Below, in pieces: positions 1 through 64,000 of a DNA stretch of 64,000 nucleotides. The notes beneath the pieces were generated by a model that was not told the origin of the DNA, searched no databases, and worked only from the letters and a program-made list of their open reading frames with translations. The DNA lies in the NCBI RefSeq assembly GCF_005877885.1, contig NZ_VCHY01000014.1, positions 62,001-126,000 on the forward strand, in the 5' to 3' direction. Numbering within the stretch: position 1 is the stretch's first letter; the number at the start of each line of letters is the position of its first letter. The translations under genes were made by a program, and so were the position numbers. This DNA is from Labilibacter sediminis. GTDB lineage: Bacteria > Bacteroidota > Bacteroidia > Bacteroidales > Marinilabiliaceae.

Positions 1-164
1 CTGCTGGCCTCAAAGGTGCTAAAATAAGCTTGCATTGCGTTTGGTGCTTGATAATTAACAAGCAATTAATCTTTATCTGTCTTATTTTAACGTTAAATGA
101 ATTTTAATTTTTGAAATATAATAACTATATTTAAAACACTTCAAATTTTAAAATCATATGGCTT

Positions 165-434
165 ATGAGCACTACAATCACATTCAATCAGCTTAGGAAA
201 TTAAAAGACAGTTTACCTAACGGAAGTATGAGAACCATAGCAGATGAATTACACCTTAATGTAGAAACAGTACGGAATTATTTTGGAGGTAAAAATTACG
301 ATAGGGGCAAAAGTGTTGGCTTCCATATCGAACCAGGTCCTGACGGGGGCATTGTAGAATTAGATGATACAACAATTTTAGAATACGCAAAAGATATTTT
401 AGAAGGAAAAAAACATGTTCATCAGTATAACTAA
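165..434 (+). CDS. Small helix-turn-helix DNA-binding protein
   Basis: This 89-residue protein has a likely helix-turn-helix near residues 22-42, where 'TIADELHLNVETVRNYF' reads like a recognition helix. It is followed by an acidic tail with the stretch 'GPDGGIVELDD'. Small proteins of this look occur in Bacteroidota and are usually labelled DNA-binding proteins; no target is known to me. The ATG at 165 was preferred to an out-of-frame ATG at 158. The gene stands alone and is closed by the strong bidirectional hairpin at 451-487, which it shares with the convergent nhaA. Function beyond probable DNA binding cannot be given. Confidence 0.75.
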   Translation: MSTTITFNQLRKLKDSLPNGSMRTIADELHLNVETVRNYFGGKNYDRGKSVGFHIEPGPDGGIVELDDTTILEYAKDILEGKKHVHQYN

Positions 435-450
435 GTTTGTAAAACATTAT

Positions 451-487
451 ATACAAAAAAAGGTGCTATTAGCACCTTTTTTTGTAT
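451..487. terminator. Bidirectional rho-independent terminator
   Basis: A perfect inverted repeat with 18-nt arms (451-468 and 470-487) contains a GGTGCTA/TAGCACC stem core flanked by A7 on the left and T7 on the right. It therefore works as a terminator on both strands. It lies between the convergent HTH gene and nhaA. Confidence 0.9.
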
Positions 488-500
488 CCATATGGTAAGT

Positions 501-1862
501 TTATTTTATTTTACTTCCTCTATTTACCATTTCTTCATCTTTCCTTAAGGAATGTTTTAATAGATAAAATCCTGCCACACCCGCTATGATTGATCCAACA
601 AAAATTCCCACTTTGGCTTGATTTAAAAATTCACTTGAATAAGCAAGGCTAGCTATAAAAATAGACATAGTAAAACCTATACCACCCAATAAACCAAGTC
701 CGGCGAAAGAAAGCCAGGAAGATCCTTTAGGTTTTATGGCAAACCCAAGACGAACAGCCAGCCAGGAAAATAGAGTAATTCCGATTACCTTACCAAATAC
801 AAGACTAAATGCAATAGCAAAAGAAACCATGGTAAACACTTCAGTACCCTCTCCACCACTTAAATATACACCAGCATTAGCTAAGGCAAACACGGGTAAA
901 ACAAATATACTAATAAAACCATGAAATTGGTGTTCGATGTATTGAAGCGGACTGCGTACTTTTTTTACTGCATATTCTATTTCATCTACAGAATGAAGTT
1001 GTTCATCAGTTAAAACAATTTCATGTGCATTTTTCGGTATGTTACTAAAGTGTTTTAATCCCTTGTTTATCCTTGGTAAAAAATTATCAATATGCACCTT
1101 AGGTCTGGCAGGTATGGTAAACGCAATTAGAACACCTGCAATGGTGGCATGTAATCCACTTCCCGGACCGTCAACACCTGATTCAAGGAATAAGTACCAG
1201 ATGATAAAGCCTAAGAAGGTATATATTTTTAAATCCTGAATGTTTTTAAGGTTAGCAAAAACTAGTATTAAAAGTAATACCAGTGCAATAATAAGATATG
1301 TCCATTGTAATTCTCCGCCGTAAAATAGCGCAATAACCAGCACAGCACCTAAATCATCAACAATTGCCAATGCAGTTAAAAATACTTTTAAACTTAAAGG
1401 AACTCTTTTTCCAAGCATACCTAGTATACCTAATGAAAAAGCTATGTCAGTAGCCATTGGAATACCCCATCCACTATTTGCTTCACCTTTTAATCCAAAA
1501 GAGAAGAATAAAATGATAGGAATGACCATTCCTCCAATAGCTGCAAATATTGGAAGAGAGGCTTGTTTAAAAGAACTTAATTCACCGGCAAGGAATTCCC
1601 GTTTGATCTCCAATCCTACTACAAAGAAGAATATGGCCATTAATCCATCATTGATCCAATGATGCCAGCTCATTTTAAGGTGAAACATATTTACATCAAT
1701 AGCCAATACATCGTGCCAGGTATGCTCGTAAAAATGATGCCCTACATTGGCCCAAACTACAGCAATAAAAGTTGCGATCATTAAGAGCGCACTTCCACTG
1801 GTAATGGCTTTAAAAAACCTTTGGAAATAGCTCTTGCTTTTTACATTTTCTACATTAGTCAT
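501..1862 (-). CDS. nhaA: Na+/H+ antiporter NhaA
   Basis: This is an inner-membrane antiporter that expels Na+ in exchange for H+ and controls pH and salt tolerance. The 453-residue protein carries the NhaA hallmarks: 'GLEIKREFLAGEL' after the first helices, 'ATDIAFSLG' with Asp139, and the paired Asp169-Asp170 in 'AIVDDLGAV'. These match the Asp133 and Asp163/164 ion site of E. coli NhaA. It is longer than the E. coli protein (388 residues); an extra hydrophilic segment around residues 265-305 between helices accounts for much of this. It follows the MurU-like gene by 30 bases on the same strand and may be cotranscribed. Sodium cycling would suit a marine organism and the Na+-type pyrophosphatase at 39 kb. 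Confidence 0.97.
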   Translation of the reverse strand: MTNVENVKSKSYFQRFFKAITSGSALLMIATFIAVVWANVGHHFYEHTWHDVLAIDVNMFHLKMSWHHWINDGLMAIFFFVVGLEIKREFLAGELSSFKQASLPIFAAIGGMVIPIILFFSFGLKGEANSGWGIPMATDIAFSLGILGMLGKRVPLSLKVFLTALAIVDDLGAVLVIALFYGGELQWTYLIIALVLLLILVFANLKNIQDLKIYTFLGFIIWYLFLESGVDGPGSGLHATIAGVLIAFTIPARPKVHIDNFLPRINKGLKHFSNIPKNAHEIVLTDEQLHSVDEIEYAVKKVRSPLQYIEHQFHGFISIFVLPVFALANAGVYLSGGEGTEVFTMVSFAIAFSLVFGKVIGITLFSWLAVRLGFAIKPKGSSWLSFAGLGLLGGIGFTMSIFIASLAYSSEFLNQAKVGIFVGSIIAGVAGFYLLKHSLRKDEEMVNRGSKIK

Positions 1863-1892
1863 TTTGTATGTAATTATTTATCAATTATTGTT

Positions 1893-2618
1893 CTACTTAA
1901 TATTTTCATAAAATTTATTGGCTTCTGCTAATTTTTCCGGTGTCCCTATATCAAACCAGTGTTCATTCCAGTCTTTCCATCCGTAAATAGCATTCGTGCC
2001 TGAGATATCTAAATAACCATTGGTAATCGAAAATTTTCTAACTCCTCCCAGCATGTTAAGTATACTGTAGTTTACAATATGAATACCTGAAAAAGCGTAA
2101 AGTTTTTGGGTATCACATTGTCTGGTAATACGTTTATCTCCGGTTGAAATGTTGGTCCAGCCGCTAAGGCGCATATGATCATCAAATATGAAATAACGGG
2201 AGGTAGGCCTATCCTTAACCATTAATGTGGCGATACCCTTGTTCTTTTCATGAAATTCAATCATGTTCTTAAGATTAATACCGGTTAATACATCTGCATT
2301 GTATAGTATAACAGGCTTATCTTTTATAAACAGATGTTTGGCATTTAATAAGCCTCCTCCAGTTTCTAAAAGCATTTCTCTTTCATCAGAAATTAAGATT
2401 TCTACATTTGAAAACTGAAGAGACCGGATATAGGATTGAATCATATGTGCATGATGATGAACATTGATTACGATACGCGTAATGCCTGCAGCAACTAGTT
2501 TTTCAATGGCGTGAAATAGCATGGGCTTGCCGGCAACTTCTATTAGAGCTTTAGGTTTATCTTCTGTAATATGTAAAAGGCGGGTACCTAAACCTGCAGC
2601 AAATATAAGTGCGTTCAT
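1893..2618 (-). CDS. Sugar-1-phosphate nucleotidyltransferase, MurU-like
   Basis: This 241-residue NTP-transferase starts with the nucleotide-binding signature 'AAGLGTRL' (residues 8-15), followed by 'KPKAL' and a metal-binding 'NADVLTG' segment. Its length fits the short MurU/RfbA-like enzymes that lack a C-terminal beta-helix. The neighbouring kinase-RapZ gene resembles AmgK, and the AmgK-MurU pair makes UDP-MurNAc from recycled MurNAc. From that context the most likely substrate is MurNAc-1-phosphate or a related hexosamine-1-phosphate; mannose-1-phosphate guanylyltransferase is an alternative. Substrate assignment is inference, the fold is clear. Confidence 0.85.
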   Translation of the reverse strand: MNALIFAAGLGTRLLHITEDKPKALIEVAGKPMLFHAIEKLVAAGITRIVINVHHHAHMIQSYIRSLQFSNVEILISDEREMLLETGGGLLNAKHLFIKDKPVILYNADVLTGINLKNMIEFHEKNKGIATLMVKDRPTSRYFIFDDHMRLSGWTNISTGDKRITRQCDTQKLYAFSGIHIVNYSILNMLGGVRKFSITNGYLDISGTNAIYGWKDWNEHWFDIGTPEKLAEANKFYENIK

Positions 2619-2743
2619 ATGTACCTATGTATATGTTATAATAGTTTTGTGCTGCAATATTAAGAAAATTTATGCAACTCTGATAGTTAAAGAAGTACTA
2701 GAGGATTAAGAATTGTAAAATTAGGTCAAGAAATACTGATAAA

Positions 2744-2881
2744 TTACCGTTTAACAGGCTTACAAAGTTTTTTTTCCTTGTTTGACGTTAGTTTGCACTT
2801 CTTACATTCGTATAAATGCGTACTTTTTTTATTCGAATCAATTTCACTTTTCTTTACTTTTTTGCACTTCTTCTTTCCCAT
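2744..2881 (-). CDS. Small lysine- and cysteine-rich protein, 45 aa
   Basis: An ATG on the minus strand at 2881 opens a 45-codon frame ending with TAA at 2744. The product starts MGKKKCKKVKK and carries a central 'YECKKCKLTS' and a terminal 'KLCKPVKR'. Four cysteines, including a CxxC pair, suggest a small metal-binding knuckle. About 40% of residues are Lys or Arg, so nucleic acid or ribosome binding is possible. The frame starts 7 bases after the stop of the kinase-RapZ gene, the usual spacing of a translationally linked operon member. I believe similar short Cys/Lys proteins exist in other Bacteroidota, but no function is known to me. Confidence 0.7.
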   Translation of the reverse strand: MGKKKCKKVKKSEIDSNKKSTHLYECKKCKLTSNKEKKLCKPVKR

Positions 2882-2888
2882 GGAAGTC

Positions 2889-4313
2889 TTATACTTTTTT
2901 TATCTCTTGCTCAACATGTTTTAATGTAACAGTTACAGGGTAATTTTCTTTAATATATGCAGCCAATTTTTCTGCACTATATACCGACCTGTGCTGTCCT
3001 CCTGTACAACCAAAATTAACCATTAAATGTTTAAAGTTTCGCTCAATATATTTTTCAACAGATTGTGATACCATAGGAAAAACTCCATCCAGAAATCTTT
3101 TCATGTCCGGCTCTTTATCCAAAAATTTAATCACAGGTTCATCCATACCTGTAATATGTTTATACTCTTCATATCTTCCCGGATTATGAATGGCTCTGCA
3201 GTCAAATACAAATCCACCTCCATTGCCGCTCATGTCGTATGGAATACCTCTTTTATAGGAAAAACTATTGATGGTTACGGTAAGGGCATTTATCTTTTTT
3301 AAATTTTCATTTTGAGTGAGTGCATGTAATACTTTGGTTAACTCAGGTGTATCAATATGAAGTGGGTTATTATTCAGTAAGTATGAGATGTTTCGAAGCG
3401 CGTACGGAATACTTTTTAGAAAGTGTTCTTTTTTCTCATAAAAGCCTCTAAAACCATAGGCTCCCATGGCTTGCATTATTCTAATGTATACATATCCATT
3501 AAAATGATTTTGAAAGGTTTCTTCGTTAACTTCTTTATGTTGCTTCAGTGTATCAATATAGTAGATGTATAATTCTTCGCGAATATTAGCAGGTATATCT
3601 GCCTTGCCATCATAAAGCAGCGAGGCCAAATCGTATTGTAAGGCACCATGTCTTCCTCCTTGGTAATCAATGAAGTATGGTTCGCCTTTTTTTATCATGA
3701 TATTTCTTGACTGAAAATCACGATACAGGAAATAATGATGTTCTGCTTCCAGTAAAAAATTAATGAGTTTTTGAAAGTCATCTTCAAGAGCTTGTTCATC
3801 AAAGGAGATTTTGGCCAGTTTTAAAAAGTAATATTTAAAGTAATGCAAATCCCAAAGCATTGATTGTTGATCAAAAGCTTTACGTGGGTAGCATAAATCA
3901 AAATTTAGGCCGTTCGCACCATTAAGTTGAAATTGAATTAGTCCCTGGATAGTTTTTTTATAAAGATCGATAAGTGTATCCGAAAAGTTATCTGTAGTTC
4001 TGTTCTCCTGCAGAAAATCAAAAAGAGTAGTATTCCCCAGATCTTCTATTAAATAGATATCATCATTTACACTACGGTTATATATTTTTGGTACATTTAA
4101 TCCTACTAAAGTAAAATGGTCACTAAAGCCTAAAAAAGCATCATTTTCTTTTTTATCAGAATTATATACTCCTAATGCGCATTTACCGCCTCCACATATG
4201 CGAACGTATTCTCTATATGATCCGGATGGAGGTAATAAGGTCATGGTTTCAACTTTTTCATCAGACCATTCAATAAACATTTGCATTAACATCTGTTGCT
4301 TTTCCAGTTTCAT
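2889..4313 (-). CDS. Aminoglycoside-phosphotransferase-like sugar kinase fused to RapZ C-terminal domain
   Basis: Residues 1 to about 330 form an APH-type kinase: 'YRDFQSRNIMI' holds the catalytic Asp199 and the metal-binding Asp follows in 'YFIDYQGGRHG'. This part resembles AmgK, the MurNAc/GlcNAc anomeric kinase. Residues about 345-474 match the C-terminal domain of RapZ, including 'SFSYKRGIPYD' and the phosphate-pocket loop 'GCTGGQHRS' (435-443). The RapZ N-terminal P-loop ATPase is absent. In E. coli this RapZ domain senses GlcN6P and binds small RNAs GlmY/GlmZ, so the fusion could tie amino-sugar kinase activity to hexosamine sensing. A small Cys protein, a MurU-like gene and nhaA follow on the same strand. 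The two domain calls are firm; the regulatory link is inference. Confidence 0.88.
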   Translation of the reverse strand: MKLEKQQMLMQMFIEWSDEKVETMTLLPPSGSYREYVRICGGGKCALGVYNSDKKENDAFLGFSDHFTLVGLNVPKIYNRSVNDDIYLIEDLGNTTLFDFLQENRTTDNFSDTLIDLYKKTIQGLIQFQLNGANGLNFDLCYPRKAFDQQSMLWDLHYFKYYFLKLAKISFDEQALEDDFQKLINFLLEAEHHYFLYRDFQSRNIMIKKGEPYFIDYQGGRHGALQYDLASLLYDGKADIPANIREELYIYYIDTLKQHKEVNEETFQNHFNGYVYIRIMQAMGAYGFRGFYEKKEHFLKSIPYALRNISYLLNNNPLHIDTPELTKVLHALTQNENLKKINALTVTINSFSYKRGIPYDMSGNGGGFVFDCRAIHNPGRYEEYKHITGMDEPVIKFLDKEPDMKRFLDGVFPMVSQSVEKYIERNFKHLMVNFGCTGGQHRSVYSAEKLAAYIKENYPVTVTLKHVEQEIKKV

Positions 4314-4543
4314 ATGTGCGCTATTATTATATAAATTCTACCTAAAATGAAGCTCAAAGCTAATGAATTGTTAGGTTAAATGAAACTCAAATAATAGTGC
4401 ATGTACCATAAGTAGGATATAGGCTCCTATAATTATCGAATGGAATAGAAGGTTATCAAAAAAATGGAGAGGAGCACTTTTTTATAAGTTTCTTTCGCTT
4501 ACGGGAAGTAGTTTGTAAAAAGATTTAGTTAGGGATAAAGAAA

Positions 4544-4573
4544 AAGCCAAAGTGTGTTGTATGACTTTGGCTT
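4544..4573 (-). terminator. Rho-independent terminator of the metallophosphoesterase gene
   Basis: The inverted repeat AAGCCAAAGT (4544-4553) / ACTTTGGCTT (4564-4573) starts 7 bases beyond the stop codon at 4580. On the minus strand it is followed by a T-rich run. Confidence 0.85.
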
Positions 4574-4579
4574 AAATGT

Positions 4580-5452
4580 TTATTTGTAGATATTGGTGAC
4601 TGTTAAATTATTGTCGTTATCAATTTTGGCAATGGAGAAGCTGTTTTCCGGTGATGGTCCTTCGACCATGGCTTTTAATGTATAGTAATGAATGCCTTTG
4701 TGACATTGATAGCCTCCAGCATGATTGTGCCCCTGAAAAACGGCCATGACATTATTGTTAAGTTCCAGAATGTTGCGAACTTCTTTAGCGTTTCGAATAC
4801 AATGAGGATCATTTTCACGATGAAAAGAATCCAATTGTTGATGGACGAAAATTACTGAAGTTTGTTTAGGATCAGATAACTCTTGTTTTAACCAATCCAT
4901 TTGTTCTTTAGGAATATAAGTGTCGTCCCACATAAAGTTCCCACTATCATAGTCTGTTCCATCTTTCGTGTAGTTTGCATCAAGAACAATAAACTTGATT
5001 CCCTTTTTTATGAAAGAATAATAATTTTTTGCAATATCATCTTCACCATTTTTGATGTTGCTTAAAAAATCACTTTTTGAAATACAATCTACATCATGAT
5101 TACCTATAACATGGTATACAGGACCATTAAATTTTTGTAATTCCTTTTCTGTTTTTCTCAGGTATGAAATAGTAACCTTTTTATTTGAATCTTTGGGTTG
5201 GTCTTTTAAATCTCCAAGCTCAATTAAAAAGTCAACTTTTTGCTTATTAAATTCATCAATAGCTACTTTTAATTTGTCCAGTGAATGTCTGTAGTATCTT
5301 GTCTTATTAGGTTTTCGATTGATATCAGCATAGTGCAGATCAGTGATTAAACCAAAGGTAAGGGCTTCCTTATTGTTGGAACAACTGATATTTGTCGCTG
5401 CCACTCCTGCCATAAGCACAGATGAGAGTTGTAAAAAGTTACGTCTTTTCAT
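4580..5452 (-). CDS. Secreted calcineurin-like metallophosphoesterase
   Basis: This 290-residue protein has the full metallophosphoesterase motif series: 'DLHYAD' near the start, 'GDLKD', 'GNHD', a late 'FVHQQLD' and 'GHNHAGG'. These bind the dinuclear metal centre. The N-terminus 'MKRRNFLQLS' with a hydrophobic stretch resembles a Tat signal; a Cys at 'NISCSN' could allow lipidation, but the lipobox is imperfect. The family includes ADP-ribose/CDP-alcohol pyrophosphatases and glycerophosphodiesterases, so the substrate is open. It is the last gene of the minus-strand PUL and ends at a clear terminator. A role in removing phosphate from glycan or lipid substituents is plausible but unproven. 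Confidence 0.88.
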   Translation of the reverse strand: MKRRNFLQLSSVLMAGVAATNISCSNNKEALTFGLITDLHYADINRKPNKTRYYRHSLDKLKVAIDEFNKQKVDFLIELGDLKDQPKDSNKKVTISYLRKTEKELQKFNGPVYHVIGNHDVDCISKSDFLSNIKNGEDDIAKNYYSFIKKGIKFIVLDANYTKDGTDYDSGNFMWDDTYIPKEQMDWLKQELSDPKQTSVIFVHQQLDSFHRENDPHCIRNAKEVRNILELNNNVMAVFQGHNHAGGYQCHKGIHYYTLKAMVEGPSPENSFSIAKIDNDNNLTVTNIYK

Positions 5453-5572
5453 TATGAGAGGAATATTTTAATTAGTGTAAGGTAGTACTTACAAATGTGT
5501 TTTTTTAATAAAAATAAGGAAAAAAAGTTTTGTCAGAGTGTTCAAAACCTTTCTTCCATAATTGCTTACCTA

Positions 5573-7108
5573 TTATTTTTTGAGACTTTTTCCTATTGTT
5601 TCAAACTTTTCTTCAAAAGCCTCAATGGAGGCTTCTTCCTTGCTACCCCATGTTTTCTCAGCAAAAACGGCCAATGGCAAATCATAGTATTGGTTAAACC
5701 ATTCGTCTGCTTTGTCTTCTGCTTCATTGGCCCATAGGCATACCTTAAAGCCATTTACATTTTTATGTGTATTTGGTTCCCATTCCTCGTATATTCTTTG
5801 AGAATGAAAAACGCCGTAGTCACCTGGTTTTTTATCTCCGGTTCCGTCAAAAGGAGTGACGTATAATGCCTCTTCTCCTTCTTCGCTGGTAAGAATAGTT
5901 TTATAACCGGCATTAATTATTTCTTTTTGGCGCGGATGGTTCCATACGTTAATAACAATGTCTTTATCAGGGTGTATACTGGTTTTGTTCTGTTGCTCTT
6001 CTGAAGGGCTAAAATTCCACCAATTCCATATTTGAGTAGTTTTGCCATATGACTTCACCTGGTCATTCATTTCGTTAATCCATTCTACATACAGGTCGCC
6101 CGGGTATTCATAGCCCTTTTCAGCTGCTGCTTTAACAAACTCCGGACATTGTAATTTTTCTCTGTCGTATTGCCATTCATCACCACCAATATGAAAGTAA
6201 GGTCCGTCAAATAAAGGAATCCATTCGTCCAATAATGCTCTTAACCAAGATCTTACTTCCGGGCGAGTGGCATCAAGAGCCCAAGCTTTATCTTGCTCGT
6301 TGGCTTCGTCTCCTTGCCATTTTTTAGCATAGCGCATTGATTTACATTTAAATCCTAAATACGGATTATAATCAGTGATAGCTGTAGAATGTGCAGGAAC
6401 ATCAATTTCAGGAACAACCATTACATAGTATTTAGCTGCAAAATCCTGAATTCTGCGAATATCTTCCTTTGAATATGCCTGATCAGATGCCAAGCCTGGA
6501 AACAATTCACTTTTTAGCCTAAAACCGTTCCACTCGGTAAAATGTAAGTGAATGAAATTAACTTTCATCCAGGCTAATCTGCGTATTAGATTTTCAATAT
6601 ATTCAATTTCGAAATACTTCCTGCCACAGTCAATCATGAATCCACGTTCTGCAACTTTTGGATAATCAACAGCTTTTCCTTTTTTTAATTTTGCACTTTG
6701 CTTAAAAAGTTGTAGCAAAGTCTGCATCCCGTAAAAGGCTCCATGTGCTTTATTGGCAGATACTGTGATTTTTGAATTCACCTGCATGATATAGCCTTCG
6801 TTGCCTATTTCTTTATTGTTGGCGTTAAGGGTAAAAAGTAAGTCTCCTTTACGAGCAGTACCTTTAACTACAGTCAGATTTTTTCCGGATACTTCGGCAA
6901 GATCAGCACTAAATTGTTCTAAATCTTTCTTAAGTGTTGTATAATCATCTTCAGAACAAACAATTCGTGAAGAATTAGCTAGTTTAAAATATCCTTTTCC
7001 ATTATTCCATGATTGTACATTTGGAAGAACGTTGGGTTGAGCAAGTAAGCCTGCTGATGAGATAAACATCAGAAGTACTACGAAAAAATGAGTTGTGATC
7101 TTTTTCAT
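5573..7108 (-). CDS. GH20 beta-N-acetylhexosaminidase
   Basis: This 511-residue exo-glycosidase removes terminal GlcNAc or GalNAc by substrate-assisted catalysis. The signal peptide ends near 'AGLLAQ'. A GH20b-type N-terminal domain covers about residues 25-150, then the TIM barrel begins at 'GFMIDCGRKYF'. The catalytic pair is Asp310-Glu311 in 'HIGGDE'. The barrel sequence 'VNFIHLHFTEWNGFRL' replaces the usual 'HLTDDQGWR' stretch, so the pocket may differ from typical HexB enzymes. It is in the same minus-strand PUL as SusCD. The NahK salvage operon at 18-23 kb would consume its product. Likely periplasmic. Confidence 0.95.
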   Translation of the reverse strand: MKKITTHFFVVLLMFISSAGLLAQPNVLPNVQSWNNGKGYFKLANSSRIVCSEDDYTTLKKDLEQFSADLAEVSGKNLTVVKGTARKGDLLFTLNANNKEIGNEGYIMQVNSKITVSANKAHGAFYGMQTLLQLFKQSAKLKKGKAVDYPKVAERGFMIDCGRKYFEIEYIENLIRRLAWMKVNFIHLHFTEWNGFRLKSELFPGLASDQAYSKEDIRRIQDFAAKYYVMVVPEIDVPAHSTAITDYNPYLGFKCKSMRYAKKWQGDEANEQDKAWALDATRPEVRSWLRALLDEWIPLFDGPYFHIGGDEWQYDREKLQCPEFVKAAAEKGYEYPGDLYVEWINEMNDQVKSYGKTTQIWNWWNFSPSEEQQNKTSIHPDKDIVINVWNHPRQKEIINAGYKTILTSEEGEEALYVTPFDGTGDKKPGDYGVFHSQRIYEEWEPNTHKNVNGFKVCLWANEAEDKADEWFNQYYDLPLAVFAEKTWGSKEEASIEAFEEKFETIGKSLKK

Positions 7109-7247
7109 TATGAGTGTATTATAGATTTGTTTTTGATATTTGGTACCGGCATTACAGATTAACCGTCTAATAATGCTTTATTGTTTTAGAAATGCGGTTG
7201 AAATAAGTTTTTGTAATTAGGACGGGTGAGCTTTTGTGTAGGATGAA

Positions 7248-7289
7248 TTAAGAAATACAGCATTGAATGGGACAATGTGTATTTCTTAA
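7248..7289 (-). terminator. Strong hairpin downstream of the sulfotransferase gene
   Basis: Arms TTAAGAAATACA (7248-7259) and TGTATTTCTTAA (7278-7289) pair perfectly, and an inner CATTG/CAATG adds five more pairs. It lies 36 bases after the sulfotransferase stop. A good U-tail is missing, so it could also be an mRNA-stabilizing or processing hairpin. Confidence 0.5.
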
Positions 7290-7325
7290 TTCTTAATGTA
7301 ACACTTGAGTACTAAGTCAATAGTG

Positions 7326-8363
7326 TTAACCTACTTTATGCATTTGCTTTTCAAACAATTGATTTTTGATGGATTGCAACAATGAGTCTTGCATTTTGCG
7401 TCTCTCTTGTCCCTCTGGATCAATTGATTGTTTAGCAGCTTCTTTAAGTTTGTCATTTTCCTTATCGAACTGAGCTATCTGTTTTTCCGACAATAAATAA
7501 GTCGAAGCAATTTCCGGGTAGTCCAGTTTGTATCCTAATTCCTTCAGAACATCTCCGGCTGCATGTTCAAAGATTAAAATCTCTTCGCGCGATAACTGTT
7601 TGCGATATTTATTGAAATTGTTGTTCATCACTGGTTTAGCAACATTTCCCCACATTTCTCCTGCTGATGCGGTTGCTTTTGATTCTTTTGATTGGTGATA
7701 ATCGAATATTTCCAGTTTAAACTCAACACCGATAAACTTACATACTCGTTCCATTACTTTACCTGCATCCTGAATTAATTCTTCGTAGCTAATCAGAATA
7801 AATCGATTAGCAGGTAACTGGGCCCTGAGCGCTAAACATTTCTCTTGATCTTCTTTCCATTTTTTTGCCAGATGATAGATATGTTTTTCACCGACTATAG
7901 CTTTCTTAAATGAACATGCAACATCACGTCCATCTCTATATAAGTAGATATATAATGGTTGACGATTCGCATTTTCTAGTTGATTAAAGAAGTTTACATT
8001 AGCCATGCTCTTGCATATCCATATGTCCGAATCATTGGATTTTGCGTACTTATCGTATAGTGCGTAGAATAAGGCTTCTAAAGAATTTGATTCGCAATTA
8101 TCAATGATTTCATCAATATTGAGTTCAACGTTTTCCCATTGTACCGGATTGTACTCAACCAGGCGACTAACATCCTTTGCTAAACGATGAAAGTTTTCTT
8201 TTTTAAGTAAACACCCATATAATTCCAATAATGGAAAAAAACGTTGTAAAATGTGCGGTGGGTGAGGGGCAGCAATTTCACTCAATTGGTTAAGCATCAC
8301 ACGAAAAAGGTTAGTTCCTGATCGTTGTGTTCCTATCATCTGAATTGGTTGTATTTTTTTCAT
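7326..8363 (-). CDS. PAPS-dependent sulfotransferase family protein
   Basis: The product would transfer sulfate from PAPS to a glycan, lipid or small molecule in the cytoplasm. Near the N-terminus 'MIGTQRSGTNLFR' is the 5'-phosphosulfate loop, and 'YLYRDGRDVACSF' matches the 3'-phosphate motif with its Arg and Ser. There is no signal peptide. An upstream GTG at 8390 adds nine residues, but the ATG at 8363 is preferred: its leader is nearly identical to the leader of the sulfatase start at 50040, which suggests untranslated sequence. It lies between a GH20 gene and a ChrA gene, an odd context because PULs usually remove sulfate. Acceptor unknown. Confidence 0.88.
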   Translation of the reverse strand: MKKIQPIQMIGTQRSGTNLFRVMLNQLSEIAAPHPPHILQRFFPLLELYGCLLKKENFHRLAKDVSRLVEYNPVQWENVELNIDEIIDNCESNSLEALFYALYDKYAKSNDSDIWICKSMANVNFFNQLENANRQPLYIYLYRDGRDVACSFKKAIVGEKHIYHLAKKWKEDQEKCLALRAQLPANRFILISYEELIQDAGKVMERVCKFIGVEFKLEIFDYHQSKESKATASAGEMWGNVAKPVMNNNFNKYRKQLSREEILIFEHAAGDVLKELGYKLDYPEIASTYLLSEKQIAQFDKENDKLKEAAKQSIDPEGQERRKMQDSLLQSIKNQLFEKQMHKVG

Positions 8364-8559
8364 GTGTTTAAATTTATTTTCAGTTGTCACATAGAACTCT
8401 CAAATAAATTCAATTATTCTCTTGTGTGTAATTTGAATAATTGAATTTACATGTTCGTTTCATCTGTTTATGTTTTTTTATGGACAACTGAAACTACTCA
8501 CAACTAAATAATTATTGTCTTGTGTGTCTAATCATTATTTAGCCATGTTTCGTTTTATA

Positions 8560-9771
8560 TTATAAAAAGCTAATTATTAATACTCCGGTAATTCCGGCTA
8601 ATGGAATTAAGTAAACAACATTTATTTTAAATTTTAGAGATAACACAAGCGTACTGATGAATATGAAAATAGTAGCCCAGTTTATTGTGATATCTTTACC
8701 TATAGTATATGCTGCCGCAAATATCATCCCGATAACGGCAGGTCTGAGTCCTTTAAAAATTGCCATTACAGTTTTGGAATTCTTTATAGAGTTCATAAAG
8801 TGAGAGCAAATTAACATGATTGCAGCAGGAGGGAGAAAAATAGCCAGTGTTGCAGTAATGGCACCAATTAATCCACCTACTTTATAACCAATGAATGTAG
8901 CACTGATAAAAATAGGGCCGGGTGTAACTTGTCCCATGGCTATAGCATCTGCAAATTCCTTAGTATTTAACCAATGTAAACCTTCTACAATAACCTCATG
9001 AATGGCTGGTATAATAACATAGCCTCCACCAAATAAGGTAACGCTTAACCCTGAAAAGGTTAGGAGTATATCTCTTTGTATTTGCACCTGTTCATGTAAG
9101 TTACCTTTTGCAATGAGCGGTAAATAGATGATAACTACAAAGAAGATTACGGTTAAAGCTGAGTATTGTATTATTTTGGTTTTATTAATTTTTGGTTGAG
9201 GAGTGTTTGTTTCCTTTTTCTTTTCGCTCGAATGTCTGTATAAAAAGTACCCGGACAGTGCCCCAACGGATATAATTATTGCGGTTATAAAAAACGATCT
9301 GAAAAGCATCAGTGCTATAATGGCAGCAAGTGCAATAATGAGTTGTTTGTAATCCTTGATGTTCTTTTTTGCCATATTAAATGCTACACTAATAATGATA
9401 GCAGTGATAGCTGGTAATATGCCTTTAAAAAAATTGGTAAAAACCGATAACTCACCATACTGAATATAGGCATGGGCCAAAATTAAAATCAATATAAAAG
9501 ATGGTAGTGTGATGGCTGCCATACTCACAAAAGCACCTTTTAATCCCTTAAGTCGGTATCCAATATAGGATACAACATTAAATGCTACAGGACCTGGTAA
9601 AACCGATGCTAAAGAAATACCATCTAATATTTCATCATCCTTTATAACTTTATCCTTCTCCACCAGATTTTTTTGAACCACAGATATTAAGGCCATAAAT
9701 CCTCCCCATGAAGTTGCTCCAATTTTTAAAAATGTGAGAAACAAATATTTTAATGAAACTTCTTTATTCAT
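8560..9771 (-). CDS. chrA: Chromate transporter ChrA family protein (two-domain form)
   Basis: This 403-residue membrane protein has the duplicated CHR architecture. The first half carries 'GATSWGGFMALISVVQ' and 'LASVLPGPVAFNV'; the second half repeats the pattern with 'LFGGGYVIIPAIHE' and 'MGQVTPGPIFISAT'. A basic cytoplasmic linker near residues 180-200 separates them. The family is best known for chromate efflux, and chromate is a structural analogue of sulfate. Because it is flanked by a PAPS sulfotransferase and an ASST, sulfate or another oxyanion is a reasonable alternative substrate. That is an inference from context. It precedes a lipoprotein gene by only 9 bases in transcription terms. 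Confidence 0.93.
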   Translation of the reverse strand: MNKEVSLKYLFLTFLKIGATSWGGFMALISVVQKNLVEKDKVIKDDEILDGISLASVLPGPVAFNVVSYIGYRLKGLKGAFVSMAAITLPSFILILILAHAYIQYGELSVFTNFFKGILPAITAIIISVAFNMAKKNIKDYKQLIIALAAIIALMLFRSFFITAIIISVGALSGYFLYRHSSEKKKETNTPQPKINKTKIIQYSALTVIFFVVIIYLPLIAKGNLHEQVQIQRDILLTFSGLSVTLFGGGYVIIPAIHEVIVEGLHWLNTKEFADAIAMGQVTPGPIFISATFIGYKVGGLIGAITATLAIFLPPAAIMLICSHFMNSIKNSKTVMAIFKGLRPAVIGMIFAAAYTIGKDITINWATIFIFISTLVLSLKFKINVVYLIPLAGITGVLIISFL

Positions 9772-9780
9772 ACCAACTAG

Positions 9781-10263
9781 TTATTTTGAAACCTTAACCC
9801 AATATTCCTCAATCTTATATTCATCTTCAGTATCAGGATTTAAAATTCCTGATACATAAAGTGTATCATTTAACTTGGTAACATTAAATGTGTTAATGTC
9901 GCCAATGCTTTCAAGATTTTTTTGATGGTATAAAACCTCTTCGCTTAAAGAATTTCCATAGAAACTGAAATTACCTCCGGCTGTATGTACCACCTTGTTA
10001 TTTTTTGTTGATATAGCAATAGACATCCATTCCTTGTCGCAGAATACTTTTTTTATTGTAACACCTTCCATAACTATAAACGCAGTATCATCCTGAGGTT
10101 GATAGGTATGTAATTCCCACATGCCTTCTATTTGCGTTTCTTGATTCGAGTTTTCCTTTTTGCTGTCTTTGGTTTTATTTAAATTAAAACAAGAAACTGT
10201 AAGGCTTGAGAATAGTATCAGCCCAAATACAATATTTATACTAGTTAAATTCCTTTTTATCAT
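9781..10263 (-). CDS. Predicted lipoprotein of unknown function
   Basis: The 160-residue product has a type II signal peptide ending at the lipobox 'LTVSC' around residue 25, then a Lys/Asn/Glu-rich linker. The mature part begins 'IEGMWELHTYQ' and is rich in beta-strand-like segments, as in lipocalin-like DUF proteins of Bacteroidota. I do not recognise a specific family. It is packed 12 bases downstream of the ASST gene and 9 bases before chrA, so it is very likely an operon member and may sit at the cell envelope with ASST. Confidence 0.8.
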   Translation of the reverse strand: MIKRNLTSINIVFGLILFSSLTVSCFNLNKTKDSKKENSNQETQIEGMWELHTYQPQDDTAFIVMEGVTIKKVFCDKEWMSIAISTKNNKVVHTAGGNFSFYGNSLSEEVLYHQKNLESIGDINTFNVTKLNDTLYVSGILNPDTEDEYKIEEYWVKVSK

Positions 10264-10275
10264 TATTAAAATCTT

Positions 10276-11817
10276 TTATTTCACGTATTCTGTTGAATAT
10301 AGTTCAGGAATGTATTGTGCACGGTAAGATCCAAATTCTAAAGGAACAACTTCCTTTATATTTCCTTCATAATCTGTAAATAGGATTCTTTTATTATTTG
10401 TGCTACAAAACATGACAATACTGTCGTTTATAAACTCGGCACTACCCTGAGATTTGGTGTAGTATTCTATAGGGAACTTTACTTCCTGAACAAGGCCGAC
10501 AGTTTGATTTTCTTCGTTAATTCTAAGTTTTAATAGTCTGGAATATGAATTATTCAGATTGAGTTGACTATTCCTTTTTTCGAAATGTTTCTTTTTTTCT
10601 TCCCGGCTTAGTTGTTTGAAGTTTTTCAATTTAAAAGGCTGTTTTAATTTTTTGTTTTTCATACCTTTTTTAATAAACTTATTTCCATTATCGAGTAAAA
10701 CAAGATCATTTTGTTGATCTAGGCGGATATGGTGTTGACCATAGAATTTACAATCTTCATTTAAGTTAAAATCACTATCTGATCCACCAAGCTTCCATTC
10801 TATCTGTCCGGATTTTCCGTTTATTTTCCATATTTGATTGAGGTTTCTAAAAGAAACCAGGTAATTACCTACGCTATCCTGAAAAAGACTGTTTGCATGT
10901 AACCAATCATGCTTTTCCTTCAATATATTTTTGTATTCAATTGGATTTAGAACATCAAAAACTGTCCATTCCCATATTTTCTTTCCTTCAGTATTTAAAA
11001 TTAGGATTCCATCACCAGTAACTGTGTCTTTTTTAGAACCTCCAATGCTTGAAAGATCAAACTCCCGGTCTTCTAATGTAAGCACCATTAAATTCCCATC
11101 TTTATCGTAATTGATTTCATGATGAAAAATTTTATTTCCTATTACTTCATCACCGGACTTTATATTTCTTACAAGTTGACCGTATAGGTCTACTTCAACA
11201 ATTTCTTTACCACTTGAATATTTAAGTGTGTCATCACTTATTATGCCTAAGAAAGTATTTTTAGAAGTGTATTGGGACACTTTAAAATTATATGGGGCTT
11301 TTTGGTACCAGTTTAAATTTCCATTGTTGTCAACAATTAACATGTGACCAGGATTATTACGACTGTGAAAATGAAAATTACCATCAAAAATCTTTGATGA
11401 GAATCCTCTTGTATTTTTATAATATGATACCCATGTGGGGTTTTTGGTTTTAAAATCGTAAGTTTTGCTGAAAGTTTTACAGCAACTATTTTGTACAACT
11501 ATATTAAATTTGTATTGAGTGGCAGGTGTTAATTGAACCAACATAATTTCATGAATTCTGTTATCCTGCGAAAGGGGCGAGTAATAAATTTTGGAGGAGT
11601 CTTGAGCTTCCCAATATTGGATATATGCATCCATATGAGGTTCTGTCTCAATTCTTAAGTACACTTTTAAGGCATTGTATTCAACCTGTTCAATTTCTAT
11701 TGTGCCGATATCATGAGCATCACTGCATTCTCCTTTCCATTTGCCATTGTGGCAATTACAACCCAATACTAAGATTATTGCTATTGTGAGAACAGATATG
11801 ATATTAAATACCTTCAT
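10276..11817 (-). CDS. Arylsulfotransferase (ASST)-like lipoprotein
   Basis: The protein resembles PAPS-independent aryl sulfate sulfotransferases, which move sulfate between phenolic compounds in the periplasm. After the lipobox 'LVLGC' comes a Fn3-like N-terminal domain ('LTPATQYKFNIVV'), then a six-bladed propeller. Family-type segments are visible: 'HDWLHANSL', 'SFRNLNQIWKI' followed by 'GQIEWKLGG', and 'GQHHIRL'. These supply the His and Arg residues that hold and transfer sulfate in E. coli AssT. The ATG at 11817 is preferred over 11841 because it starts directly before the signal sequence. It follows susD in the operon. The donor and acceptor are unknown; in a PUL they might be sulfated glycan fragments. 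Confidence 0.85.
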   Translation of the reverse strand: MKVFNIISVLTIAIILVLGCNCHNGKWKGECSDAHDIGTIEIEQVEYNALKVYLRIETEPHMDAYIQYWEAQDSSKIYYSPLSQDNRIHEIMLVQLTPATQYKFNIVVQNSCCKTFSKTYDFKTKNPTWVSYYKNTRGFSSKIFDGNFHFHSRNNPGHMLIVDNNGNLNWYQKAPYNFKVSQYTSKNTFLGIISDDTLKYSSGKEIVEVDLYGQLVRNIKSGDEVIGNKIFHHEINYDKDGNLMVLTLEDREFDLSSIGGSKKDTVTGDGILILNTEGKKIWEWTVFDVLNPIEYKNILKEKHDWLHANSLFQDSVGNYLVSFRNLNQIWKINGKSGQIEWKLGGSDSDFNLNEDCKFYGQHHIRLDQQNDLVLLDNGNKFIKKGMKNKKLKQPFKLKNFKQLSREEKKKHFEKRNSQLNLNNSYSRLLKLRINEENQTVGLVQEVKFPIEYYTKSQGSAEFINDSIVMFCSTNNKRILFTDYEGNIKEVVPLEFGSYRAQYIPELYSTEYVK

Positions 11818-11884
11818 AAATTTAGTTTTATATATACCCACACAATAGATATACTGTGTGGGTATGTTATTAAATATTTAACGA

Positions 11885-13402
11885 TTAATTGTTTGTTTCA
11901 TTGGGAGTCATATTCGGATTGATAACTAGTTCTTGATTTGGTATTGGGAATAAGCGATACTTTTCATCAGTAGGTTTGTCCATAGCACCCATTACTTCTT
12001 CAAATACACCATTCCTTATCAAATCCTCTTTACGATGACCTTCAAAGCATAATTCTAATGCTCTTTCATCAAGTACGGCTTGTTTAAACTCATCATAACC
12101 TAAACCGGATAATTGGGTTAAATTAGCACGAAGTCTTACGTCATTTATAGCATCAAAAGCAACAGAAGTTGGTCCATTGTTGATTTCGTTAATGACTTCT
12201 GCTTTTAATAAAAGAATATCAGCATAACGCAATACAGGTTGGTTTAATGAAGAGGATGCATACGTTCCATATTTGGCAGTAGGATCCCCAAAAGCAGTGA
12301 CATCTCTGTTGTAACTGCTAAATTTAGAACATACTACTCCGGGAACATTACCCCACCAAGGAGTATGGTATACACCATCAATATATAACTCATAGGTAGT
12401 ATAATATAATTCTAATGATTGGAAGCCATAATTTGGATTGCTATAATATGTCCAATGTGAATGGAATAACTCCTTCCTTTTATCATTATCCGGTATTGCA
12501 AGGAAATTATCCCAAGGATATCCAACATTAGTCCACCCAGCATCGTATGACCATGGTGTAAATGCTTTGATGTGATGGTTTGAGATTTCGTAATTGTCAG
12601 CATAAGATGTTATACAAAAAATGAATTCGTTGTCAGCATTTCTGGATTCAAGCCAAAGATCCTTATACTCACCATCATATAAATCATATACATTCAGCGC
12701 TTCTAAATCTTCAATATAATCTAACGCATCTTCATATTCATGTAAACGTGCCGCTAGCTTTGCAGATAGTGCTAAAGCTGCTCCTTTAGTTGCTCTTCCA
12801 ACAGTTAAATTATCAGCAGTTAATACTGGTAAATAGTTTCTAGCGTCTTTTAAATCAGATTTTATTTGCGTGTAAACATCTTCAATTGGTGCTCTTTCAG
12901 GATATAGTTCACCTGTTGTTGGTTTAAGTAAAAGTGGTACATCTCCAAATGCTAATGTTAAATCATAATATGCTAACGCTCTTAAAAATTTTGCCTCACC
13001 AACCAATTTTAAACTATCTTCTGAGATTCCATCAAAAACAACTTGAGTTGTCATAATATCTAAGGCTGTATTCGCTCTGTTAATAGCCTCAAATGCACCA
13101 GTCCAAATTGTTTCAGCAACATCATTACCCCATTCCCAGTCATCTATTGGATTTTTACCTTTCCAACTCATTATATCGGTAATTCCATCATTAAGTTGAG
13201 CAATTCTTCCATAGGCATAATAATCCCAACCTCCTTGTATGAATGATTGATAAATACCTAAGACTAGATTATCGGCATCAGTAGGAGTAGTTAAATTCTC
13301 CTTAGAAAGAGAACTTTTAAGTTCTTCTTTAAGGTCTCCGTGACAGGATACCATCAGAACAGCGATAAATGCTGTCAATATTTTTATTATTGTTTTTTTC
13401 AT
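11885..13402 (-). CDS. SusD/RagB-like outer-membrane glycan-binding lipoprotein
   Basis: This 505-residue surface lipoprotein would form the lid of the SusC transporter and bind incoming glycan. It has a signal peptide with 'LMVSC' as lipobox, the N-terminal TPR-like half ('EAINRANTALDIM', 'AKFLRALAYYDL', 'GRATKGAALALSAKLAARL') and the typical C-terminal motif 'LRYADILLLKAEVINE'. It lies 43 bases after susC, the standard order for SusC-SusD pairs, and upstream of ASST in the same transcription direction. Ligand specificity cannot be read from sequence. Confidence 0.97.
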   Translation of the reverse strand: MKKTIIKILTAFIAVLMVSCHGDLKEELKSSLSKENLTTPTDADNLVLGIYQSFIQGGWDYYAYGRIAQLNDGITDIMSWKGKNPIDDWEWGNDVAETIWTGAFEAINRANTALDIMTTQVVFDGISEDSLKLVGEAKFLRALAYYDLTLAFGDVPLLLKPTTGELYPERAPIEDVYTQIKSDLKDARNYLPVLTADNLTVGRATKGAALALSAKLAARLHEYEDALDYIEDLEALNVYDLYDGEYKDLWLESRNADNEFIFCITSYADNYEISNHHIKAFTPWSYDAGWTNVGYPWDNFLAIPDNDKRKELFHSHWTYYSNPNYGFQSLELYYTTYELYIDGVYHTPWWGNVPGVVCSKFSSYNRDVTAFGDPTAKYGTYASSSLNQPVLRYADILLLKAEVINEINNGPTSVAFDAINDVRLRANLTQLSGLGYDEFKQAVLDERALELCFEGHRKEDLIRNGVFEEVMGAMDKPTDEKYRLFPIPNQELVINPNMTPNETNN

Positions 13403-13445
13403 TTTATACGTGTTTATTTAATTAAATCAAATAAATCATGTTCAA

Positions 13446-16400
13446 TTATTGAATACTTAGGCGTACTCCAAAGCTGTATGTCTTCTGGTATGGGTATGAA
13501 TACATATCCATACCGGCTCCAATATTTAAGTTACTACTAGCACTTCGTTGAGAACTTACTTCGGGGTCAAAACCGCTATATTTGGTCCATGTTAACAGGT
13601 TAGTAGCTGTGGCATATACTTGAAGACTTTTAATAAATGACCATCTTTTTACTGGTATAGTGTAAGCAAGGCTAACATTTTTTAACCTGATATAATCACC
13701 TTTTTCCACCCATTTGTCATTAATAAATCCACCATAAGTTAGGTCTTTGTATGTTCTTGGGGCTGTTCCATCAGGATTCCATGCAGACCAAGATTCTTCT
13801 TCTACAATTCTTCCTTCTTCAAAACCAATAAAACGGTTTAGGTTAAGGATTTCAACATCGGCCACTCCATTGATGAAGAAAGAGAAGTCCCAATTTTTAT
13901 ATCCGATAGAGTTGTTGATTCCGTACGTATAGGCAGGGTAACCAGTACCTAGTACTTCCTGATCTTTTTCATTAATAATTTTATCTCCATTAAGGTCTTT
14001 AAATAATGGATCGCCAGGCTTAGACTCTGGTTGAGGAGTATAACCACCGTTGTTATACATTTCTTCCGTCATAACTCCATGATAACGGTATCCATAAAAA
14101 GTATTTACAGGAAGTCCTTCTTTGATAATTGTATATGGCTGGTAACTTACTCCACCTATTGGCTTAACTTCATTACCAGGAAGGAATTCAACACCTTCAG
14201 GTAGGTTTACTTCTTTAATTTCATTTTTATTGTAAGCTAAATTGAAAGTGGTGGTCCAACTAAAATCAGGCTTCGAAATATTGCGTGTGGTTAATAATAA
14301 CTCAAAACCTTGGTTAGTTATAGCACCAATGTTATCAATCATACTTGGTATACCTGTTGATAAAGGTAAATCACGGTCTACAATGAGCTTTGTGGTTTCC
14401 TTGTTGTAATAATCTAATTCTACAACTATGCGGTTGTCAATAAATCCAAGATTTAAACCTAAGTTTAATTGAGCTGTTTCTTCCCATTGAATATTCGGGT
14501 TACCAATATTATCAGTTACAATGCCATTCTCTAGTTTGGAGCCTGTATACACAGGAATTGTGGCATAAGTAGGTTGACCTTTACCAACGCTAAATCTTTC
14601 AGCACCAGTTATACCATATGAAGCTCTGGCTTTTAGGACAGAAAATATGTTTTGATCTGCCATAAAAGATTCACTATGAACATTCCAACCTATACCTACA
14701 GCAGGAAAGGTACCCCATCTGTTATTTTCTCCAAATTTTGAAGAGCCATCAGTACGAATAGTAAAGTTCACCAGGTAACGATCATCATAGGTATAATTAA
14801 CCCTTCCTAAATACGAAATTAAAGTTCTGGTAGCTTTATAGGAAGAGGCAAGGTAAGGTACACCGGCATCTAAGTTATTGTAACTATAGCTGTCATTGGT
14901 TAATTCCTGTGAACCAACTACTAAATCTTCACTCTCTATGTTCTGGTATGTATAACCCGCAACAGCTTGAATATTGTGTACTCCATTTAAAATTTTGTTA
15001 TAATGGAATGTTTGCTCAGAAAGGAAGTCTGTGGTTAAATTTGTACTTACTTTTGCACTACCAACAGGTATTGCAGCAGCTACCGCATTCGATCCATTTG
15101 GAACAAATTGTTCAAACTTTGAATTATGTAATCTAATTCCAATAGAAGACTTAAATTTTAAACCATCGATAATGTTAAGTTCAAGGTAACCATTGGCTAA
15201 AACTGATGTTTTTCTGGATTGATTTTTATCGTTATAAATAGTTTCCAGCGGATTAATTGGGTTAACTCCCTTGAAAAATAAATCGTTGATGTCTGAATTT
15301 GGTTCAACCGGCATCATTGGGTATGAACTTAAAAAGATGTTTCGATATATATTTGATTGAAGGTTATTTGCTCCAAAACCTAAAGAGTTGGTTTTAGTAC
15401 TGGTTACTCCCGTTGAAATACCCATTTTTAAGCGATCCTTAAGAATATTTTGGTCAACATTTAAACGACCGGTAATTCTTTCAAAATCAGTATTTGGCAC
15501 AACACCTTCTTGTGTAAAATATCCTGCACTAAAAAATGCTTTGGTATCTTTTGATCCACCCCTAATAGAAATTTGGTGGTTTTCTGTATGTCCTATTTGG
15601 TGAGCCTCCTTCATCCAATTTGTAGAAGGAATAGTATCACCCGCATCAAGCAAATCTTGTGTATAAGTATTACCTCCGTATCGGTTATTTATACTATCCT
15701 CTTCACTTGCAAAATCATACAGCTTATCCGCATTTTTAATATTCTGCTGTTCCATGAAGGCAACGTTACCAGCAAAATTATAAGCATCTTCATTGGCTAC
15801 CTGTTGAATTCCATATTCGTAACTGTAATCTATTTGGGCTTTACCTTCAGCACCTCTATGAGTGGTAATAATAACAACACCATTAGCTCCTCTGGTGCCA
15901 TAGATTGCAGTGGCAGATGCATCCTTTAAAACTTGCATAGATTTAATGTCACTTGGATTTATGCTATTATCCAGTTTATCCATAGGAAAGCCATCAACAA
16001 TAAAAATTGGAGAGTTTTCAACACCAATAGAATTGTTACCACGTACTCTGAAAATCATATCAGAACCAGGAGCAGCACTTTGAGTAGAAATGGTTACCCC
16101 TGGTGCACGTCCCTGAATCAATTGATCTACACTTGCAACGGAACCTTTGTTAAAGCTCTTTTCATCAAGAGTGGCTACAGAACCGGTTAGGTCTGATTTT
16201 TTTACAGCTCCATATCCAATTACTACAACTTCATCAAGATCAGTAAATTCTTCAAGAAGAACTATATCTATCGTTTTACGATCAGCGGCAGAAACTTCTT
16301 GTGCAACAAAACCAATGTATGAGAATACAATAGTTTCATTTGGATCTGTAATATTAAGGGAGTAGTCTCCATCAATACCTGTAATTACTCCTAATGACGG

Positions 16401-16700
16401 ATTAGATTTAGGGTAAACGTTTACACCTGGTAAAACTTCACCTTTAGAGTCTTTAACTTTACCCGTTACTGTAATTTTATCCTGAAGATAGGAGCTTCCA
16501 TTTTTAGTTTTTATCTCTGAGGAGTTTTCAATTTGAACGATATTTCCTTCTGTGAGAACATGTTTCTGCCCCTTTTCTAAATCAGAAGCGGAAACTGAAA
16601 TACCAAAAGCAAGGGAGAGTAAAACCGTTGCTTTAATTTTTTGTAGAATTTTTCCACTACCCTGGCTAGCCTGCCAAGGATTAATTAGCTTTTTTTTCAT
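13446..16700 (-). CDS. SusC/RagA-like TonB-dependent transporter
   Basis: An outer-membrane porin-like importer for oligosaccharides, energized through TonB. After the signal peptide comes a carboxypeptidase-like domain ('ITVTGKVKDSKGEVLPGVNV'), then the SusC signature 'DEVVVIGYGAVKKSDLTGSV', the plug domain ('GRAPGVTI', 'DASATAIYGTRGANGVVII') and a long beta-barrel. The C-terminus ends in an aromatic-rich strand with 'YSFGVRLSIQ'. Length is normal for SusC. An in-frame ATG at 16757 would add 19 residues, but the ATG at 16700 directly precedes the basic signal sequence 'MKKKLINPW', and the region 16729-16793 looks like a structured leader. The gene is paired with susD and preceded by a lacI-type regulator. 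Confidence 0.97.
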   Translation of the reverse strand: MKKKLINPWQASQGSGKILQKIKATVLLSLAFGISVSASDLEKGQKHVLTEGNIVQIENSSEIKTKNGSSYLQDKITVTGKVKDSKGEVLPGVNVYPKSNPSLGVITGIDGDYSLNITDPNETIVFSYIGFVAQEVSAADRKTIDIVLLEEFTDLDEVVVIGYGAVKKSDLTGSVATLDEKSFNKGSVASVDQLIQGRAPGVTISTQSAAPGSDMIFRVRGNNSIGVENSPIFIVDGFPMDKLDNSINPSDIKSMQVLKDASATAIYGTRGANGVVIITTHRGAEGKAQIDYSYEYGIQQVANEDAYNFAGNVAFMEQQNIKNADKLYDFASEEDSINNRYGGNTYTQDLLDAGDTIPSTNWMKEAHQIGHTENHQISIRGGSKDTKAFFSAGYFTQEGVVPNTDFERITGRLNVDQNILKDRLKMGISTGVTSTKTNSLGFGANNLQSNIYRNIFLSSYPMMPVEPNSDINDLFFKGVNPINPLETIYNDKNQSRKTSVLANGYLELNIIDGLKFKSSIGIRLHNSKFEQFVPNGSNAVAAAIPVGSAKVSTNLTTDFLSEQTFHYNKILNGVHNIQAVAGYTYQNIESEDLVVGSQELTNDSYSYNNLDAGVPYLASSYKATRTLISYLGRVNYTYDDRYLVNFTIRTDGSSKFGENNRWGTFPAVGIGWNVHSESFMADQNIFSVLKARASYGITGAERFSVGKGQPTYATIPVYTGSKLENGIVTDNIGNPNIQWEETAQLNLGLNLGFIDNRIVVELDYYNKETTKLIVDRDLPLSTGIPSMIDNIGAITNQGFELLLTTRNISKPDFSWTTTFNLAYNKNEIKEVNLPEGVEFLPGNEVKPIGGVSYQPYTIIKEGLPVNTFYGYRYHGVMTEEMYNNGGYTPQPESKPGDPLFKDLNGDKIINEKDQEVLGTGYPAYTYGINNSIGYKNWDFSFFINGVADVEILNLNRFIGFEEGRIVEEESWSAWNPDGTAPRTYKDLTYGGFINDKWVEKGDYIRLKNVSLAYTIPVKRWSFIKSLQVYATATNLLTWTKYSGFDPEVSSQRSASSNLNIGAGMDMYSYPYQKTYSFGVRLSIQ

Positions 16701-16728
16701 ACATTTGTAGTACATTAAGTTAGACAAA

Positions 16729-16793
16729 CGAAACTGTTCGCGCAGTTTCGGTAACATTTAAAGTCACTGTAATTCTGACCAATTACAGTGGCT
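16729..16793 (-). promoter_or_regulatory. Structured leader upstream of susC
   Basis: Two inverted repeats are stacked here. The first is CGAAACTG (16729-16736) / CAGTTTCG (16743-16750). The second is AGTCACTGTAATT (16762-16774) / AATTACAGTGGCT (16781-16793), 13 bp with one G-T type mismatch. They sit between lacI and the chosen susC start. They may act as lacI terminator, operator or attenuator; the T-run after the second repeat is on the plus strand. Confidence 0.5.
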
Positions 16794-16935
16794 TTTTTAT
16801 TTGTTTTCTTTTATTAACAACCGGAAAACAAGGTTGATTAGTTTAGCTTTAAAAAGTTAGTATTATTATTGTTGTTAAAATTAAATTCATTTAGGTACTG
16901 TGATTGTTCTTGTTAACTATTGAAACAAGAATTTA

Positions 16936-17973
16936 CTAAACGTAATACTCAAAATTTTCAGAGTTAATTATTTCAATTGGTATATAATTAGTTTGTGGGA
17001 TATCCTTTTTAATGAGGAAAAACTCAACCAATTGTAATAATCCGTTATAGACCATTTTTTCAGGATTCTGATTAATTAGGAATTGTAATTTGTTGCTTTT
17101 TAAAAGTTTAATATTGTCTTCTAGTAAATCATATCCTATAATGGATAGGTGTTTTAATATGTCGTCTGATATTACATTAATCACCTGATGTGCTTTTGAT
17201 GTAGTTATAAATAAACCGCAAATATCAGAATGTTCGGAAAATATAGAACCAATGCTTTTTTCCAGCTCTGTATGCTTTAAGTTGTATGCCAGAATTTTAT
17301 TTTTTGATTCATCTTTCATGTTAAAATAATCACGAAATCCCAATTCCTTTTTCTGCATGTAGGTGGCGTTTTCGTAATTTTCATCTATATGTAATATTAT
17401 AATCTTACCATCTTTTGTAATTAAGTCCATTAAACGGGCAGCAACTCTTCCACTTTTATATAAATCAGGACCTGTGAAATTAGATATGGCATTGGAAAAA
17501 ATAGGGTTATTAAACGTGCCATATACAATATTCAATTCATTGAGTTGATGTAATATTTGTTTAGATTCTTTAGAAAAGAAGGGAGTAAAAAGTACAGCGT
17601 CAGGTTTTTCTGATATAACCAGATCACTACTATTTAAAAACGATTGATTATCAAGTGGGTCAAAATAATATGTTTTTAATATTACATTGAACGATTTATA
17701 TTCCTTTTGAATTTTCTTTATTCCCTTTAAACATGGACTCCAAAAAGCATCAAGTTTAGGATCGGGTAAAAGAACAGCTATATTTATTATTTTATTAGAT
17801 TTTAAACTTCTGGCAATAATGTTTGGCTGAAAATCAATTTCTTTTAATATAGCGTTGACTTTGGTTTTAACTTCTTCGCTAACTCGACCCCTATTATGTA
17901 AAACACGATCTACGGTTCCGGTGGAAACCCCGGCTAATTTTGCAATATCTTTTATGGTGTGCTTTTTATTCAT
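16936..17973 (-). CDS. LacI-family transcriptional regulator
   Basis: This 345-residue protein begins with the LacI DNA-binding head 'TIKDIAKLAGVSTGTVDRVL' (residues 6-25) and hinge region ('FQPNIIARSLKSN'), followed by a periplasmic-binding-like sugar domain. 'HNRGRVSEEVK' is the usual end of the HTH. It precedes susC on the same strand and is divergent from the hexosamine salvage operon. Three perfect palindromes with a central CG at 18027-18083 lie between the two start regions and are the obvious operator candidates. Likely effector: an amino sugar or its phosphate (inference). Confidence 0.93.
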   Translation of the reverse strand: MNKKHTIKDIAKLAGVSTGTVDRVLHNRGRVSEEVKTKVNAILKEIDFQPNIIARSLKSNKIINIAVLLPDPKLDAFWSPCLKGIKKIQKEYKSFNVILKTYYFDPLDNQSFLNSSDLVISEKPDAVLFTPFFSKESKQILHQLNELNIVYGTFNNPIFSNAISNFTGPDLYKSGRVAARLMDLITKDGKIIILHIDENYENATYMQKKELGFRDYFNMKDESKNKILAYNLKHTELEKSIGSIFSEHSDICGLFITTSKAHQVINVISDDILKHLSIIGYDLLEDNIKLLKSNKLQFLINQNPEKMVYNGLLQLVEFFLIKKDIPQTNYIPIEIINSENFEYYV

Positions 17974-18026
17974 GATTACAAATATATAAAATTGTTTTTC
18001 TCTTTCACTACTTTTTAATGAAAAAA

Positions 18027-18083
18027 GTGTTCGAACACGCGAATAAAGTGTTCGAACACACTAAAGAGTATGTGTTCGAACAC
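18027..18083. promoter_or_regulatory. Triple palindromic operator, probable LacI-family binding sites
   Basis: GTGTTCGAACAC occurs three times without a mismatch: 18027-18038, 18048-18059 and 18072-18083. Start-to-start distances are 21 and 24 bases, near two helical turns. Even palindromes with a central CG are typical of LacI-family operators. The cluster lies between the divergent lacI (start 17973) and the salvage operon (start 18225). Confidence 0.8.
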
Positions 18084-18100
18084 ATTTTTATCAATTTTCT

Positions 18101-18130
18101 TTTGTTTTGTAACTTCTTTGTTTAGATTTG
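18101..18130 (+). promoter_or_regulatory. Candidate Bacteroidota promoter for the hexosamine salvage operon
   Basis: TTTG (18101-18104) and TAGATTTG (18123-18130) match the -33 and -7 elements of Bacteroidota housekeeping promoters with an 18-base spacer. The expected start near 18137 would leave a leader of about 88 bases. The triple operator ends 17 bases upstream of the -33 element. Confidence 0.6.
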
Positions 18131-18224
18131 TATTGATTTAAATCTTGGGATAAGTGTTCTTGGGTTTGTTAAATGGTTGTAGGAAAGAGAGATGGATGTA
18201 ATTTAATAACAGTTTTAAGGAGAA

Positions 18225-19133
18225 ATGAAAAAAACAACGCTTTTAGTTTTAGCAGCAGGTATGGGATCCCGTTATGGCGGATTGAAACAATTAGATCCAA
18301 TTGGTCCCAATGGAGAAACGATAATTGACTACTCAATATATGATGCAATTCGCTCGGGTTTCCAGAAAATTGTATTCGTAATTCGCGAAAGTTTCAAAGA
18401 TGAGTTTATTGAATTGTTTAACAAAAAAACAAAAGGGCTTATCGAGGTGGAGTATGTTACTCAGGAAATAAATAAGGTGCCATCTCAGTTAGGATATAAT
18501 TTAGACAGAGAAAAACCATGGGGTACAGGACATGCAATTTTAATGGCTAAAGATTGTATAGATGGACCATTTGCAGTAATTAATGCTGATGATTTTTACG
18601 GACAGGAAGCTTTTGATGCAATGGCGACTTATCTAAAAAACAATATTACAGAAAAGGAAAATTGTATGGTCGGATACCAACTAAAGAATACAATTTCTGA
18701 AAATGGTCATGTTTCTCGCGGTGTTTGTGAAATTGGCAATAACAGCCAATTGGTTTCTGTTGTAGAAAGAACTAAAATTGGAAAAAAAGATGATGGTATA
18801 TATTATGAGGATAATTCGGAATGGTTGCCATTGGATACAGACTCTATCGTATCGATGAACTTTTGGGGATTTACATCTAATTTATTTGAGGAGCTGGAGA
18901 AACAGTTTGCCGATTTTATTAAGGAAAAAGGTCAGGAACTAAAATCTGAATTCTTTATTCCAACGGTTGTGGAATCCCTTATGCAAAAAAATATTAGTGA
19001 GTTTAAGGTGTTAAAGTCAACAGCCAAATGGTTTGGAGTAACTTATAAAGAAGATAAGGAAATGGCTGTTTCAGCCATCAATGAATTAATTAGTAAAGGA
19101 ACTTATCCAGCAAATCTTTGGAATAACAATTAA
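18225..19133 (+). CDS. Nucleotidyltransferase, probable HexNAc-1-P uridylyltransferase
   Basis: The 302-residue protein has the nucleotidyltransferase loop 'LAAGMGSRYGGLKQLDPIGP' at the N-terminus and a metal-binding 'NADDFYG' near residue 125. 'EKPWGTGHAI' resembles the substrate loop of UDP-HexNAc pyrophosphorylases. It is the first gene of an operon with a phosphosugar mutase, NahK and GalE, so it most likely converts GlcNAc-1-P or GalNAc-1-P to the UDP-sugar. It lacks the acetyltransferase beta-helix of GlmU. The substrate is inferred from the operon, not from residues. Confidence 0.87.
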   Translation: MKKTTLLVLAAGMGSRYGGLKQLDPIGPNGETIIDYSIYDAIRSGFQKIVFVIRESFKDEFIELFNKKTKGLIEVEYVTQEINKVPSQLGYNLDREKPWGTGHAILMAKDCIDGPFAVINADDFYGQEAFDAMATYLKNNITEKENCMVGYQLKNTISENGHVSRGVCEIGNNSQLVSVVERTKIGKKDDGIYYEDNSEWLPLDTDSIVSMNFWGFTSNLFEELEKQFADFIKEKGQELKSEFFIPTVVESLMQKNISEFKVLKSTAKWFGVTYKEDKEMAVSAINELISKGTYPANLWNNN

Positions 19134-19137
19134 TAAT

Positions 19138-20505
19138 ATGACATTAATAAAATCAATTTCAGGAATAAGAGGAACAATAGGAGGGGATACAGGAGAGGCA
19201 TTAACCCCTATAGATATTGTTGAAATAGTAAGTGCATATGCCACATGGCTTAAGCAATCAGGGCAAAGCACAAAAGTTGTTATAGGTAGGGATGCACGAC
19301 CCAGCGGACATATGGTGAATAGTTTGGTAGTTGGAGCTTTGGTGGGTTCAGGTATTGATATCATTGATCTGGATTTAGCAACTACACCTACAGTTGAGAT
19401 GGCAGTAGTTACTCAAAAAGCAGGTGGAGGTATTATTATTACAGCCAGCCATAATCCGGTTAATTGGAACGCATTAAAATTACTAAACCATAAGGGAGAG
19501 TTTATTTCTGCAAATGAAGGCAGTGAAATTTTAAAGTTTGTAACAGATAGTAATTATTCGTTTTCAGAAGTTGAAAAGATAGGTAGTTATGAATTGAATA
19601 AAACGGCTTTAACTGATCACATCAATAGTATATTAAATCTTCCTTTGGTTGATGTAGCTGCTATTCAAAATGCAAATTTCTCTGTTATTGTTGATCCGGT
19701 TAATTCTGTGGGTGGTTTTTCTATTTCTCAACTTTTAAATGCTTTAGGTGTTAATAAGGTAAAGGTTATTAATGGCGAACCGAACGGTAATTTTGCACAT
19801 AACCCTGAGCCACTTCCTGAAAATATAACAGAAATTGTTGATGAAATTAAGAATGGTAGTTTCGATTTAGGAATTATCGTAGATCCTGATGTGGACAGGC
19901 TTGCTTTAGTAAGTGAAAATGGAGAACCGTTTGGAGAGGAGTATACTTTAGTTTCTGTTGCAGATTATGTGTTATCGAACACAAAGGGTGCTTTGTCGGC
20001 CAATTTATCGTCAACCATGTCGTTAAAAGAAATTGCCAAAAAACACTACCAGGAGTATTTTGAGGCTGCAGTTGGAGAAGTAAATGTGGTGCAGAAAATG
20101 AAAGATTGCAATGCGGTTATTGGAGGAGAAGGAAACGGTGGTATTATTTATCCTGAGTTGCATTACGGTAGAGATGCCTTAGTTGGTATCGCCTTGTTTC
20201 TAACAAATTTGGCAAAACTTGGCGTAAGTGCTTCAACGTTGCGAAAGAATTATCCTAACTATCCAATGATTAAAGATAAAATCAATCTTGAAGGTGTGGA
20301 TAATGTGGATGAAGTTTTGGTGAAAATTCAGGAGGCGTTTAAGCAATATGAGTGCAATACTATTGATGGCCTGAAAATTAACTTTGAAAAAGGCTGGGTA
20401 CACATGCGTAAGTCAAACACTGAACCTATTATACGAATTTATGCTGAGGCAATCACTCAGGATGAAGCCAATGCTTTAATTCAAAAGGTAAAGGATCTTA
20501 TTTAG
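19138..20505 (+). CDS. Phosphoglucosamine/phosphohexose mutase (alpha-D-phosphohexomutase family)
   Basis: This 455-residue protein belongs to the alpha-D-phosphohexomutases. It shows 'IGRDARPSG', the phosphoserine loop 'TASHNPVNWNALK', the Mg-binding 'DPDVDRLALV', the sugar loop 'GEGNGGIIYPE' and the phosphate loop 'RKSNTEPIIRIYAE'. The GEGNGG form and length are closest to GlmM-like and phosphomannomutase enzymes. It starts four bases after the preceding stop and sits before nahK, so it probably interconverts HexNAc-1-P and HexNAc-6-P, giving an exit to glycolysis. Dedicated glucosamine-1-P mutase activity is the alternative. Confidence 0.9.
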   Translation: MTLIKSISGIRGTIGGDTGEALTPIDIVEIVSAYATWLKQSGQSTKVVIGRDARPSGHMVNSLVVGALVGSGIDIIDLDLATTPTVEMAVVTQKAGGGIIITASHNPVNWNALKLLNHKGEFISANEGSEILKFVTDSNYSFSEVEKIGSYELNKTALTDHINSILNLPLVDVAAIQNANFSVIVDPVNSVGGFSISQLLNALGVNKVKVINGEPNGNFAHNPEPLPENITEIVDEIKNGSFDLGIIVDPDVDRLALVSENGEPFGEEYTLVSVADYVLSNTKGALSANLSSTMSLKEIAKKHYQEYFEAAVGEVNVVQKMKDCNAVIGGEGNGGIIYPELHYGRDALVGIALFLTNLAKLGVSASTLRKNYPNYPMIKDKINLEGVDNVDEVLVKIQEAFKQYECNTIDGLKINFEKGWVHMRKSNTEPIIRIYAEAITQDEANALIQKVKDLI

Positions 20506-20565
20506 ATCGTTTTTAATACCAAATTTTTATGAAACCCTTAATAACTAAATCAAAAAAGTAATAAA

Positions 20566-21663
20566 ATGAACGAACTTAAAAATATTGTTGAACAATTTCA
20601 GGTTCAAAGTGAAGTTTCAGAAGTGAAGCCTTTGGGAGAAGGATTTATAAATGATACGTTTTATGTGTCTACCGCAAATGGAGGCCCTGATTATTTATTA
20701 CAACGCAAGAATAAAGATATCTTCAAGGATATTCCCTCCATGATGAATAATATTAAAATTGTTACCAATCACTTAAAGGATAAGATTATTTCTCAAGGCG
20801 GAGATCCTGATCGTGAGGCAATGACTATTACTTTATCAAAGGATAATAAGTTGTATTATCAGGATAAGGATGGTGAATATTGGGCCATGTGTGTGTTTAT
20901 AAAAGATAGCATTACACATGAGGCTGCTGGTACAAAAGAACTCGCTTATGCAGGGGGTAAAGGTATTGGATTGTTCCAGAGTATGTTGGCTGATATGAAA
21001 ACGCCATTGACTAATATCTTACCTGGATTCCATGATATAAAATACAGGTTTACGCAGTGGGAAGAGGTTTTAAAAGAGGATAGAGTTGGTCGTAAGCGTG
21101 AAGTCCGTAAGGAAATCATGTGGATTGAGAGCAGAAAAGAGCAAATGCTTAATTTCTGGAAATTGGTTGAAAATGGCGAAATACCAACACGTGTAACACA
21201 TAATGATACCAAGATTAATAACATCCTTTTTGATGATAAAGGAGAGGTGTTGTGTGTGATTGATTTGGATACAGTACTAAATAGTACTGTGCTAAATGAC
21301 TTTGGTGATGCAATTCGTTCTTACGCAAACAATGGTGCTGAAGATGCAATTGATTTAAAAACGGTAAGTGTAAATCTAGATATCTTTAAAGGTTTTGCAC
21401 AAGGATATTTAGAAAATTCCATTCAGTTTTTAAATGAAAAAGAACTGGAATACCTTGCTTTTTCAGCTTTGTATATTACTTATGAGCAAGTATTACGCTT
21501 TTTAATGGATTACATTGATGGTGATCGTTATTATAAAACAAAATCGGCTAAGCATAACCTCGTAAGAACCCATGCTCAGTTTAAATTATTATCCAGCATG
21601 GAGGAGAACTTCAACCAAATGGAAGGTATCATTAAGGATATTGTGAATAGTTTAAAGAAGTAG
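20566..21663 (+). CDS. nahK: N-acetylhexosamine 1-kinase
   Basis: The protein phosphorylates GlcNAc and GalNAc at the anomeric carbon using ATP. It is 365 residues long, close to the bifidobacterial NahK (about 359), and shares several stretches with it as I recall them: 'PTRVTHNDTKINNIL' with catalytic Asp214, 'VIDLDT' with the metal ligand at about Asp233/235, and 'NDFGDAIRS' followed by 'YKTKSAKHNLVRTHAQFKL'. Bacteroidota copies are often misnamed mucin desulfatase. It completes a salvage route with the two upstream genes and galE, and GH20 at 5.6 kb would provide substrate. Confidence 0.9.
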   Translation: MNELKNIVEQFQVQSEVSEVKPLGEGFINDTFYVSTANGGPDYLLQRKNKDIFKDIPSMMNNIKIVTNHLKDKIISQGGDPDREAMTITLSKDNKLYYQDKDGEYWAMCVFIKDSITHEAAGTKELAYAGGKGIGLFQSMLADMKTPLTNILPGFHDIKYRFTQWEEVLKEDRVGRKREVRKEIMWIESRKEQMLNFWKLVENGEIPTRVTHNDTKINNILFDDKGEVLCVIDLDTVLNSTVLNDFGDAIRSYANNGAEDAIDLKTVSVNLDIFKGFAQGYLENSIQFLNEKELEYLAFSALYITYEQVLRFLMDYIDGDRYYKTKSAKHNLVRTHAQFKLLSSMEENFNQMEGIIKDIVNSLKK

Positions 21664-21816
21664 AGTTACACGATAGAATAGAGTATGCTGTTTTCGTAGA
21701 AGAAAACTGGCTGGTTAAAATATTGTTTAGGGCTAAATCTGTTCCAAGGTTTATTTTGTGTTTTTGTTTGCCAGGGGTAGTTTCTTTAATCTATCCCTGG
21801 TTAATTTTTGACTATA

Positions 21817-22839
21817 ATGAAGAATAAAATATTAATTACAGGAGGGGTTGGGTATATAGGATCTCATACTGTAGTAGAATTGCATAATGCAAATTTTGAG
21901 GTGATCATTGTTGATGACTTATCCAATTCAAGTGTTTCGGTATTGAAACAAATTGAAAAAATTACCGGTGTGGCACCGAAGTTTTATGAATTGGATGTTT
22001 CTAAATATGATCAGTTAGAAACGATTTTTAAAGAAAATCAAGGAATTGATGCAATCATTCATTTTGCTGCAGCAAAGGCGGTGGGTGAATCTGTGGATAA
22101 TCCGTTAAAATATTATAAGAATAATCTGGTATCCTTGTTAAACCTAATTGAATGTCAAAAGAAGTTTAATGTAAACAATATGGTGTTTTCTTCATCGTGT
22201 ACCGTTTATGGGCAACCTAATGTGTTGCCGGTTACGGAGCAAACGCCAAGACAGGATGCAGAATCGCCATATGGCAATACCAAAAGGGTAGGAGAGGATA
22301 TGATTAGTGATTCCGTCTCTGCATATTCTCAGTTAAATGCTATTGCATTGCGTTATTTTAATCCAATTGGAGCTCATGAATCTGCATTAATAGGAGAGTT
22401 ACCTATTGGAGTACCACAAAACCTGGTTCCTTTTATATCACAAACCGCAGCAGGTATTCGCGAAAAACTATTGGTATTTGGTGATGATTATGATACTAAA
22501 GATGGTTCAGCCATTCGCGATTTCATTAATGTAGTTGATTTGGCTAAAGCGCATGTTGTAGCGCTTAAGAGATTATTAGATAAGAAGAATAAAACATCTT
22601 TTGAAATCTTTAATCTTGGTACAGGAAATGGTTATTCTGTTTTGGAGTTAATTAAAACATTTGAGGAAGTAACAGGTGTTAAAGTTAATTACGAGATTGC
22701 ACCACGCAGGGCTGGTGATATTGAGAAAATATGGGCAGACACCACCTTTGCCAATGAAGAATTGGGGTGGAAAGCAGAGAAAAGTCTTCAGGAAACTTTA
22801 TTAAGTGTTTGGAACTGGCAGAAAAATATAACGAATTGA
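21817..22839 (+). CDS. galE: UDP-glucose/UDP-GlcNAc 4-epimerase
   Basis: GalE inverts the C4 hydroxyl of UDP-glucose/galactose and in some lineages of UDP-GlcNAc/GalNAc. The 340-residue protein has the NAD loop 'GGVGYIGSHT', 'DDLSNSS', 'SSSCTVYG' and the catalytic 'YGNTK' Tyr-Lys pair, then 'LRYFNPIGAH' and the C-terminal 'RRAGDIEKIWAD'. The ATG at 21817 is preferred over a TTG at 21808. It lies 150 bases after nahK, with a strong hairpin beyond its stop. In this operon it would interconvert UDP-GalNAc and UDP-GlcNAc. Confidence 0.95.
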   Translation: MKNKILITGGVGYIGSHTVVELHNANFEVIIVDDLSNSSVSVLKQIEKITGVAPKFYELDVSKYDQLETIFKENQGIDAIIHFAAAKAVGESVDNPLKYYKNNLVSLLNLIECQKKFNVNNMVFSSSCTVYGQPNVLPVTEQTPRQDAESPYGNTKRVGEDMISDSVSAYSQLNAIALRYFNPIGAHESALIGELPIGVPQNLVPFISQTAAGIREKLLVFGDDYDTKDGSAIRDFINVVDLAKAHVVALKRLLDKKNKTSFEIFNLGTGNGYSVLELIKTFEEVTGVKVNYEIAPRRAGDIEKIWADTTFANEELGWKAEKSLQETLLSVWNWQKNITN

Positions 22840-22904
22840 TTTAAGCTGGTTATTTACTGGTTATAAGGTTTAAAGTTTAAACCTTTTGGGTACAAAAAAC
22901 ATAG

Positions 22905-22942
22905 AAACATGCGGTATTTTCCAATATTCGCATGTTTTGTTT
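22905..22942 (+). terminator. Terminator of the hexosamine salvage operon
   Basis: AAACATGCG (22905-22913) pairs with CGCATGTTT (22929-22937), followed by a T-rich tail. A smaller palindrome, AAGGTTTAAA / TTTAAACCTT (22865-22885), lies just upstream. The remaining bases up to 23275 show no gene or clear signal. Confidence 0.8.
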
Positions 22943-23275
22943 TATAAACACTTTTCAATCCAGAGTCAGCAATGGCTATGTTAAATACAATGCGCTTTGC
23001 TATTTGCTCCAAATAAAATGAGCGTTATTTTTCTCTCAATAATATTTTGCATTTCATGCTAATCACAGCAAAATAATAATCAAATATCCCTAATACAGCT
23101 TGTTTAATGTTAGGTTATTTGCACTAATTCCTACAATATTAAAGTTATAGGTCTTAATTATTGACTTTTACAAATTTTTAAATTCATACTCCTGAAAATC
23201 AATTTTAAACGACAGTGATTTAACTGTAAATTAGATCATGTAATGCAAAGAGGATAAAGTTTAAAAATTGGTGTC

Positions 23276-23782
23276 ATGAAAAATATTATCATTTTTCTTA
23301 TTTGCTTAGGTTTCCAAACCGTGGTTATAGCTCAGGACTGCATAAAAGGTCAGGATACACGACCCTTGAATACAACCAGCATAAACCTATTGGGGAATGC
23401 ATCGCTTATTTCGCTTAATTACGAGAGGCTTTTTAAGGTCCATCCTAAAGTTCTTATAGGAGGACAACTAGGCCTTGGTTATAATGAGGAATTTGTTTTA
23501 TGGGGTGGTGAAGCAGAATCTTTTAGTACCATTCCGATACAAGTAACCGGAAATTTTGGAAAAAATAAAAGTATGCTTGAGTTTGGTATTGGTTATACCA
23601 TAATTAATGATTTAGATAAGTATACGAAAAACATTGCATATTCAACCATTGGTTACCGACTACAACCTCTTAAAGCCGAAAAAATAAATTTCAGAGTGTT
23701 TGTGATGCTACCAATAACTGATACGGATAACACTTCTATTATTTTTATCCCAATTGGTATAAGTTTTGGGCAATGCTTTTGA
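23276..23782 (+). CDS. Predicted outer-membrane beta-barrel protein
   Basis: The 168-residue protein has a signal peptide ending near 'VVIAQ' and then alternating hydrophobic/polar strands with Gly and aromatic residues ('GGQLGLGYNEEF', 'MLEFGIGYTI'). The C-terminus ends in 'GISFGQCF', with a final Phe as in outer-membrane barrels. Two cysteines, one at each end of the mature protein, could form a disulfide. I do not recognise a specific family. It is a single gene between the salvage operon and the accessory island. Confidence 0.7.
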   Translation: MKNIIIFLICLGFQTVVIAQDCIKGQDTRPLNTTSINLLGNASLISLNYERLFKVHPKVLIGGQLGLGYNEEFVLWGGEAESFSTIPIQVTGNFGKNKSMLEFGIGYTIINDLDKYTKNIAYSTIGYRLQPLKAEKINFRVFVMLPITDTDNTSIIFIPIGISFGQCF

Positions 23783-23801
23783 AGCTCAAAGGAGCATCAA
23801 A
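23778..23801. terminator. Convergent-gene hairpin overlapping two stop regions
   Basis: TTTGAAGCTC (23778-23787) and GAGCATCAAA (23792-23801) pair with one A-A mismatch. The hairpin spans the stop codons of the two convergent genes and has a T-rich flank. Confidence 0.5.
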
Positions 23802-24324
23802 TTTTAGTTTGTTTACTGTAATGACTTATCTCAAATAATTTCTCCAGGCTTCCTAAGAATTTAAGTTGGTATAAACCTATCGACAGGCTCGATATTATCA
23901 GGAACATTTTGTGTTTAAGAATAAAGCCGTTTTTGAAATCTACTTCAAGGTAGCTAAAAAAAACTGCAATAATTATTAAAGCCCCCAATACTGCCAAAAT
24001 ACCACTTGTAATAATTCTCTGGATATATAATCTTTTATCTATTACATCAGGTAAACGTAACTCCATAGGATCTGGATTATCCTTTAAACTTTCTATTTCA
24101 TTTCTTTCTTTATCATTCTTTAAAAATAGAGAACAGGCAATGGTGCCCCCTATGGCACCATAAAAGTATTGCTTAAATAATTCTGAACATATTTGTCCAA
24201 ACTGACTATTTATCCATATTTCCACAGCATTAAAGTTTATCATCAATATCAGAAATGCGTGAATAATAAAACTAATAAATATTGACTTGCTAATTTTTTT
24301 GTATTCAGATAAATCCATAGTCAT
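23797..24324 (-). CDS. Multi-pass membrane protein of unknown function
   Basis: The 175-residue product has three or four membrane segments: 'SIFISFIIHAFLILMI' near residue 20, 'FYGAIGGTIACSLFL' near 60, 'IITSGILAVLGALIIIAVFF' near 110 and 'MFLIISSLSIGLYQL' near 150. A charged loop ('KNDKERNEIESLKDNPDP') separates the middle segments. There is no recognised domain. It starts three bases after the stop of an upstream short ORF and is divergent from the M19-like gene, so it may belong to the same accessory island. Confidence 0.65.
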   Translation of the reverse strand: MTMDLSEYKKISKSIFISFIIHAFLILMINFNAVEIWINSQFGQICSELFKQYFYGAIGGTIACSLFLKNDKERNEIESLKDNPDPMELRLPDVIDKRLYIQRIITSGILAVLGALIIIAVFFSYLEVDFKNGFILKHKMFLIISSLSIGLYQLKFLGSLEKLFEISHYSKQTKI

Positions 24325-24326
24325 AG

Positions 24327-24554
24327 TTAATTTATAAAGAGAGTTATAACCGGTTCGATTTTAATATGCTCACCCGTTAGTAGAAAGTATTTATACTGTC
24401 TATGGCAGGATGTTTTTTTAGAAAAAAGTTTAAAATACAAGGTAGTATGGAAGTAAAATAAAGTCAATAAAACCAGTGTGACAAAAGCGTGACAAAGAAA
24501 TATCAGTCTAAAATTAGAATTATTAAAAGATTTGTTCAAGATGTCAGTATTCAC
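24327..24554 (-). CDS. Short ORF with one membrane segment, doubtful
   Basis: This 75-residue frame contains one hydrophobic stretch ('LIFLCHAFVTLVLLTLFYF', residues about 18-36) followed by a basic, Cys-containing tail. It ends three bases before the ATG of the membrane protein at 24324, which would fit a two-gene operon. No family is recognised and codon use in this AT-rich stretch is not decisive, so it may be spurious. Confidence 0.35.
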   Translation of the reverse strand: MNTDILNKSFNNSNFRLIFLCHAFVTLVLLTLFYFHTTLYFKLFSKKTSCHRQYKYFLLTGEHIKIEPVITLFIN

Positions 24555-24905
24555 GTTGTAAATAGTTGGTTAATCAAAGTTTTTAAATGATTAATACATA
24601 CAGACTTATCACTAACCTGTAGAATATGTGGATTAACATGTGTTTTGGATTTGTAGACTGTCGGACTAAGTGTAGAGTGTAAGGTGTTGCTAATTTGTGT
24701 GTTGTGGGATTGGAATACTATAAGTATTTAAAATCGTGACCTCATCTTCATATTTAGGGTATTGACAGGGGAGGATTTCGTATTTAGATTATAGCATTGT
24801 TTTTAATAAAACAAATCTGATGCAATAGAGTGTATCACAGTGAATTGATGTTTAGATGAGTAGTAAATGAGTATTTAATTTTTTATCAACCTAACAATTA
24901 TAGAT
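24555..24905. other. Divergent intergenic region without a recognised gene
   Basis: This stretch separates the minus-strand membrane proteins from the M19-like gene. A TTGACA at about 24763 is followed by AT-rich sequence, but no TAnnTTTG element was found. No ORF or strong hairpin was seen. Confidence 0.5.
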
Positions 24906-26402
24906 ATGCAAGTCTTTGATCTACATTGTCACCCTACTTTAAAACCAATGCTGTCTTTACCACAAAAAAGAGTGACGCCCTGGGAAGAAATTGATAACAT
25001 ACTGAATAAAATTTTCGATTCTCAATCCAATTGTAAGCAGTTGTTGCAAGGCGGTTGTAATGTGGCATGCGTTGGATTGTCTGCAATAGAAACAGCATTT
25101 TTAAAAGACTGGATTGTTAAAGTAGCATCAGGTCCTGTGCGTTATATTGATAGAGATCAGGTTGAAAATATTGCCAATGCAGCTGCGGGAGCTACATATG
25201 AAGATATCATGGAACAGGAAATTAATTCTATTATTAATCATCCGGTGCTTTCAGGTACCAATGGTATGAAAGTTAAATGGATTAATTCTGTTAATGATTA
25301 CGATAAAAATGATATGACTACCCTTCATCTTATTGCCACACAGGAAGGTGGACATGGACTGTATTATGGTTCAAATGAAGATAATGATATCAATAAAATT
25401 TTGGATAGAGTTAAGGAACTAAAGAAAGCATCACCGGTTAGACTCTTTTATGTTACGCTTACGCATATAAGTCAAAATGTATTCGCCAATCATTGTTACG
25501 CCATTAAGGTTCTTCCTAAAAGAAGATTTTTTCCTCAGACAAATGGAATATCGAATGATGGATATAAAGTTATTGAGGCTTTGTTAAGTGAAGAAAATGG
25601 TAAACCAATACTGATTGATATAAAACACCTTAGCCTGGCCTCCCGGATAGAGTTTTATAGCAAATATAATCACCGTCCAATTATAGCTTCACATGCAGCA
25701 GTAACCGGATGTAGTTACAAGAATAAACCGATTTTTAAAATCAGGAAAAAGAATAATCACGATGTTTATAAAGTAAAATATACACGACAACGTGGGTATT
25801 TTCCAGGTACTTTTTTTAATCCTGACAGTATTAACTTATATGATGAGGATATTAAGGAAATCATAAAATCAAATGGAATTATCGGGCTTATTTTGGATGA
25901 AAGGGTTTTGGGGTTTTCGAAAAGACCTACAAGTAAAGAGTTTATTAGTGATTTGGAATGGTCAAAGTTTATATCGCCTGATGAAATTAGGCATATGAAA
26001 GAATTGACTCCGGAGGAGGATCTTTTAGATGATCTTGAAGATGAGAAAGAAGAGTCGGAGGAGGAAATGCTTCTGGCAGGACATGGGCCTAAAAGATCAA
26101 AGCAGTTTGAAGAATTACATTTGCTTCATCTTTTAAATAATATCATCCATATTATCATGATTGGTAAGAATATGGGTGTTGATGCCTCAAAACATATCAC
26201 CATAGGTTCAGATTTCGACGGATTAATTAATGCTGTGGATTGTTGCCTTTTTGCCAGCGAATATTCTGATTTACGTAAAAAACTAAAAGAAACTATACTT
26301 GAACAATCAGCTGCAAAAATCATGATTCCGAATGTTGATTCATTCCTGGATGACTTCTTTTATAATAATGGTGTCAATTTTTTAATGAAGAATTTTAAAT
26401 AA
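24906..26402 (+). CDS. M19 (membrane dipeptidase)-like metallohydrolase, divergent
   Basis: The 498-residue protein follows the M19 renal dipeptidase motif order: 'DLHCHP' with His7 and His9 (usual form HxD), 'ATQEGGHGL' with Glu147, 'TLTHISQNVFANH' with His187, 'IIASHAAVTG' with His263 and 'IGSDFDG' with Asp436. These match the positions of the dizinc ligands. It is 100 or more residues longer than typical M19 enzymes; the extra part includes an acidic stretch around residues 365-390 rich in Glu and Asp. There is no signal peptide, so it appears cytoplasmic. Six bases separate it from the alpha/beta hydrolase gene. A dipeptidase or a related amidohydrolase reaction is likely; the true substrate is unknown. 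Confidence 0.82.
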   Translation: MQVFDLHCHPTLKPMLSLPQKRVTPWEEIDNILNKIFDSQSNCKQLLQGGCNVACVGLSAIETAFLKDWIVKVASGPVRYIDRDQVENIANAAAGATYEDIMEQEINSIINHPVLSGTNGMKVKWINSVNDYDKNDMTTLHLIATQEGGHGLYYGSNEDNDINKILDRVKELKKASPVRLFYVTLTHISQNVFANHCYAIKVLPKRRFFPQTNGISNDGYKVIEALLSEENGKPILIDIKHLSLASRIEFYSKYNHRPIIASHAAVTGCSYKNKPIFKIRKKNNHDVYKVKYTRQRGYFPGTFFNPDSINLYDEDIKEIIKSNGIIGLILDERVLGFSKRPTSKEFISDLEWSKFISPDEIRHMKELTPEEDLLDDLEDEKEESEEEMLLAGHGPKRSKQFEELHLLHLLNNIIHIIMIGKNMGVDASKHITIGSDFDGLINAVDCCLFASEYSDLRKKLKETILEQSAAKIMIPNVDSFLDDFFYNNGVNFLMKNFK

Positions 26403-26408
26403 TAATTT

Positions 26409-27371
26409 ATGCTTTTTATAACAAACAGAGAACCCGTAGAATATAGTGAATTTAAAGAAGAAAGACCTTTTATGTTTGATTATAAACGAACAGGTCCTTG
26501 CAATGGTGTTTTTTATTGCGAAAGAACCAACAAAGAAAAATACAGGGAGATTGGGTCGGATACTTTTATGCAAAGACTAAAAGAAAGTAAATCGAAACAG
26601 TTGCTTTTATTTATTCATGGGTTTTCTAACCTTCCGGAACCGGATATATTCCCAAGGGTAAAAATGCTTCAAAAACTTTTTGATGAAAAGGAAGAAGGTT
26701 TAGTTGAAGTGGTACCCCTAATTTGGCCTTGCGACAATGATTTTGGCATTGTAAAGGATTATTGGGATGATCAAAAAGCTGCTGACCTGAGTGCTGTTTC
26801 TTTTGCTCGTGTTTTAAATAAGTTTATGAAGTGGAGAGAGAAGGCGCCAGAAGATAATCCGTGTTTAAAAAGAATTAATATTCTTGCTCATTCTATGGGG
26901 AACAGAGTGTTGCGTGAAACGCTTTCGAAATGGAATAAATATGATTTGGCCAATGGAGTTCCCTTGCTTTTTAGAAATACCTTTTTAATGGCCTCTGATA
27001 TTGTAAATGAGTCCTTGGAACCCTCTAATGAAGGATATTTGATAACACAGGCATCCAGAAATGTATCGGTATATTTTGCTTCTGACGATTTGGCCTTAAG
27101 AGCTAGCAAAATCTCTAATTTAAAAAACAAAGTTGCATCCAGAAGGCTGGGACATTCTGGTCCTGAAAATATGACTAAAGTACGAACTAATGTATATGCC
27201 ATAGATTGTGACAATTTCAACAATACATACGATAATCCCAAAGGTCATTCCTATTTTCTTCGAGATGATAAGGGTATGCCGGGTAAAGTTTTTGAACATC
27301 TATATAATTCTATAAACACAGGAAGGATTTATGTAACAGACAAGCAAAACAGAAGTATAATTTTAGAATAA
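26409..27371 (+). CDS. Alpha/beta hydrolase, DUF900-like
   Basis: This 320-residue protein has the alpha/beta hydrolase core. 'LLLFIHGFSN' (His70) forms the oxyanion-hole strand and 'NILAHSMGNRVL' contains the nucleophile Ser162. A late 'GHSYFL' supplies a candidate catalytic His. The overall layout resembles the DUF900 family of esterase-like proteins. There is no signal peptide. The gene is packed six bases after the M19-like gene, so the two are almost certainly cotranscribed. Substrate unknown; lipase, esterase or a signalling-ester hydrolase are possible. Confidence 0.85.
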   Translation: MLFITNREPVEYSEFKEERPFMFDYKRTGPCNGVFYCERTNKEKYREIGSDTFMQRLKESKSKQLLLFIHGFSNLPEPDIFPRVKMLQKLFDEKEEGLVEVVPLIWPCDNDFGIVKDYWDDQKAADLSAVSFARVLNKFMKWREKAPEDNPCLKRINILAHSMGNRVLRETLSKWNKYDLANGVPLLFRNTFLMASDIVNESLEPSNEGYLITQASRNVSVYFASDDLALRASKISNLKNKVASRRLGHSGPENMTKVRTNVYAIDCDNFNNTYDNPKGHSYFLRDDKGMPGKVFEHLYNSINTGRIYVTDKQNRSIILE

Positions 27372-27559
27372 GGATTTATGTAATGTCGGACTGTGTAGTT
27401 AGATAATTGTATATAATCTATACTACTTACTTTTTAGATTAATTGCTCAAATCCTCACAAATGAATTGGCCTTATTTTCAAGTATAAATTGTCAGATTCA
27501 GTAACACTTTTATCATGAAAATTCTCTATTAATAAGCTGAATTCGATATGAAATTATTG

Positions 27560-27772
27560 GCTCAGACCGCTTATAAACATTTAGTTTCAAGAAATATTTG
27601 TGACGACATAGCGGGCTATGACTAACAAATATGACACAGAAAATGGATGTTTATAAGTGGAATGTGTGCGCTTTTCATTAAATAATCCATTTACTGCTTT
27701 AAATTTTCTCACCATAGCTCGCTATGTTTCGAAAATTTACATTGTAAATCAATCATCTAATGAAATCTGAGC
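27560..27772. repeat. Composite nested palindromic element
   Basis: The element is bounded by GCTCAGA (27560-27566) and TCTGAGC (27766-27772). Inside are two consecutive nested palindromes: 27567-27660 (outer CTTATAAACAT/ATGTTTATAAG, middle ATATTTGT/ACAAATAT, core CATAGC/GCTATG) and 27673-27765 (outer TTTCATTA/TAATGAAA, middle AAATTTTC/GAAAATTT, same core). It fills most of the gap before the protease-nuclease gene. Confidence 0.8.
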
Positions 27773-27850
27773 TCTTTATTTTTAATCGAACTTAGGTTAA
27801 TATTTAATACGGATAATAAATAAACTTTTTATTACAAAATCGAATGCATT

Positions 27851-29926
27851 ATGGGAACGGTTGTAAAAAGTTATCTGGAAGGGATAATTGAAGATGTGGA
27901 AAAAAGACTTCCTAATATTAAGGAGCAAGTAAGAATTATGGAAGATGCCATATCAAAAAAAGGAGATTGGCGTAAAGTTGAAGATGCCGGCAGGTTATTG
28001 TTTAGGCTAAATAAGTTATCCTTAAAAAAGGAAGCTTCAAAATTGGTTGAAATGCCAACAGGTACGGCTGAAGGATTCAATGTTCTGGAAAGAATTATTA
28101 AAGAAAATGAGCTCATGCCTATATCGTTTATGTACAAAGGTGCTTTGGCAGCCAGAACGGTAGGTAGAGTGGTGGTAAGAAATGATGATGGTATCATGGG
28201 TTATGGTACAGGTTTTATGATATCTCCTAATTTAATGATTACGAATCATCATGTATTAGAAGATGTTAGTACTGCGCGCTATAGTCTTTTTGAAATGAAT
28301 TATCGGGAGACAGATGAGGGCTTGAGTAATTCAGAGTTTTTCAGACTTGAGCCGGATGAGTTTTTTATAGCTAACGAACATCTTGATTTTGCCATCGTTG
28401 CGGTTGATGTAAGCAATTCCAACGGAAGTTTAATCAGTAAATACGGATTCAATAAAATCATTAAAGAATCCGGAAAGGCAGTAGTTGGTGAGTGCGTAAA
28501 TCTGGTTCAACATCCTGCAGGGGAGCCGAAGCAAATTGTTATACGTAATAATAAAATTATTGGCATAAAAGATGAATTCGTTCATTATGTGGCTGATACA
28601 ATGAAAGGCTCTTCCGGTTGTGTGGTTTATAATGATAATTTTGAAGTGGTAGCTTTGCATCATGCCGGCAAACCAGCAAGGGATAGTCATGGTAATATAT
28701 TACTTACTGACGGAACAGTTTGGGATGGAAGTCGCTTAACTATGGATATGATTCATTGGGAAGCCAATGAAGGAATAAGAATAAGTAAGATCTTTGAATA
28801 TCTCGATAGTATAATACATGAATATGATGCACCAAAACAAAGGTTGTATCAGGAAATTTTTACTTCAACACCTGCAATTAGCAACATCTGGAATGAAAGT
28901 ACATCCAATATTGGAAATGTAAATCAGGTGGTTAATGAACCCGATGGTTCATTAAGTATGTACCTTAAAGTAAACTTTTCCGGGGCTACTGCTCTGCCAT
29001 CAATTTCAGTAAAAGATACTGACTCAGGGAACGGACATGTTCTTAAACCAACCAATGGGCATAACAAACACACTGCCAAAGTAATAGTGGATAATGCGTA
29101 TCGAAATCACGATTATTATAACGAAGAAACGGATATAAATGATCGCAAAAGCTATTATGGTAATATTGATTTAAATGATTCGCCGGATGCTTTATTTAAA
29201 GCCTTGTCGAAACATATTAACAATACACACGCTAAGGTGCTATGTTATAGAGAAGCACGGCATGAGTATTTATATCCACTTGTTGATATTCATGAGTTTG
29301 GAAAGTTGCGTAATATATATTCGGGTGATGTTTTGAGTCCTGAAGAAATCATAAGTAAAGAACTTGATTTAATAGAAAGGTATGAACACGAATTTAATTC
29401 AATTCTTACATCCGAGAGCTATCATAGCGATCAGGAGCGCTTAGAAGCATATGATATGTTTGAGGCTAGTTTGCCATTTAATTGTGAGCATGTTGTACCT
29501 CAATCGTGGTTTAATAAAAGAAACCCAATGCGCGCCGACCTGCACCACTTGTTTACATGCGAACCAACTTGCAATAGCTTTAGAAGTAATATTCCTTACT
29601 GGGAGTTTGGTCCATTAGATGAAATAGTTCGAACCAAATGTGGCAGACGAGAGTCCAATAAATTTGAACCATTACATGGACATGGGGCTGTTGCCAGAGC
29701 TACATTGTATTTCTTACTTAGGTACCCGGGTGAAGTTGGAGATGCAAACAGAGAAATGCAAAAAGACAGGTTGAGTGTTCTTTTAGGTTGGCACAAAAGC
29801 AATCCGGTTACACGATATGAATTACACCGTAATTATACCATTTTTGAAATTCAGGGAAATAGAAATCCGTTAATAGATTATCCTGATTTAGCCGATAAAA
29901 TCAATTTTAATTTAGGAATCGATTAA
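27851..29926 (+). CDS. Trypsin-like protease fused to Endonuclease I-type nuclease
   Basis: The 691-residue protein has three parts. Residues 1-100 are helical and charged with no recognised domain. Residues about 105-310 form a trypsin-like protease: 'TNHHVLED' gives His134, 'LDFAIVAVD' Asp179 and 'KGSSGCVVY' Ser255, a complete triad. Residues about 430-691 resemble the Endonuclease I/His-Me finger family: 'REARHEYLYPLVDIHEFGKL', 'NCEHVVPQSWFN' with His547 and 'ADLHHLF' with His565/566, then 'CNSFRSNIPY'. No signal peptide is seen, unlike secreted endonucleases I, so it appears intracellular. It follows the M19 and hydrolase genes by 479 bases. A conflict or defence role is suggested by the toxic domains and by nearby hipBA and integrase remnants. 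Confidence 0.85.
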   Translation: MGTVVKSYLEGIIEDVEKRLPNIKEQVRIMEDAISKKGDWRKVEDAGRLLFRLNKLSLKKEASKLVEMPTGTAEGFNVLERIIKENELMPISFMYKGALAARTVGRVVVRNDDGIMGYGTGFMISPNLMITNHHVLEDVSTARYSLFEMNYRETDEGLSNSEFFRLEPDEFFIANEHLDFAIVAVDVSNSNGSLISKYGFNKIIKESGKAVVGECVNLVQHPAGEPKQIVIRNNKIIGIKDEFVHYVADTMKGSSGCVVYNDNFEVVALHHAGKPARDSHGNILLTDGTVWDGSRLTMDMIHWEANEGIRISKIFEYLDSIIHEYDAPKQRLYQEIFTSTPAISNIWNESTSNIGNVNQVVNEPDGSLSMYLKVNFSGATALPSISVKDTDSGNGHVLKPTNGHNKHTAKVIVDNAYRNHDYYNEETDINDRKSYYGNIDLNDSPDALFKALSKHINNTHAKVLCYREARHEYLYPLVDIHEFGKLRNIYSGDVLSPEEIISKELDLIERYEHEFNSILTSESYHSDQERLEAYDMFEASLPFNCEHVVPQSWFNKRNPMRADLHHLFTCEPTCNSFRSNIPYWEFGPLDEIVRTKCGRRESNKFEPLHGHGAVARATLYFLLRYPGEVGDANREMQKDRLSVLLGWHKSNPVTRYELHRNYTIFEIQGNRNPLIDYPDLADKINFNLGID

Positions 29927-29969
29927 GAAAAGCCTATCCTAACCGAAGTATGTGGTTTCTATGATGTAG

Positions 29970-30010
29970 GATTAGTTCACTGGCAGGCATAGCTGGTGAA
30001 CTAATCTTTT
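29970..30010 (+). terminator. Terminator of the protease-nuclease gene
   Basis: GATTAGTTCAC (29970-29980) pairs perfectly with GTGAACTAATC (29996-30006) around a 15-base loop, followed by TTTTATC. Confidence 0.85.
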
Positions 30011-30083
30011 ATCAATATTGTTATTTGTTCAAACAGCATCCTATTGTTTTTAGTTTTATTAGATCGATAATAAATAAACTCTA

Positions 30084-30338
30084 TTACAAATCTTTAATTT
30101 TCTCCATATTCTTTTGAATCAATGCTTCTGTTGTTCTTGCATAACGTTGCCTCATTTTTGTGCTGGAATGACCTATGGTTTTTGATACCACTTCCAAAGG
30201 CATGTTATTCTCTAAAGCAACTGTTGTTGCAAAGGTATGCCTGGCTGAATGAGTAGATAAAGGTTTATCAATGCCGCATATAGCTGCGATTTCTTTCAAT
30301 TACCCATTTATTTTTTGATTGCTTAAAACAGGAAGAAC
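30084..30338 (-). pseudogene. Tyrosine recombinase (integrase) C-terminal remnant
   Basis: The readable part starts after a TAA at 30300-30302 and encodes the C-terminal catalytic region: 'HSARHTFATT' with Arg, 'SKTIGHSSTKM' with His and 'RYARTTEAL' with the nucleophilic Tyr. Upstream in the same frame the sequence continues as 'VLPVLSNQKING' before the TAA, and another TGA lies at 30339-30341. In family members the sequence around this point runs on without interruption, so this is a decayed integrase with at least two nonsense codons and no N-terminal half. It marks past site-specific insertion next to hipBA. Confidence 0.85.
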
Positions 30339-30467
30339 TCAGCCTTTTTCAATAAGTTATATTTTAAATTTTGTATTTTTAATGTGAACTGATTTGCCCT
30401 TTGGGGTTAAATACCAGGAAAATGCCCGTTTGTTGTGACTAATTTTTAGTAATCATGTGTTGTTGGT

Positions 30468-30525
30468 TAATATATTGGCTATATATTGAATTTATAGCTA
30501 TATTTGTCTAATATATTAGCTATAT
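30468..30525 (+). promoter_or_regulatory. hipBA promoter with repeated operator elements
   Basis: TTG (30475-30477) and TATATTTG (30499-30506), 21 bases apart, match a Bacteroidota promoter. The 17-mer TAATATATTrGCTATAT occurs at 30468-30484 and 30509-30525. The shorter rGCTATAT recurs at 30477, 30496 and 30518, spacings 19 and 22. The repeats overlap both promoter elements and the hipB start, fitting HipB autorepression. Confidence 0.7.
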
Positions 30526-30802
30526 GTATTCAATAAATCCAACACCTCACGATATAGGTAAGGAATTGGCTAAGCGTCACAAGGCCTTACGTAAACAATT
30601 AAAATTGTCTCAAGCTGAAATGGCAGAACGCTCAGGTGTTTCTTTAGGTAGTTTAAAGCGATTTGAAACTACTGGTCAAATATCCCTGGAATCACTGCTT
30701 AAGTTAGCTCACCTTCTTGATAGACTGGAAGATTTTAAGTTGGTCTTCCGGCCCAAAGAAGATTTGGGCAATATTGAAGGCCTTTTCTCAACTAAATCAT
30801 AA
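30524..30802 (+). CDS. hipB: HipB-like XRE antitoxin
   Basis: The 92-residue protein has a clear XRE/Cro helix-turn-helix: 'LKLSQAEMAERSGVSLGSLK' with recognition helix 'LGSLKRFETTG'. Short HipB proteins repress the hipBA operon and hold HipA inactive. It starts 14 bases before hipA and its start codon lies within the second promoter repeat. The C-terminus ends with 'FSTKS', without the longer tail seen in some HipB proteins. Confidence 0.88.
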   Translation: MYSINPTPHDIGKELAKRHKALRKQLKLSQAEMAERSGVSLGSLKRFETTGQISLESLLKLAHLLDRLEDFKLVFRPKEDLGNIEGLFSTKS

Positions 30803-30816
30803 GTAAAGAATCTGTT

Positions 30817-32052
30817 ATGGATAATATCAAAAATATTTTGGTGTCTTTGGAGCTTGAAGGCCAAAGTTATGAGGTAGGAGAAATGGTAAGGGATAATCGA
30901 ACTATCTACTTTCGCTATTATGCAGATTTTTTAAAATCAGGACTTAATATTTCGCCAATTAAGTTGCCTTTTAATAGTGAAATAAATACAGCCGGTTTAG
31001 AACCATTTGATGGGTTGTATGGTGTTTTTAATGATTCGTTACCTGATGGTTGGGGAAGGCTGTTATTGGATCGTACACTTGCATCTAAAGGAGTAAACAT
31101 ACAAAGTTTAACCCCATTAGATCGTCTGTCTTATGTTGGGGATCATGGGATGGGAGCTTTGATTTATAAACCAAAGTTTGATGAAGATGTTGTACTATCC
31201 TCAGAAATTGAACTGGATATGATTGCTCAGGAAATGAGCTACATTTTAAAAGGAAGTGATTCTGACATTATTGAAGAACTTTTTACTTTGGGAGGTTCTT
31301 CTGGGGGAGCTCGTCCTAAAATATTTGTTGGCTACAATAATCTCACCAATGAATTAATGCATGGTCATCAACGATTATCAGAAGGTTTTGAAGATTGGAT
31401 TATAAAATTTCAATCGTCCCCTGATCCCAAAGAAATAGCTAATATTGAATATGCTTATCACAAAATGGCATTAAAGGCAGGACTTGAGATGAGCGATTGT
31501 AAATTATTTTCTGGCCGATCAGGACAAACCTATTTTGGTACTAAACGCTTTGACAGAATTAAAGAGAAAAGAATTCATATGCATACTGCTAGTGGATTGA
31601 TGCATGATAATTTTAGAATGAGCACCATGGATTATGGACATTTAATGGATTGTGCATTTCAGCTTGAAAAACATGTAAACGCCTATAAAAAAATACTGCG
31701 CTTGGCAGCCTTCAATGTGTTTGCTCACAACAGGGACGATCACAGTAAGAACTTTTCTTTTTTAATGGATGCTAAAGGCCATTGGAGTTTCGCTCCAGTG
31801 TATGATCTGACTTTTTCAAATTCAGCTTATGGTTTTCACAGTACTATGGTTGCCGGAGAGAGCAAAAATCCGGGAAGGAAACATTTGTTAGAGTTAGGAA
31901 AACATTTTGGAATAAAGAAACCGGAGTTAATATTGGAAGAAGTGCAAGAGGCCGTCTCACTTTGGGATTCAATCGCTAAAGAGTGTGGAGTGTCTCAATC
32001 TACTAATCGAACAATTGAAAAGGCAATAAATGAAGTGAATAAAAATGAATAA
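30817..32052 (+). CDS. hipA: HipA-like serine/threonine kinase toxin
   Basis: HipA proteins phosphorylate targets such as glutamyl-tRNA synthetase and cause growth arrest. This 411-residue member has the N-terminal subdomain ('FDGLYGVFNDSLPDGWGRLL'), the glycine-rich 'TLGGSSGGARPK' that includes the autophosphorylation loop, the catalytic 'FAHNRDDHSKNFSF' and 'APVYDLTFS' as the metal-binding DLT segment. All key motifs are intact, so it is probably active. It forms a pair with hipB. The pair is flanked by two related integrase 3' ends (30087-30115 and 32122-32150), suggesting insertion as a unit. Confidence 0.93.
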   Translation: MDNIKNILVSLELEGQSYEVGEMVRDNRTIYFRYYADFLKSGLNISPIKLPFNSEINTAGLEPFDGLYGVFNDSLPDGWGRLLLDRTLASKGVNIQSLTPLDRLSYVGDHGMGALIYKPKFDEDVVLSSEIELDMIAQEMSYILKGSDSDIIEELFTLGGSSGGARPKIFVGYNNLTNELMHGHQRLSEGFEDWIIKFQSSPDPKEIANIEYAYHKMALKAGLEMSDCKLFSGRSGQTYFGTKRFDRIKEKRIHMHTASGLMHDNFRMSTMDYGHLMDCAFQLEKHVNAYKKILRLAAFNVFAHNRDDHSKNFSFLMDAKGHWSFAPVYDLTFSNSAYGFHSTMVAGESKNPGRKHLLELGKHFGIKKPELILEEVQEAVSLWDSIAKECGVSQSTNRTIEKAINEVNKNE

Positions 32053-32082
32053 TTATCGCGATATGCGATATTAATAAAGAAG

Positions 32083-32112
32083 CGCTCATAGGAAACCCAT
32101 GAGCGTTTTATA
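32083..32112 (+). terminator. hipBA terminator
   Basis: CGCTCAT (32083-32089) pairs with ATGAGCG (32099-32105), followed by TTTTATATT, 30 bases after the hipA stop. Confidence 0.8.
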
Positions 32113-32115
32113 TTA

Positions 32116-32151
32116 TTAATGCAAACTCTTAATCTTCTCCATATTCTTTTT
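32116..32151 (-). pseudogene. Second integrase 3'-end remnant
   Basis: On the minus strand this stretch reads 'KKNMEKIKSLH' then stop, matching the 'QKNMEKIKDL' end of the integrase remnant at 30084. At DNA level 32122-32150 and 30087-30115 share 25 of 29 bases in the same orientation. No other part of the gene remains beside it. Confidence 0.7.
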
Positions 32152-32640
32152 AACCCGGATTCCTAAGACTTTTTGAAAAGTAAAACCGAGTAGCTAACTA
32201 TATCAAGTATTTTAGTTCTATCTCGATAAAAATGTGTGTTGGCCGGTTCAATTGGCCCGGGCCGATAATAGCGCGACGCAGTTGAATGCGGGTGAATAAG
32301 GGATGTGTGACAGCAATAGATTCAACAAGGAGGTGGGCTGAAGGATGAATTGAACTTGATTTTTTTGCCTGCCTGACGGAAGGCAGGTTTCTTTTTGATC
32401 AAGCAAAAAGAAAGCCTGTTTGGCAAAACAATATTAGTTAGATGGAATTATGAATTAGGTCTTCGTTATGAACATTGAAAATGCAACAAAACAAACACTT
32501 ACTGAAACGAGGCATAGCACCGCTACGGTGAGTTGAAGCGAGTGAGTAAAACGATTTGTTTTAAAGTAGTTTCAATGTGTAATACCTGCCAGCCGGCAGG
32601 CTGGGATTTTCTAATGCATATTCCGGGTTAAAACCAGAAA
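32152..32640. repeat. Repeat-rich intergenic region
   Basis: No gene was found here. A nested palindrome spans 32472-32578: outer ACATTGAAA/TTTCAATGT, middle AAAACAAA/TTTGTTTT, core GGCATAGC/GCTACGG, related to the core of the 27560-27772 element. Two G+C-rich hairpins also occur: CCTGCCT/AGGCAGG (32368-32387) and CCTGCC/GGCAGG (32585-32600). Confidence 0.65.
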
Positions 32641-32669
32641 CCCTGTAAGTTATTTTATTTGCAGGGTTT
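32638..32669 (-). terminator. Terminator of the AraC-family gene
   Basis: AAACCCTG (32638-32645) pairs with CAGGGTTT (32662-32669). It is 44 bases beyond the minus-strand stop at 32713, with T-rich sequence on both sides. Confidence 0.7.
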
Positions 32670-32712
32670 TCTATTTCTCTACAATTCAATATAATTGTTA
32701 TAATTTAGATCC

Positions 32713-33621
32713 TTACTTCATCCCAAATTCTTTTTTGTATCTGGCCGGAGATACATTTGTAATCTGCTTAAATATGCGAGAAAAGTGGTAGCGATCGGCA
32801 AATCCGGTTTTTACAGCAACCTCTTCAATTGTATGGAGTGAGTGATGCAATAAAATACAAGCTTTATCAATTCTTTTCTTTTTAACGTACTTCTGTGGTG
32901 ATACACCTACCTCTTCCGTGAATAATCGGGTAAATGCGTTGGTTGCCATTTTTGCATGATCTGCTAATGTTGGATTTGATAATTCTTCGCTAATCTGATC
33001 CTCAATATAGTTCAGAGTATTGAGTATGCGGTGGTTACTGGTAATTTGGTTCCAGTTTCCCTCAGGGATTTCTGATAATAAATCTACAATAAGCGATTGA
33101 ATCGTTAAACTTGAATGAAAACTAAATTTGGCGTGTTCATAATTGAGGTGCCTCTTTATAATCAGTAATTTTTCTGTAAGGTGGTCAGTTAACTGGTATA
33201 TAAAAACACCGGGAGTAATGTTGTCATATGGCATTCCAATATTAAAATGAATAAATAGATGGAGTATATACTGATCATTGCTGTAGTCGGATACTGTGGT
33301 TTTTTGATTCACTCTTCCTCCCTTTAGTGCATAGCCCGTGTTTGGAATTTTATGATCGAATAAACGAGTCGAAAAAGATGTGTTGGGTGCAATCAACACA
33401 ATTTTATCAGGAGTTAAAGAGTAGTCTACATTATTATATGTCATCACAGCACCTTTATAACTATTGTGATAAATGCGCCAGTATGGAAATGATAATTCAT
33501 TAAATTCCCACTGTTGCAGCCACCAATAACGACAACAGTGAATGTTTAAGTTGTATTTCGGAAATACCTGTAAAATATCAGAAGGATCCCCTTTATCTGG
33601 TGCTTTTCTTAATGTGTTCAT
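32713..33621 (-). CDS. AraC-family regulator, probable fucose cluster activator
   Basis: This protein has a cupin-like N-terminal ligand domain ('CCRYWWLQQWEFNELSFPYW') and a C-terminal pair of HTH motifs: 'LADHAKMATNAFTRLFTEEV' and 'IEEVAVKTGFADRYHFSRIF', ending in 'NVSPARYKKEF'. It is divergent from fucI, so it likely controls the fuc operon in response to fucose or fuculose. The ATG at 33621 is preferred to 33666, because a good -7 element (33645-33652) lies inside the longer version. Ligand is inferred from location. Confidence 0.88.
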   Translation of the reverse strand: MNTLRKAPDKGDPSDILQVFPKYNLNIHCCRYWWLQQWEFNELSFPYWRIYHNSYKGAVMTYNNVDYSLTPDKIVLIAPNTSFSTRLFDHKIPNTGYALKGGRVNQKTTVSDYSNDQYILHLFIHFNIGMPYDNITPGVFIYQLTDHLTEKLLIIKRHLNYEHAKFSFHSSLTIQSLIVDLLSEIPEGNWNQITSNHRILNTLNYIEDQISEELSNPTLADHAKMATNAFTRLFTEEVGVSPQKYVKKKRIDKACILLHHSLHTIEEVAVKTGFADRYHFSRIFKQITNVSPARYKKEFGMK

Positions 33622-33644
33622 TCTTGCGATGTTTAAAACAGATA

Positions 33645-33652
33645 CAAATCTA
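33645..33652 (-). promoter_or_regulatory. Candidate -7 element of the AraC-family gene
   Basis: The minus strand reads TAGATTTG, a perfect TAnnTTTG match. The start would fall near 33638, giving a short leader to the ATG at 33621. No clear -33 element was found. Confidence 0.4.
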
Positions 33653-33736
33653 ATGAAAATAAACATTTATTAACTCAGTTTATAATTTCAATTTTGTCAT
33701 GTTAATAATTCTAAATAATTAAGAAAAACCATAAAT

Positions 33737-35524
33737 ATGGGAAACAGGTTAATTGGGGATTTACCCAAGGTAGGTATACGCCCGGTAATTGATGGAAGAG
33801 AAAATGGTGTTAGAGAATCGCTAGAGTCTCAGGTAATGGATCTTGCTAAAGCAGCAGCAGAGTTTATTGAAGGTAATTTAAGATTTCCTTCAGGGGAAAA
33901 AGTGGAGTGCGTTATAGCAGACACATGTATTGGAGGGGTTGCTGAAGCTGCTATGTGTGCCAATAAATTTAAAAAAGAAGGAGTTGGTGTTTCATTAACA
34001 GTAACGCCTTGCTGGTGTTATGGTACGGAGGTAATGGATACAGATCCTTTGTTGCCTAAAGCTGTTTGGGGATTTAATGGTACAGAGCGTCCCGGAGCAG
34101 TGTATTTAGCGGCTGCCTTAGCGGGGTATACGCAAAAGGGGTTACCAACATTTGGTATTTACGGCCGTGATGTACAGGATGCCGGCGATACAAATATTCC
34201 TGCTGATGTTCAGGAAAAACTGTTGCGCTTTGTGAAATCTGCATTAGCTGTTGCTCAAATGAACGGGAAATCATATTTGTCAATAGGTTATAGTTCTATG
34301 GGTATTGCCGGTTCAATGGTAGATAGCAACTTCTTTCAAGATTATTTAGGTATTCGTTCTGAGTTTATTGAATCGGTTGAAATTCTTCGTCGAATGGATG
34401 AAGGTATTTACGATGAAGAAGAATTTGAAAAGGCATTAGCGTGGACTAAAGAGAACTGCAAAGAGGGTGAAGATATTAATAGTGCAGAGAAACAAGCTGA
34501 TGAGGCTCGCAAACAGGTAGAGTGGGAAACTGTAATAAAAATGACCTTGATTTGTCGCGATATGATGATCGGAAATCAAAAGTTGATTGACAAAGGTTAC
34601 AGAGAAGAAGGTTTAGGTAGAAATGCAATTTTAGGTGGTTTTCAGGGGCAGCGTCAATGGACAGATTACAAGCCAAATGCTGATTTTACCGAGGCCATAT
34701 TAAATTCTTCATTTGACTGGAATGGTATTCGTCAGGCCTTTGTGTTTGCAACAGAAAATGATAGTTTAAACAGTGTGTCTATGTTGTTTGGACATCTACT
34801 GACTAATACCTCTCAAATTTTCTCGGATGTGCGTACATATTGGAGTCCTGATGCTGTTAAACGAGTAACGGGTAAAGCGTTAAGCGGAACAGCTAAAGAT
34901 GGTGTTATTCACTTAATTAATTCCGGATCAACAACATTAGATGCTACAGCACAACAAAAAGATGCTGATGGAAATCCGGCCATGAAGCCTTATTGGGAGA
35001 TTACAGAAGAAGAAGCTCAAAAATGCTTGGATAACACGCTATGGCCACAGGCAGAAAGAGGTTATTTTAGAGGTGGTGGTTTTTCTTCTCAGTTTAAAAC
35101 AGCAGGAGAAATGCCGGTTACTATGTGTCGTGTAAATATGGTAAAAGGAGTTGGTCCGGTTCTTCAATTGACAGAAGGGTGGACAGTTGAGTTACCAGAT
35201 GATATACATAGTGTGTTGGATGAAAGAACCAATCCTACATGGCCAACTACCTGGTTTGTTCCAAGAACAACAGGAGAGGGAGCGTTTAAAGATGTATATT
35301 CTGTAATGTCAAACTGGGGAGCTAACCACGGAGCAATCAGCTATGGTCATATTGGTGCAGATTTAATTACGCTTGCCTCAATGCTTCGTATTCCGGTAAA
35401 TATGCATAATGTATCTGATGATGATATATTCAGACCAAGTGCCTGGGCTTCTTTTGGAGAAGATAAAGAAGGCTCTGATTATAGAGCTTGTTCTACTTAT
35501 GGTCCGTTGTACGGAATGAAATAA
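33737..35524 (+). CDS. fucI: L-fucose isomerase
   Basis: FucI converts L-fucose to L-fuculose, the first step of the pathway, with Mn2+. The 595-residue length agrees with the E. coli enzyme (591). Family stretches include '[18 protein letters not shown]' at the N-terminus, '[15 protein letters not shown]', '[18 protein letters not shown]' and '[19 protein letters not shown]', which contains the metal-binding Glu and Asp. The C-terminal part '[21 protein letters not shown]' carries the conserved His. It is the first gene after the divergent AraC regulator and is followed by fucK across a 144-base gap with an inverted repeat. Cytoplasmic. Confidence 0.97.
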
Positions 35525-35550
35525 TTATTAAGACCAAATATCATTTTGAA

Positions 35551-35657
35551 TAAACAGGACTTCCAATAGTTTACAAAGCTACAAATTGAGGTTAGAGAAA
35601 AATAGTAGAGGCTGTTTTATGAAAAGAAACAGAAAGACTATTGTGTAGTCCTGTTTA
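35551..35657 (+). promoter_or_regulatory. Long inverted repeat between fucI and fucK
   Basis: TAAACAGGACT (35551-35561) pairs with AGTCCTGTTTA (35647-35657), and CAATAGT (35564-35570) with ACTATTG (35637-35643). The loop is about 66 bases. The right arm ends 11 bases before the fucK ATG, so it could affect mRNA processing or translation. Confidence 0.55.
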
Positions 35658-35668
35658 AAGAATTGTTT

Positions 35669-37141
35669 ATGTTTGAAAAAGATATAGCCATTGTATTTGA
35701 CTGTGGAGCAACCAATGTTCGGGTTATTGCAATGGATAAAGCAGGGCAAATATTGGCATCTCATGCCATGCCCAATGAAACAGATGATGACCCACATTTT
35801 TCGGGAGGTAGAATCTGGGATATCGAAAAATTATGGGGTAAATTATGTAAGGCAGCTAAAGTTGTAACTTCAGAGATTGATACAACTCGAATTGCCGGTG
35901 CTACTGTCACGACTTTTGGAGTTGATGGAGCTTTTACCGATGAAAAAGGAGAGTTACTATATCCTGTAGTTTCCTGGCAGTGTCAGCGAACAGCTGCTGT
36001 GATGGAAAATATTGAAAAATATATTCCTTTAAAGAAATTATATGCGATAAGTGGAGTTTATCCGTATGCCTTTAATACCATTAATAAAATGATATGGTTT
36101 AAGGAAAACAGGCCGGATATACTTGAAAAAGCACACCGTTTCTTATTTATTCCATCGCTGCTGGTAAATAAGCTGTCCGGAGTATTACAAAACGATGCTA
36201 CCATGATGGGAACTGCCATGATGGCTGATCTTTCAGAAAGAAGTTTTTCTGATGAGATATTGGAATCAATAGGTATCGATAAGGAACTTTTTGGATCAAT
36301 TTCAGAGCCTGGAGATCAGGCAGGTAGTATTCATGAGGAGTCGGCATCGGTAACAGGGTTGCCTGAAGGAACTCCTGTTTTTTTAGCTGGCCATGATACT
36401 CAGTTTGCTATATTTGGTTCAGGTGCACAGTTAAATCAGCCGGTTCTTAGTTCAGGTACCTGGGAGATTTTAATGTCGCGAAGCAAAAGCTTTACTGCCT
36501 CTCCTTTAGAACTTGAAAATAATCTTACTACAGAGGCTGATGCTGAAAAGGGAATTTATAACATCGGTCAAAACTGGTTAAGTTCTGGTGTTTTAGAATG
36601 GTTTTCACGTAATTTTTATCCTGAATTAAAAGGATCTGAGCTTTATGATACAATGGTTAAAGAAGCAGAGCTTGAAATGCCTGGTGCACATGGCTTAATT
36701 GTAGATCCTGCTTTTTATGATGATGGCTCTAGCGCTAACACAGGTACCATTACCGGCTTAAATATTAGTACGCGTAGGAGTCAGATATATCGCGCATTCT
36801 TAGAGAGTCTGGCTTTTCGACTAAGAGAAGGTTTAGAGGCTTTGGAAACAGCAGGGAATTTTAAAGCTGAAAGAATAATTTGCGTCGGAGGAGGTTCAAA
36901 GAACAAGCTTTGGAATCAATTACGTGCAGATGTTTGCAATACGCCAATACAGCTTATTGATCAAAAGGAAACTACAGTGTTGGGAGCTGCTATGTTTGTG
37001 TTTGCCGGAGCAGGACTTTATAAATCCGTTAAAGAAGCTCGTAAGCATATTGCTTATAATCCTAAGGTGATCAATCCTTCTGATAACAGAGGTGTGTATG
37101 ATAACCTATACCAGAAATACCGAGCCTTTAAGCAAAAATAA
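35669..37141 (+). CDS. fucK: L-fuculokinase (FGGY family)
   Basis: FucK phosphorylates L-fuculose to L-fuculose-1-phosphate. The protein of about 490 residues shows the FGGY N-terminal phosphate loop 'IVFDCGATNVRVIAMD', the sugar-binding 'TTFGVDGAF' and 'SWQCQRT', and the C-terminal ATP-binding 'RIICVGGGSKNKLWNQLRAD'. FGGY kinases for rhamnulose are close relatives, but the fuc context decides. The ATG at 35669 is chosen over a TTG at 35663. It sits between fucI and fucU. Confidence 0.93.
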   Translation: MFEKDIAIVFDCGATNVRVIAMDKAGQILASHAMPNETDDDPHFSGGRIWDIEKLWGKLCKAAKVVTSEIDTTRIAGATVTTFGVDGAFTDEKGELLYPVVSWQCQRTAAVMENIEKYIPLKKLYAISGVYPYAFNTINKMIWFKENRPDILEKAHRFLFIPSLLVNKLSGVLQNDATMMGTAMMADLSERSFSDEILESIGIDKELFGSISEPGDQAGSIHEESASVTGLPEGTPVFLAGHDTQFAIFGSGAQLNQPVLSSGTWEILMSRSKSFTASPLELENNLTTEADAEKGIYNIGQNWLSSGVLEWFSRNFYPELKGSELYDTMVKEAELEMPGAHGLIVDPAFYDDGSSANTGTITGLNISTRRSQIYRAFLESLAFRLREGLEALETAGNFKAERIICVGGGSKNKLWNQLRADVCNTPIQLIDQKETTVLGAAMFVFAGAGLYKSVKEARKHIAYNPKVINPSDNRGVYDNLYQKYRAFKQK

Positions 37142-37168
37142 ATCCCTTCAACTTAAAAACTAGTCACT

Positions 37169-37606
37169 ATGTTAAAAGGAATATCTTCAATTTTAAGTCC
37201 GGAATTATTGTCCGTTCTCTATAGGATGGGACATGGCGATGAAATCATTTTAGCTGATGCTCATTTTCCGGCTGAAAGCTTCAATAAAAGAGTATTAAGA
37301 GCAGATGGTATTAGAGTGCCTGATTTGTTAGAAGGTATTTTACCGCTTTTTGAGCTCGATCAATATGTTGATCAGCCATTAATTATGATGGCTGCTGTTC
37401 CCGGAGATCAATTAGATCCAACGGTAGAACAGGAATATATAAAAAGTATTCACATTACAAATCCCAATGTGGCACCAATACAACGAATTGATCGTTTCGA
37501 ATTTTACGAGAGAGCTAAGTCAGCCTTTGCAGTCGTGATGACTGGAGAAACAGCCAAGTATGGGAATATTATCTTAAAAAAAGGAGTAACACCAATTACT
37601 AAATAA
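37169..37606 (+). CDS. fucU: L-fucose mutarotase
   Basis: FucU interconverts the anomers of L-fucose, speeding its entry into the isomerase step. The 145-residue protein belongs to the RbsD/FucU fold, with '[17 protein letters not shown]' near the N-terminus (including the conserved His in 'GHGD' and Asp in 'DAHFP') and '[20 protein letters not shown]' at the end. Length is as in E. coli FucU (140). It is placed between fucK and fucP, spacing 27 and 7 bases, so it is cotranscribed. Confidence 0.96.
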
Positions 37607-37613
37607 AAAATCT

Positions 37614-38918
37614 ATGTCTGTCCAATCTAAATTAGTTGAAAAAAAATATCTGGTTCCGTTTATATTAATTACCAGCTTGTTTGCCCTTTGGGGATTTGCC
37701 AATGATATTACCAATCCAATGGTTGCGGCATTTAAAACAGTAATGGAAATCTCAAATGCAAAAGCGACTTTAATTCAGATGGCTTTTTATGGTGGATATT
37801 TCACTATGGCCATACCTGCAGCTTTGTTTGCACAAAAATACAGTTATAAGAAGGGTATCCTATTAGGCCTTGGCTTGTATGCTACCGGAGCGCTCTTGTT
37901 TTATCCGGCTGCACAGTTTCAAATGTTTGGTTTTTTTGTCGGTTCTTTGTATATCTTAACTTTTGGACTCGCATTTTTAGAAACAACGGCCAATCCGTTT
38001 ATTCTTTCTCTTGGCAGTAAGGAAACTTCTACCAGGCGTTTAAACCTGGCACAGTCATTTAATCCAATGGGATCGTTTTTAGGAATGATTGTCGCTTCCA
38101 AGGTGGTATTAGCTTCTTTAGAATCAGATAAGAGAAATGCTTTGGGAGAGTTAATTTTCCCAACCTTAGATGAAGCTACTAAAGCAACAATAAGAGCAAA
38201 TGACCTGATGGTTATTCGTAATCCTTATGTGGCTTTAGGTTTGGTTGTAATTGCAATGTTTGTAATTATTGCTGTGCTGAAAATGCCTGATACTGCACAT
38301 AAGGAGCAAATTCATCCATGGCAATCAATCAAGCGTTTGGTTAAGAATAAGGTTTATATTACCGGAGTAGGAGCACAGGTTTGTTATGTTGCTGCACAGA
38401 TTATGTGCTGGACATTCATTATTCAGTATGCTGAGAATATTGGTTTGACAAAAGAGTCAGGGCAAGATCATAACATGGTTGCAATGGCTTTGTTTATTGG
38501 TAGTCGTTTGGTAAGTACCCTGATTTTGAAATATGTAAATGCCAGTAAATTGTTAATGTGGTTTGCCATAGGTGGCATTGTTACTACAGCAGGAGTTATT
38601 CTCATTGTAGGTATGCCCGGATTGTACTTGTTAGTGGCAACTTCCATTTTTATGTCATTAATGTTCCCAACTATTTATGGAATTGCTTTAGGCAATGTTG
38701 GAGATGATACTACTATGGGGTCAGCCGGATTGGTAATGGCCATTGTTGGAGGTGCTGTTATGCCGATGTTTCAGGCAATGATTATTGACTTAGGTACAGT
38801 TGCCTGGTTGCCGGCAGTAAATGTTTCTTTCATTTTGCCATTGTTATGTTTTGTTGGGATAGCTCTTTATGGATTGTATTCTTATAAGGTTTTAGCCAAA
38901 CGTAAAGCCGCATTGTAA
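37614..38918 (+). CDS. fucP: L-fucose:H+ symporter, MFS family
   Basis: This 434-residue inner-membrane protein has 12 predicted helices and the FucP-family start 'SLFALWGFANDITNPMVAAFK', which includes the membrane Asp important for transport in E. coli FucP. Other recognisable stretches are 'QMAFYGGYFTMAIPAALFAQK' (first-half loop) and 'FLETTANPFILSLG'. Glucose/galactose transporters of the same family are related, but position in the fuc operon supports fucose. It starts seven bases after fucU. Confidence 0.95.
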   Translation: MSVQSKLVEKKYLVPFILITSLFALWGFANDITNPMVAAFKTVMEISNAKATLIQMAFYGGYFTMAIPAALFAQKYSYKKGILLGLGLYATGALLFYPAAQFQMFGFFVGSLYILTFGLAFLETTANPFILSLGSKETSTRRLNLAQSFNPMGSFLGMIVASKVVLASLESDKRNALGELIFPTLDEATKATIRANDLMVIRNPYVALGLVVIAMFVIIAVLKMPDTAHKEQIHPWQSIKRLVKNKVYITGVGAQVCYVAAQIMCWTFIIQYAENIGLTKESGQDHNMVAMALFIGSRLVSTLILKYVNASKLLMWFAIGGIVTTAGVILIVGMPGLYLLVATSIFMSLMFPTIYGIALGNVGDDTTMGSAGLVMAIVGGAVMPMFQAMIIDLGTVAWLPAVNVSFILPLLCFVGIALYGLYSYKVLAKRKAAL

Positions 38919-39011
38919 ACCTGTTTATATTTTGTTGTTCTAACCATTACTAGGCTATAGTGCACAAATAAATAAATTATAAATATTACCAAAAAACTAC
39001 ATTAAATTATC

Positions 39012-41300
39012 ATGATTACACAATTATTTTGGATCATACCTGTCGCATCTATTGTGGCATTGGTGTTTGCCTGGCTTTTTTTTAAAAGCATGATGAAAAG
39101 TTCCGAAGGAACTGATAAGATGAAAGAAATTGCGCAGCACGTTAGAGACGGTGCAATGGCCTATTTGTCCAGACAATACAAAGTTGTAGGTATCGTTTTC
39201 GTCGTAATATTAGTTATCCTTACCATTCTTGCATATATGGGTGTTCAAAATCCGTTCGTTCCCATTGCTTTCTTAACCGGGGGATTCTTCTCCGGACTAT
39301 GCGGATTTCTTGGGATGAAGACTGCAACTTTTGCATCGGCGCGTACCGCACATGGAGCTTCCGAGTCGTTGAACAAAGGACTGAAAGTTGCTTTCCGAAG
39401 CGGGGCCGTAATGGGATTGGTTGTGGTAGGTTTCGGACTTTTGGATATATCCCTTTGGTACGTACTATTAACTAAAGTAGTATACACAGCAGAAAATATG
39501 GCCAGCGGCCTTCACTTCCTGGGGCTTGATCTTGTACATGCCGGAATGGATGAGTCGCAAAAGCTGATGGAGGTAACAGCAACCATGCTTACCTTCGGAA
39601 TGGGTGCTTCTACTCAGGCATTGTTTGCCCGTGTAGGTGGTGGTATCTACACCAAAGCAGCTGATGTGGGTGCTGACCTTGTAGGTAAGGTGGAAGCCGG
39701 TATTCCGGAGGACGACCCACGTAACCCTGCAACCATTGCTGATAACGTGGGTGACAATGTTGGTGACGTGGCCGGTATGGGTGCCGACCTTTACGAATCA
39801 TACTGTGGTTCTATCCTGGCTACTGCCGCACTTGGTGCTGCTTTAACGGTTAACAATGCTTCGGGAGCGGATATGTCAGGAAAAGTGATCGCTCCAATGT
39901 TGGTTGCCGCTATCGGAATAGTTCTTTCTATTGTAGGTATCTTTATGGTACAAACTAAAGAAGACGCTTCTGCAAAAAGCTTATTGAACTCTCTATTGAT
40001 CGGTACAGGTGGTAGTTCTCTTTTAGTACTTGCTGCAATTGCAGGAATGGCTTCAATGGGATGGATTACCTGGGGGATCTTTGGTTCTGTTGTAACAGGA
40101 TTGATTGCCGGTGTTATCATCGGACAGGGAACAGAATATTATACATCTGATGGTTACAAACCTACACAAGGTATTTCTAAACAAGCGCAGCAAGGTCCGG
40201 CTACTACTATTATAGATGGTGTTGCTGTAGGTATGTACTCTACCTGGATTCCTGTTATAACTATTGTAGCTGGTATTATCGGGGCATTCGGTTTTGCCGG
40301 CGGATTCGACAACTTTGCTGAAGGTGTATACGGAATCGGTTTCGCAGCCGTAGGTATGCTCTCTACTTTAGGTATTACATTAGCTACCGATGCATTCGGA
40401 CCTATTGCTGATAACGCCGGAGGTAATGCAGAAATGTCTGAACTTCCTGCCGAAGTACGTGAAAGAACCGATGCATTGGATATGTTAGGTAATACAACTG
40501 CGGCTACCGGTAAAGGTTTTGCCATAGGTTCTGCTGCACTTACGGCCATGGCATTGATGGCTGCATATATGGAAGAGATCAAAATATGGCTAAAACGTTC
40601 GCTTGTTGAAGGAGAAACTGTGATACAAAACTCCGTACAGTTTGTTTTGGATTCTTCTGCCGAGGTAGCAGAAGGTGTAAAAGCCGTTGTGATTTCTGAA
40701 GCTACATTAAAGGATTTCTCTACTTTCTACGATCTGTCACTATTCAATCCATTATTGTTGGCCGGTTTGTTTATCGGTGCCATGATGGCGTTTGTGTTCT
40801 GTGCCATGACTATGAAAGCTGTAGGTAGAGCTGCAGGCTCAATGGTCGATGAGGTTCGTCGTCAGTTTAAAGAAATACCGGGAATCCTGGAAGGTAAGGG
40901 AACGCCTGAATATGCAAAATGTGTGGCTATTTCTACTAAAGGTGCGCAACGCGAAATGTTATTGCCTTCGTTATTAGCCATTATCGTACCTATCGTTGTA
41001 GGTATTATTTTCGGTGTTGCCGGAGTAATTGGTTTGTTAATGGGAGGTTTAACTACAGGCTTTACTTTGGCCATCTTCCTTAATAATGCTGGTGGAGCAT
41101 GGGATAATGCTAAAAAGTATATTGAAAAAGGAAATTTTGGCGGTAAAGGAAGTGAAGCTCACAAAGCTGGTGTAGTTGGAGATACAGTTGGTGATCCATT
41201 TAAAGATACATCCGGTCCGTCGTTGAACATCCTTATCAAACTAATGACCATGGTAAGTGTGGTAATGAGCGGATTGACTGTTGCTTTTGCAATTTTTTAA
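39012..41300 (+). CDS. hppA: K+-dependent membrane pyrophosphatase (ion-pumping)
   Basis: This 762-residue integral membrane enzyme hydrolyses PPi and pumps Na+ and/or H+. The core motifs are '[20 protein letters not shown]', '[19 protein letters not shown]', '[16 protein letters not shown]' and '[17 protein letters not shown]'. At '[10 protein letters not shown]' Ala497 and Gly500 occupy the K+-requirement positions (Ala and Gly/Ala in K+-dependent, Lys and Thr in K+-independent enzymes), pointing to the K+-dependent type, often Na+-transporting in Bacteroidota. Codons such as GGT, GAC and AAC look more optimised than in its neighbours, suggesting strong expression. It sits oddly between fucP and the aldolase gene. 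Confidence 0.97.
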
Positions 41301-41324
41301 AAGAATAATATTTAACAATTAACA

Positions 41325-41362
<38 letters not shown>

Positions 41363-41363
41363 G

Positions 41364-42656
41364 ATGTCTATCAGAAATTTGAACTTATTGCATCCTCGTG
41401 ATCAAATCATTATGATTATCAACAGGATATATAAGAAGGGTTTGACAACTACTTCGGGTGGTAATATATCCATTATGGATGAAAGTGGAGATATGTGGGT
41501 AACTCCTTCAGGAGTTGATAAAGGTTCTTTAAAACCTTCGGATATCATGTGTGTAAAGGCTGATGGTACTATTGTAGGGCCTCATAAGCCTTCTATGGAA
41601 TACCCATTTCATAAGGCTATTTACGTAAAACGACCGGATATTAAGTCGGTTGTTCACGCACACCCGCCAGCATTGGTTGCATTCAGTATTGTTCGTCAAA
41701 TTCCAAATACGAACGTTATTCCTCAGGTAAAGCAGGTTTGTGGACCAATTGGATATGCGAAATACCATATTCCGGGAAGTAATGAACTGGGAAATTCAAT
41801 TTCAGAGCAATTTGAGAAAGGATTTGATTCAGTGATTATGGAGAACCACGGTGCCGTAGTTGGAGGTAAAAATGTAATTAAAGCTTATGAGCGTTTTGAA
41901 ACATTGGAATTTGCCTGTAGGACATTAATAAACTCAAAAATTATTGGTGAACCTAACTTCTTAAGCGAAGAGCAGTTGTATAGCTTTAGTAACCAGGTAC
42001 CTACCGATCATCCTAAAATGGATAATGTGGTATATACGTCTGATGAAAAGGATGTGCGCCAAAAGATAACTGATATGATTAGGCGAGCTTGTGATCAGGG
42101 ATTAATGATGAGTACTTATGGAACCATTTCGGTAAGATGGAAGAACAACGATTTCCTGATTACTCCTACAGATGCTACGCGCTGGGATATGCAGGCAGGT
42201 GATATTGTGCAGGTAAAAGGAGGTAAGTGTGAAGAGGGAAAAATTCCTAGTCGCTCTACCTGGTTACATCAAAAAATTTATGAGATGCACCCAGAAATCA
42301 ACGCTATTATTTTAACTCAACCTGAGTATTTAATGGCTTATGGTGTTACGCATAAAAAACTGGATGTAAGAACAATTCCTGAAAGTTGGATTTTCCTACA
42401 GGATATGGAGAATGTACCTTTTGGTTCTCATTTCGCAAATAATGAAACAATTCCAAACCTTATCTCAAAAGATAATCCTGGTGTCATTATTGAAAACGAT
42501 TCTGTTTTAATGACGGGTAATTCTTTGCTTCAGGCTTTTGACAGGTTAGAAGTGGCTGAGTTTAGTGCTAAATCATTAGTCATGGGAACTTCGCTTGGTT
42601 CGTTTGAACCGATGAATGAAGATGAAATTGATGAGCTGCGAAAAGCATTCTTTTAA
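41364..42656 (+). CDS. Two-domain class II aldolase, probable L-fuculose-1-phosphate aldolase
   Basis: FucA-type class II aldolases cleave L-fuculose-1-P to DHAP and L-lactaldehyde using Zn2+. The protein of 430 residues has two tandem class II aldolase/adducin domains. The first (about 1-210) keeps the zinc ligands His98 and His100 in 'HAHPPA', His162 in 'MENHGAV' and the catalytic Glu79. The second (about 225-430) has Leu317 and Gln319 at the two His positions and Asp379 in 'IENDSVL', so it cannot bind zinc in the normal way. E. coli FucA has one domain (215 residues). The gene supplies the missing aldolase step in the fuc cluster. Confidence 0.88.
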   Translation: MSIRNLNLLHPRDQIIMIINRIYKKGLTTTSGGNISIMDESGDMWVTPSGVDKGSLKPSDIMCVKADGTIVGPHKPSMEYPFHKAIYVKRPDIKSVVHAHPPALVAFSIVRQIPNTNVIPQVKQVCGPIGYAKYHIPGSNELGNSISEQFEKGFDSVIMENHGAVVGGKNVIKAYERFETLEFACRTLINSKIIGEPNFLSEEQLYSFSNQVPTDHPKMDNVVYTSDEKDVRQKITDMIRRACDQGLMMSTYGTISVRWKNNDFLITPTDATRWDMQAGDIVQVKGGKCEEGKIPSRSTWLHQKIYEMHPEINAIILTQPEYLMAYGVTHKKLDVRTIPESWIFLQDMENVPFGSHFANNETIPNLISKDNPGVIIENDSVLMTGNSLLQAFDRLEVAEFSAKSLVMGTSLGSFEPMNEDEIDELRKAFF

Positions 42657-42667
42657 ATAATTAATTC

Positions 42668-42699
42668 AAGGTCATTCAAAAACTGAATGGCCTTTCTAT
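42668..42699 (+). terminator. Terminator after the aldolase gene
   Basis: AAGGTCATTC (42668-42677) pairs with GAATGGCCTT (42685-42694) with one G-T pair, followed by a T-rich tail. It probably ends the main fuc transcript. Confidence 0.65.
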
Positions 42700-43127
42700 C
42701 TATTAAAAAATAAGAATCAAAGATTGAAATTTGATATTGTAATGTGCAAATCGTGTTGTTTAGCTTCCGACCTTGTCTGGTGAGCATAAAAACAAGGTTG
42801 TTATATCGAAAAATTGCTTTTGTTTGAGCACCGACGTCAGGAGAGTGGGAGTTTAAGCGATTTAGATATAAGAACCGTAGTTTTTATAGGGAAGCAGGCG
42901 CAGTCTTGCGCAAATTGCAGTGCAATTTGTGCTTCCGTTTTTTGTATTAAGACAATTATTGCGTTAAGTGAAGGTAGAGTCAAGTTTACTTGAACTATAC
43001 TGAACAAAGTAATAATCTAGAATAAAAAAATGAAGTCAGGGTTTTAGATATTAAGTCCCTGGTGTTTAGGCATATAAAAATTAGAATTTAATTTTTGATT
43101 CGAATAAAAAACAGAAAAATAAATATC
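42700..43127. other. Intergenic region with short palindromes, no gene
   Basis: No ORF of note lies between the aldolase terminator and fucO. A palindrome CAAATTGCA (42911-42919) / TGCAATTTG (42921-42929) stands out, and the section 42830-42900 is more G-rich than its surroundings. This may be a decayed dispersed repeat. Confidence 0.4.
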
Positions 43128-44282
43128 ATGTTAGAAAAAAGAAGAATATACTTACCACCTTTAAGTTTAGTTGGTCCGGGAGTTATTGCTGACCTTGTTG
43201 ACGAACTTAAAAGTCTGGAATGTAACAAGGTTCTTATTGTTACAGATAAAATATTAAATGAGTTAGGTGTTGTTAAAAATGTTACAGACTTAATGGAAGC
43301 TCAATCCATTGAGTATGTAATTTTTGATGATGTACAACCCAACCCAACTTGTGCGAATGTAAATAATGGTTTAGCTATATTCCAGGAAAATAATTGTGAC
43401 TATATCCTTACCATTGGAGGAGGTTCACCTCAGGACTGTGGTAAAGCAATAGGTATCTTAGCTACTAATGGTGGTGATATAAAAGATTACGAAGGTATTC
43501 ATATCTCAAAAAAGAAATCTACACCAATTGCGGCTATTAATACAACTGCCGGAACAGCCAGTGAGGTTACTATCAACTATGTAATTACCGACGAAGAGCG
43601 TAAGGTAAAAATGGTAATGGTTGATAAAAACTGTTTGGTATCTATTGCTGTAAATGATCCTGAGTTAATGCTAAATAAACCTGCTGCTTTAACGGCTGCT
43701 ACAGGTATGGATGCCTTAACGCATGCAGTTGAAGCTTTCGTAACAGCAGGAGCCTATCACTGGTCAGATCATATGGCATTGTATGCTATTCAGTTAATCA
43801 GTGAGAGCTTAAGAGAAGCAGTTAAGGATGGAAATAACCTTGAAGCGCGTAGTAAAATGGCATGGGCGCAGTTTATAGCCGGACAGGCATTTTCAAATTG
43901 CGGTTTAGGTTTTGTTCACTCTGCAGCGCATCAGTTAGGAGGATTGTATAATACACCACATGGTGTAGCCAATGCAGTTTTGCTTCCACATGTTGAACGT
44001 TTTAATTTATCTGCTTGTCCTGAGAAGTTTGCTAAAATAGCTGTGGCTATGGGAGTTGATATCTCAGAAATGAGTACTCAGGAAGCGGCAGAAGCGGCAT
44101 TAGATGCTATTTCTCAATTGTCTAAAGATGTAGGTATTCCAACAGGTATCAAAGAATTAGGGGCTAAAGAAGAAGATTTTGAGCTAATGGCTAAGAATGC
44201 CTTAGCAGATGTTTGTACAGGAGGTAACCCTAAAGAGGTTTCTTTTGAGGATGCGGTTAAAATATACGAAGCTGCATATTAA
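43128..44282 (+). CDS. fucO: Iron-containing alcohol dehydrogenase, probable lactaldehyde reductase
   Basis: FucO reduces L-lactaldehyde from the aldolase step to 1,2-propanediol using NADH. The 384-residue protein is a group III, Fe-dependent alcohol dehydrogenase. It has 'IGGGSPQDCGKAIG' (NAD binding), 'TTAGTASEVT', 'ATGMDALTHAVEAF' and 'NTPHGVANAVLLPHV', whose Asp and His residues bind the iron. The ATG at 43128 is used rather than a TTG at 43095. It follows the fuc genes in the same direction after a terminator, so it may have its own promoter. The specific aldehyde is inferred from context. Confidence 0.9.
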   Translation: MLEKRRIYLPPLSLVGPGVIADLVDELKSLECNKVLIVTDKILNELGVVKNVTDLMEAQSIEYVIFDDVQPNPTCANVNNGLAIFQENNCDYILTIGGGSPQDCGKAIGILATNGGDIKDYEGIHISKKKSTPIAAINTTAGTASEVTINYVITDEERKVKMVMVDKNCLVSIAVNDPELMLNKPAALTAATGMDALTHAVEAFVTAGAYHWSDHMALYAIQLISESLREAVKDGNNLEARSKMAWAQFIAGQAFSNCGLGFVHSAAHQLGGLYNTPHGVANAVLLPHVERFNLSACPEKFAKIAVAMGVDISEMSTQEAAEAALDAISQLSKDVGIPTGIKELGAKEEDFELMAKNALADVCTGGNPKEVSFEDAVKIYEAAY

Positions 44283-44289
44283 TAATATT

Positions 44290-44334
44290 TTGTTCGTATT
44301 GTTCATTAACCATGAATGATACGAACAATATTTT
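44290..44334 (+). terminator. fucO terminator
   Basis: TTGTTCGTAT (44290-44299) pairs with ATACGAACAA (44319-44328), with an inner CATT/AATG, followed by TATTTTAA. It starts eight bases after the fucO stop. Confidence 0.7.
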
Positions 44335-44381
44335 AACCTAGTGTGTAGAGTGTTAAATAAACGAATTTAAGTTTTTGAAGA

Positions 44382-44465
44382 TATTTTTTCTTTATACAAG
44401 GCAAGATTTACAGGCATAGCCGTAGCTACGACGAAAAAGCTTAACGAAGTAGAAAGGAAAATAGG
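44382..44465. repeat. Palindromic repeat related to the 27.6 kb element
   Basis: A core CATAGC (44415-44420) / GCTACG (44425-44430) lies inside partly complementary arms (TTTTTTCTTT left, AGAAAGGAAAA right). It shares its core pattern with repeats at 27594-27632, 27701-27738 and 32472-32578. Confidence 0.55.
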
Positions 44466-45046
44466 TGGAAAAATTAGTTCGGGGATTTAGCAGTCTTTAC
44501 ACTAGCCTTTACGCTAAAGAAAAAACTAAAACTACCTTTATCCCTTTTAAAAAGGAGCGGAACTAACTCCTCTGATTCTATTTTGTCAACTTTCCTTTCA
44601 TTATTTCCATATGACTTTCTTCTAATTTGTTTATAGTCTGGTAGTTAAGTGTTTTTGAAGTTATTGATTATGTATATACTATTGATAACTAATGTTTTAT
44701 ATTATTTTTTTAAGATTTTCTAATCAGAAAGCAAAACAAGTATTCAAATCTTTTGATTTAATTAGTTGGAGAGCATTAGAACAAGCAATCCTGTCAACTA
44801 TTTATGTCAATGGATTTCAGCTGTTGAAGCGTTAGGGGTGAATAGCCATCTCTAGGATAAAATTACACTTTGAGGTATAAAGGACGATAAGAGGTTTTGG
44901 GTGAATGTAAGATGTTGCATGTACACTAACGTTATTCATTGATTTAAATATGGAAGCTCCTTAACTGAAAAATCATACTTGATTTTTGTAAATTACATAG
45001 TGTATTAGAAATACATTTTCTACTCATATAGCTGATAAATAGAGGG
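44466..45046. other. Long intergenic region, no gene seen
   Basis: About 580 bases without a convincing ORF on either strand. The sequence is AT-rich. Apart from the regulatory inverted repeat that follows at 45047, nothing was recognised. Confidence 0.5.
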
Positions 45047-45138
45047 AACCTATAAGGGGGTATTTGTACCAGACACTTTCCTCACCCATGTATGATACAA
45101 AAATACCCCTAATGGAACTTATATGTAGGTTAAGTTTG
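45047..45138 (+). promoter_or_regulatory. Imperfect inverted repeat abutting a -7 promoter element
   Basis: Inner arms AAGGGGGTATTTGTA (45054-45068) and TACAAAAATACCCCT (45096-45110) are near-complementary. Outer arms AACCTATAAG (45047-45056) and CTTATATGTAGGTT (45118-45131) pair with a 4-base bulge. The right arm ends at the T of TAAGTTTG (45131-45138), a perfect -7 element for the gene at 45175. No -33 element is seen, as expected for an activator-dependent promoter. Confidence 0.6.
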
Positions 45139-45174
45139 TAATGAAATTTAATTATCAATTAAAAACAATCTATT

Positions 45175-45543
45175 ATGAAAAAATTAGGAGTAACTTTATT
45201 TGTACTATTGTTTGGACTAAGTATGACATCTTTTGCTAATGATAATGTAGAAAAGTTTGTTGGAAAGTGGAGTTTAATGGTTAGAGATTTACCTGATGGT
45301 GATGCAGAAATGTCTTTAATATTAGAATCAAAGGAAGGCAAGCTTGGCGGAAAATTAGTTGGAGCTGATGGAGAAGAATTTCCAATTTATGACGTAGAAG
45401 TTGAAGGCAAGGAACTATTGTTTATGTATGATGCCAGGGGGTATAATGTAACTATGGCACTAGAGTTAATTGGTGAGGGAAAGAGTGAAGGATATATGAT
45501 GGATATGTTCCTTGTGGAAGGAGAAAAGGTCAAAAAAGAATAG
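45175..45543 (+). CDS. Small secreted protein, lipocalin-like, paralogue of the 53942 gene
   Basis: The 122-residue product has a signal peptide ending near 'MTSFAN'. The mature part opens with 'EKFVGKWSLMVRDLPDGDAE' and continues as short beta-strands ('GKLGGKLVG', 'IYDVEVEGKELLFMYDARGYNVTMALEL'). It aligns well with the lipoprotein at 53942 ('GQWDITIKKLP' and 'KIEIEGNEMVCSYVWDGHNV'), so the two are paralogues at either end of the sulfatase/GH3 genes. Function unknown; a small-ligand binding fold is possible. It precedes the HTCS gene and follows a probable regulated promoter. Confidence 0.75.
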   Translation: MKKLGVTLFVLLFGLSMTSFANDNVEKFVGKWSLMVRDLPDGDAEMSLILESKEGKLGGKLVGADGEEFPIYDVEVEGKELLFMYDARGYNVTMALELIGEGKSEGYMMDMFLVEGEKVKKE

Positions 45544-45692
45544 TAATACCCTTTAAAATGAAGATTTTCTGATAAAGTATTTTGTTCGATATAGATTAAT
45601 ACTTAAGCCAGGTAATTATTGACAAAGCTATTTTATGTGAATATCTTCATTTTTAAGATTTTAAATATCAAGAAAAACGAGGGGGATAAAGG

Positions 45693-48600
45693 ATGAAAAG
45701 TTATTATATATTTATTTTATATATGTTGTTTGTACACTTACAATGTTATGTAAGTGCTCAATCAACTTATAATTTTTCATCCATTACGAAGGGATCTAAT
45801 TTATATGCGGGTAATATTGATGGATTATTAAAGGATTCAAATGGATATATATGGTATCATAGTCATGGTAGGTTGTTTCAATTTGACGGGGAAGACTGGA
45901 ACTCAGTTGAAACGCCTGTTGAGGCTAAGGGTATAAAAGGTAATGTTACATTGCATGGAACTCTTGTTGAAGACCATTGGAATAATTTATGGTTGGGAAA
46001 TAACAATGGTTTATTTTATTATAAGAGTAAAGTAGGAAGTATGGAGAGTATTCGTGGTTTATTACATGAAGACTCAAAGTTTCCAATGGATATTTCTCAT
46101 GTAATAGTTTATTCGGAGCATAAAATTCTTTTTTTAGCCGATCAACAGCTGTTTGAGTTGGATTATGATTATAATGAGCAGACTAATCAAATGACTGTGA
46201 TTTCGCTTCAAAAGATTTTATCCGATGATTTATCTCCTTATTTTTTAATGACCCGGTTAAAATCGGGTAATATGGGACTGCTTAGTAATAGCACTTTTGT
46301 TGAGTATAATCCGGAAACCAGGGTTTTGGAAAGAAAGCAGTTGTCTATCCCGCTAAAGCTTGGAACAAGCCCCGGTAATCCTCCGGTAGTTTATTACGAC
46401 AATAATGGTGTGCTATGGATTGGAGCGCAACTATTTGGAGTTTATTCATACCATCTTGAAACAGGAATTTTAAAAAATTACCATTCGGTTCAAGGAAAAC
46501 GAATTAGAATAATAAAAGATATTACCGGAGATAAGGATGGAAACATTTGGGTAGCATCAACAGAAGGCCTCATTCGAATATGGTCGATTAATGAAAAAAC
46601 TCATACCGAATTTATTGGGACAGAAAAGGAATTAGATAATTTGTATTTGCAATATATTAACTCCATGTATACTGATGAAGAAGGCTTTCTGTTACTGGTG
46701 TCGCATGGTGGTGAAATTATAAAATTAGAAGCTCAAAACAGTATTTATCAATTTTTGCCTATTAATAAAGGTTTTTTCGTAGCGCCTATCTATACTCCAT
46801 TCTCATTAATAAGAATGGCGCCTGATGGAGGTCTGTGCAAAATTATGAGTTCAAGGTTTAAGTCTAAGGTAGTGTCAATAAATCCTTCTAATAATGAAGA
46901 GGACGAAGTATTTACGATTACAAAACCGGGAGACAGAATTTTGGACTTTGAGTTTCAGGATGCCTATTTGTGGATAGGGTCTAGAATATCAGGCCTGTCA
47001 ATTATTAATCCTGACTTAAAAGAAAAAGTACGAAATAATACGAATCAAGACCTACTGGATTTCTTCAAAGATAAGCCGGTGGCACGAATGATTAAGCTTT
47101 CAGATAGTTTATTCTATTTTATTATAGAGACAGGCCAGGTATATGAGGTTATAAGAAGTAGTAATGGTGTTTGGAATTGGCAAAAGAAAGAGCATAAACT
47201 TCAGGCTTTTACACTTTTTGCAACTCCCGTAATAGGCACATCCAAAAAATGGGTTTGGTTTGCTAATCCTTTAAGTACCTTAGTGGGATTAGGGCCTAAT
47301 GGAGAAACAAAAGAGTTTGTTTTAAAAGATGATATATCAATAAGTGCTTTAAGTGAGTTACCCAATGGGGATTTATTGTTAGGTTCATATGGAGGTTTGA
47401 GGAGTATCAACCTGGAAACAGGAAAAATTAAATACTTTAATAGCTTTTCTGATGTATCAGTTTTTAATATCATTCCTGAGGATAGCACCCGGGAAGTGTT
47501 TTGGATAACATCATACAAGAAAGTATTTCGCTTCAATTATTCAACAGGTAAAGTAGATGTTCTTGCTTCAAAAAATGGTTTGCCTAATTGCCGCTTTCAA
47601 ACCAACTCAAGTGTTCGTTTAAAGGATGGTAAAATTGGTTTTGGAACCTTGAGAAAAGGAATTATGTATTTTTCTCCTCAAGATGTAGAGTTTACATCTA
47701 AACCCTTAAGTGTAAAAATTAGTGGTGTTAAGGTAAATGGTAAACCAGTATCTTATATCAGCAAAAGTAAAAAAGATCCGCTTTTAGATTATGAGTTTCC
47801 TTTTGCACAACAAATAAAATTAAGGCATGACCAAAATTTATTGTCCATTCGTTTTTCAGCCTTGAATTATACTCAACCCCAAAATGTAAGATACACCTAT
47901 TTTATGGAAGGGCTTGATAAGGAATGGAATAATGTTGGATATGCTTTTAATGAAGTAACCTATTCGAACCTTAATCCTGGAAATTACACTTTCCGGGTTA
48001 AAGCAACCAATACACCTGGTGTTTGGTTAGGAGAAGAATCCGTATTTGAAATCTATGTTAAGCCGGCTTGGTACCAAACACAAGTAGCCATTTCAGCTTT
48101 TATAGTCATTATTATTCTTTTAATGATCTTCTTTTGGCGATTTTCTTTTGGTAAAATTAAGCTTAAAGAACAACTTAAAAGAGAAAAGGCAGAAAGAGAT
48201 AAGGATAATGAAATGCATAAACTCAGACTGCAGTTTTTTACCAATATCTCTCACGAATTTAAAACTCCATTGTCCTTATTATTCGGACCCTTAAAACAGT
48301 TGCGAACTCAGCAGGAAACGTTATCACATAAAGATAAAGAGCGTTTGTTTGATTTAATGTCGAGAAATATACAGCATTTGATAAAGATGATTAATCAACT
48401 GATGGATTTCAGGAAAGTAAGTAATAACGCCATGAAATTGCGTGTTAGACCTACAAATATTTCTCGATTTATTGAAGAACAGTATTTGAAATTTAAACAG
48501 GAAGTTGAATCACAGGATAAAACGATATTGCTGGAAAACGCTTCTGATGAACTGATTTTTGGGTGGGTCGATAGTGAAAAGTTATTACGTATATTGGATA

Positions 48601-49781
48601 ACCTGCTTTCTAATGCGGTAAAATTTACACCGGTAAATGGGGTAATTCGAGTTATTGTACAAAAAGAAAATGAAGGAGTTGTGTTACAGGTATGCGATAA
48701 TGGTGTTGGCATTGCTCCTGAGCATATACCACATATTTTTCAACGGTATTATCGTGTAGAAGGAGATAAGGATCAAACGATTCAGGTTCCCGGAACAGGA
48801 ATAGGTTTGGCTCTTTCTTCGGAGCTGGCAAAATTAATGAAAGGCAATATCTCTGTTGAGAGCGAAGTTGGTAAGGGCTCTTGTTTTCGGTTTTATTTCC
48901 CAATTGCAGCAACCTCATTTGCTGATGAAGAAAAAGATGAGGAAAAACAGAATGATGAAAATGCAGATGAATCAATTACCCGGGTAGCAGAGGACCATGG
49001 AGTAGAATTGGAACGTAATAAGCCACTTGTTCTTATTGTTGAGGATAATTTAGATATGCAATCCTTTATTGCATCTGTTTTAAAGAATGATTATTCATTG
49101 GAATTTGCCGGTAATGGATTTGAAGGGATTGATAAATGTGACAGACTGGCTCCGGATCTTGTGGTATCGGATGTGATGATGCCTGAAATGGGAGGTTTTG
49201 AAATGGTTGCGAAACTCAAAACAGACGTGCGTATTAGCCATATTCCAATTGTATTATTAACAGCATTGTCCAGTGCTAAGCATCAAGTCAAAGGAATGGA
49301 AGCCGGAGCAGATTTGTATATTCCAAAACCTTTCGATCCTGAGTATTTTAAAATATCTATTGGCAATCTTATTAAATCCCGGGCTAATCTTCGTCAACAA
49401 TTTGGAAAGAAATTAATTGATGTTAAAACTTCTGATATTACAATCACTAAAACGGATGAAGTATTTCTTGATAATATCATGAAAATCATAGGTGAACGAT
49501 TGTTTGAGGCAGAATTTAAAATCGAGGATCTGCATACTGAAGTGGGAATGAGTCGTTCACAGTTCTTTAGAAAAATAAAAGCCTTAACAGATCAAACCGC
49601 TGGAGAGTTTGTGAAATCACTACGACTAAAGAAAGCTGCAGAATTATTAGTCGAACAAGGCATTAGAGTAAGTGATGTGTGTTATGAAGTTGGATTCACA
49701 GATCCAAAATATTTTGGTAAAGTTTTTAGAAAGTATTTTGGCCTTTCACCAACAGAATATGTGAAATCAAAAAAAACATAA
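45693..49781 (+). CDS. Hybrid two-component system sensor-regulator (HTCS)
   Basis: One 1362-residue protein combines sensor kinase and regulator. After a signal peptide (about 1-23) come periplasmic beta-propeller repeats (to about 670), a Y_Y_Y domain (about 670-790) and a membrane helix (about 797-817). The cytoplasmic part has a HisKA segment with phospho-acceptor His854 ('NISHEFKTP'), an ATPase domain (about 960-1070), a receiver domain with Asp1160 ('VVSDVMMPEMGG') and a C-terminal AraC DNA-binding domain ('CYEVGFTDPKYFGKVFRKYF'). HTCS proteins sense oligosaccharides in the periplasm and activate the neighbouring PUL. The sulfatase and GH3 genes downstream are the likely targets. Confidence 0.97.
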   Translation: MKSYYIFILYMLFVHLQCYVSAQSTYNFSSITKGSNLYAGNIDGLLKDSNGYIWYHSHGRLFQFDGEDWNSVETPVEAKGIKGNVTLHGTLVEDHWNNLWLGNNNGLFYYKSKVGSMESIRGLLHEDSKFPMDISHVIVYSEHKILFLADQQLFELDYDYNEQTNQMTVISLQKILSDDLSPYFLMTRLKSGNMGLLSNSTFVEYNPETRVLERKQLSIPLKLGTSPGNPPVVYYDNNGVLWIGAQLFGVYSYHLETGILKNYHSVQGKRIRIIKDITGDKDGNIWVASTEGLIRIWSINEKTHTEFIGTEKELDNLYLQYINSMYTDEEGFLLLVSHGGEIIKLEAQNSIYQFLPINKGFFVAPIYTPFSLIRMAPDGGLCKIMSSRFKSKVVSINPSNNEEDEVFTITKPGDRILDFEFQDAYLWIGSRISGLSIINPDLKEKVRNNTNQDLLDFFKDKPVARMIKLSDSLFYFIIETGQVYEVIRSSNGVWNWQKKEHKLQAFTLFATPVIGTSKKWVWFANPLSTLVGLGPNGETKEFVLKDDISISALSELPNGDLLLGSYGGLRSINLETGKIKYFNSFSDVSVFNIIPEDSTREVFWITSYKKVFRFNYSTGKVDVLASKNGLPNCRFQTNSSVRLKDGKIGFGTLRKGIMYFSPQDVEFTSKPLSVKISGVKVNGKPVSYISKSKKDPLLDYEFPFAQQIKLRHDQNLLSIRFSALNYTQPQNVRYTYFMEGLDKEWNNVGYAFNEVTYSNLNPGNYTFRVKATNTPGVWLGEESVFEIYVKPAWYQTQVAISAFIVIIILLMIFFWRFSFGKIKLKEQLKREKAERDKDNEMHKLRLQFFTNISHEFKTPLSLLFGPLKQLRTQQETLSHKDKERLFDLMSRNIQHLIKMINQLMDFRKVSNNAMKLRVRPTNISRFIEEQYLKFKQEVESQDKTILLENASDELIFGWVDSEKLLRILDNLLSNAVKFTPVNGVIRVIVQKENEGVVLQVCDNGVGIAPEHIPHIFQRYYRVEGDKDQTIQVPGTGIGLALSSELAKLMKGNISVESEVGKGSCFRFYFPIAATSFADEEKDEEKQNDENADESITRVAEDHGVELERNKPLVLIVEDNLDMQSFIASVLKNDYSLEFAGNGFEGIDKCDRLAPDLVVSDVMMPEMGGFEMVAKLKTDVRISHIPIVLLTALSSAKHQVKGMEAGADLYIPKPFDPEYFKISIGNLIKSRANLRQQFGKKLIDVKTSDITITKTDEVFLDNIMKIIGERLFEAEFKIEDLHTEVGMSRSQFFRKIKALTDQTAGEFVKSLRLKKAAELLVEQGIRVSDVCYEVGFTDPKYFGKVFRKYFGLSPTEYVKSKKT

Positions 49782-49794
49782 TTCATACACATAT

Positions 49795-49815
49795 AATGTT
49801 GTAGACAACATTTTT
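49795..49815 (+). terminator. HTCS terminator
   Basis: AATGTTG (49795-49801) and CAACATT (49806-49812) form a tight hairpin with a TAGA loop, followed by T residues, 14 bases after the HTCS stop. Confidence 0.75.
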
Positions 49816-50039
49816 AACCAAGGTTGAGTAGTCAAAAAAAATACATTCTTGTTTACGGTAAATAAGGATGATGGTATTGTATTGTTTTAAAACTAGATAA
49901 ATTTTAAAGAATAAATTAACTCAATAATGTAAAAATCAATAAGTTAATCATCTATCTCATACAGGAGGATGATTACTCCGGTGAGTTCCCAGCTTGTCGA
50001 CTGACAGGCATATGACCAATGAAAAATAAATTTAGACAC

Positions 50040-51608
50040 ATGAAAAAAATCTTAATGGCAATAGGTATCGGCGTTTGTTTGTCGATGAGCATAATAGCAC
50101 AGAAGAACCAGCCTAATATTCTTTTTATTATGGCTGATGACCACACAACACAAGCAATTAGTGCATATGGAGGACCACTAACTAAAGTCTTTCAAACACC
50201 TAATATTGATCGTATAGGAAATGAGGGAATCATTTTTGAAAATTGTTTGGTGACCAACTCCATTTGTACTCCTTCGCGAGCAACAATTCTTACCGGACAA
50301 TACAGTCACCATAATGGAGTATATACCTTACCCGATCCGTTTGACAGGAATAGAAACAATGTAGCGAAGATGCTTCAGGCTAATGGTTATTCTACAGCAA
50401 TAATAGGTAAGTGGCACTTAAAAAGTGAACCTTCCGGTTTTGATCATTATAGTGTACTAAACGGTCAAGGTGTATACAATAATCCTACCCTGAAAGTGAA
50501 AGGTGTATGGGAACAGGAAGGAAAAACTTTTGAAAAAGCCAGGGGATCAAGAAATAAAGGGCATTCAACAGATGTAATTGGAATGCAGGCTATCAATTGG
50601 TTGAAGGCAAGGGACGAAGATGAACCATTTTTATTAATGTGCCACTTTAAAGCCCCTCATAGAAACTGGGTGCCTGCAGAAAGGTTTGAGAACATGTTTG
50701 ATGGTATTACCATTCCGGAACCAGAAAGCTTATATGAAGATCATTCAGAGCGCTCGCAATGGTCACCTCATTCGTATAATACTATTCGTAAAGATCTTAA
50801 ATTTCTGGATATTGGTATTCGAAAAAAGAATGATACACTGCAGGGTCGTGATCGTGTAGAATACGCTTATCAATTATATATGAAGCGATATTTAGCCTGT
50901 TGTGCCGGAGTAGATGAGAATGTAGGAAAAATTTTAGATTACCTTGATAAAAGTGGTTTGGCCGAAAATACCATTGTTGTTTATACAGGAGATCAGGGAT
51001 TCTTTTTGGGAGAGCATGGTTGGTTTGACAAAAGATTAATCTATGAAGAAAGTTTAAGAATGCCGTTGCTTATCCGTTATCCCAATGGCATAACTCCCGG
51101 ACAACGTAATAAGAGTTTAGTAAGTAACGTTGATTTTGCACCTACATTTTTGGATGTAGCAGAACTTAAGCCATCTAAAGAAATGGATGGGAAAAGTTTT
51201 GCTCCAATGTTTAAAGGTAAAACACCGGGCAACTGGAGAAAAGCATTTTATTACCGTTATTGGATGCAGTTGGCAGACCATGGGGTACCAGCTCATTATG
51301 GTATTCGAACCGATAAGTACAAGTTAATTTTCTTTTATGGCAAAGGTTTAGGAAAGGCAGGAACGTACGACCGAAAAATTGATCCATTTAATCGCGAATC
51401 CGAGATGATTACCAATACAACGCCTGAGTGGGAGTTTTACGATCTATCAGTGGATCCAAATGAAATGGTGAATAAATATAACGATCCGAAATACCAGAAA
51501 ACTATTGCTAAGCTTAAAAAGCAATTGTTAAAAGAGAAAAAGAAGGTTGGAGATACGGATGACCAATATCCAGAAATGAAAGAAGTAATTGATAACTACT
51601 GGAATTAA
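50040..51608 (+). CDS. S1-family sulfatase
   Basis: A secreted sulfatase that hydrolyses sulfate esters on glycans. The signature 'CTPSRATILTG' carries the Cys converted to formylglycine (Cys76 from this start), and 'ILFIMADDH' holds the metal-binding Asp pair. 'IGKWHLKS' and 'GDQGFFLGEHGWFDK' complete the active site. The C-terminal 'YDLSVDPNEMVN' is typical. The sequence resembles GlcNAc-6-sulfatase-type S1 enzymes, but the subfamily is not certain. The ATG at 50040 is chosen over 50019, as it starts the signal peptide directly; the leader matches that of the sulfotransferase gene at 8363. Activation needs a separate maturase, not seen here. Confidence 0.95.
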   Translation: MKKILMAIGIGVCLSMSIIAQKNQPNILFIMADDHTTQAISAYGGPLTKVFQTPNIDRIGNEGIIFENCLVTNSICTPSRATILTGQYSHHNGVYTLPDPFDRNRNNVAKMLQANGYSTAIIGKWHLKSEPSGFDHYSVLNGQGVYNNPTLKVKGVWEQEGKTFEKARGSRNKGHSTDVIGMQAINWLKARDEDEPFLLMCHFKAPHRNWVPAERFENMFDGITIPEPESLYEDHSERSQWSPHSYNTIRKDLKFLDIGIRKKNDTLQGRDRVEYAYQLYMKRYLACCAGVDENVGKILDYLDKSGLAENTIVVYTGDQGFFLGEHGWFDKRLIYEESLRMPLLIRYPNGITPGQRNKSLVSNVDFAPTFLDVAELKPSKEMDGKSFAPMFKGKTPGNWRKAFYYRYWMQLADHGVPAHYGIRTDKYKLIFFYGKGLGKAGTYDRKIDPFNRESEMITNTTPEWEFYDLSVDPNEMVNKYNDPKYQKTIAKLKKQLLKEKKKVGDTDDQYPEMKEVIDNYWN

Positions 51609-51620
51609 AAACTTGTGATC

Positions 51621-53936
51621 ATGAAATTTAATCAGATTAGTATATTCTTATTTATTGGTTTGTTGATATCCTCTTCAAGTATTGCTCAATCAAGAGCAGA
51701 ACTAAAGAAGGAGCTTGAATCAAAGGAAGTTAAGCCGGTTGTTTATTGGACCGATAAACAAATTAACCAAAAGGTAGATTCAGTACTTGGTCTAATGACG
51801 CTGGATGAGAAAATAGGACAGATGTACGAAGTGACAGGTGCCGGGGGTAATATTTCTGAGCTGGGAGATGTTTTAGATGTAAATGATCCTAATTACTATC
51901 GTAAAAAAGGATGGGTTGGGATGTCACTGGGTGCTTCCGGCGCACTTACCTGTTATGAGGCTCAGAAGTCAGCAATTGAGGATACGCGCCTGGGAATTCC
52001 TTTACATTTTAATGTAGATGTGATTCACGGTTTTAAAACAATTTTTCCGGTTAACCTGGGGCTTTCTGCAACTTGGGATCCTCAATTGGTAGAAAAAGCC
52101 GCTCATATTTCCGCAGTAGAAGCTACTGTTTCGGGTGTGACAATTAATAATGCACCAATGATTGATGTGTGTCGCGATCCGCGTTGGGGACGAATAACCG
52201 AAGGAGTAGGTGAAGATCCATATCTTGCAAGCGTTATGGCCAAGGCTTTTGTCAAAGGTTTTCAGGGAGATAATCTTGCAGATAAAAATACCTTTATGGC
52301 TTGTGCTAAGCATTTTGTAGGTTATGGAGCTGCAGAAGGAGGGCGCGATTACAATACCATTGAAGTATCTGAACGTACTCTGCGCCAAACATATTTACCT
52401 CCGTTTAAAGCAGCTGTTGATGCCGGAGTAGGATCAATTATGCCTGCTTTTAACATTGTAGATGGTGTGGCCTGTTCAGGAAATAAGTGGTTAATGAAAG
52501 ATGTGGCTCGTGAAGAATGGGGGTTTGAAGGTATTTTTCTGTCAGACTTTAATGCGGTGCATGAAATTATGAATCATGGAAACGCAGCCAATGAGCAGGA
52601 GGCAGCTAAGCTGGCGCTGGATGCTACAATGGATATTGAAATGTCTTCGCAGGTATATATCATGAACCTGAAGAAGATGGTTCAGGAAGATATTGTTTCA
52701 GAAAAGCAGATCGACGAAGCGGTAAAACGCATTTTAAAGTCTAAATTTCAGGTTGGTTTGTTTGACGATCCTTACCGATACATCGATATTAAAGGCGAGG
52801 AACGCCTGCACTGCTCACCGGAACATCTGCAGGCAGCACGCGAAATTGCAGCTAAGTCAATAGTGCTTTTAAAGAATGATCCGATTGATGATGCACAAAT
52901 GCCGTTATTGCCTTTGCGTGATGACTATAAATCAGTTGCTTTGATTGGTCCTTTTGCCAAAACCAGGAACTTACAAGGGGCCTGGGCCTGGGGTAAGATG
53001 AACAAAATGGTAACGGTTAAAAAAGGATTTGAAAATAGGTTAGGTGACAAGGTTGATTTAAAAGTTGTAGAAGGGGTACATTCAAGAACACAAAAGGCTA
53101 CAGGTATTGAGGAAGCCGTTGAAGCAGCTAAAGCATCAGAAATTATTGTACTGTGTTTAGGAGAACCTCAAACCATGTCAGGAGAAGCGAAGTCTCGCGC
53201 AGAATTAGATTTACCTGGCGATCAAAAAAAATTAGCTGAAGAAATATTGAAATTGGGAAAACCTACAGTGTTAGTTATTTTTAGTGGAAGACCTTTAGTG
53301 CTTACCTGGTATCATGAACATTTCCCAACTATACTGAACGCATGGTTCCCGGGTACCGAAGCAGGTAATGCCCTGGCAGATGTTTTATGGGGTGATGTTA
53401 ATCCTTCCGCTAAATTAACCAGTAGTTTTCCATATCATGTTGGCCAGTTGCCTATTTATTACAATCATTTGCTAACGGGCAGACCAGCCAGTAAGGTGTT
53501 GGGTAACAAAAATTTTATTTCTAAATACCTTGATGTTCCTAATGAACCACTTTATCCATTCGGACATGGATTAAGCTACACAACCTATGAATATTCAAAC
53601 CTGACATTATCGTCAGACCGATTAAAAAAAGGTGGAGAGTTAGAAGTTAGCTTAAAAGTAACAAATACAGGAACACGTGCAGGAGAAGAAATTGTTCAGC
53701 TGTATACACGGGATATGGTGGGTAGTGTTTCTCGTCCTGTTAAAGAGTTGAAAGGATTTCAAAAGATAAAGCTGGCCGCTGGAGAATCAAAAAAAGTAGT
53801 TTTTACTTTAACAGAAGAAGACTTAAAGTTTTGGACATACAATATGCAATATGAATCAGAACCCGGACAGTTTAAAGTTTTTGTTGGAGGTAGTTCTGCA
53901 GATTGTTTGGAAAAAGAGTTTGAATTAATAAAGTAA
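51621..53936 (+). CDS. GH3 family glycoside hydrolase
   Basis: This secreted enzyme of about 770 residues has the GH3 N-terminal TIM barrel and a C-terminal alpha/beta sandwich plus a fibronectin-like domain ('ELEVSLKVTNTGTRAGEEIV'). The nucleophile is Asp311 (counted from 51615) in 'LSDFNAVHE', with Phe in place of the more common Trp of the SDW motif. 'CAKHFVGYGAAEGGRDYN' is the typical barrel segment. Members include beta-glucosidases, beta-xylosidases and bifunctional enzymes. The signal peptide ends near 'SSSIAQ'. It follows the sulfatase gene by 12 bases, so exo-cleavage of the desulfated chain end is likely. The ATG at 51621 is preferred to the GTG at 51615. Confidence 0.95.
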   Translation: MKFNQISIFLFIGLLISSSSIAQSRAELKKELESKEVKPVVYWTDKQINQKVDSVLGLMTLDEKIGQMYEVTGAGGNISELGDVLDVNDPNYYRKKGWVGMSLGASGALTCYEAQKSAIEDTRLGIPLHFNVDVIHGFKTIFPVNLGLSATWDPQLVEKAAHISAVEATVSGVTINNAPMIDVCRDPRWGRITEGVGEDPYLASVMAKAFVKGFQGDNLADKNTFMACAKHFVGYGAAEGGRDYNTIEVSERTLRQTYLPPFKAAVDAGVGSIMPAFNIVDGVACSGNKWLMKDVAREEWGFEGIFLSDFNAVHEIMNHGNAANEQEAAKLALDATMDIEMSSQVYIMNLKKMVQEDIVSEKQIDEAVKRILKSKFQVGLFDDPYRYIDIKGEERLHCSPEHLQAAREIAAKSIVLLKNDPIDDAQMPLLPLRDDYKSVALIGPFAKTRNLQGAWAWGKMNKMVTVKKGFENRLGDKVDLKVVEGVHSRTQKATGIEEAVEAAKASEIIVLCLGEPQTMSGEAKSRAELDLPGDQKKLAEEILKLGKPTVLVIFSGRPLVLTWYHEHFPTILNAWFPGTEAGNALADVLWGDVNPSAKLTSSFPYHVGQLPIYYNHLLTGRPASKVLGNKNFISKYLDVPNEPLYPFGHGLSYTTYEYSNLTLSSDRLKKGGELEVSLKVTNTGTRAGEEIVQLYTRDMVGSVSRPVKELKGFQKIKLAAGESKKVVFTLTEEDLKFWTYNMQYESEPGQFKVFVGGSSADCLEKEFELIK

Positions 53937-53941
53937 AAGAG

Positions 53942-54331
53942 ATGTTTAAAAATTGGGTTTTATTTATTGTGGCTGTATTGAGCTTATCAATACTGTCATG
54001 TTCATCAAAGGATGCCAAAACTTTAAAGTCAGAACAGTTTGCAGGGCAATGGGATATAACAATTAAGAAACTACCTAAAGTTGGAGATCAACTATTGTCT
54101 GCAACCTTTAGTATGCAGGATACTATTTTAACCGGTTCTTTTATCGATAGTGAGAATAATAACATCACGTTTGATAAGATTGAAATTGAAGGAAATGAGA
54201 TGGTATGTAGCTATGTTTGGGATGGACACAATGTAAAATTTAATGTTGAAATGGATCCAAATAATCCGAATATTTTAAAAGGGAGATTTATGAGACTTTT
54301 TAAAGTGGAAGCAGTAAGAGAAATTAATTAA
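53942..54331 (+). CDS. Small lipoprotein, paralogue of the 45175 gene
   Basis: The 129-residue product has a lipobox 'LSILSC' near residue 20. The mature part 'EQFAGQWDITIKKLPKVGDQ' and 'FDKIEIEGNEMVCSYVWDG' aligns with the secreted protein at 45175, so the two derive from one ancestor. This one is a lipoprotein, the other is not, implying different locations. It begins five bases after the GH3 stop and is closed by a terminator. Function unknown. Confidence 0.78.
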   Translation: MFKNWVLFIVAVLSLSILSCSSKDAKTLKSEQFAGQWDITIKKLPKVGDQLLSATFSMQDTILTGSFIDSENNNITFDKIEIEGNEMVCSYVWDGHNVKFNVEMDPNNPNILKGRFMRLFKVEAVREIN

Positions 54332-54353
54332 GTTGTATTAGTGTGGATATGAA

Positions 54354-54391
54354 AGAGGGTGTCTCAAATAATCGAGATACTCTCTTTTTTT
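54354..54391 (+). terminator. Terminator of the sulfatase-GH3-lipoprotein operon
   Basis: AGAGGGTGTCTC (54354-54365) pairs with GAGATACTCTCT (54374-54385) with one G-T type pair, followed by a run of T. Confidence 0.85.
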
Positions 54392-54398
54392 CGTTGAC

Positions 54399-54590
54399 TC
54401 TGTCACAATTAAGGGGTGAGCTCCTTCCAAAGTACTTGATAATATTAATTTGAAACCACAAGGTGGTTCAATAATAATAGCGACGTGTGTGAACCCGTGG
54501 ATTGGACATCATGTATATCCAACCCTGAATTGGGTTGAACATCTCACACAAGGGCTCAACTCCTATATTGTTTGTTTCATAGTCATGGAG
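54399..54590. repeat. MITE-like dispersed repeat, copy A
   Basis: Starts with TCTGTCACA (54399-54407). Contains a hairpin AACCAC/GTGGTT (54454-54468), AACCCGTGG and CAACCC...GGGTTG at 54520-54538. The middle part is clearly homologous to 55851-55952. The right end is diverged, so the limit is approximate. It lies between the lipoprotein terminator and the SDR gene at 54632. Confidence 0.65.
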
Positions 54591-54631
54591 CCATTTCAAT
54601 TAAAATGAATTAACAATTAAAAATATATTCA

Positions 54632-55645
54632 ATGAAAATCTATATTATTGGAGGAACAGGTTTGTTAGGATCTGCAAGTGCAGCTGAATTAATTCATCGT
54701 GGTCATAGTATACGATCAGTGGCATTGCCTCCTGTGCCGACAAATTCAGGTATCCCATCAGAAATGGAGTTGGTTTTGGGTAATTATATCACCATGAGTG
54801 ATGAAGAAATTAAAGAACAAATGAGCGGGTGCGATGCCATGATTTTTGCTGCGGGGGTGGATGAGAGAATAGAGTTTGAGGCTCCAGTGCTTGAGCATTA
54901 TAAGAAATACAATATAACTCCTCTTGAACGCTTGCTTCGTATTGGAAAACAATCAGGTATTAAACGTACAGTTATCATGGGATCTTACTTTGCTTATTTT
55001 GCAAAGAAATGGCCTGAATTGAAATTAACGAACCATCACCCGTATATCAAAAGCCGAATTATGCAAGAGGAAATGGCCATGTCGTTTAATGGTGATGGAA
55101 TGGATGTAATGGTTCTTGAACTCCCTTATATTTTTGGTACTCAACCCGGGCGTAAACCGGTATGGACTTTTCTGGTTGAACTTATACAAGGAATGAAAGG
55201 TGCGACTTTTTATAGTAAAGGAGGAACTACTATGGTCACTGTTCGTCAGGTGGCACAGGCTGTTGCCGGTGCAATCGAAATGGGAAAAGGAGGTACATGT
55301 TATCCGGTTGGATGGTTTAATATGTCCTGGAAAGAAATGCTATCAATTTTTCATAAATATATGGATGTACCTAAACGAAAAGTTTTTACAATACCAACGT
55401 TCTTACTTCGATTGCATGGTAAAAAGATGATGAAAGATATGATGAGCAAAGGGATTGATCCCGGCCTTGATGTGGTTAGGTTTGCAGATGTTCAAACAGC
55501 CAATACTTTTATTGAAAGGTCCATTGCCAGAGATGAGTTAGGTGTAACTGATGATAATATTGATGTAGCCATAGGTGATTCCGTAAAACTTTGTTTGGAT
55601 GATTTATTGGGAGCGCAAAAGTTAATTGATATGAAACCAGAGTAA
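54632..55645 (+). CDS. Atypical SDR / NAD(P)-binding protein
   Basis: The 337-residue protein starts with the Rossmann motif 'IIGGTGLLGSASAAELIHRGH' and has an atypical extended SDR layout. Where the YxxxK pair is expected the sequence reads 'PYIKSRIMQEE', with Arg in place of Lys, so the usual dehydrogenase mechanism may be altered. 'LELPYIFGTQPGRKPVW' and 'VTVRQVAQAVAGAIEMG' resemble NAD-dependent epimerase/dehydratases. There is no signal peptide. The gene is bounded by the two MITE-like repeats and is not packed against neighbours. Its role in the cluster is unknown; processing of a released sugar is a guess. Confidence 0.8.
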   Translation: MKIYIIGGTGLLGSASAAELIHRGHSIRSVALPPVPTNSGIPSEMELVLGNYITMSDEEIKEQMSGCDAMIFAAGVDERIEFEAPVLEHYKKYNITPLERLLRIGKQSGIKRTVIMGSYFAYFAKKWPELKLTNHHPYIKSRIMQEEMAMSFNGDGMDVMVLELPYIFGTQPGRKPVWTFLVELIQGMKGATFYSKGGTTMVTVRQVAQAVAGAIEMGKGGTCYPVGWFNMSWKEMLSIFHKYMDVPKRKVFTIPTFLLRLHGKKMMKDMMSKGIDPGLDVVRFADVQTANTFIERSIARDELGVTDDNIDVAIGDSVKLCLDDLLGAQKLIDMKPE

Positions 55646-55774
55646 ATATGTTTAAAAATAAGACTCATTTTAATGTAGTATTGGTATTAGAAGTACCTGC
55701 AGGAAAACGCTTGTTTTGTCAAGTGTTATCTGCAAATTCTATATAAAGTAATAAAGTAGGTGAAAATTTATAGT

Positions 55775-55975
55775 TCTGTCACAGGTTTAGACACCACAAG
55801 TTCCACCCATGGTTATTAGAGTTAAATCCCTTTAGGATTGGTATAGCGCAAAATAACCGCGAGGCGGTTCAACAATAATAACCAGGGGTGACAACCCGTG
55901 GTATTGGCAACGTACGAACACAACCCTGAAATGGGTTGAACTTTCCCACAAGATTATACATCTAATTGTGACAGA
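55775..55975. repeat. MITE-like dispersed repeat, copy B
   Basis: Perfect terminal inverted repeats TCTGTCACA (55775-55783) and TGTGACAGA (55967-55975) enclose about 200 bases with internal hairpins (AACCGC/GCGGTT, CAACCC/GGGTTG). The central 100 bases match copy A at 54453-54551. There is no ORF inside. Confidence 0.75.
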
Positions 55976-56326
55976 GCCAAATTTATTGATAAAACAGCAA
56001 TTTCTCTGGCAGTGTTGCAATGGCATTTAATAAACAGAATGACTAAATTATAAGTGTAATATTAAATTAGGATACTAAGGTGTAACAATGCGTTTTTTTA
56101 ATGAGACTTTTTTTTCTTCTCATTTCAAAATAATAACTCATTTAATCTCGGTTTGTATAGAAGAATGATTTATCATGTAGATAACCTTGCTGGAGGTGTT
56201 AAGTATAAGAAAAACAGTGCCTTAGGTGGTGATACTTTATGCCCCCTTAATTGATACTTTTGTCACCATGCAGATTATAGCGTTGCAGATACATTTGTTA
56301 AAGTATTTAAACAATTTTTAAAGATT
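55976..56326 (+). promoter_or_regulatory. Leader region with a -7 element for the TonB-dependent receptor
   Basis: TACTTTTG at 56255-56262 is a perfect TAnnTTTG match. GATACTTT occurs at 56231-56238 and again at 56254-56260 in part, and a CCCCC run at 56242-56246 resembles the G-run motif upstream of 45175 in reverse. No clear -33 element and no gene were seen in the rest of this 350-base stretch. Confidence 0.45.
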
Positions 56327-58654
56327 ATGAAAAAAATCAAGTCATTAATTTTAATGTTTCTTGCTTTATCAACGTTCTGTTTCGCTCAGGAAACCCAAAC
56401 AGAACAAAAGGATACAAAAGAAGAAACTAAAGAAACAAAAAAAGAGACAGAGGAAAAGCAAGACACAAAAAATGTAATGCTTAATGCCGAAAGTAACCAA
56501 GGACCTCGTGTAATTAATGTTGGATTGCCAGGAATGGATTTATCTATTTATGAGGATGGTCTACCAGTAGTGCCATATTTTTGGCCTCAGAACCCATTAA
56601 CCATATGGCGATACGATCAAAGTATCCAACGTATTAACCTGGCAAGTTTTTCTGAGAATGCATTAATTGCAGGTAAAACAGGTTATTTAATTGATACCTA
56701 CTCACGTCAAGGTGGTCGAAAATTCAGAGGTTATGCTTCTTTACGTACTAATGTTTTTGGATTTTATAATGGAGAGTTGAATCTCTCAGGCCCTATTAAA
56801 AATGACTGGTACTATAGTGTAAGTGCCAATTATGCAGATGACCCGGGTTATCGTAAATCTATTCCGGATATTAATAGCACTAATCTTCTTTTGAAAGGAT
56901 TTATCACTAAAAAATTCAAAAACAAAAAGGGGGAACTCCTATTTGGTGTAAAGCATGATTATGCTAACGGTAACAATAACGTGTATGTTCCTTTTATTTA
57001 TAAAAAAGGTGGCGATTATGAGCAGGTAGAAGGTTTTGATGTATTACGCGACTCTTATTTTCCTCGTGATACTAAAGTAAATGCCCTTAACAGGTTAGAT
57101 GGTACAGAAAGTGAAGTTGACATGGCGAATTCAATGATAACTAAAACTTTTGCCTACGATTTTGGAGTTAAATATAACTTTGATAATGGTTGGAAACTGA
57201 ATTTCCGTAACCGTTTGCATAAGGCTGACGTTTCCATATCAGTAGTAAGACCTCTAGGGGGAGCATTTGAGAGTGCAAATATCAAAGATGAACTGCGTAT
57301 ACAAGGACCTTTTCCTATCAACCTTACTTATGCAGATGATGGCTCAATATTTGATAATCCTAACGGATTAGTACAAATGACGGCGCACTCGTATAATAAT
57401 CCTATGGATTATACCACGTTTTCCAGTCGTTTTGAGATGACCAAAAAGCAAGGGAATCATAGTTATCGTATTGGTTCCATGTTTATGTATGAAAATCAAG
57501 ATGAGTTTGTAACTAATAATACAGTTTTCCTTCACGAAGTAGCTCCTGATCCACGTAAGATTGATTTAACATTGCTATTACCACCGGCGTATGGAGGTCC
57601 TAATAAAATAACGGATAACGGTCAGTTACCCCATAATGGCACTTTTAGCTATATTGATGGTTCTCGTTCTGATATTGGAGTATATTTTTCAGATAAGTGG
57701 GAAGTTTCGCCAGTATTCACATTGGGTTATGGTGGTCGGTTGAATTATCGTTGGTATGATGCATGGTCAGCAGATAGTGAAACTCCCTTAGATCTAAAGA
57801 ATGGAGAAACGATTAAAGACCGTGAATTAAGACATGTTGACGATGAGATCATGTATTGGCAGGGATACATTAACGGGGAATATAAATTGAGCAAATTAAC
57901 AGGATTCCTGTTTGAAGCAACTAAAAATGAAATTACACCTATACTAAATGAATTTTCTATAAGTACAGTGAGTACAGAAAAGAGACAACCTATTTATTCT
58001 GCGAAATTTGGAGTTTTCTACAATCATCCTAAAATTAATGTGGTAAGTAGTATAGATTATATCACAAAGAAAAATGATTTACAACCTATGGGAATACTGA
58101 TACCTGGAGGTCAAGGCCAAAAGGAGAACTTTAAAATTTATCATGACCTGGAAACTATGGGTTGGGTTACTGATGTGATTGTAAAACCGTTTAAGAATTT
58201 TGAATTGCATACGATGTTTACTTTGCAAAAGCCAAAGTATGATAATTTTGAATTTGAAACATCCTGGGGTGAATCTTTTAATTTTAATGGAAAAGTACCA
58301 GGAGGTATTTCTGAAGTATTGGTTGAAATAGACCCAAGCGCTTATTTCTTAAAACGTAAGTTAAAAGCATGGGCAAGCTTTAGATACTTTAGTAAGCAAT
58401 ATGCTTCGTTTAGTAACCTGCTTTATTATAAACCACGTTGGGAATCATTTGCAGGTTTAGATTATAAGTTCTCAAGAAAATTGTCTGCTGAAATAAAGGT
58501 ATATAACCTGGCAAATTTTGCCGGAATGAAAGGTTCTATCCAAAATGATACGCAATATAACGAAGGTAACTTAGATACTATCTATGGTACTCCTCAGTCT
58601 GGTGAAACCATGTTACCTCGCCATGCAGAGTTAAAAATTAGTTATAAGTTCTAA
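56327..58654 (+). CDS. TonB-dependent receptor without a SusD partner
   Basis: The 775-residue outer-membrane protein has a signal peptide ending near 'FCFAQ', then a low-complexity Lys/Glu/Thr-rich stretch (about residues 22-48). A short plug-like region follows ('LPGMDLSIYEDGLPVVP', 'SRQGGRKFRGYASLRTN'), then a long beta-barrel with 'SDIGVYFSDKWEVSPVFTLGYGG' and a C-terminal 'HAELKISYKF' ending in Phe. It lacks the SusC N-terminal domain and signature, and no SusD gene is adjacent. It could import a small oligosaccharide or other ligand released by the surrounding enzymes. It precedes the second sulfatase. Confidence 0.88.
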   Translation: MKKIKSLILMFLALSTFCFAQETQTEQKDTKEETKETKKETEEKQDTKNVMLNAESNQGPRVINVGLPGMDLSIYEDGLPVVPYFWPQNPLTIWRYDQSIQRINLASFSENALIAGKTGYLIDTYSRQGGRKFRGYASLRTNVFGFYNGELNLSGPIKNDWYYSVSANYADDPGYRKSIPDINSTNLLLKGFITKKFKNKKGELLFGVKHDYANGNNNVYVPFIYKKGGDYEQVEGFDVLRDSYFPRDTKVNALNRLDGTESEVDMANSMITKTFAYDFGVKYNFDNGWKLNFRNRLHKADVSISVVRPLGGAFESANIKDELRIQGPFPINLTYADDGSIFDNPNGLVQMTAHSYNNPMDYTTFSSRFEMTKKQGNHSYRIGSMFMYENQDEFVTNNTVFLHEVAPDPRKIDLTLLLPPAYGGPNKITDNGQLPHNGTFSYIDGSRSDIGVYFSDKWEVSPVFTLGYGGRLNYRWYDAWSADSETPLDLKNGETIKDRELRHVDDEIMYWQGYINGEYKLSKLTGFLFEATKNEITPILNEFSISTVSTEKRQPIYSAKFGVFYNHPKINVVSSIDYITKKNDLQPMGILIPGGQGQKENFKIYHDLETMGWVTDVIVKPFKNFELHTMFTLQKPKYDNFEFETSWGESFNFNGKVPGGISEVLVEIDPSAYFLKRKLKAWASFRYFSKQYASFSNLLYYKPRWESFAGLDYKFSRKLSAEIKVYNLANFAGMKGSIQNDTQYNEGNLDTIYGTPQSGETMLPRHAELKISYKF

Positions 58655-58666
58655 ATATCTTATTGT

Positions 58667-58694
58667 TTGAGAGCTCCATTTAAAGAGCTCTCAA
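58667..58694 (+). terminator. Hairpin after the TonB-dependent receptor gene
   Basis: TTGAGAGCTC (58667-58676) pairs perfectly with GAGCTCTCAA (58685-58694) around an 8-base loop, 12 bases after the stop. The U-tail is weak, so it may also stabilise the mRNA end. Confidence 0.6.
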
Positions 58695-58865
58695 GCATCT
58701 TTAATTACATTAAATATGCCATGTGATTAACGCAGCATTTAAGGTATAAAATACAATACCTTAAGTGTATTGAGTTCTATAAAGTATCATCTATTGATAA
58801 ATTTTTGAGGAGAAAATCTTAAGGGGCATTTCTAGCTTTAATAAAATATATCTGAATTTCCGGGA

Positions 58866-60521
58866 ATGAGAAAAATAATTATATCATTAAGTATTATTGT
58901 GCTTGCTTTATCTGCATGTACACAAAAAGAAGAAAATTACAATATTTTGTGGTTATCTGTAGAAGATATTAGTCCCTTAATTTCTGAGTATGGGGTTAAT
59001 ACTGCAGAAACACCTAATATATCACGATTGGCTACAGAAGGTATTCGATTTACAAATGCCTATGCAACAGAGGGAGTATGTGCTCCAAGCCGCTCATCGA
59101 TTATTACTGCTATGCATCCTGCAAGTATTGGAACGGAGCATATGCGCACCGCTATGACTCATGTTACATATCGCTCTCCTGAAAGAGAAAGTCTTTTTAA
59201 TAAAAAAACTAATGATATTAATGGTAAGAAAATACCACCATACTCAGCTGTTTTACCTGCTGAAGTAAAGTGTTTTTCAGAGTACATCAGAGCCAATGAT
59301 TATTATTGTACCAACAGTGTAAAAACAGATTACCAGTTTGCTTGTCCTATTACAGCCTGGGATGAAAGTTCGCCTGAAGCGCACTGGAAAAACAGACCCG
59401 AAGGGAAACCATTTTTTTCCGTAATAAACTTTATCGATACACACGAATCACAAGTATGGGGAAGGGCAAAAAATCCTATGCTTGTGAACAAAGATGAGGT
59501 TCGTGTGCCGGAGTATTACCCGGACAATGAAATTGTGCGCACTGATGTAGCCAGGGTATATTCAAACATCGAAGAGTTAGATCAAAAAATAGGTCAAACA
59601 TTAGCCGAACTGGAAGCTGATGGCTTATTGGATAAAACCATTATTTTCTTTTGGAGCGATCACGGAGGACCTTTATTAAGGCAAAAACGTGCAGTAAATA
59701 ACTCAGGTCTTCATGTACCGCTAATCGTTCGATTCCCTGATGGAAATGGAGCCGGAACAACCTGTGAAGACTTAGTTTCTTTAATGGATCTTGGGCCGAC
59801 TGTTATGTCTCTTTTGGGAATAAAACCACCAGAATATATGCAAGGTCGTGCCTTTTTAGGGAAATATAAAGAAGAGGAAAAACGGAAATATATATTCGGA
59901 GGTTCGGGGCGTTTTGATGCGCAAAACGATTTTCGCCGTTCAGTATTGAATGACCGTTATGTGTATATCCGTAACTTCTATCCGGAGATACCGGAAGTAT
60001 TAAATAATAAGTACCGTAAACAACTGGCTAGTGTTCGCGAAATGTATCGCTTAAATGCACTTGATTCGCTCGAAGGGGCACCGGCTCGTTTGTTTGCGCC
60101 CACAAAAGCAGAGGAAGAGTTTTATGATCTTCAATCAGATCCGGATGAGGTGAACAATCAGATAAATAATCCGGAATATGAGTCAATTATCTCTGAAATG
60201 CGTGATGCTTTAAAAAACTGGCAAAACGAAATTGACGATACTGGGTTCTTGCCGGAATACGAGCTTGTAAATATGATGTGGCCGGGAATGAAACAGCCTG
60301 TAACGGAACCGGTTGTAATAGATGAAAGAAGAGGGGAATTGACCCTCTCAAGTCCAACTCCGGGCGCTTCGATTGGATATCAGTTGAATAAAAAAATTGG
60401 TTCAAATAATTGGGACTTGTATTATCAACCTTTAAAATTAACCCCAGGAGACACTTTAGTGACAAGAGCTATCCGAATTGGTTATAAACACAGTCAACCA
60501 GTGCAGTATATACAGAAATAA
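58866..60521 (+). CDS. S1-family sulfatase, lipoprotein
   Basis: This 551-residue sulfatase has a type II signal ending at 'LALSAC' (Cys18). The active-site motif 'CAPSRSSIIT' carries Cys72 for formylglycine formation. 'NILWLSVEDIS' replaces the usual 'NILFIMADD' at the metal site, keeping Glu-Asp. 'FFWSDHGGPLLRQK' and a C-terminal 'YDLQSDPDEVNNQI' are family traits. The C-terminal 100 residues include a segment with 'LTLSSPTPGASIGYQLN', like a chitobiase-type C-terminal fold. It differs clearly from the 50040 enzyme, so the two probably act on different sulfate positions. A GH3 gene follows after 24 bases. Confidence 0.94.
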   Translation: MRKIIISLSIIVLALSACTQKEENYNILWLSVEDISPLISEYGVNTAETPNISRLATEGIRFTNAYATEGVCAPSRSSIITAMHPASIGTEHMRTAMTHVTYRSPERESLFNKKTNDINGKKIPPYSAVLPAEVKCFSEYIRANDYYCTNSVKTDYQFACPITAWDESSPEAHWKNRPEGKPFFSVINFIDTHESQVWGRAKNPMLVNKDEVRVPEYYPDNEIVRTDVARVYSNIEELDQKIGQTLAELEADGLLDKTIIFFWSDHGGPLLRQKRAVNNSGLHVPLIVRFPDGNGAGTTCEDLVSLMDLGPTVMSLLGIKPPEYMQGRAFLGKYKEEEKRKYIFGGSGRFDAQNDFRRSVLNDRYVYIRNFYPEIPEVLNNKYRKQLASVREMYRLNALDSLEGAPARLFAPTKAEEEFYDLQSDPDEVNNQINNPEYESIISEMRDALKNWQNEIDDTGFLPEYELVNMMWPGMKQPVTEPVVIDERRGELTLSSPTPGASIGYQLNKKIGSNNWDLYYQPLKLTPGDTLVTRAIRIGYKHSQPVQYIQK

Positions 60522-60545
60522 ACCGTGTTGTAGAGTATTAGTGTT

Positions 60546-62762
60546 ATGAGAAGTATTAAAGAAAAATTATCACTGCTAGCAATTGTTGGTCTGGTATTGA
60601 TGGGGGGATTTAAGTTATCTGCCCAATCAAAAGTAGAATATAAGAAACCACTTTCAGAGTTTAATGAGGCTCCGAAAGGTGCAATTTATACAGATGTAAA
60701 TAAAACACCTGAAGAAAGAACTCAAGATCTTTTAGAGCATTTAACGTTCGACGAACTTTTAACCTTATTTGGGGGCTACAAGCATTTTCACATTGCCGGT
60801 GTACCACGTTTGGGTTTACGACCTCTTACTATGGCAGATGCAGGGCAGGGAATTCGCTCTGTTCCCAAAACACGTATTAAAGCTACGTCATATCCGTCTA
60901 CTGTTGCGCTGGCTGCCACCTGGAATCCTGAAGTTGCTAATTTAATGGGGACTTCACTGGGTAACGAATGTCGTTTATGGGGAGTTGATATTTTACTTGG
61001 GCCAGGTATTAACATGCAGCGCTTGTCTGTTAGTGGACGTAATTTTGAGTACATGGGAGAAGATCCTTTGTTGACCTCAAAAATGGTTGTTGAGTATGTA
61101 AAAGGTGTACAAAGTAAAAATGTGATTGCAACGGCAAAGCACTTTATTGGTAACGATCAGGAATTTTGCCGCCATATTTCTGATTCTCATATTGATGAAC
61201 GTACACTTCGTGAAATATATTTTCCGGCTTGGAAAGCAGTAATTCAGGAAGGTGGACTGAAAGGTATTATGGCAGGTAACAACGCTTGCAATGGTATACA
61301 TGGCTCTATGGATGAGCAATATTTGCAAAATGTAGTGCGAGAAGAATGGGGATTTACGGGTATAACAATGACCGATTGGCAGAACACCAATTATTTCCCC
61401 AAAAGCCAGTACTTGTTTCTAAATTCAGGAATGTCGTTGCTTATGCCCAATAACGAATCATTTATGAAATTCCTGACAGGGCATCTTAAACAATACCCAC
61501 ATAAAAAAGATGAAGTAATAGAGATACTTAAGCAAAAGGTTTATTCCAACTTACTACCGGTATTTGAAAGTGGCTTATATGATATGCCTTTAACTGATAA
61601 AACTCTCGAATCAGAATTGCCAAATAACAAGGTCAATGCACGTACTGTTGCCGAAGAAGCCATTACACTCTTAAAAAATGAGGATAATATTTTACCTCTA
61701 TCCCGTAAAAGTAAGGTTTTGTTAATGGGTGAAGTAAAAGAAAGGCACAGTGGTTTCGGTAGTGGATTTGTTAGAGGTTATGATCATGTCAGTTATGCTG
61801 ATGGTTTAGCATCACAAGGTAATAAGTTAACAGTAAGTCCGGATTTTAACGAAGAGCAAATTAAAAATGCCGATGTTATTATTTACAATCTGAATATACT
61901 TGGAAGTGAAGGTAAAGATATCCCGTTTGAAGAAGGTAGGAATAATGAAATAGCTAAAGTAGCAGCTATTAATCCCAATGTTGTGGTTGTGATAAATGCA
62001 GCCAATGGTTTACCTATGCCATGGTTAGAGGATGTTAAAGGAGTGCTTTGGTGTTACTTTTTAGGACAAGAACGAGGCAATGCACTGGCAAATGTGATGT
62101 ATGGAAAAGTAAATCCATCAGGTAAGTTGCCATTTACCTTAGAAGAAGATTTTGCTGATTCTTGTGATCCTGATTTTAACCATATTGGAGGTAAACCATT
62201 TTGGGATGGAGACAATACCAAATATAAAAACTACTGGTTACAAAATGGAGAAGAGGTAAGAGCAAGTCAGCAGTTTAGAGATAACATTCGCCCATTCCAA
62301 TTAATTCCAATCAATTACGATGAAGGTGTGTTTATGGGTTATCGTTGGTGGGACAAAACCGGAAGTCCTATTTACTTTCCTTTCGGACATGGTTTATCTT
62401 ATACTAACTTCCAATATGAGGATATTAAAATTTCAAAGGAAAATATATCAGGTGATGAAGAGTTGGTTGTAAGCTTTACACTAAAAAATACAGGAAAAGT
62501 AACAGGAAAAGAAGTGGTACAATTATATATCGCCGATAAGGAAAGCAGTGTTGAACGCCCGGTAAAAGAATTGAAACACTTCGAAAAAGTTGAGTTGAAA
62601 GCACGCGGGAGCAAAACTGTTTCATTTACAATTAAGAAACAAGACCTTGCTTTCTGGGACGAGCAAATAGCTGGCTGGAAAGTTGAACCAGGCGAATTTG
62701 AAATACTAATTGGTTCTTCATCGCGTGATATTCGTTTAAATAAAAGCTTTAGCTATGAGTAA
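60546..62762 (+). CDS. GH3 family glycoside hydrolase
   Basis: A secreted GH3 enzyme of 738 residues, with signal peptide ending near 'GFKLSAQ'. The barrel holds 'GPGINMQRLSVSGRNFEYMG' and 'TAKHFIGNDQEFCR', the nucleophile is Asp277 in 'MTDWQNT', and the C-terminal part ends with a fibronectin-like domain ('LVVSFTLKNTGKVTGKEVVQ'). The 'SGRNFEYMGEDP' type is seen in beta-glucosidases. It differs from the first GH3, which has SDF at the nucleophile. It overlaps the next gene by eight bases, so translation is coupled. Substrate unknown; context suggests sulfated heteroglycan fragments. Confidence 0.95.
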   Translation: MRSIKEKLSLLAIVGLVLMGGFKLSAQSKVEYKKPLSEFNEAPKGAIYTDVNKTPEERTQDLLEHLTFDELLTLFGGYKHFHIAGVPRLGLRPLTMADAGQGIRSVPKTRIKATSYPSTVALAATWNPEVANLMGTSLGNECRLWGVDILLGPGINMQRLSVSGRNFEYMGEDPLLTSKMVVEYVKGVQSKNVIATAKHFIGNDQEFCRHISDSHIDERTLREIYFPAWKAVIQEGGLKGIMAGNNACNGIHGSMDEQYLQNVVREEWGFTGITMTDWQNTNYFPKSQYLFLNSGMSLLMPNNESFMKFLTGHLKQYPHKKDEVIEILKQKVYSNLLPVFESGLYDMPLTDKTLESELPNNKVNARTVAEEAITLLKNEDNILPLSRKSKVLLMGEVKERHSGFGSGFVRGYDHVSYADGLASQGNKLTVSPDFNEEQIKNADVIIYNLNILGSEGKDIPFEEGRNNEIAKVAAINPNVVVVINAANGLPMPWLEDVKGVLWCYFLGQERGNALANVMYGKVNPSGKLPFTLEEDFADSCDPDFNHIGGKPFWDGDNTKYKNYWLQNGEEVRASQQFRDNIRPFQLIPINYDEGVFMGYRWWDKTGSPIYFPFGHGLSYTNFQYEDIKISKENISGDEELVVSFTLKNTGKVTGKEVVQLYIADKESSVERPVKELKHFEKVELKARGSKTVSFTIKKQDLAFWDEQIAGWKVEPGEFEILIGSSSRDIRLNKSFSYE

Positions 62763-63774
62763 GAATAAGATAAATGTATTATTAACTGGAGCTTCTGGTT
62801 CGGTTGGTCGCGAAGCGTTAAAAATGCTTAGTAAAGAGCAAGATAGGTTTGATGTTACAGTATTTGATGTTAAATCGAAGCTATCCTTGAAGATGCTTGC
62901 TCCTTATAAAGATAGTATTGAGATTGTGTATGGAGATATCACCAAGGAACAGGATGTAAAAGCAGTATGTTTAAATAAGGATGTTGTGATTCATCTGGCG
63001 GCGATTATTCCACCCTTAGCCGATGAAAAACCAAGGCTTGCAGAGGCTGTAAATACTCAAGGTACTTTGCATTTAATTAATAATCTGGAAGCTTTGTCTC
63101 CAAAAGCTTTTTTCTTGTATAGTTCATCAGTTTCTGTTTATGGCGATCGAATAGATAATCCAAATATCTATGTTGCTGATCCTCTTCAACCTAGTGAAGG
63201 TGATGAATATGCTGTAACAAAGATAAAATCAGAGGAAATCATACGCAATTGCAAATTAGATTGGAGCATTTTTCGTTTAGGGGCAATTATGGGAAATCAC
63301 AAGATTTCAAACTTAATGTTCCATCAACCGCTGGCAACTTCTATGGAAATCGCAACTCCCGAAGATACGGCTAGAGCATTTGTAAATGCTATTGATCAGA
63401 AGCATTTGTTATCTAAGAAAATATTTAACCTGGGAGGTGGGGAAAGCTGTCGAATTTCTTATGAAGATTTCATGTCTAGATCTTTTGCATTAGCAGGCCT
63501 TGGAGATGCTAAATTTCCTGAAAAGTCATTTGCCGAAAAAAACTTCCATTGTGGTTATTATATGGATGGTGATGACTTGGAAAAAATTGTGCATTTCAGA
63601 CAAGATACGCTTGAAAGTTACTTTAGAAAGGAAAAGGAAAAAATTGGTGGACTTCAGAAATTTTTCACAGCACTATTGAATAAACCAATCAAGAAGTATA
63701 TGTTAAAAATGTCTGATCCTTATAAAGCATATCATTCAAATGACAAAGAAATGATTAATCGCTATTTTAAGTGA
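62755..63774 (+). CDS. NAD-dependent epimerase/dehydratase (extended SDR)
   Basis: The 339-residue protein has the Rossmann motif 'LLTGASGSVGREAL', Asp in 'TVFDVKSK', the Ser in 'YSSSVSVYG' and an intact catalytic pair in 'EYAVTKIKSEE'. Closest in look to UDP-sugar or sugar-lactone oxidoreductases of the SDR family; the C-terminal region has 'CGYYMDGDDLEKIVHF'. The start codon overlaps the GH3 stop, so the two proteins are made from one message. There is no signal peptide, implying that it acts in the cytoplasm on an imported product of the cluster. Substrate cannot be named. Confidence 0.88.
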   Translation: MSKNKINVLLTGASGSVGREALKMLSKEQDRFDVTVFDVKSKLSLKMLAPYKDSIEIVYGDITKEQDVKAVCLNKDVVIHLAAIIPPLADEKPRLAEAVNTQGTLHLINNLEALSPKAFFLYSSSVSVYGDRIDNPNIYVADPLQPSEGDEYAVTKIKSEEIIRNCKLDWSIFRLGAIMGNHKISNLMFHQPLATSMEIATPEDTARAFVNAIDQKHLLSKKIFNLGGGESCRISYEDFMSRSFALAGLGDAKFPEKSFAEKNFHCGYYMDGDDLEKIVHFRQDTLESYFRKEKEKIGGLQKFFTALLNKPIKKYMLKMSDPYKAYHSNDKEMINRYFK

Positions 63775-63805
63775 TATGATGTATAATTAATAATAAGATT
63801 AAATC

Positions 63806-64000
63806 ATGAATAATATAAAAGCTTTAATAATAATCAGTTTTTCCATTCTTATAATTGGTAAACTGTATGCCCAGGAAAATAAAATAGAGGAGCTTGTCTC
63901 TCAGTTGACTCTAGAAGAGAAGGCGCAGTTGTGTGCAGGTGATGGAATGTGGAAAACAAACGGTATTGAACGATTGGGTATTCCGGCAATTTACATGACC
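63806..64000 (+). CDS. GH3 glycoside hydrolase, N-terminal part (cut by window edge)
   Basis: An ATG at 63806 opens a frame with no stop before the window ends. The first 65 residues include a signal peptide ending near 'KLYAQ' and then 'LVSQLTLEEKAQLCAGDGMW' and 'IERLGIPAIYMT', the start of the GH3 barrel. It would be the third GH3 in this cluster, 31 bases after the SDR gene. Only the N-terminus is visible, so length and subfamily are unknown. Confidence 0.88.
   Translation, partial: MNNIKALIIISFSILIIGKLYAQENKIEELVSQLTLEEKAQLCAGDGMWKTNGIERLGIPAIYMT

Follow-up and report, generated by a model that had tools for sequence, protein, structure and literature searches.

Only recently have protease-activated nucleases been described in bacterial immunity, where trypsin-like proteases activate a pro-nuclease that is unrelated to Endonuclease I (EndoI) and encoded by a separate gene (Tuck 2025; PMC12799240). 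Judging by analogy of architecture, the closest described kin of the protein considered here are the predicted NucA-trypsin conflict systems and the LypC protein of Caulobacter. Among the former, System 3 has been predicted to be a proteolytic cascade deploying NucA, with a role in biological conflicts, its fusions sometimes including an additional subtilisin peptidase and being predicted to undergo proteolytic activation; 'Endonuclease i' is absent from the main text of that study (Kaur 2020; PMC7159879). Regarding LypC from Caulobacter crescentus, it has been reported that the S296A substitution abolishes lysis while H471A and N505A do not, that the C. endophyticus homologue is devoid of a nuclease and that the LypC nuclease aligns with both Vibrio Dns and NucA-type enzymes (PMC13236601). 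The coupling of proteases and nucleases in conflict systems, to which an earlier note on the present DNA had appealed, has hence been predicted (PMC7159879) and partly tested in LypC (PMC13236601), as far as the parts of these papers drawn upon here go.

The locus and its fusion protein

The window, i.e., the whole stretch of 64,000 nucleotides of Labilibacter sediminis that was analyzed, encodes three hydrolases in succession on one strand, a reading of the earlier note on which open reading frames (ORFs) and Pfam agree (Table 1). P0001 is a predicted M19-like metallo-hydrolase (Peptidase_M19, E 4e-17, 62.8 bits vs a cut-off of 26; motifs HCH at residue 7 and GSDFDG at 434), and P0002 matches DUF900 (E 2.4e-18, 66.9 bits vs a cut-off of 20.5; AHSMG at residue 160). 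These two genes are 6 bases apart, while 479 bases separate P0002 from P0003, this gap containing one of the 22 near-full-length genome copies of a TIR-bounded element. The hipBA and decayed integrase neighbors were likewise recovered (HipA_C, E 6.3e-45; Phage_integrase, E 6.7e-10, the latter covering the C-terminal end of the profile only). Besides all these genes, the window neighbors scanned with Pfam include sugar-metabolism enzymes and an AraC-type regulator, and the ORFs at 23276-23782 and 23797-24324 belong to no Pfam family. Among the ten window neighbors of P0003, Pfam recognized no NTPase or protease family of the System 3 kind and no sensor partner; no match to a metallo-beta-lactamase-type nuclease was obtained in these neighbors or in P0001-P0004. 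Since the interval between P0003 and hipB contains no ORF of at least 80 residues, no obvious immunity gene follows P0003.

Table 1. Features of the locus (positions within the window; residues refer to P0003)
Feature	Position	Strand	Basis	Remarks
P0001	24906-26402	+	ORF call, Pfam	M19-like metallo-hydrolase (predicted); neighbor, membership undemonstrated
P0002	26409-27371	+	ORF call, Pfam	DUF900 alpha/beta hydrolase; neighbor, membership undemonstrated
Dispersed TIR-bounded element	27533-27799	.		two internal palindromes; between P0002 and P0003
P0003	27851-29926	+	ORF call, Pfam, models	691-residue trypsin-like protease + Endonuclease I fusion; core of the finding
N-terminal helical region, residues 1-85	27851-28105	+		conserved R19, R48, R52
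Trypsin-like protease domain, residues 85-338	28103-28864	+		triad H134/D179/S255; T250, H270
Linker	28865-29230	+		low-confidence stretches 349-359 and 372-401; helical extension leading into EndoI
Endonuclease I fold, residues 461-679	29231-29887	+		NCEHVVPQSW with E546, H547; N575, R578
Tyrosine integrase remnant, 71 residues	30084-30299	-		Phage_integrase match
hipB-like and hipA genes	30524-32052	+		context only

P0003 was compared with the best 80 of at least 567 relatives, whose genome loci were fetched; 59 of these loci together with P0003 make up the 60 rows scanned with Pfam, the other 21 having been excluded as cut, short or near-copies. Its protease half matches Trypsin_2 (E 1.5e-14, residues 119-269), and the triad H134/D179/S255, found exactly where the earlier note had placed it, is identical in all 60 aligned rows, P0003 among them. 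The model of this domain resembles FAM111A/DegS/HtrA/V8-type proteases, with Z from 20.5 to 22.9 among the 50 matches listed, one FAM111A entry ranking first (22.9), another reaching 21.6 and DegS and HtrA1 standing at 21.8. While the fold is the same, the nearest proteases by sequence are the Spl proteases and not FAM111A, as indicated by a profile search (best E 3.5e-12 for Spl, 3.2e-7 for FAM111A). To our knowledge, FAM111A/V8/HtrA-type proteases carry no fused nuclease. T250 (60/60 rows) and H270 (59/60) align to a T and an H of V8, which we take to be the Glu-pocket residues T164 and H184, and the P0003 protease is probably glutamate-specific like V8. The protease part also matches the PADLOC RT-Protease_XI profile in 60/60 rows (best E 2.1e-11), which general trypsin likeness may explain.

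Within the same stop-free ORF, the C-terminal half matches Endonuclease_1 (PF04231; E 8.3e-28, residues 541-678, 98.1 bits vs a cut-off of 25), and no Pfam match to Endonuclease_NS (NucA) was obtained in P0003 at E up to 1. In structural comparisons, the nuclease model scored Z 12.4-13.2 against six Endonuclease I entries (13.2 for Vvn), the next unrelated chain falling to 3.7. The junction of an Endonuclease I-type nuclease with a protease is thereby borne out, both active sites and both folds aligning in the models.

Regarding the charged helical N-terminus, which had been put forward as a sensor or adaptor, what stands is a conserved helical region (over 60 rows, R19 is kept in 57, R48 in 52 and R52 in 55) and what does not is its assignment to a known adaptor: the 60 rows contain 15 Pfam families, neither EAD nor CARD being one of them, and a profile of 16 N-termini had as its best match in PDB sequences a designed protein at E 0.044, which is not credible. 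A simple hydropathy scan revealed no hydrophobic N-terminus or membrane stretch, in agreement with the signal peptide having been called absent, and P0003 is probably intracellular. In the linker region, the motif W-T-x-P-L, found in 34/80 loci with one regular expression, was rejected as a feature of P0003, whose own linker lacks it. With a pTM of 0.55 for the whole model, the mutual placement of the domains is not predicted, and masking of the nuclease in P0003 is therefore a proposal only.

Spread, payloads and neighborhoods of the family

As judged from sequence, P0003 belongs to a sparse, cross-phylum and mostly single-gene family in which a helical and trypsin-like chassis carries exchangeable C-terminal enzymes. 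Across the best 80 of at least 567 relatives, EndoI was assigned 49 times, a NucA-type nuclease 15 times and neither 16 times; these proportions are not a census, because the loci are the best-scoring ones and the EndoI and NucA profiles were built from motif-chosen members of the same 80 loci. Among the 16 with neither, motifs pointed to three phospholipases D, three lipases and one lipase-plus-subtilase, assignments with which Pfam agrees for the 60 rows, where Endonuclease_NS sits on the same chassis in 14. The motif NCEHVV[P/C]QSW[F/Y] is kept in 47/47 EndoI members with a complete nuclease half, a count partly due to selection as the defining profile came from motif-chosen members; in this sample, its absence was not seen in any EndoI-profile member whose nuclease half is complete, the other two of the 49 being interrupted or cut. 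On the protease tree, the payload requires 8 changes, whereas shuffling gives 19.6 on average and reached so low a count in 0/200 cases, so that payloads appear to have been inherited yet swapped several times; well-supported branches alone force three changes for EndoI and two for NucA. These trees were quick ones with single-test support, L106 being dropped and L128 left unlabelled despite an EndoI match at E 1.7e-99.

In the window's class, P0003 finds a match in 165/295 genomes (E up to 0.001) and the protease chassis in 5/295 (1e-15); most relatives there match the nuclease half only, which is common in this class. In the class of the Methylobacterium genome behind L104 (G654), which was sampled for proteins like LypC, the single match at E 1e-25 among 240 genomes was G654 itself. 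Genomes of Streptomyces and of the Nostoc type recur often among the matches listed, and the sparse spread over many phyla fits horizontal transfer. In two phage records that carry no annotation, similarity to P0003 is confined to the nuclease part, and two scans of viral contigs retrieved no relatives of P0003.

With a simple ORF caller, 141 ORFs adjacent to the relatives were collected, 128 of which were scanned (those called in high-GC loci may be spurious), about 46 of the 80 loci having near-full flanks on both sides and about 34 not. Pfam recognized 173 families, most of those recognized among the first 25 corresponding to ordinary metabolic genes, and Peptidase_S8 was the commonest with 6 occurrences in the 128 ORFs, all others reaching 3 or fewer. 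With PADLOC at 1e-10, subtilase (6), IetS (4) and mad2 (2) were retrieved, together with single caspase, PycC, DolB and other matches. All-against-all comparison of the adjacent ORFs gave the S8 family in 8 loci, one unassigned family, likewise in 8 loci but without a fixed position or strand, and smaller sets, some being probably antisense ORFs. The anticipated co-occurrence with defense genes was not apparent: no enrichment is visible in the 128 ORFs as judged from raw counts, and no recurrent partner gene was accepted from the adjacent ORFs of the 80 loci, the relatives being largely single, unlinked genes. In individual loci, a NACHT NTPase gene lies 58 bases upstream of one relative and a subtilase gene 35 bases upstream of another. 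A relative on a Geminocystis plasmid has cell-wall hydrolase neighbors, and a DUF4157 gene is found near another in a Streptomyces record.

Candidate roles of the fusion

We propose, at even confidence, that P0003 is a single-gene, cytosolic effector of the NucA-trypsin/LypC kind that kills under the control of its protease and bears an EndoI payload, because both catalytic sites are present, both folds are supported by models, no signal-like or membrane stretch is seen and one chassis carries different destructive C-terminal domains. The helical N-terminus would hold or recruit P0003 until a phage, mobile-element or stress signal causes clustering; the trypsin-like domain, whose catalytic residues are observed as is the low-confidence linker, would then be activated and cut its own disordered linker or other targets; the freed or unmasked EndoI would finally degrade DNA, with cell death or growth arrest as the outcome. 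Counting against a killing effector, the neighbors are not visibly defense-rich, no sensor partner lies beside P0003 and most own-class relatives match just the common nuclease half. More tentatively, P0003 might be the EndoI version within a large family of suicide proteins that act alone and span phyla, in which a glutamate-specific protease would arm its own payload without NLR or partner, this payload being most often EndoI and otherwise NucA, phospholipase D, lipase, subtilase or perhaps an SGNH-type hydrolase.

Somewhat unlikely in our view, the protease itself would be the true effector or relay, acting by cleavage of some target in the cell or of a lysis factor further downstream, with a nuclease that is stabilizing or optional as in LypC. 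The mutational data on LypC lysis, which depends on the catalytic serine and not on nuclease residues, together with the nuclease-free C. endophyticus homologue, speak for this reading and count against a protease-armed nuclease (PMC13236601). Five of the 80 relatives (L064, L076, L087, L095 and L116) are moreover complete ORFs without a recognized C-terminal enzyme; against it, payloads are exchanged more often than they are absent, and the nuclease motif is retained in all 47 complete EndoI members, if partly by selection.

A role outside conflicts, for instance in turning over DNA or protein inside the cell during starvation or development, appears unlikely. Developmental cell death is a trait of Streptomyces and Nostoc-type organisms, whose genomes are frequent among the matches listed, and the recognized neighbors are mostly ordinary metabolic genes; the patchy distribution, 5/295 and 1/240 genomes in the two classes, argues in the other direction.

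Quite unlikely too, P0003 would be an exported or injected antibacterial toxin processed by its protease after delivery. Polymorphic toxins are known to place a protease ahead of the toxin, and the neighbors of the Geminocystis and Streptomyces relatives would suit such a role. However, the N-terminus of P0003 has no signal-like hydrophobic stretch, no obvious immunity gene follows, and among the families adjacent to the relatives S8 alone stands out, although the unassigned family recurs in 8 loci. A contractile injection system was also looked for and set aside, both Baseplate_J and VipB being absent from this genome (two markers, which divergent systems could escape).

Finally, the linkage of the three genes was searched by tblastn with P0001 and P0002 (E up to 1e-4). 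Homologues of either were found in 0/80 genome loci around P0003 relatives (about 46 with near-full flanks), in 0/8 plasmid loci (L031-L038) and in 0/5 further window-class loci, the last two sets matching P0003 in whole or part; the trio was hence rejected as an operon. Among 12 M19-like neighborhoods (L142-L151, L155 and L156) in 10 genomes, including the window genome's own paralogue, drawn from the 31 genomes in which P0001 has a match, a DUF900-like gene adjoins the M19-like gene in one only (L142, in G127), 3 bases upstream and 25% identical to P0002. Conversely, no P0001-like gene is present in five DUF900 neighborhoods (L168-L172) nor in two plasmid ones (L059, L060), and none adjoins the P0002 relatives that came out nearest, which sit on plasmids of Dinoroseobacter and Salipiger. 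The M19-DUF900 arrangement, present in two places, is thus not a general conserved pair, and P0001 and P0002 look like unrelated neighbors, a separate pair with no demonstrated role with P0003. It is most improbable that the three genes act together as a single conflict system, the trio not having been found in the other loci searched, a dispersed repeat lying within the 479-base gap and 11/12 P0001-relative neighborhoods lacking DUF900, despite three same-strand hydrolases within 5 kb beside hipBA and an integrase remnant. From the earlier note, the fusion, both folds and the conflict-type kinship are retained; the three-gene system is unsupported at this locus, and the record is corrected.

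Comparison with described systems

P0003 has in common with Vibrio Endonuclease I (Vvn, PDB 1oup) the nuclease fold and motif, but while Vvn is periplasmic according to its PDB title, the EndoI of P0003 is fused behind a protease without a signal-like N-terminus. The Hachiman/AVAST and canu nuclease-trypsin pairs resemble P0003 in coupling a protease to a DNase for self-destructive immunity, with the difference that their nuclease is of the metallo-beta-lactamase type and encoded by a separate gene, in the parts of the description used here (PMC12799240). Likened by description, LypC and P0003 both comprise a trypsin-like domain, a linker (flexible in LypC) and an endonuclease in the same order, the endonuclease domain of LypC ending at residue 662 and P0003 counting 691 residues; the LypC partners LypA (CARD-like helices-trypsin-ATPase) and LypB (NLR-like) have no recognized counterpart beside P0003 (PMC13236601). 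With System 3, P0003 has in common the fusion of a trypsin-like peptidase to an endonuclease, which is NucA/Endonuclease NS in the former and Endonuclease I in the latter, and, of the optional System 3 parts, EAD was not recognized in the 60 rows, nor STAND or a second protease in the ten neighbors of P0003 (PMC7159879). From its sequence, the EndoI payload is what sets P0003 apart from the already predicted NucA-trypsin kind. If true, protease and exchangeable payload united in one gene would offer a compact system, simple to test, for studying how proteolysis controls effectors, and would tell whether LypC, which needs its protease but not its nuclease, is typical or exceptional.

The three genes and the intervening element

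As the earlier note had read them, the window carries three genes encoding an M19-like protein (P0001), a DUF900 alpha/beta hydrolase (P0002) and a 691-residue trypsin-like protease fused to Endonuclease I (EndoI; P0003), and open reading frames and Pfam matches bear out these domains. P0001 and P0002 are separated by 6 bases and P0003 starts 479 bases after P0002. Sugar-nucleotide enzymes are encoded on the left, and an integrase remnant, hipBA, an AraC-type regulator and L-fucose isomerase on the right; with GC contents of 0.341, 0.349 and 0.366, respectively, vs 0.354 for the window, the trio is not set apart. The further proposal that the three genes form one conflict system is not supported. 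No homologues of P0001 or P0002 were found (tblastn, E up to 1e-4) at the 80 genome loci of P0003 relatives or at 8 plasmid loci, and the P0002-P0003 gap is occupied by a dispersed element, about 270 bases long and bounded by TIRs, further weakening the case for one operon. The host genome (6.36 Mb, 372 contigs), which has a single P0003 match, contains 36 matches to this element, 22 of them near full length (window copy included, identity 71-100%). The consensus of 20 copies ends in TAACCTGAGTTCGA and TCGAACTCAGGTTA, and ten copies contain both inner CATAGCNNGCTATG palindromes, spaced by 106-107 bases. The element is MITE- or REPIN-like.

Regarding the first two genes, 31 of 295 class genomes encode P0001-like proteins (E up to 1e-10), and 7 of 395 phylum genomes, the window's own counted, encode P0002-like proteins (E up to 1e-12). 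A DUF900 gene was absent from 11 of the 12 M19-like neighbourhoods examined, and in the only other tight pair seen among them (L142) 3 bases separate the two genes, whose order is the opposite of that in the window. The nearest P0002 relatives found, on Dinoroseobacter (55.6%) and Salipiger (43.9%) plasmids, have no P0001-like gene beside them. On a Hymenobacter plasmid, an M19-like protein is flanked by a subtilase and N-acetylmuramoyl-L-alanine amidases (L061).

Coordinates of the genes, the element and the loci discussed
Feature	Source	Coordinates	Strand	Content
P0001	window	24906-26402	+	M19-like
P0002	window	26409-27371	+	DUF900
Dispersed element	window	27533-27799		TIR-bounded
P0003	window	27851-29926	+	trypsin-EndoI
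L142	G127	6671-9352		DUF900-like and M19-like genes
L061	Hymenobacter plasmid	4171-11296		M19-like
L033	Geminocystis plasmid	1468-9448		chassis, SGNH-like payload
L038	Lysinibacillus fusiformis plasmid	6003-7774		subtilase, EndoI
L110	Rhizohabitans arisaemae	6708-11025		NACHT NTPase, trypsin-NucA
L095	Microvirga arvi	4415-9143		payload-less chassis, 1168-aa protein

Domains of P0003

The P0003 model, built on 60 sequences (mean pLDDT 83.1, pTM 0.55), gives good domains, their mutual placement not being fixed by it. By fold comparison, the protease matches one FAM111A entry (Z 22.9, 214 residues, 2.5 A) as well as DegS and HtrA1 (Z 21.8), and the catalytic triad H134/D179/S255 is kept in 60/60 aligned rows. 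Because T250 (60/60 rows) and H270 (59/60) align with V8 protease positions that form its glutamate pocket, the enzyme is predicted to cleave after Glu. Residues 1-85 make up a helical region in which R19, R48 and R52 are conserved in 57/60, 52/60 and 55/60 rows, respectively, and which matched no known family by Pfam over 60 rows or by an N-terminal profile against PDB sequences. A second model, covering residues 396-691 and built on 41 sequences (pLDDT 82.5, pTM 0.83), gives Z 13.2 against Endonuclease I Vvn (166 residues, 4.2 A) and Z 12.4-12.8 against further EndoI entries, the next unrelated chain scoring 3.7. Among EndoI members in which the nuclease half is complete, 47 of 47 carry NCEHVV[P/C]QSW[F/Y].

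A protease chassis with exchanged payloads

Searching a species-genome collection with a profile of the protease part returned at least 567 relatives among at least 595 pattern stretches, of which the best 80 were kept. Among the matches listed, this chassis (helical N-terminus and trypsin part) occurs in cyanobacteria, streptomycetes and other actinobacteria, proteobacteria, planctomycetes, chloroflexi, acidobacteria, myxococci, nitrospirae, bacteroidota (Dyadobacter, Olivibacter) and bacilli, and in two archaeal MAGs, for which binning errors are possible. Of 295 genomes sampled from the window's class, 165 have a match to P0003, mostly to the nuclease in the rows listed, vs 5 that match the chassis (E up to 1e-15); EndoI alone is therefore common there and the fusion uncommon. 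A scan of 72,556 plasmids gave 99 with a match to at least a portion of P0003, in one of which the match covers at least 80% of the protein.

The C-terminal payloads of the best 80 loci are, by profile, EndoI (49), NucA-type (15) or neither (16). Four of these 16 end at contig edges (L072, L077, L089, L138), three have paired HKD motifs, three GHSLG, one GHSLG with a subtilase motif, and five are complete reading frames without recognised payload. Pfam over 60 rows is consistent with this (Endonuclease_1 37, Endonuclease_NS 14, PLDc_2 3, Lipase_3 3, Peptidase_S8 1). On the protease tree, the payload requires 8 changes, compared with a minimum of 4 and a mean of 19.6 after shuffling. Branches with good support force three changes for EndoI and two for NucA, which indicates that payloads are inherited, yet exchanged.

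A W-T-x-P-L strand-like motif lies in the protease-payload linker of 34 of the 80 chassis proteins (e.g., L066, L104, L132), across different payload types; P0003 is without it. A Geminocystis plasmid chassis with a GDSW motif, its payload judged by eye to be SGNH-like, precedes the cell-wall hydrolase genes GH19, amidase and murein endopeptidase (L033), and a Mesorhizobium plasmid copy has an extra segment ahead of EndoI, likewise judged by eye to be EEP-like. In L038, the end of a subtilase gene overlaps by one base a separate gene for an EndoI of the same type as the P0003 C-terminus, so that a protease-EndoI link exists beyond the trypsin chassis.

In the loci seen, most members of the family stand as single genes. 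Among 128 adjacent reading frames scanned, S8 peptidases lead the Pfam families with 6. One member has a subtilase gene 35 bases upstream (L091). Another, a trypsin-NucA protein, is preceded at a distance of 58 bases by a NACHT NTPase gene (L110), and a payload-less chassis is followed within about 25 bases by a large gene, whose 1168-aa product contains a calcineurin-like phosphoesterase domain (L095).

Comparison with known trypsin-nuclease proteins

In two published accounts, trypsin is fused to a NucA endonuclease and a proteolytic cascade deploying the nuclease is predicted (Kaur et al., 2020; PMC7159879), and a separate MBL-type pro-nuclease is reported to be activated by a trypsin-like protease in Hachiman and AVAST (Tuck et al., 2025; PMC12799240). 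No printed account of a trypsin-EndoI fusion was recognised in searches of the open-licence literature, which is not proof of absence. LypC, by its published description, has an architecture similar to that of P0003, and its mutants are the most direct test of such an architecture: in the LypABC paper (PMC13236601), the protease serine is essential for lysis and the nuclease residues are dispensable. We give an even chance to P0003 being a protease-armed nuclease and consider a protease-only reading less likely. The LypABC paper aligns the LypC nuclease with Vibrio Dns as well as with NucA-type enzymes; LypC may hence be EndoI-like, and P0003 would then be less new. P0003 belongs with the known trypsin-nuclease proteins, as a version that carries EndoI.
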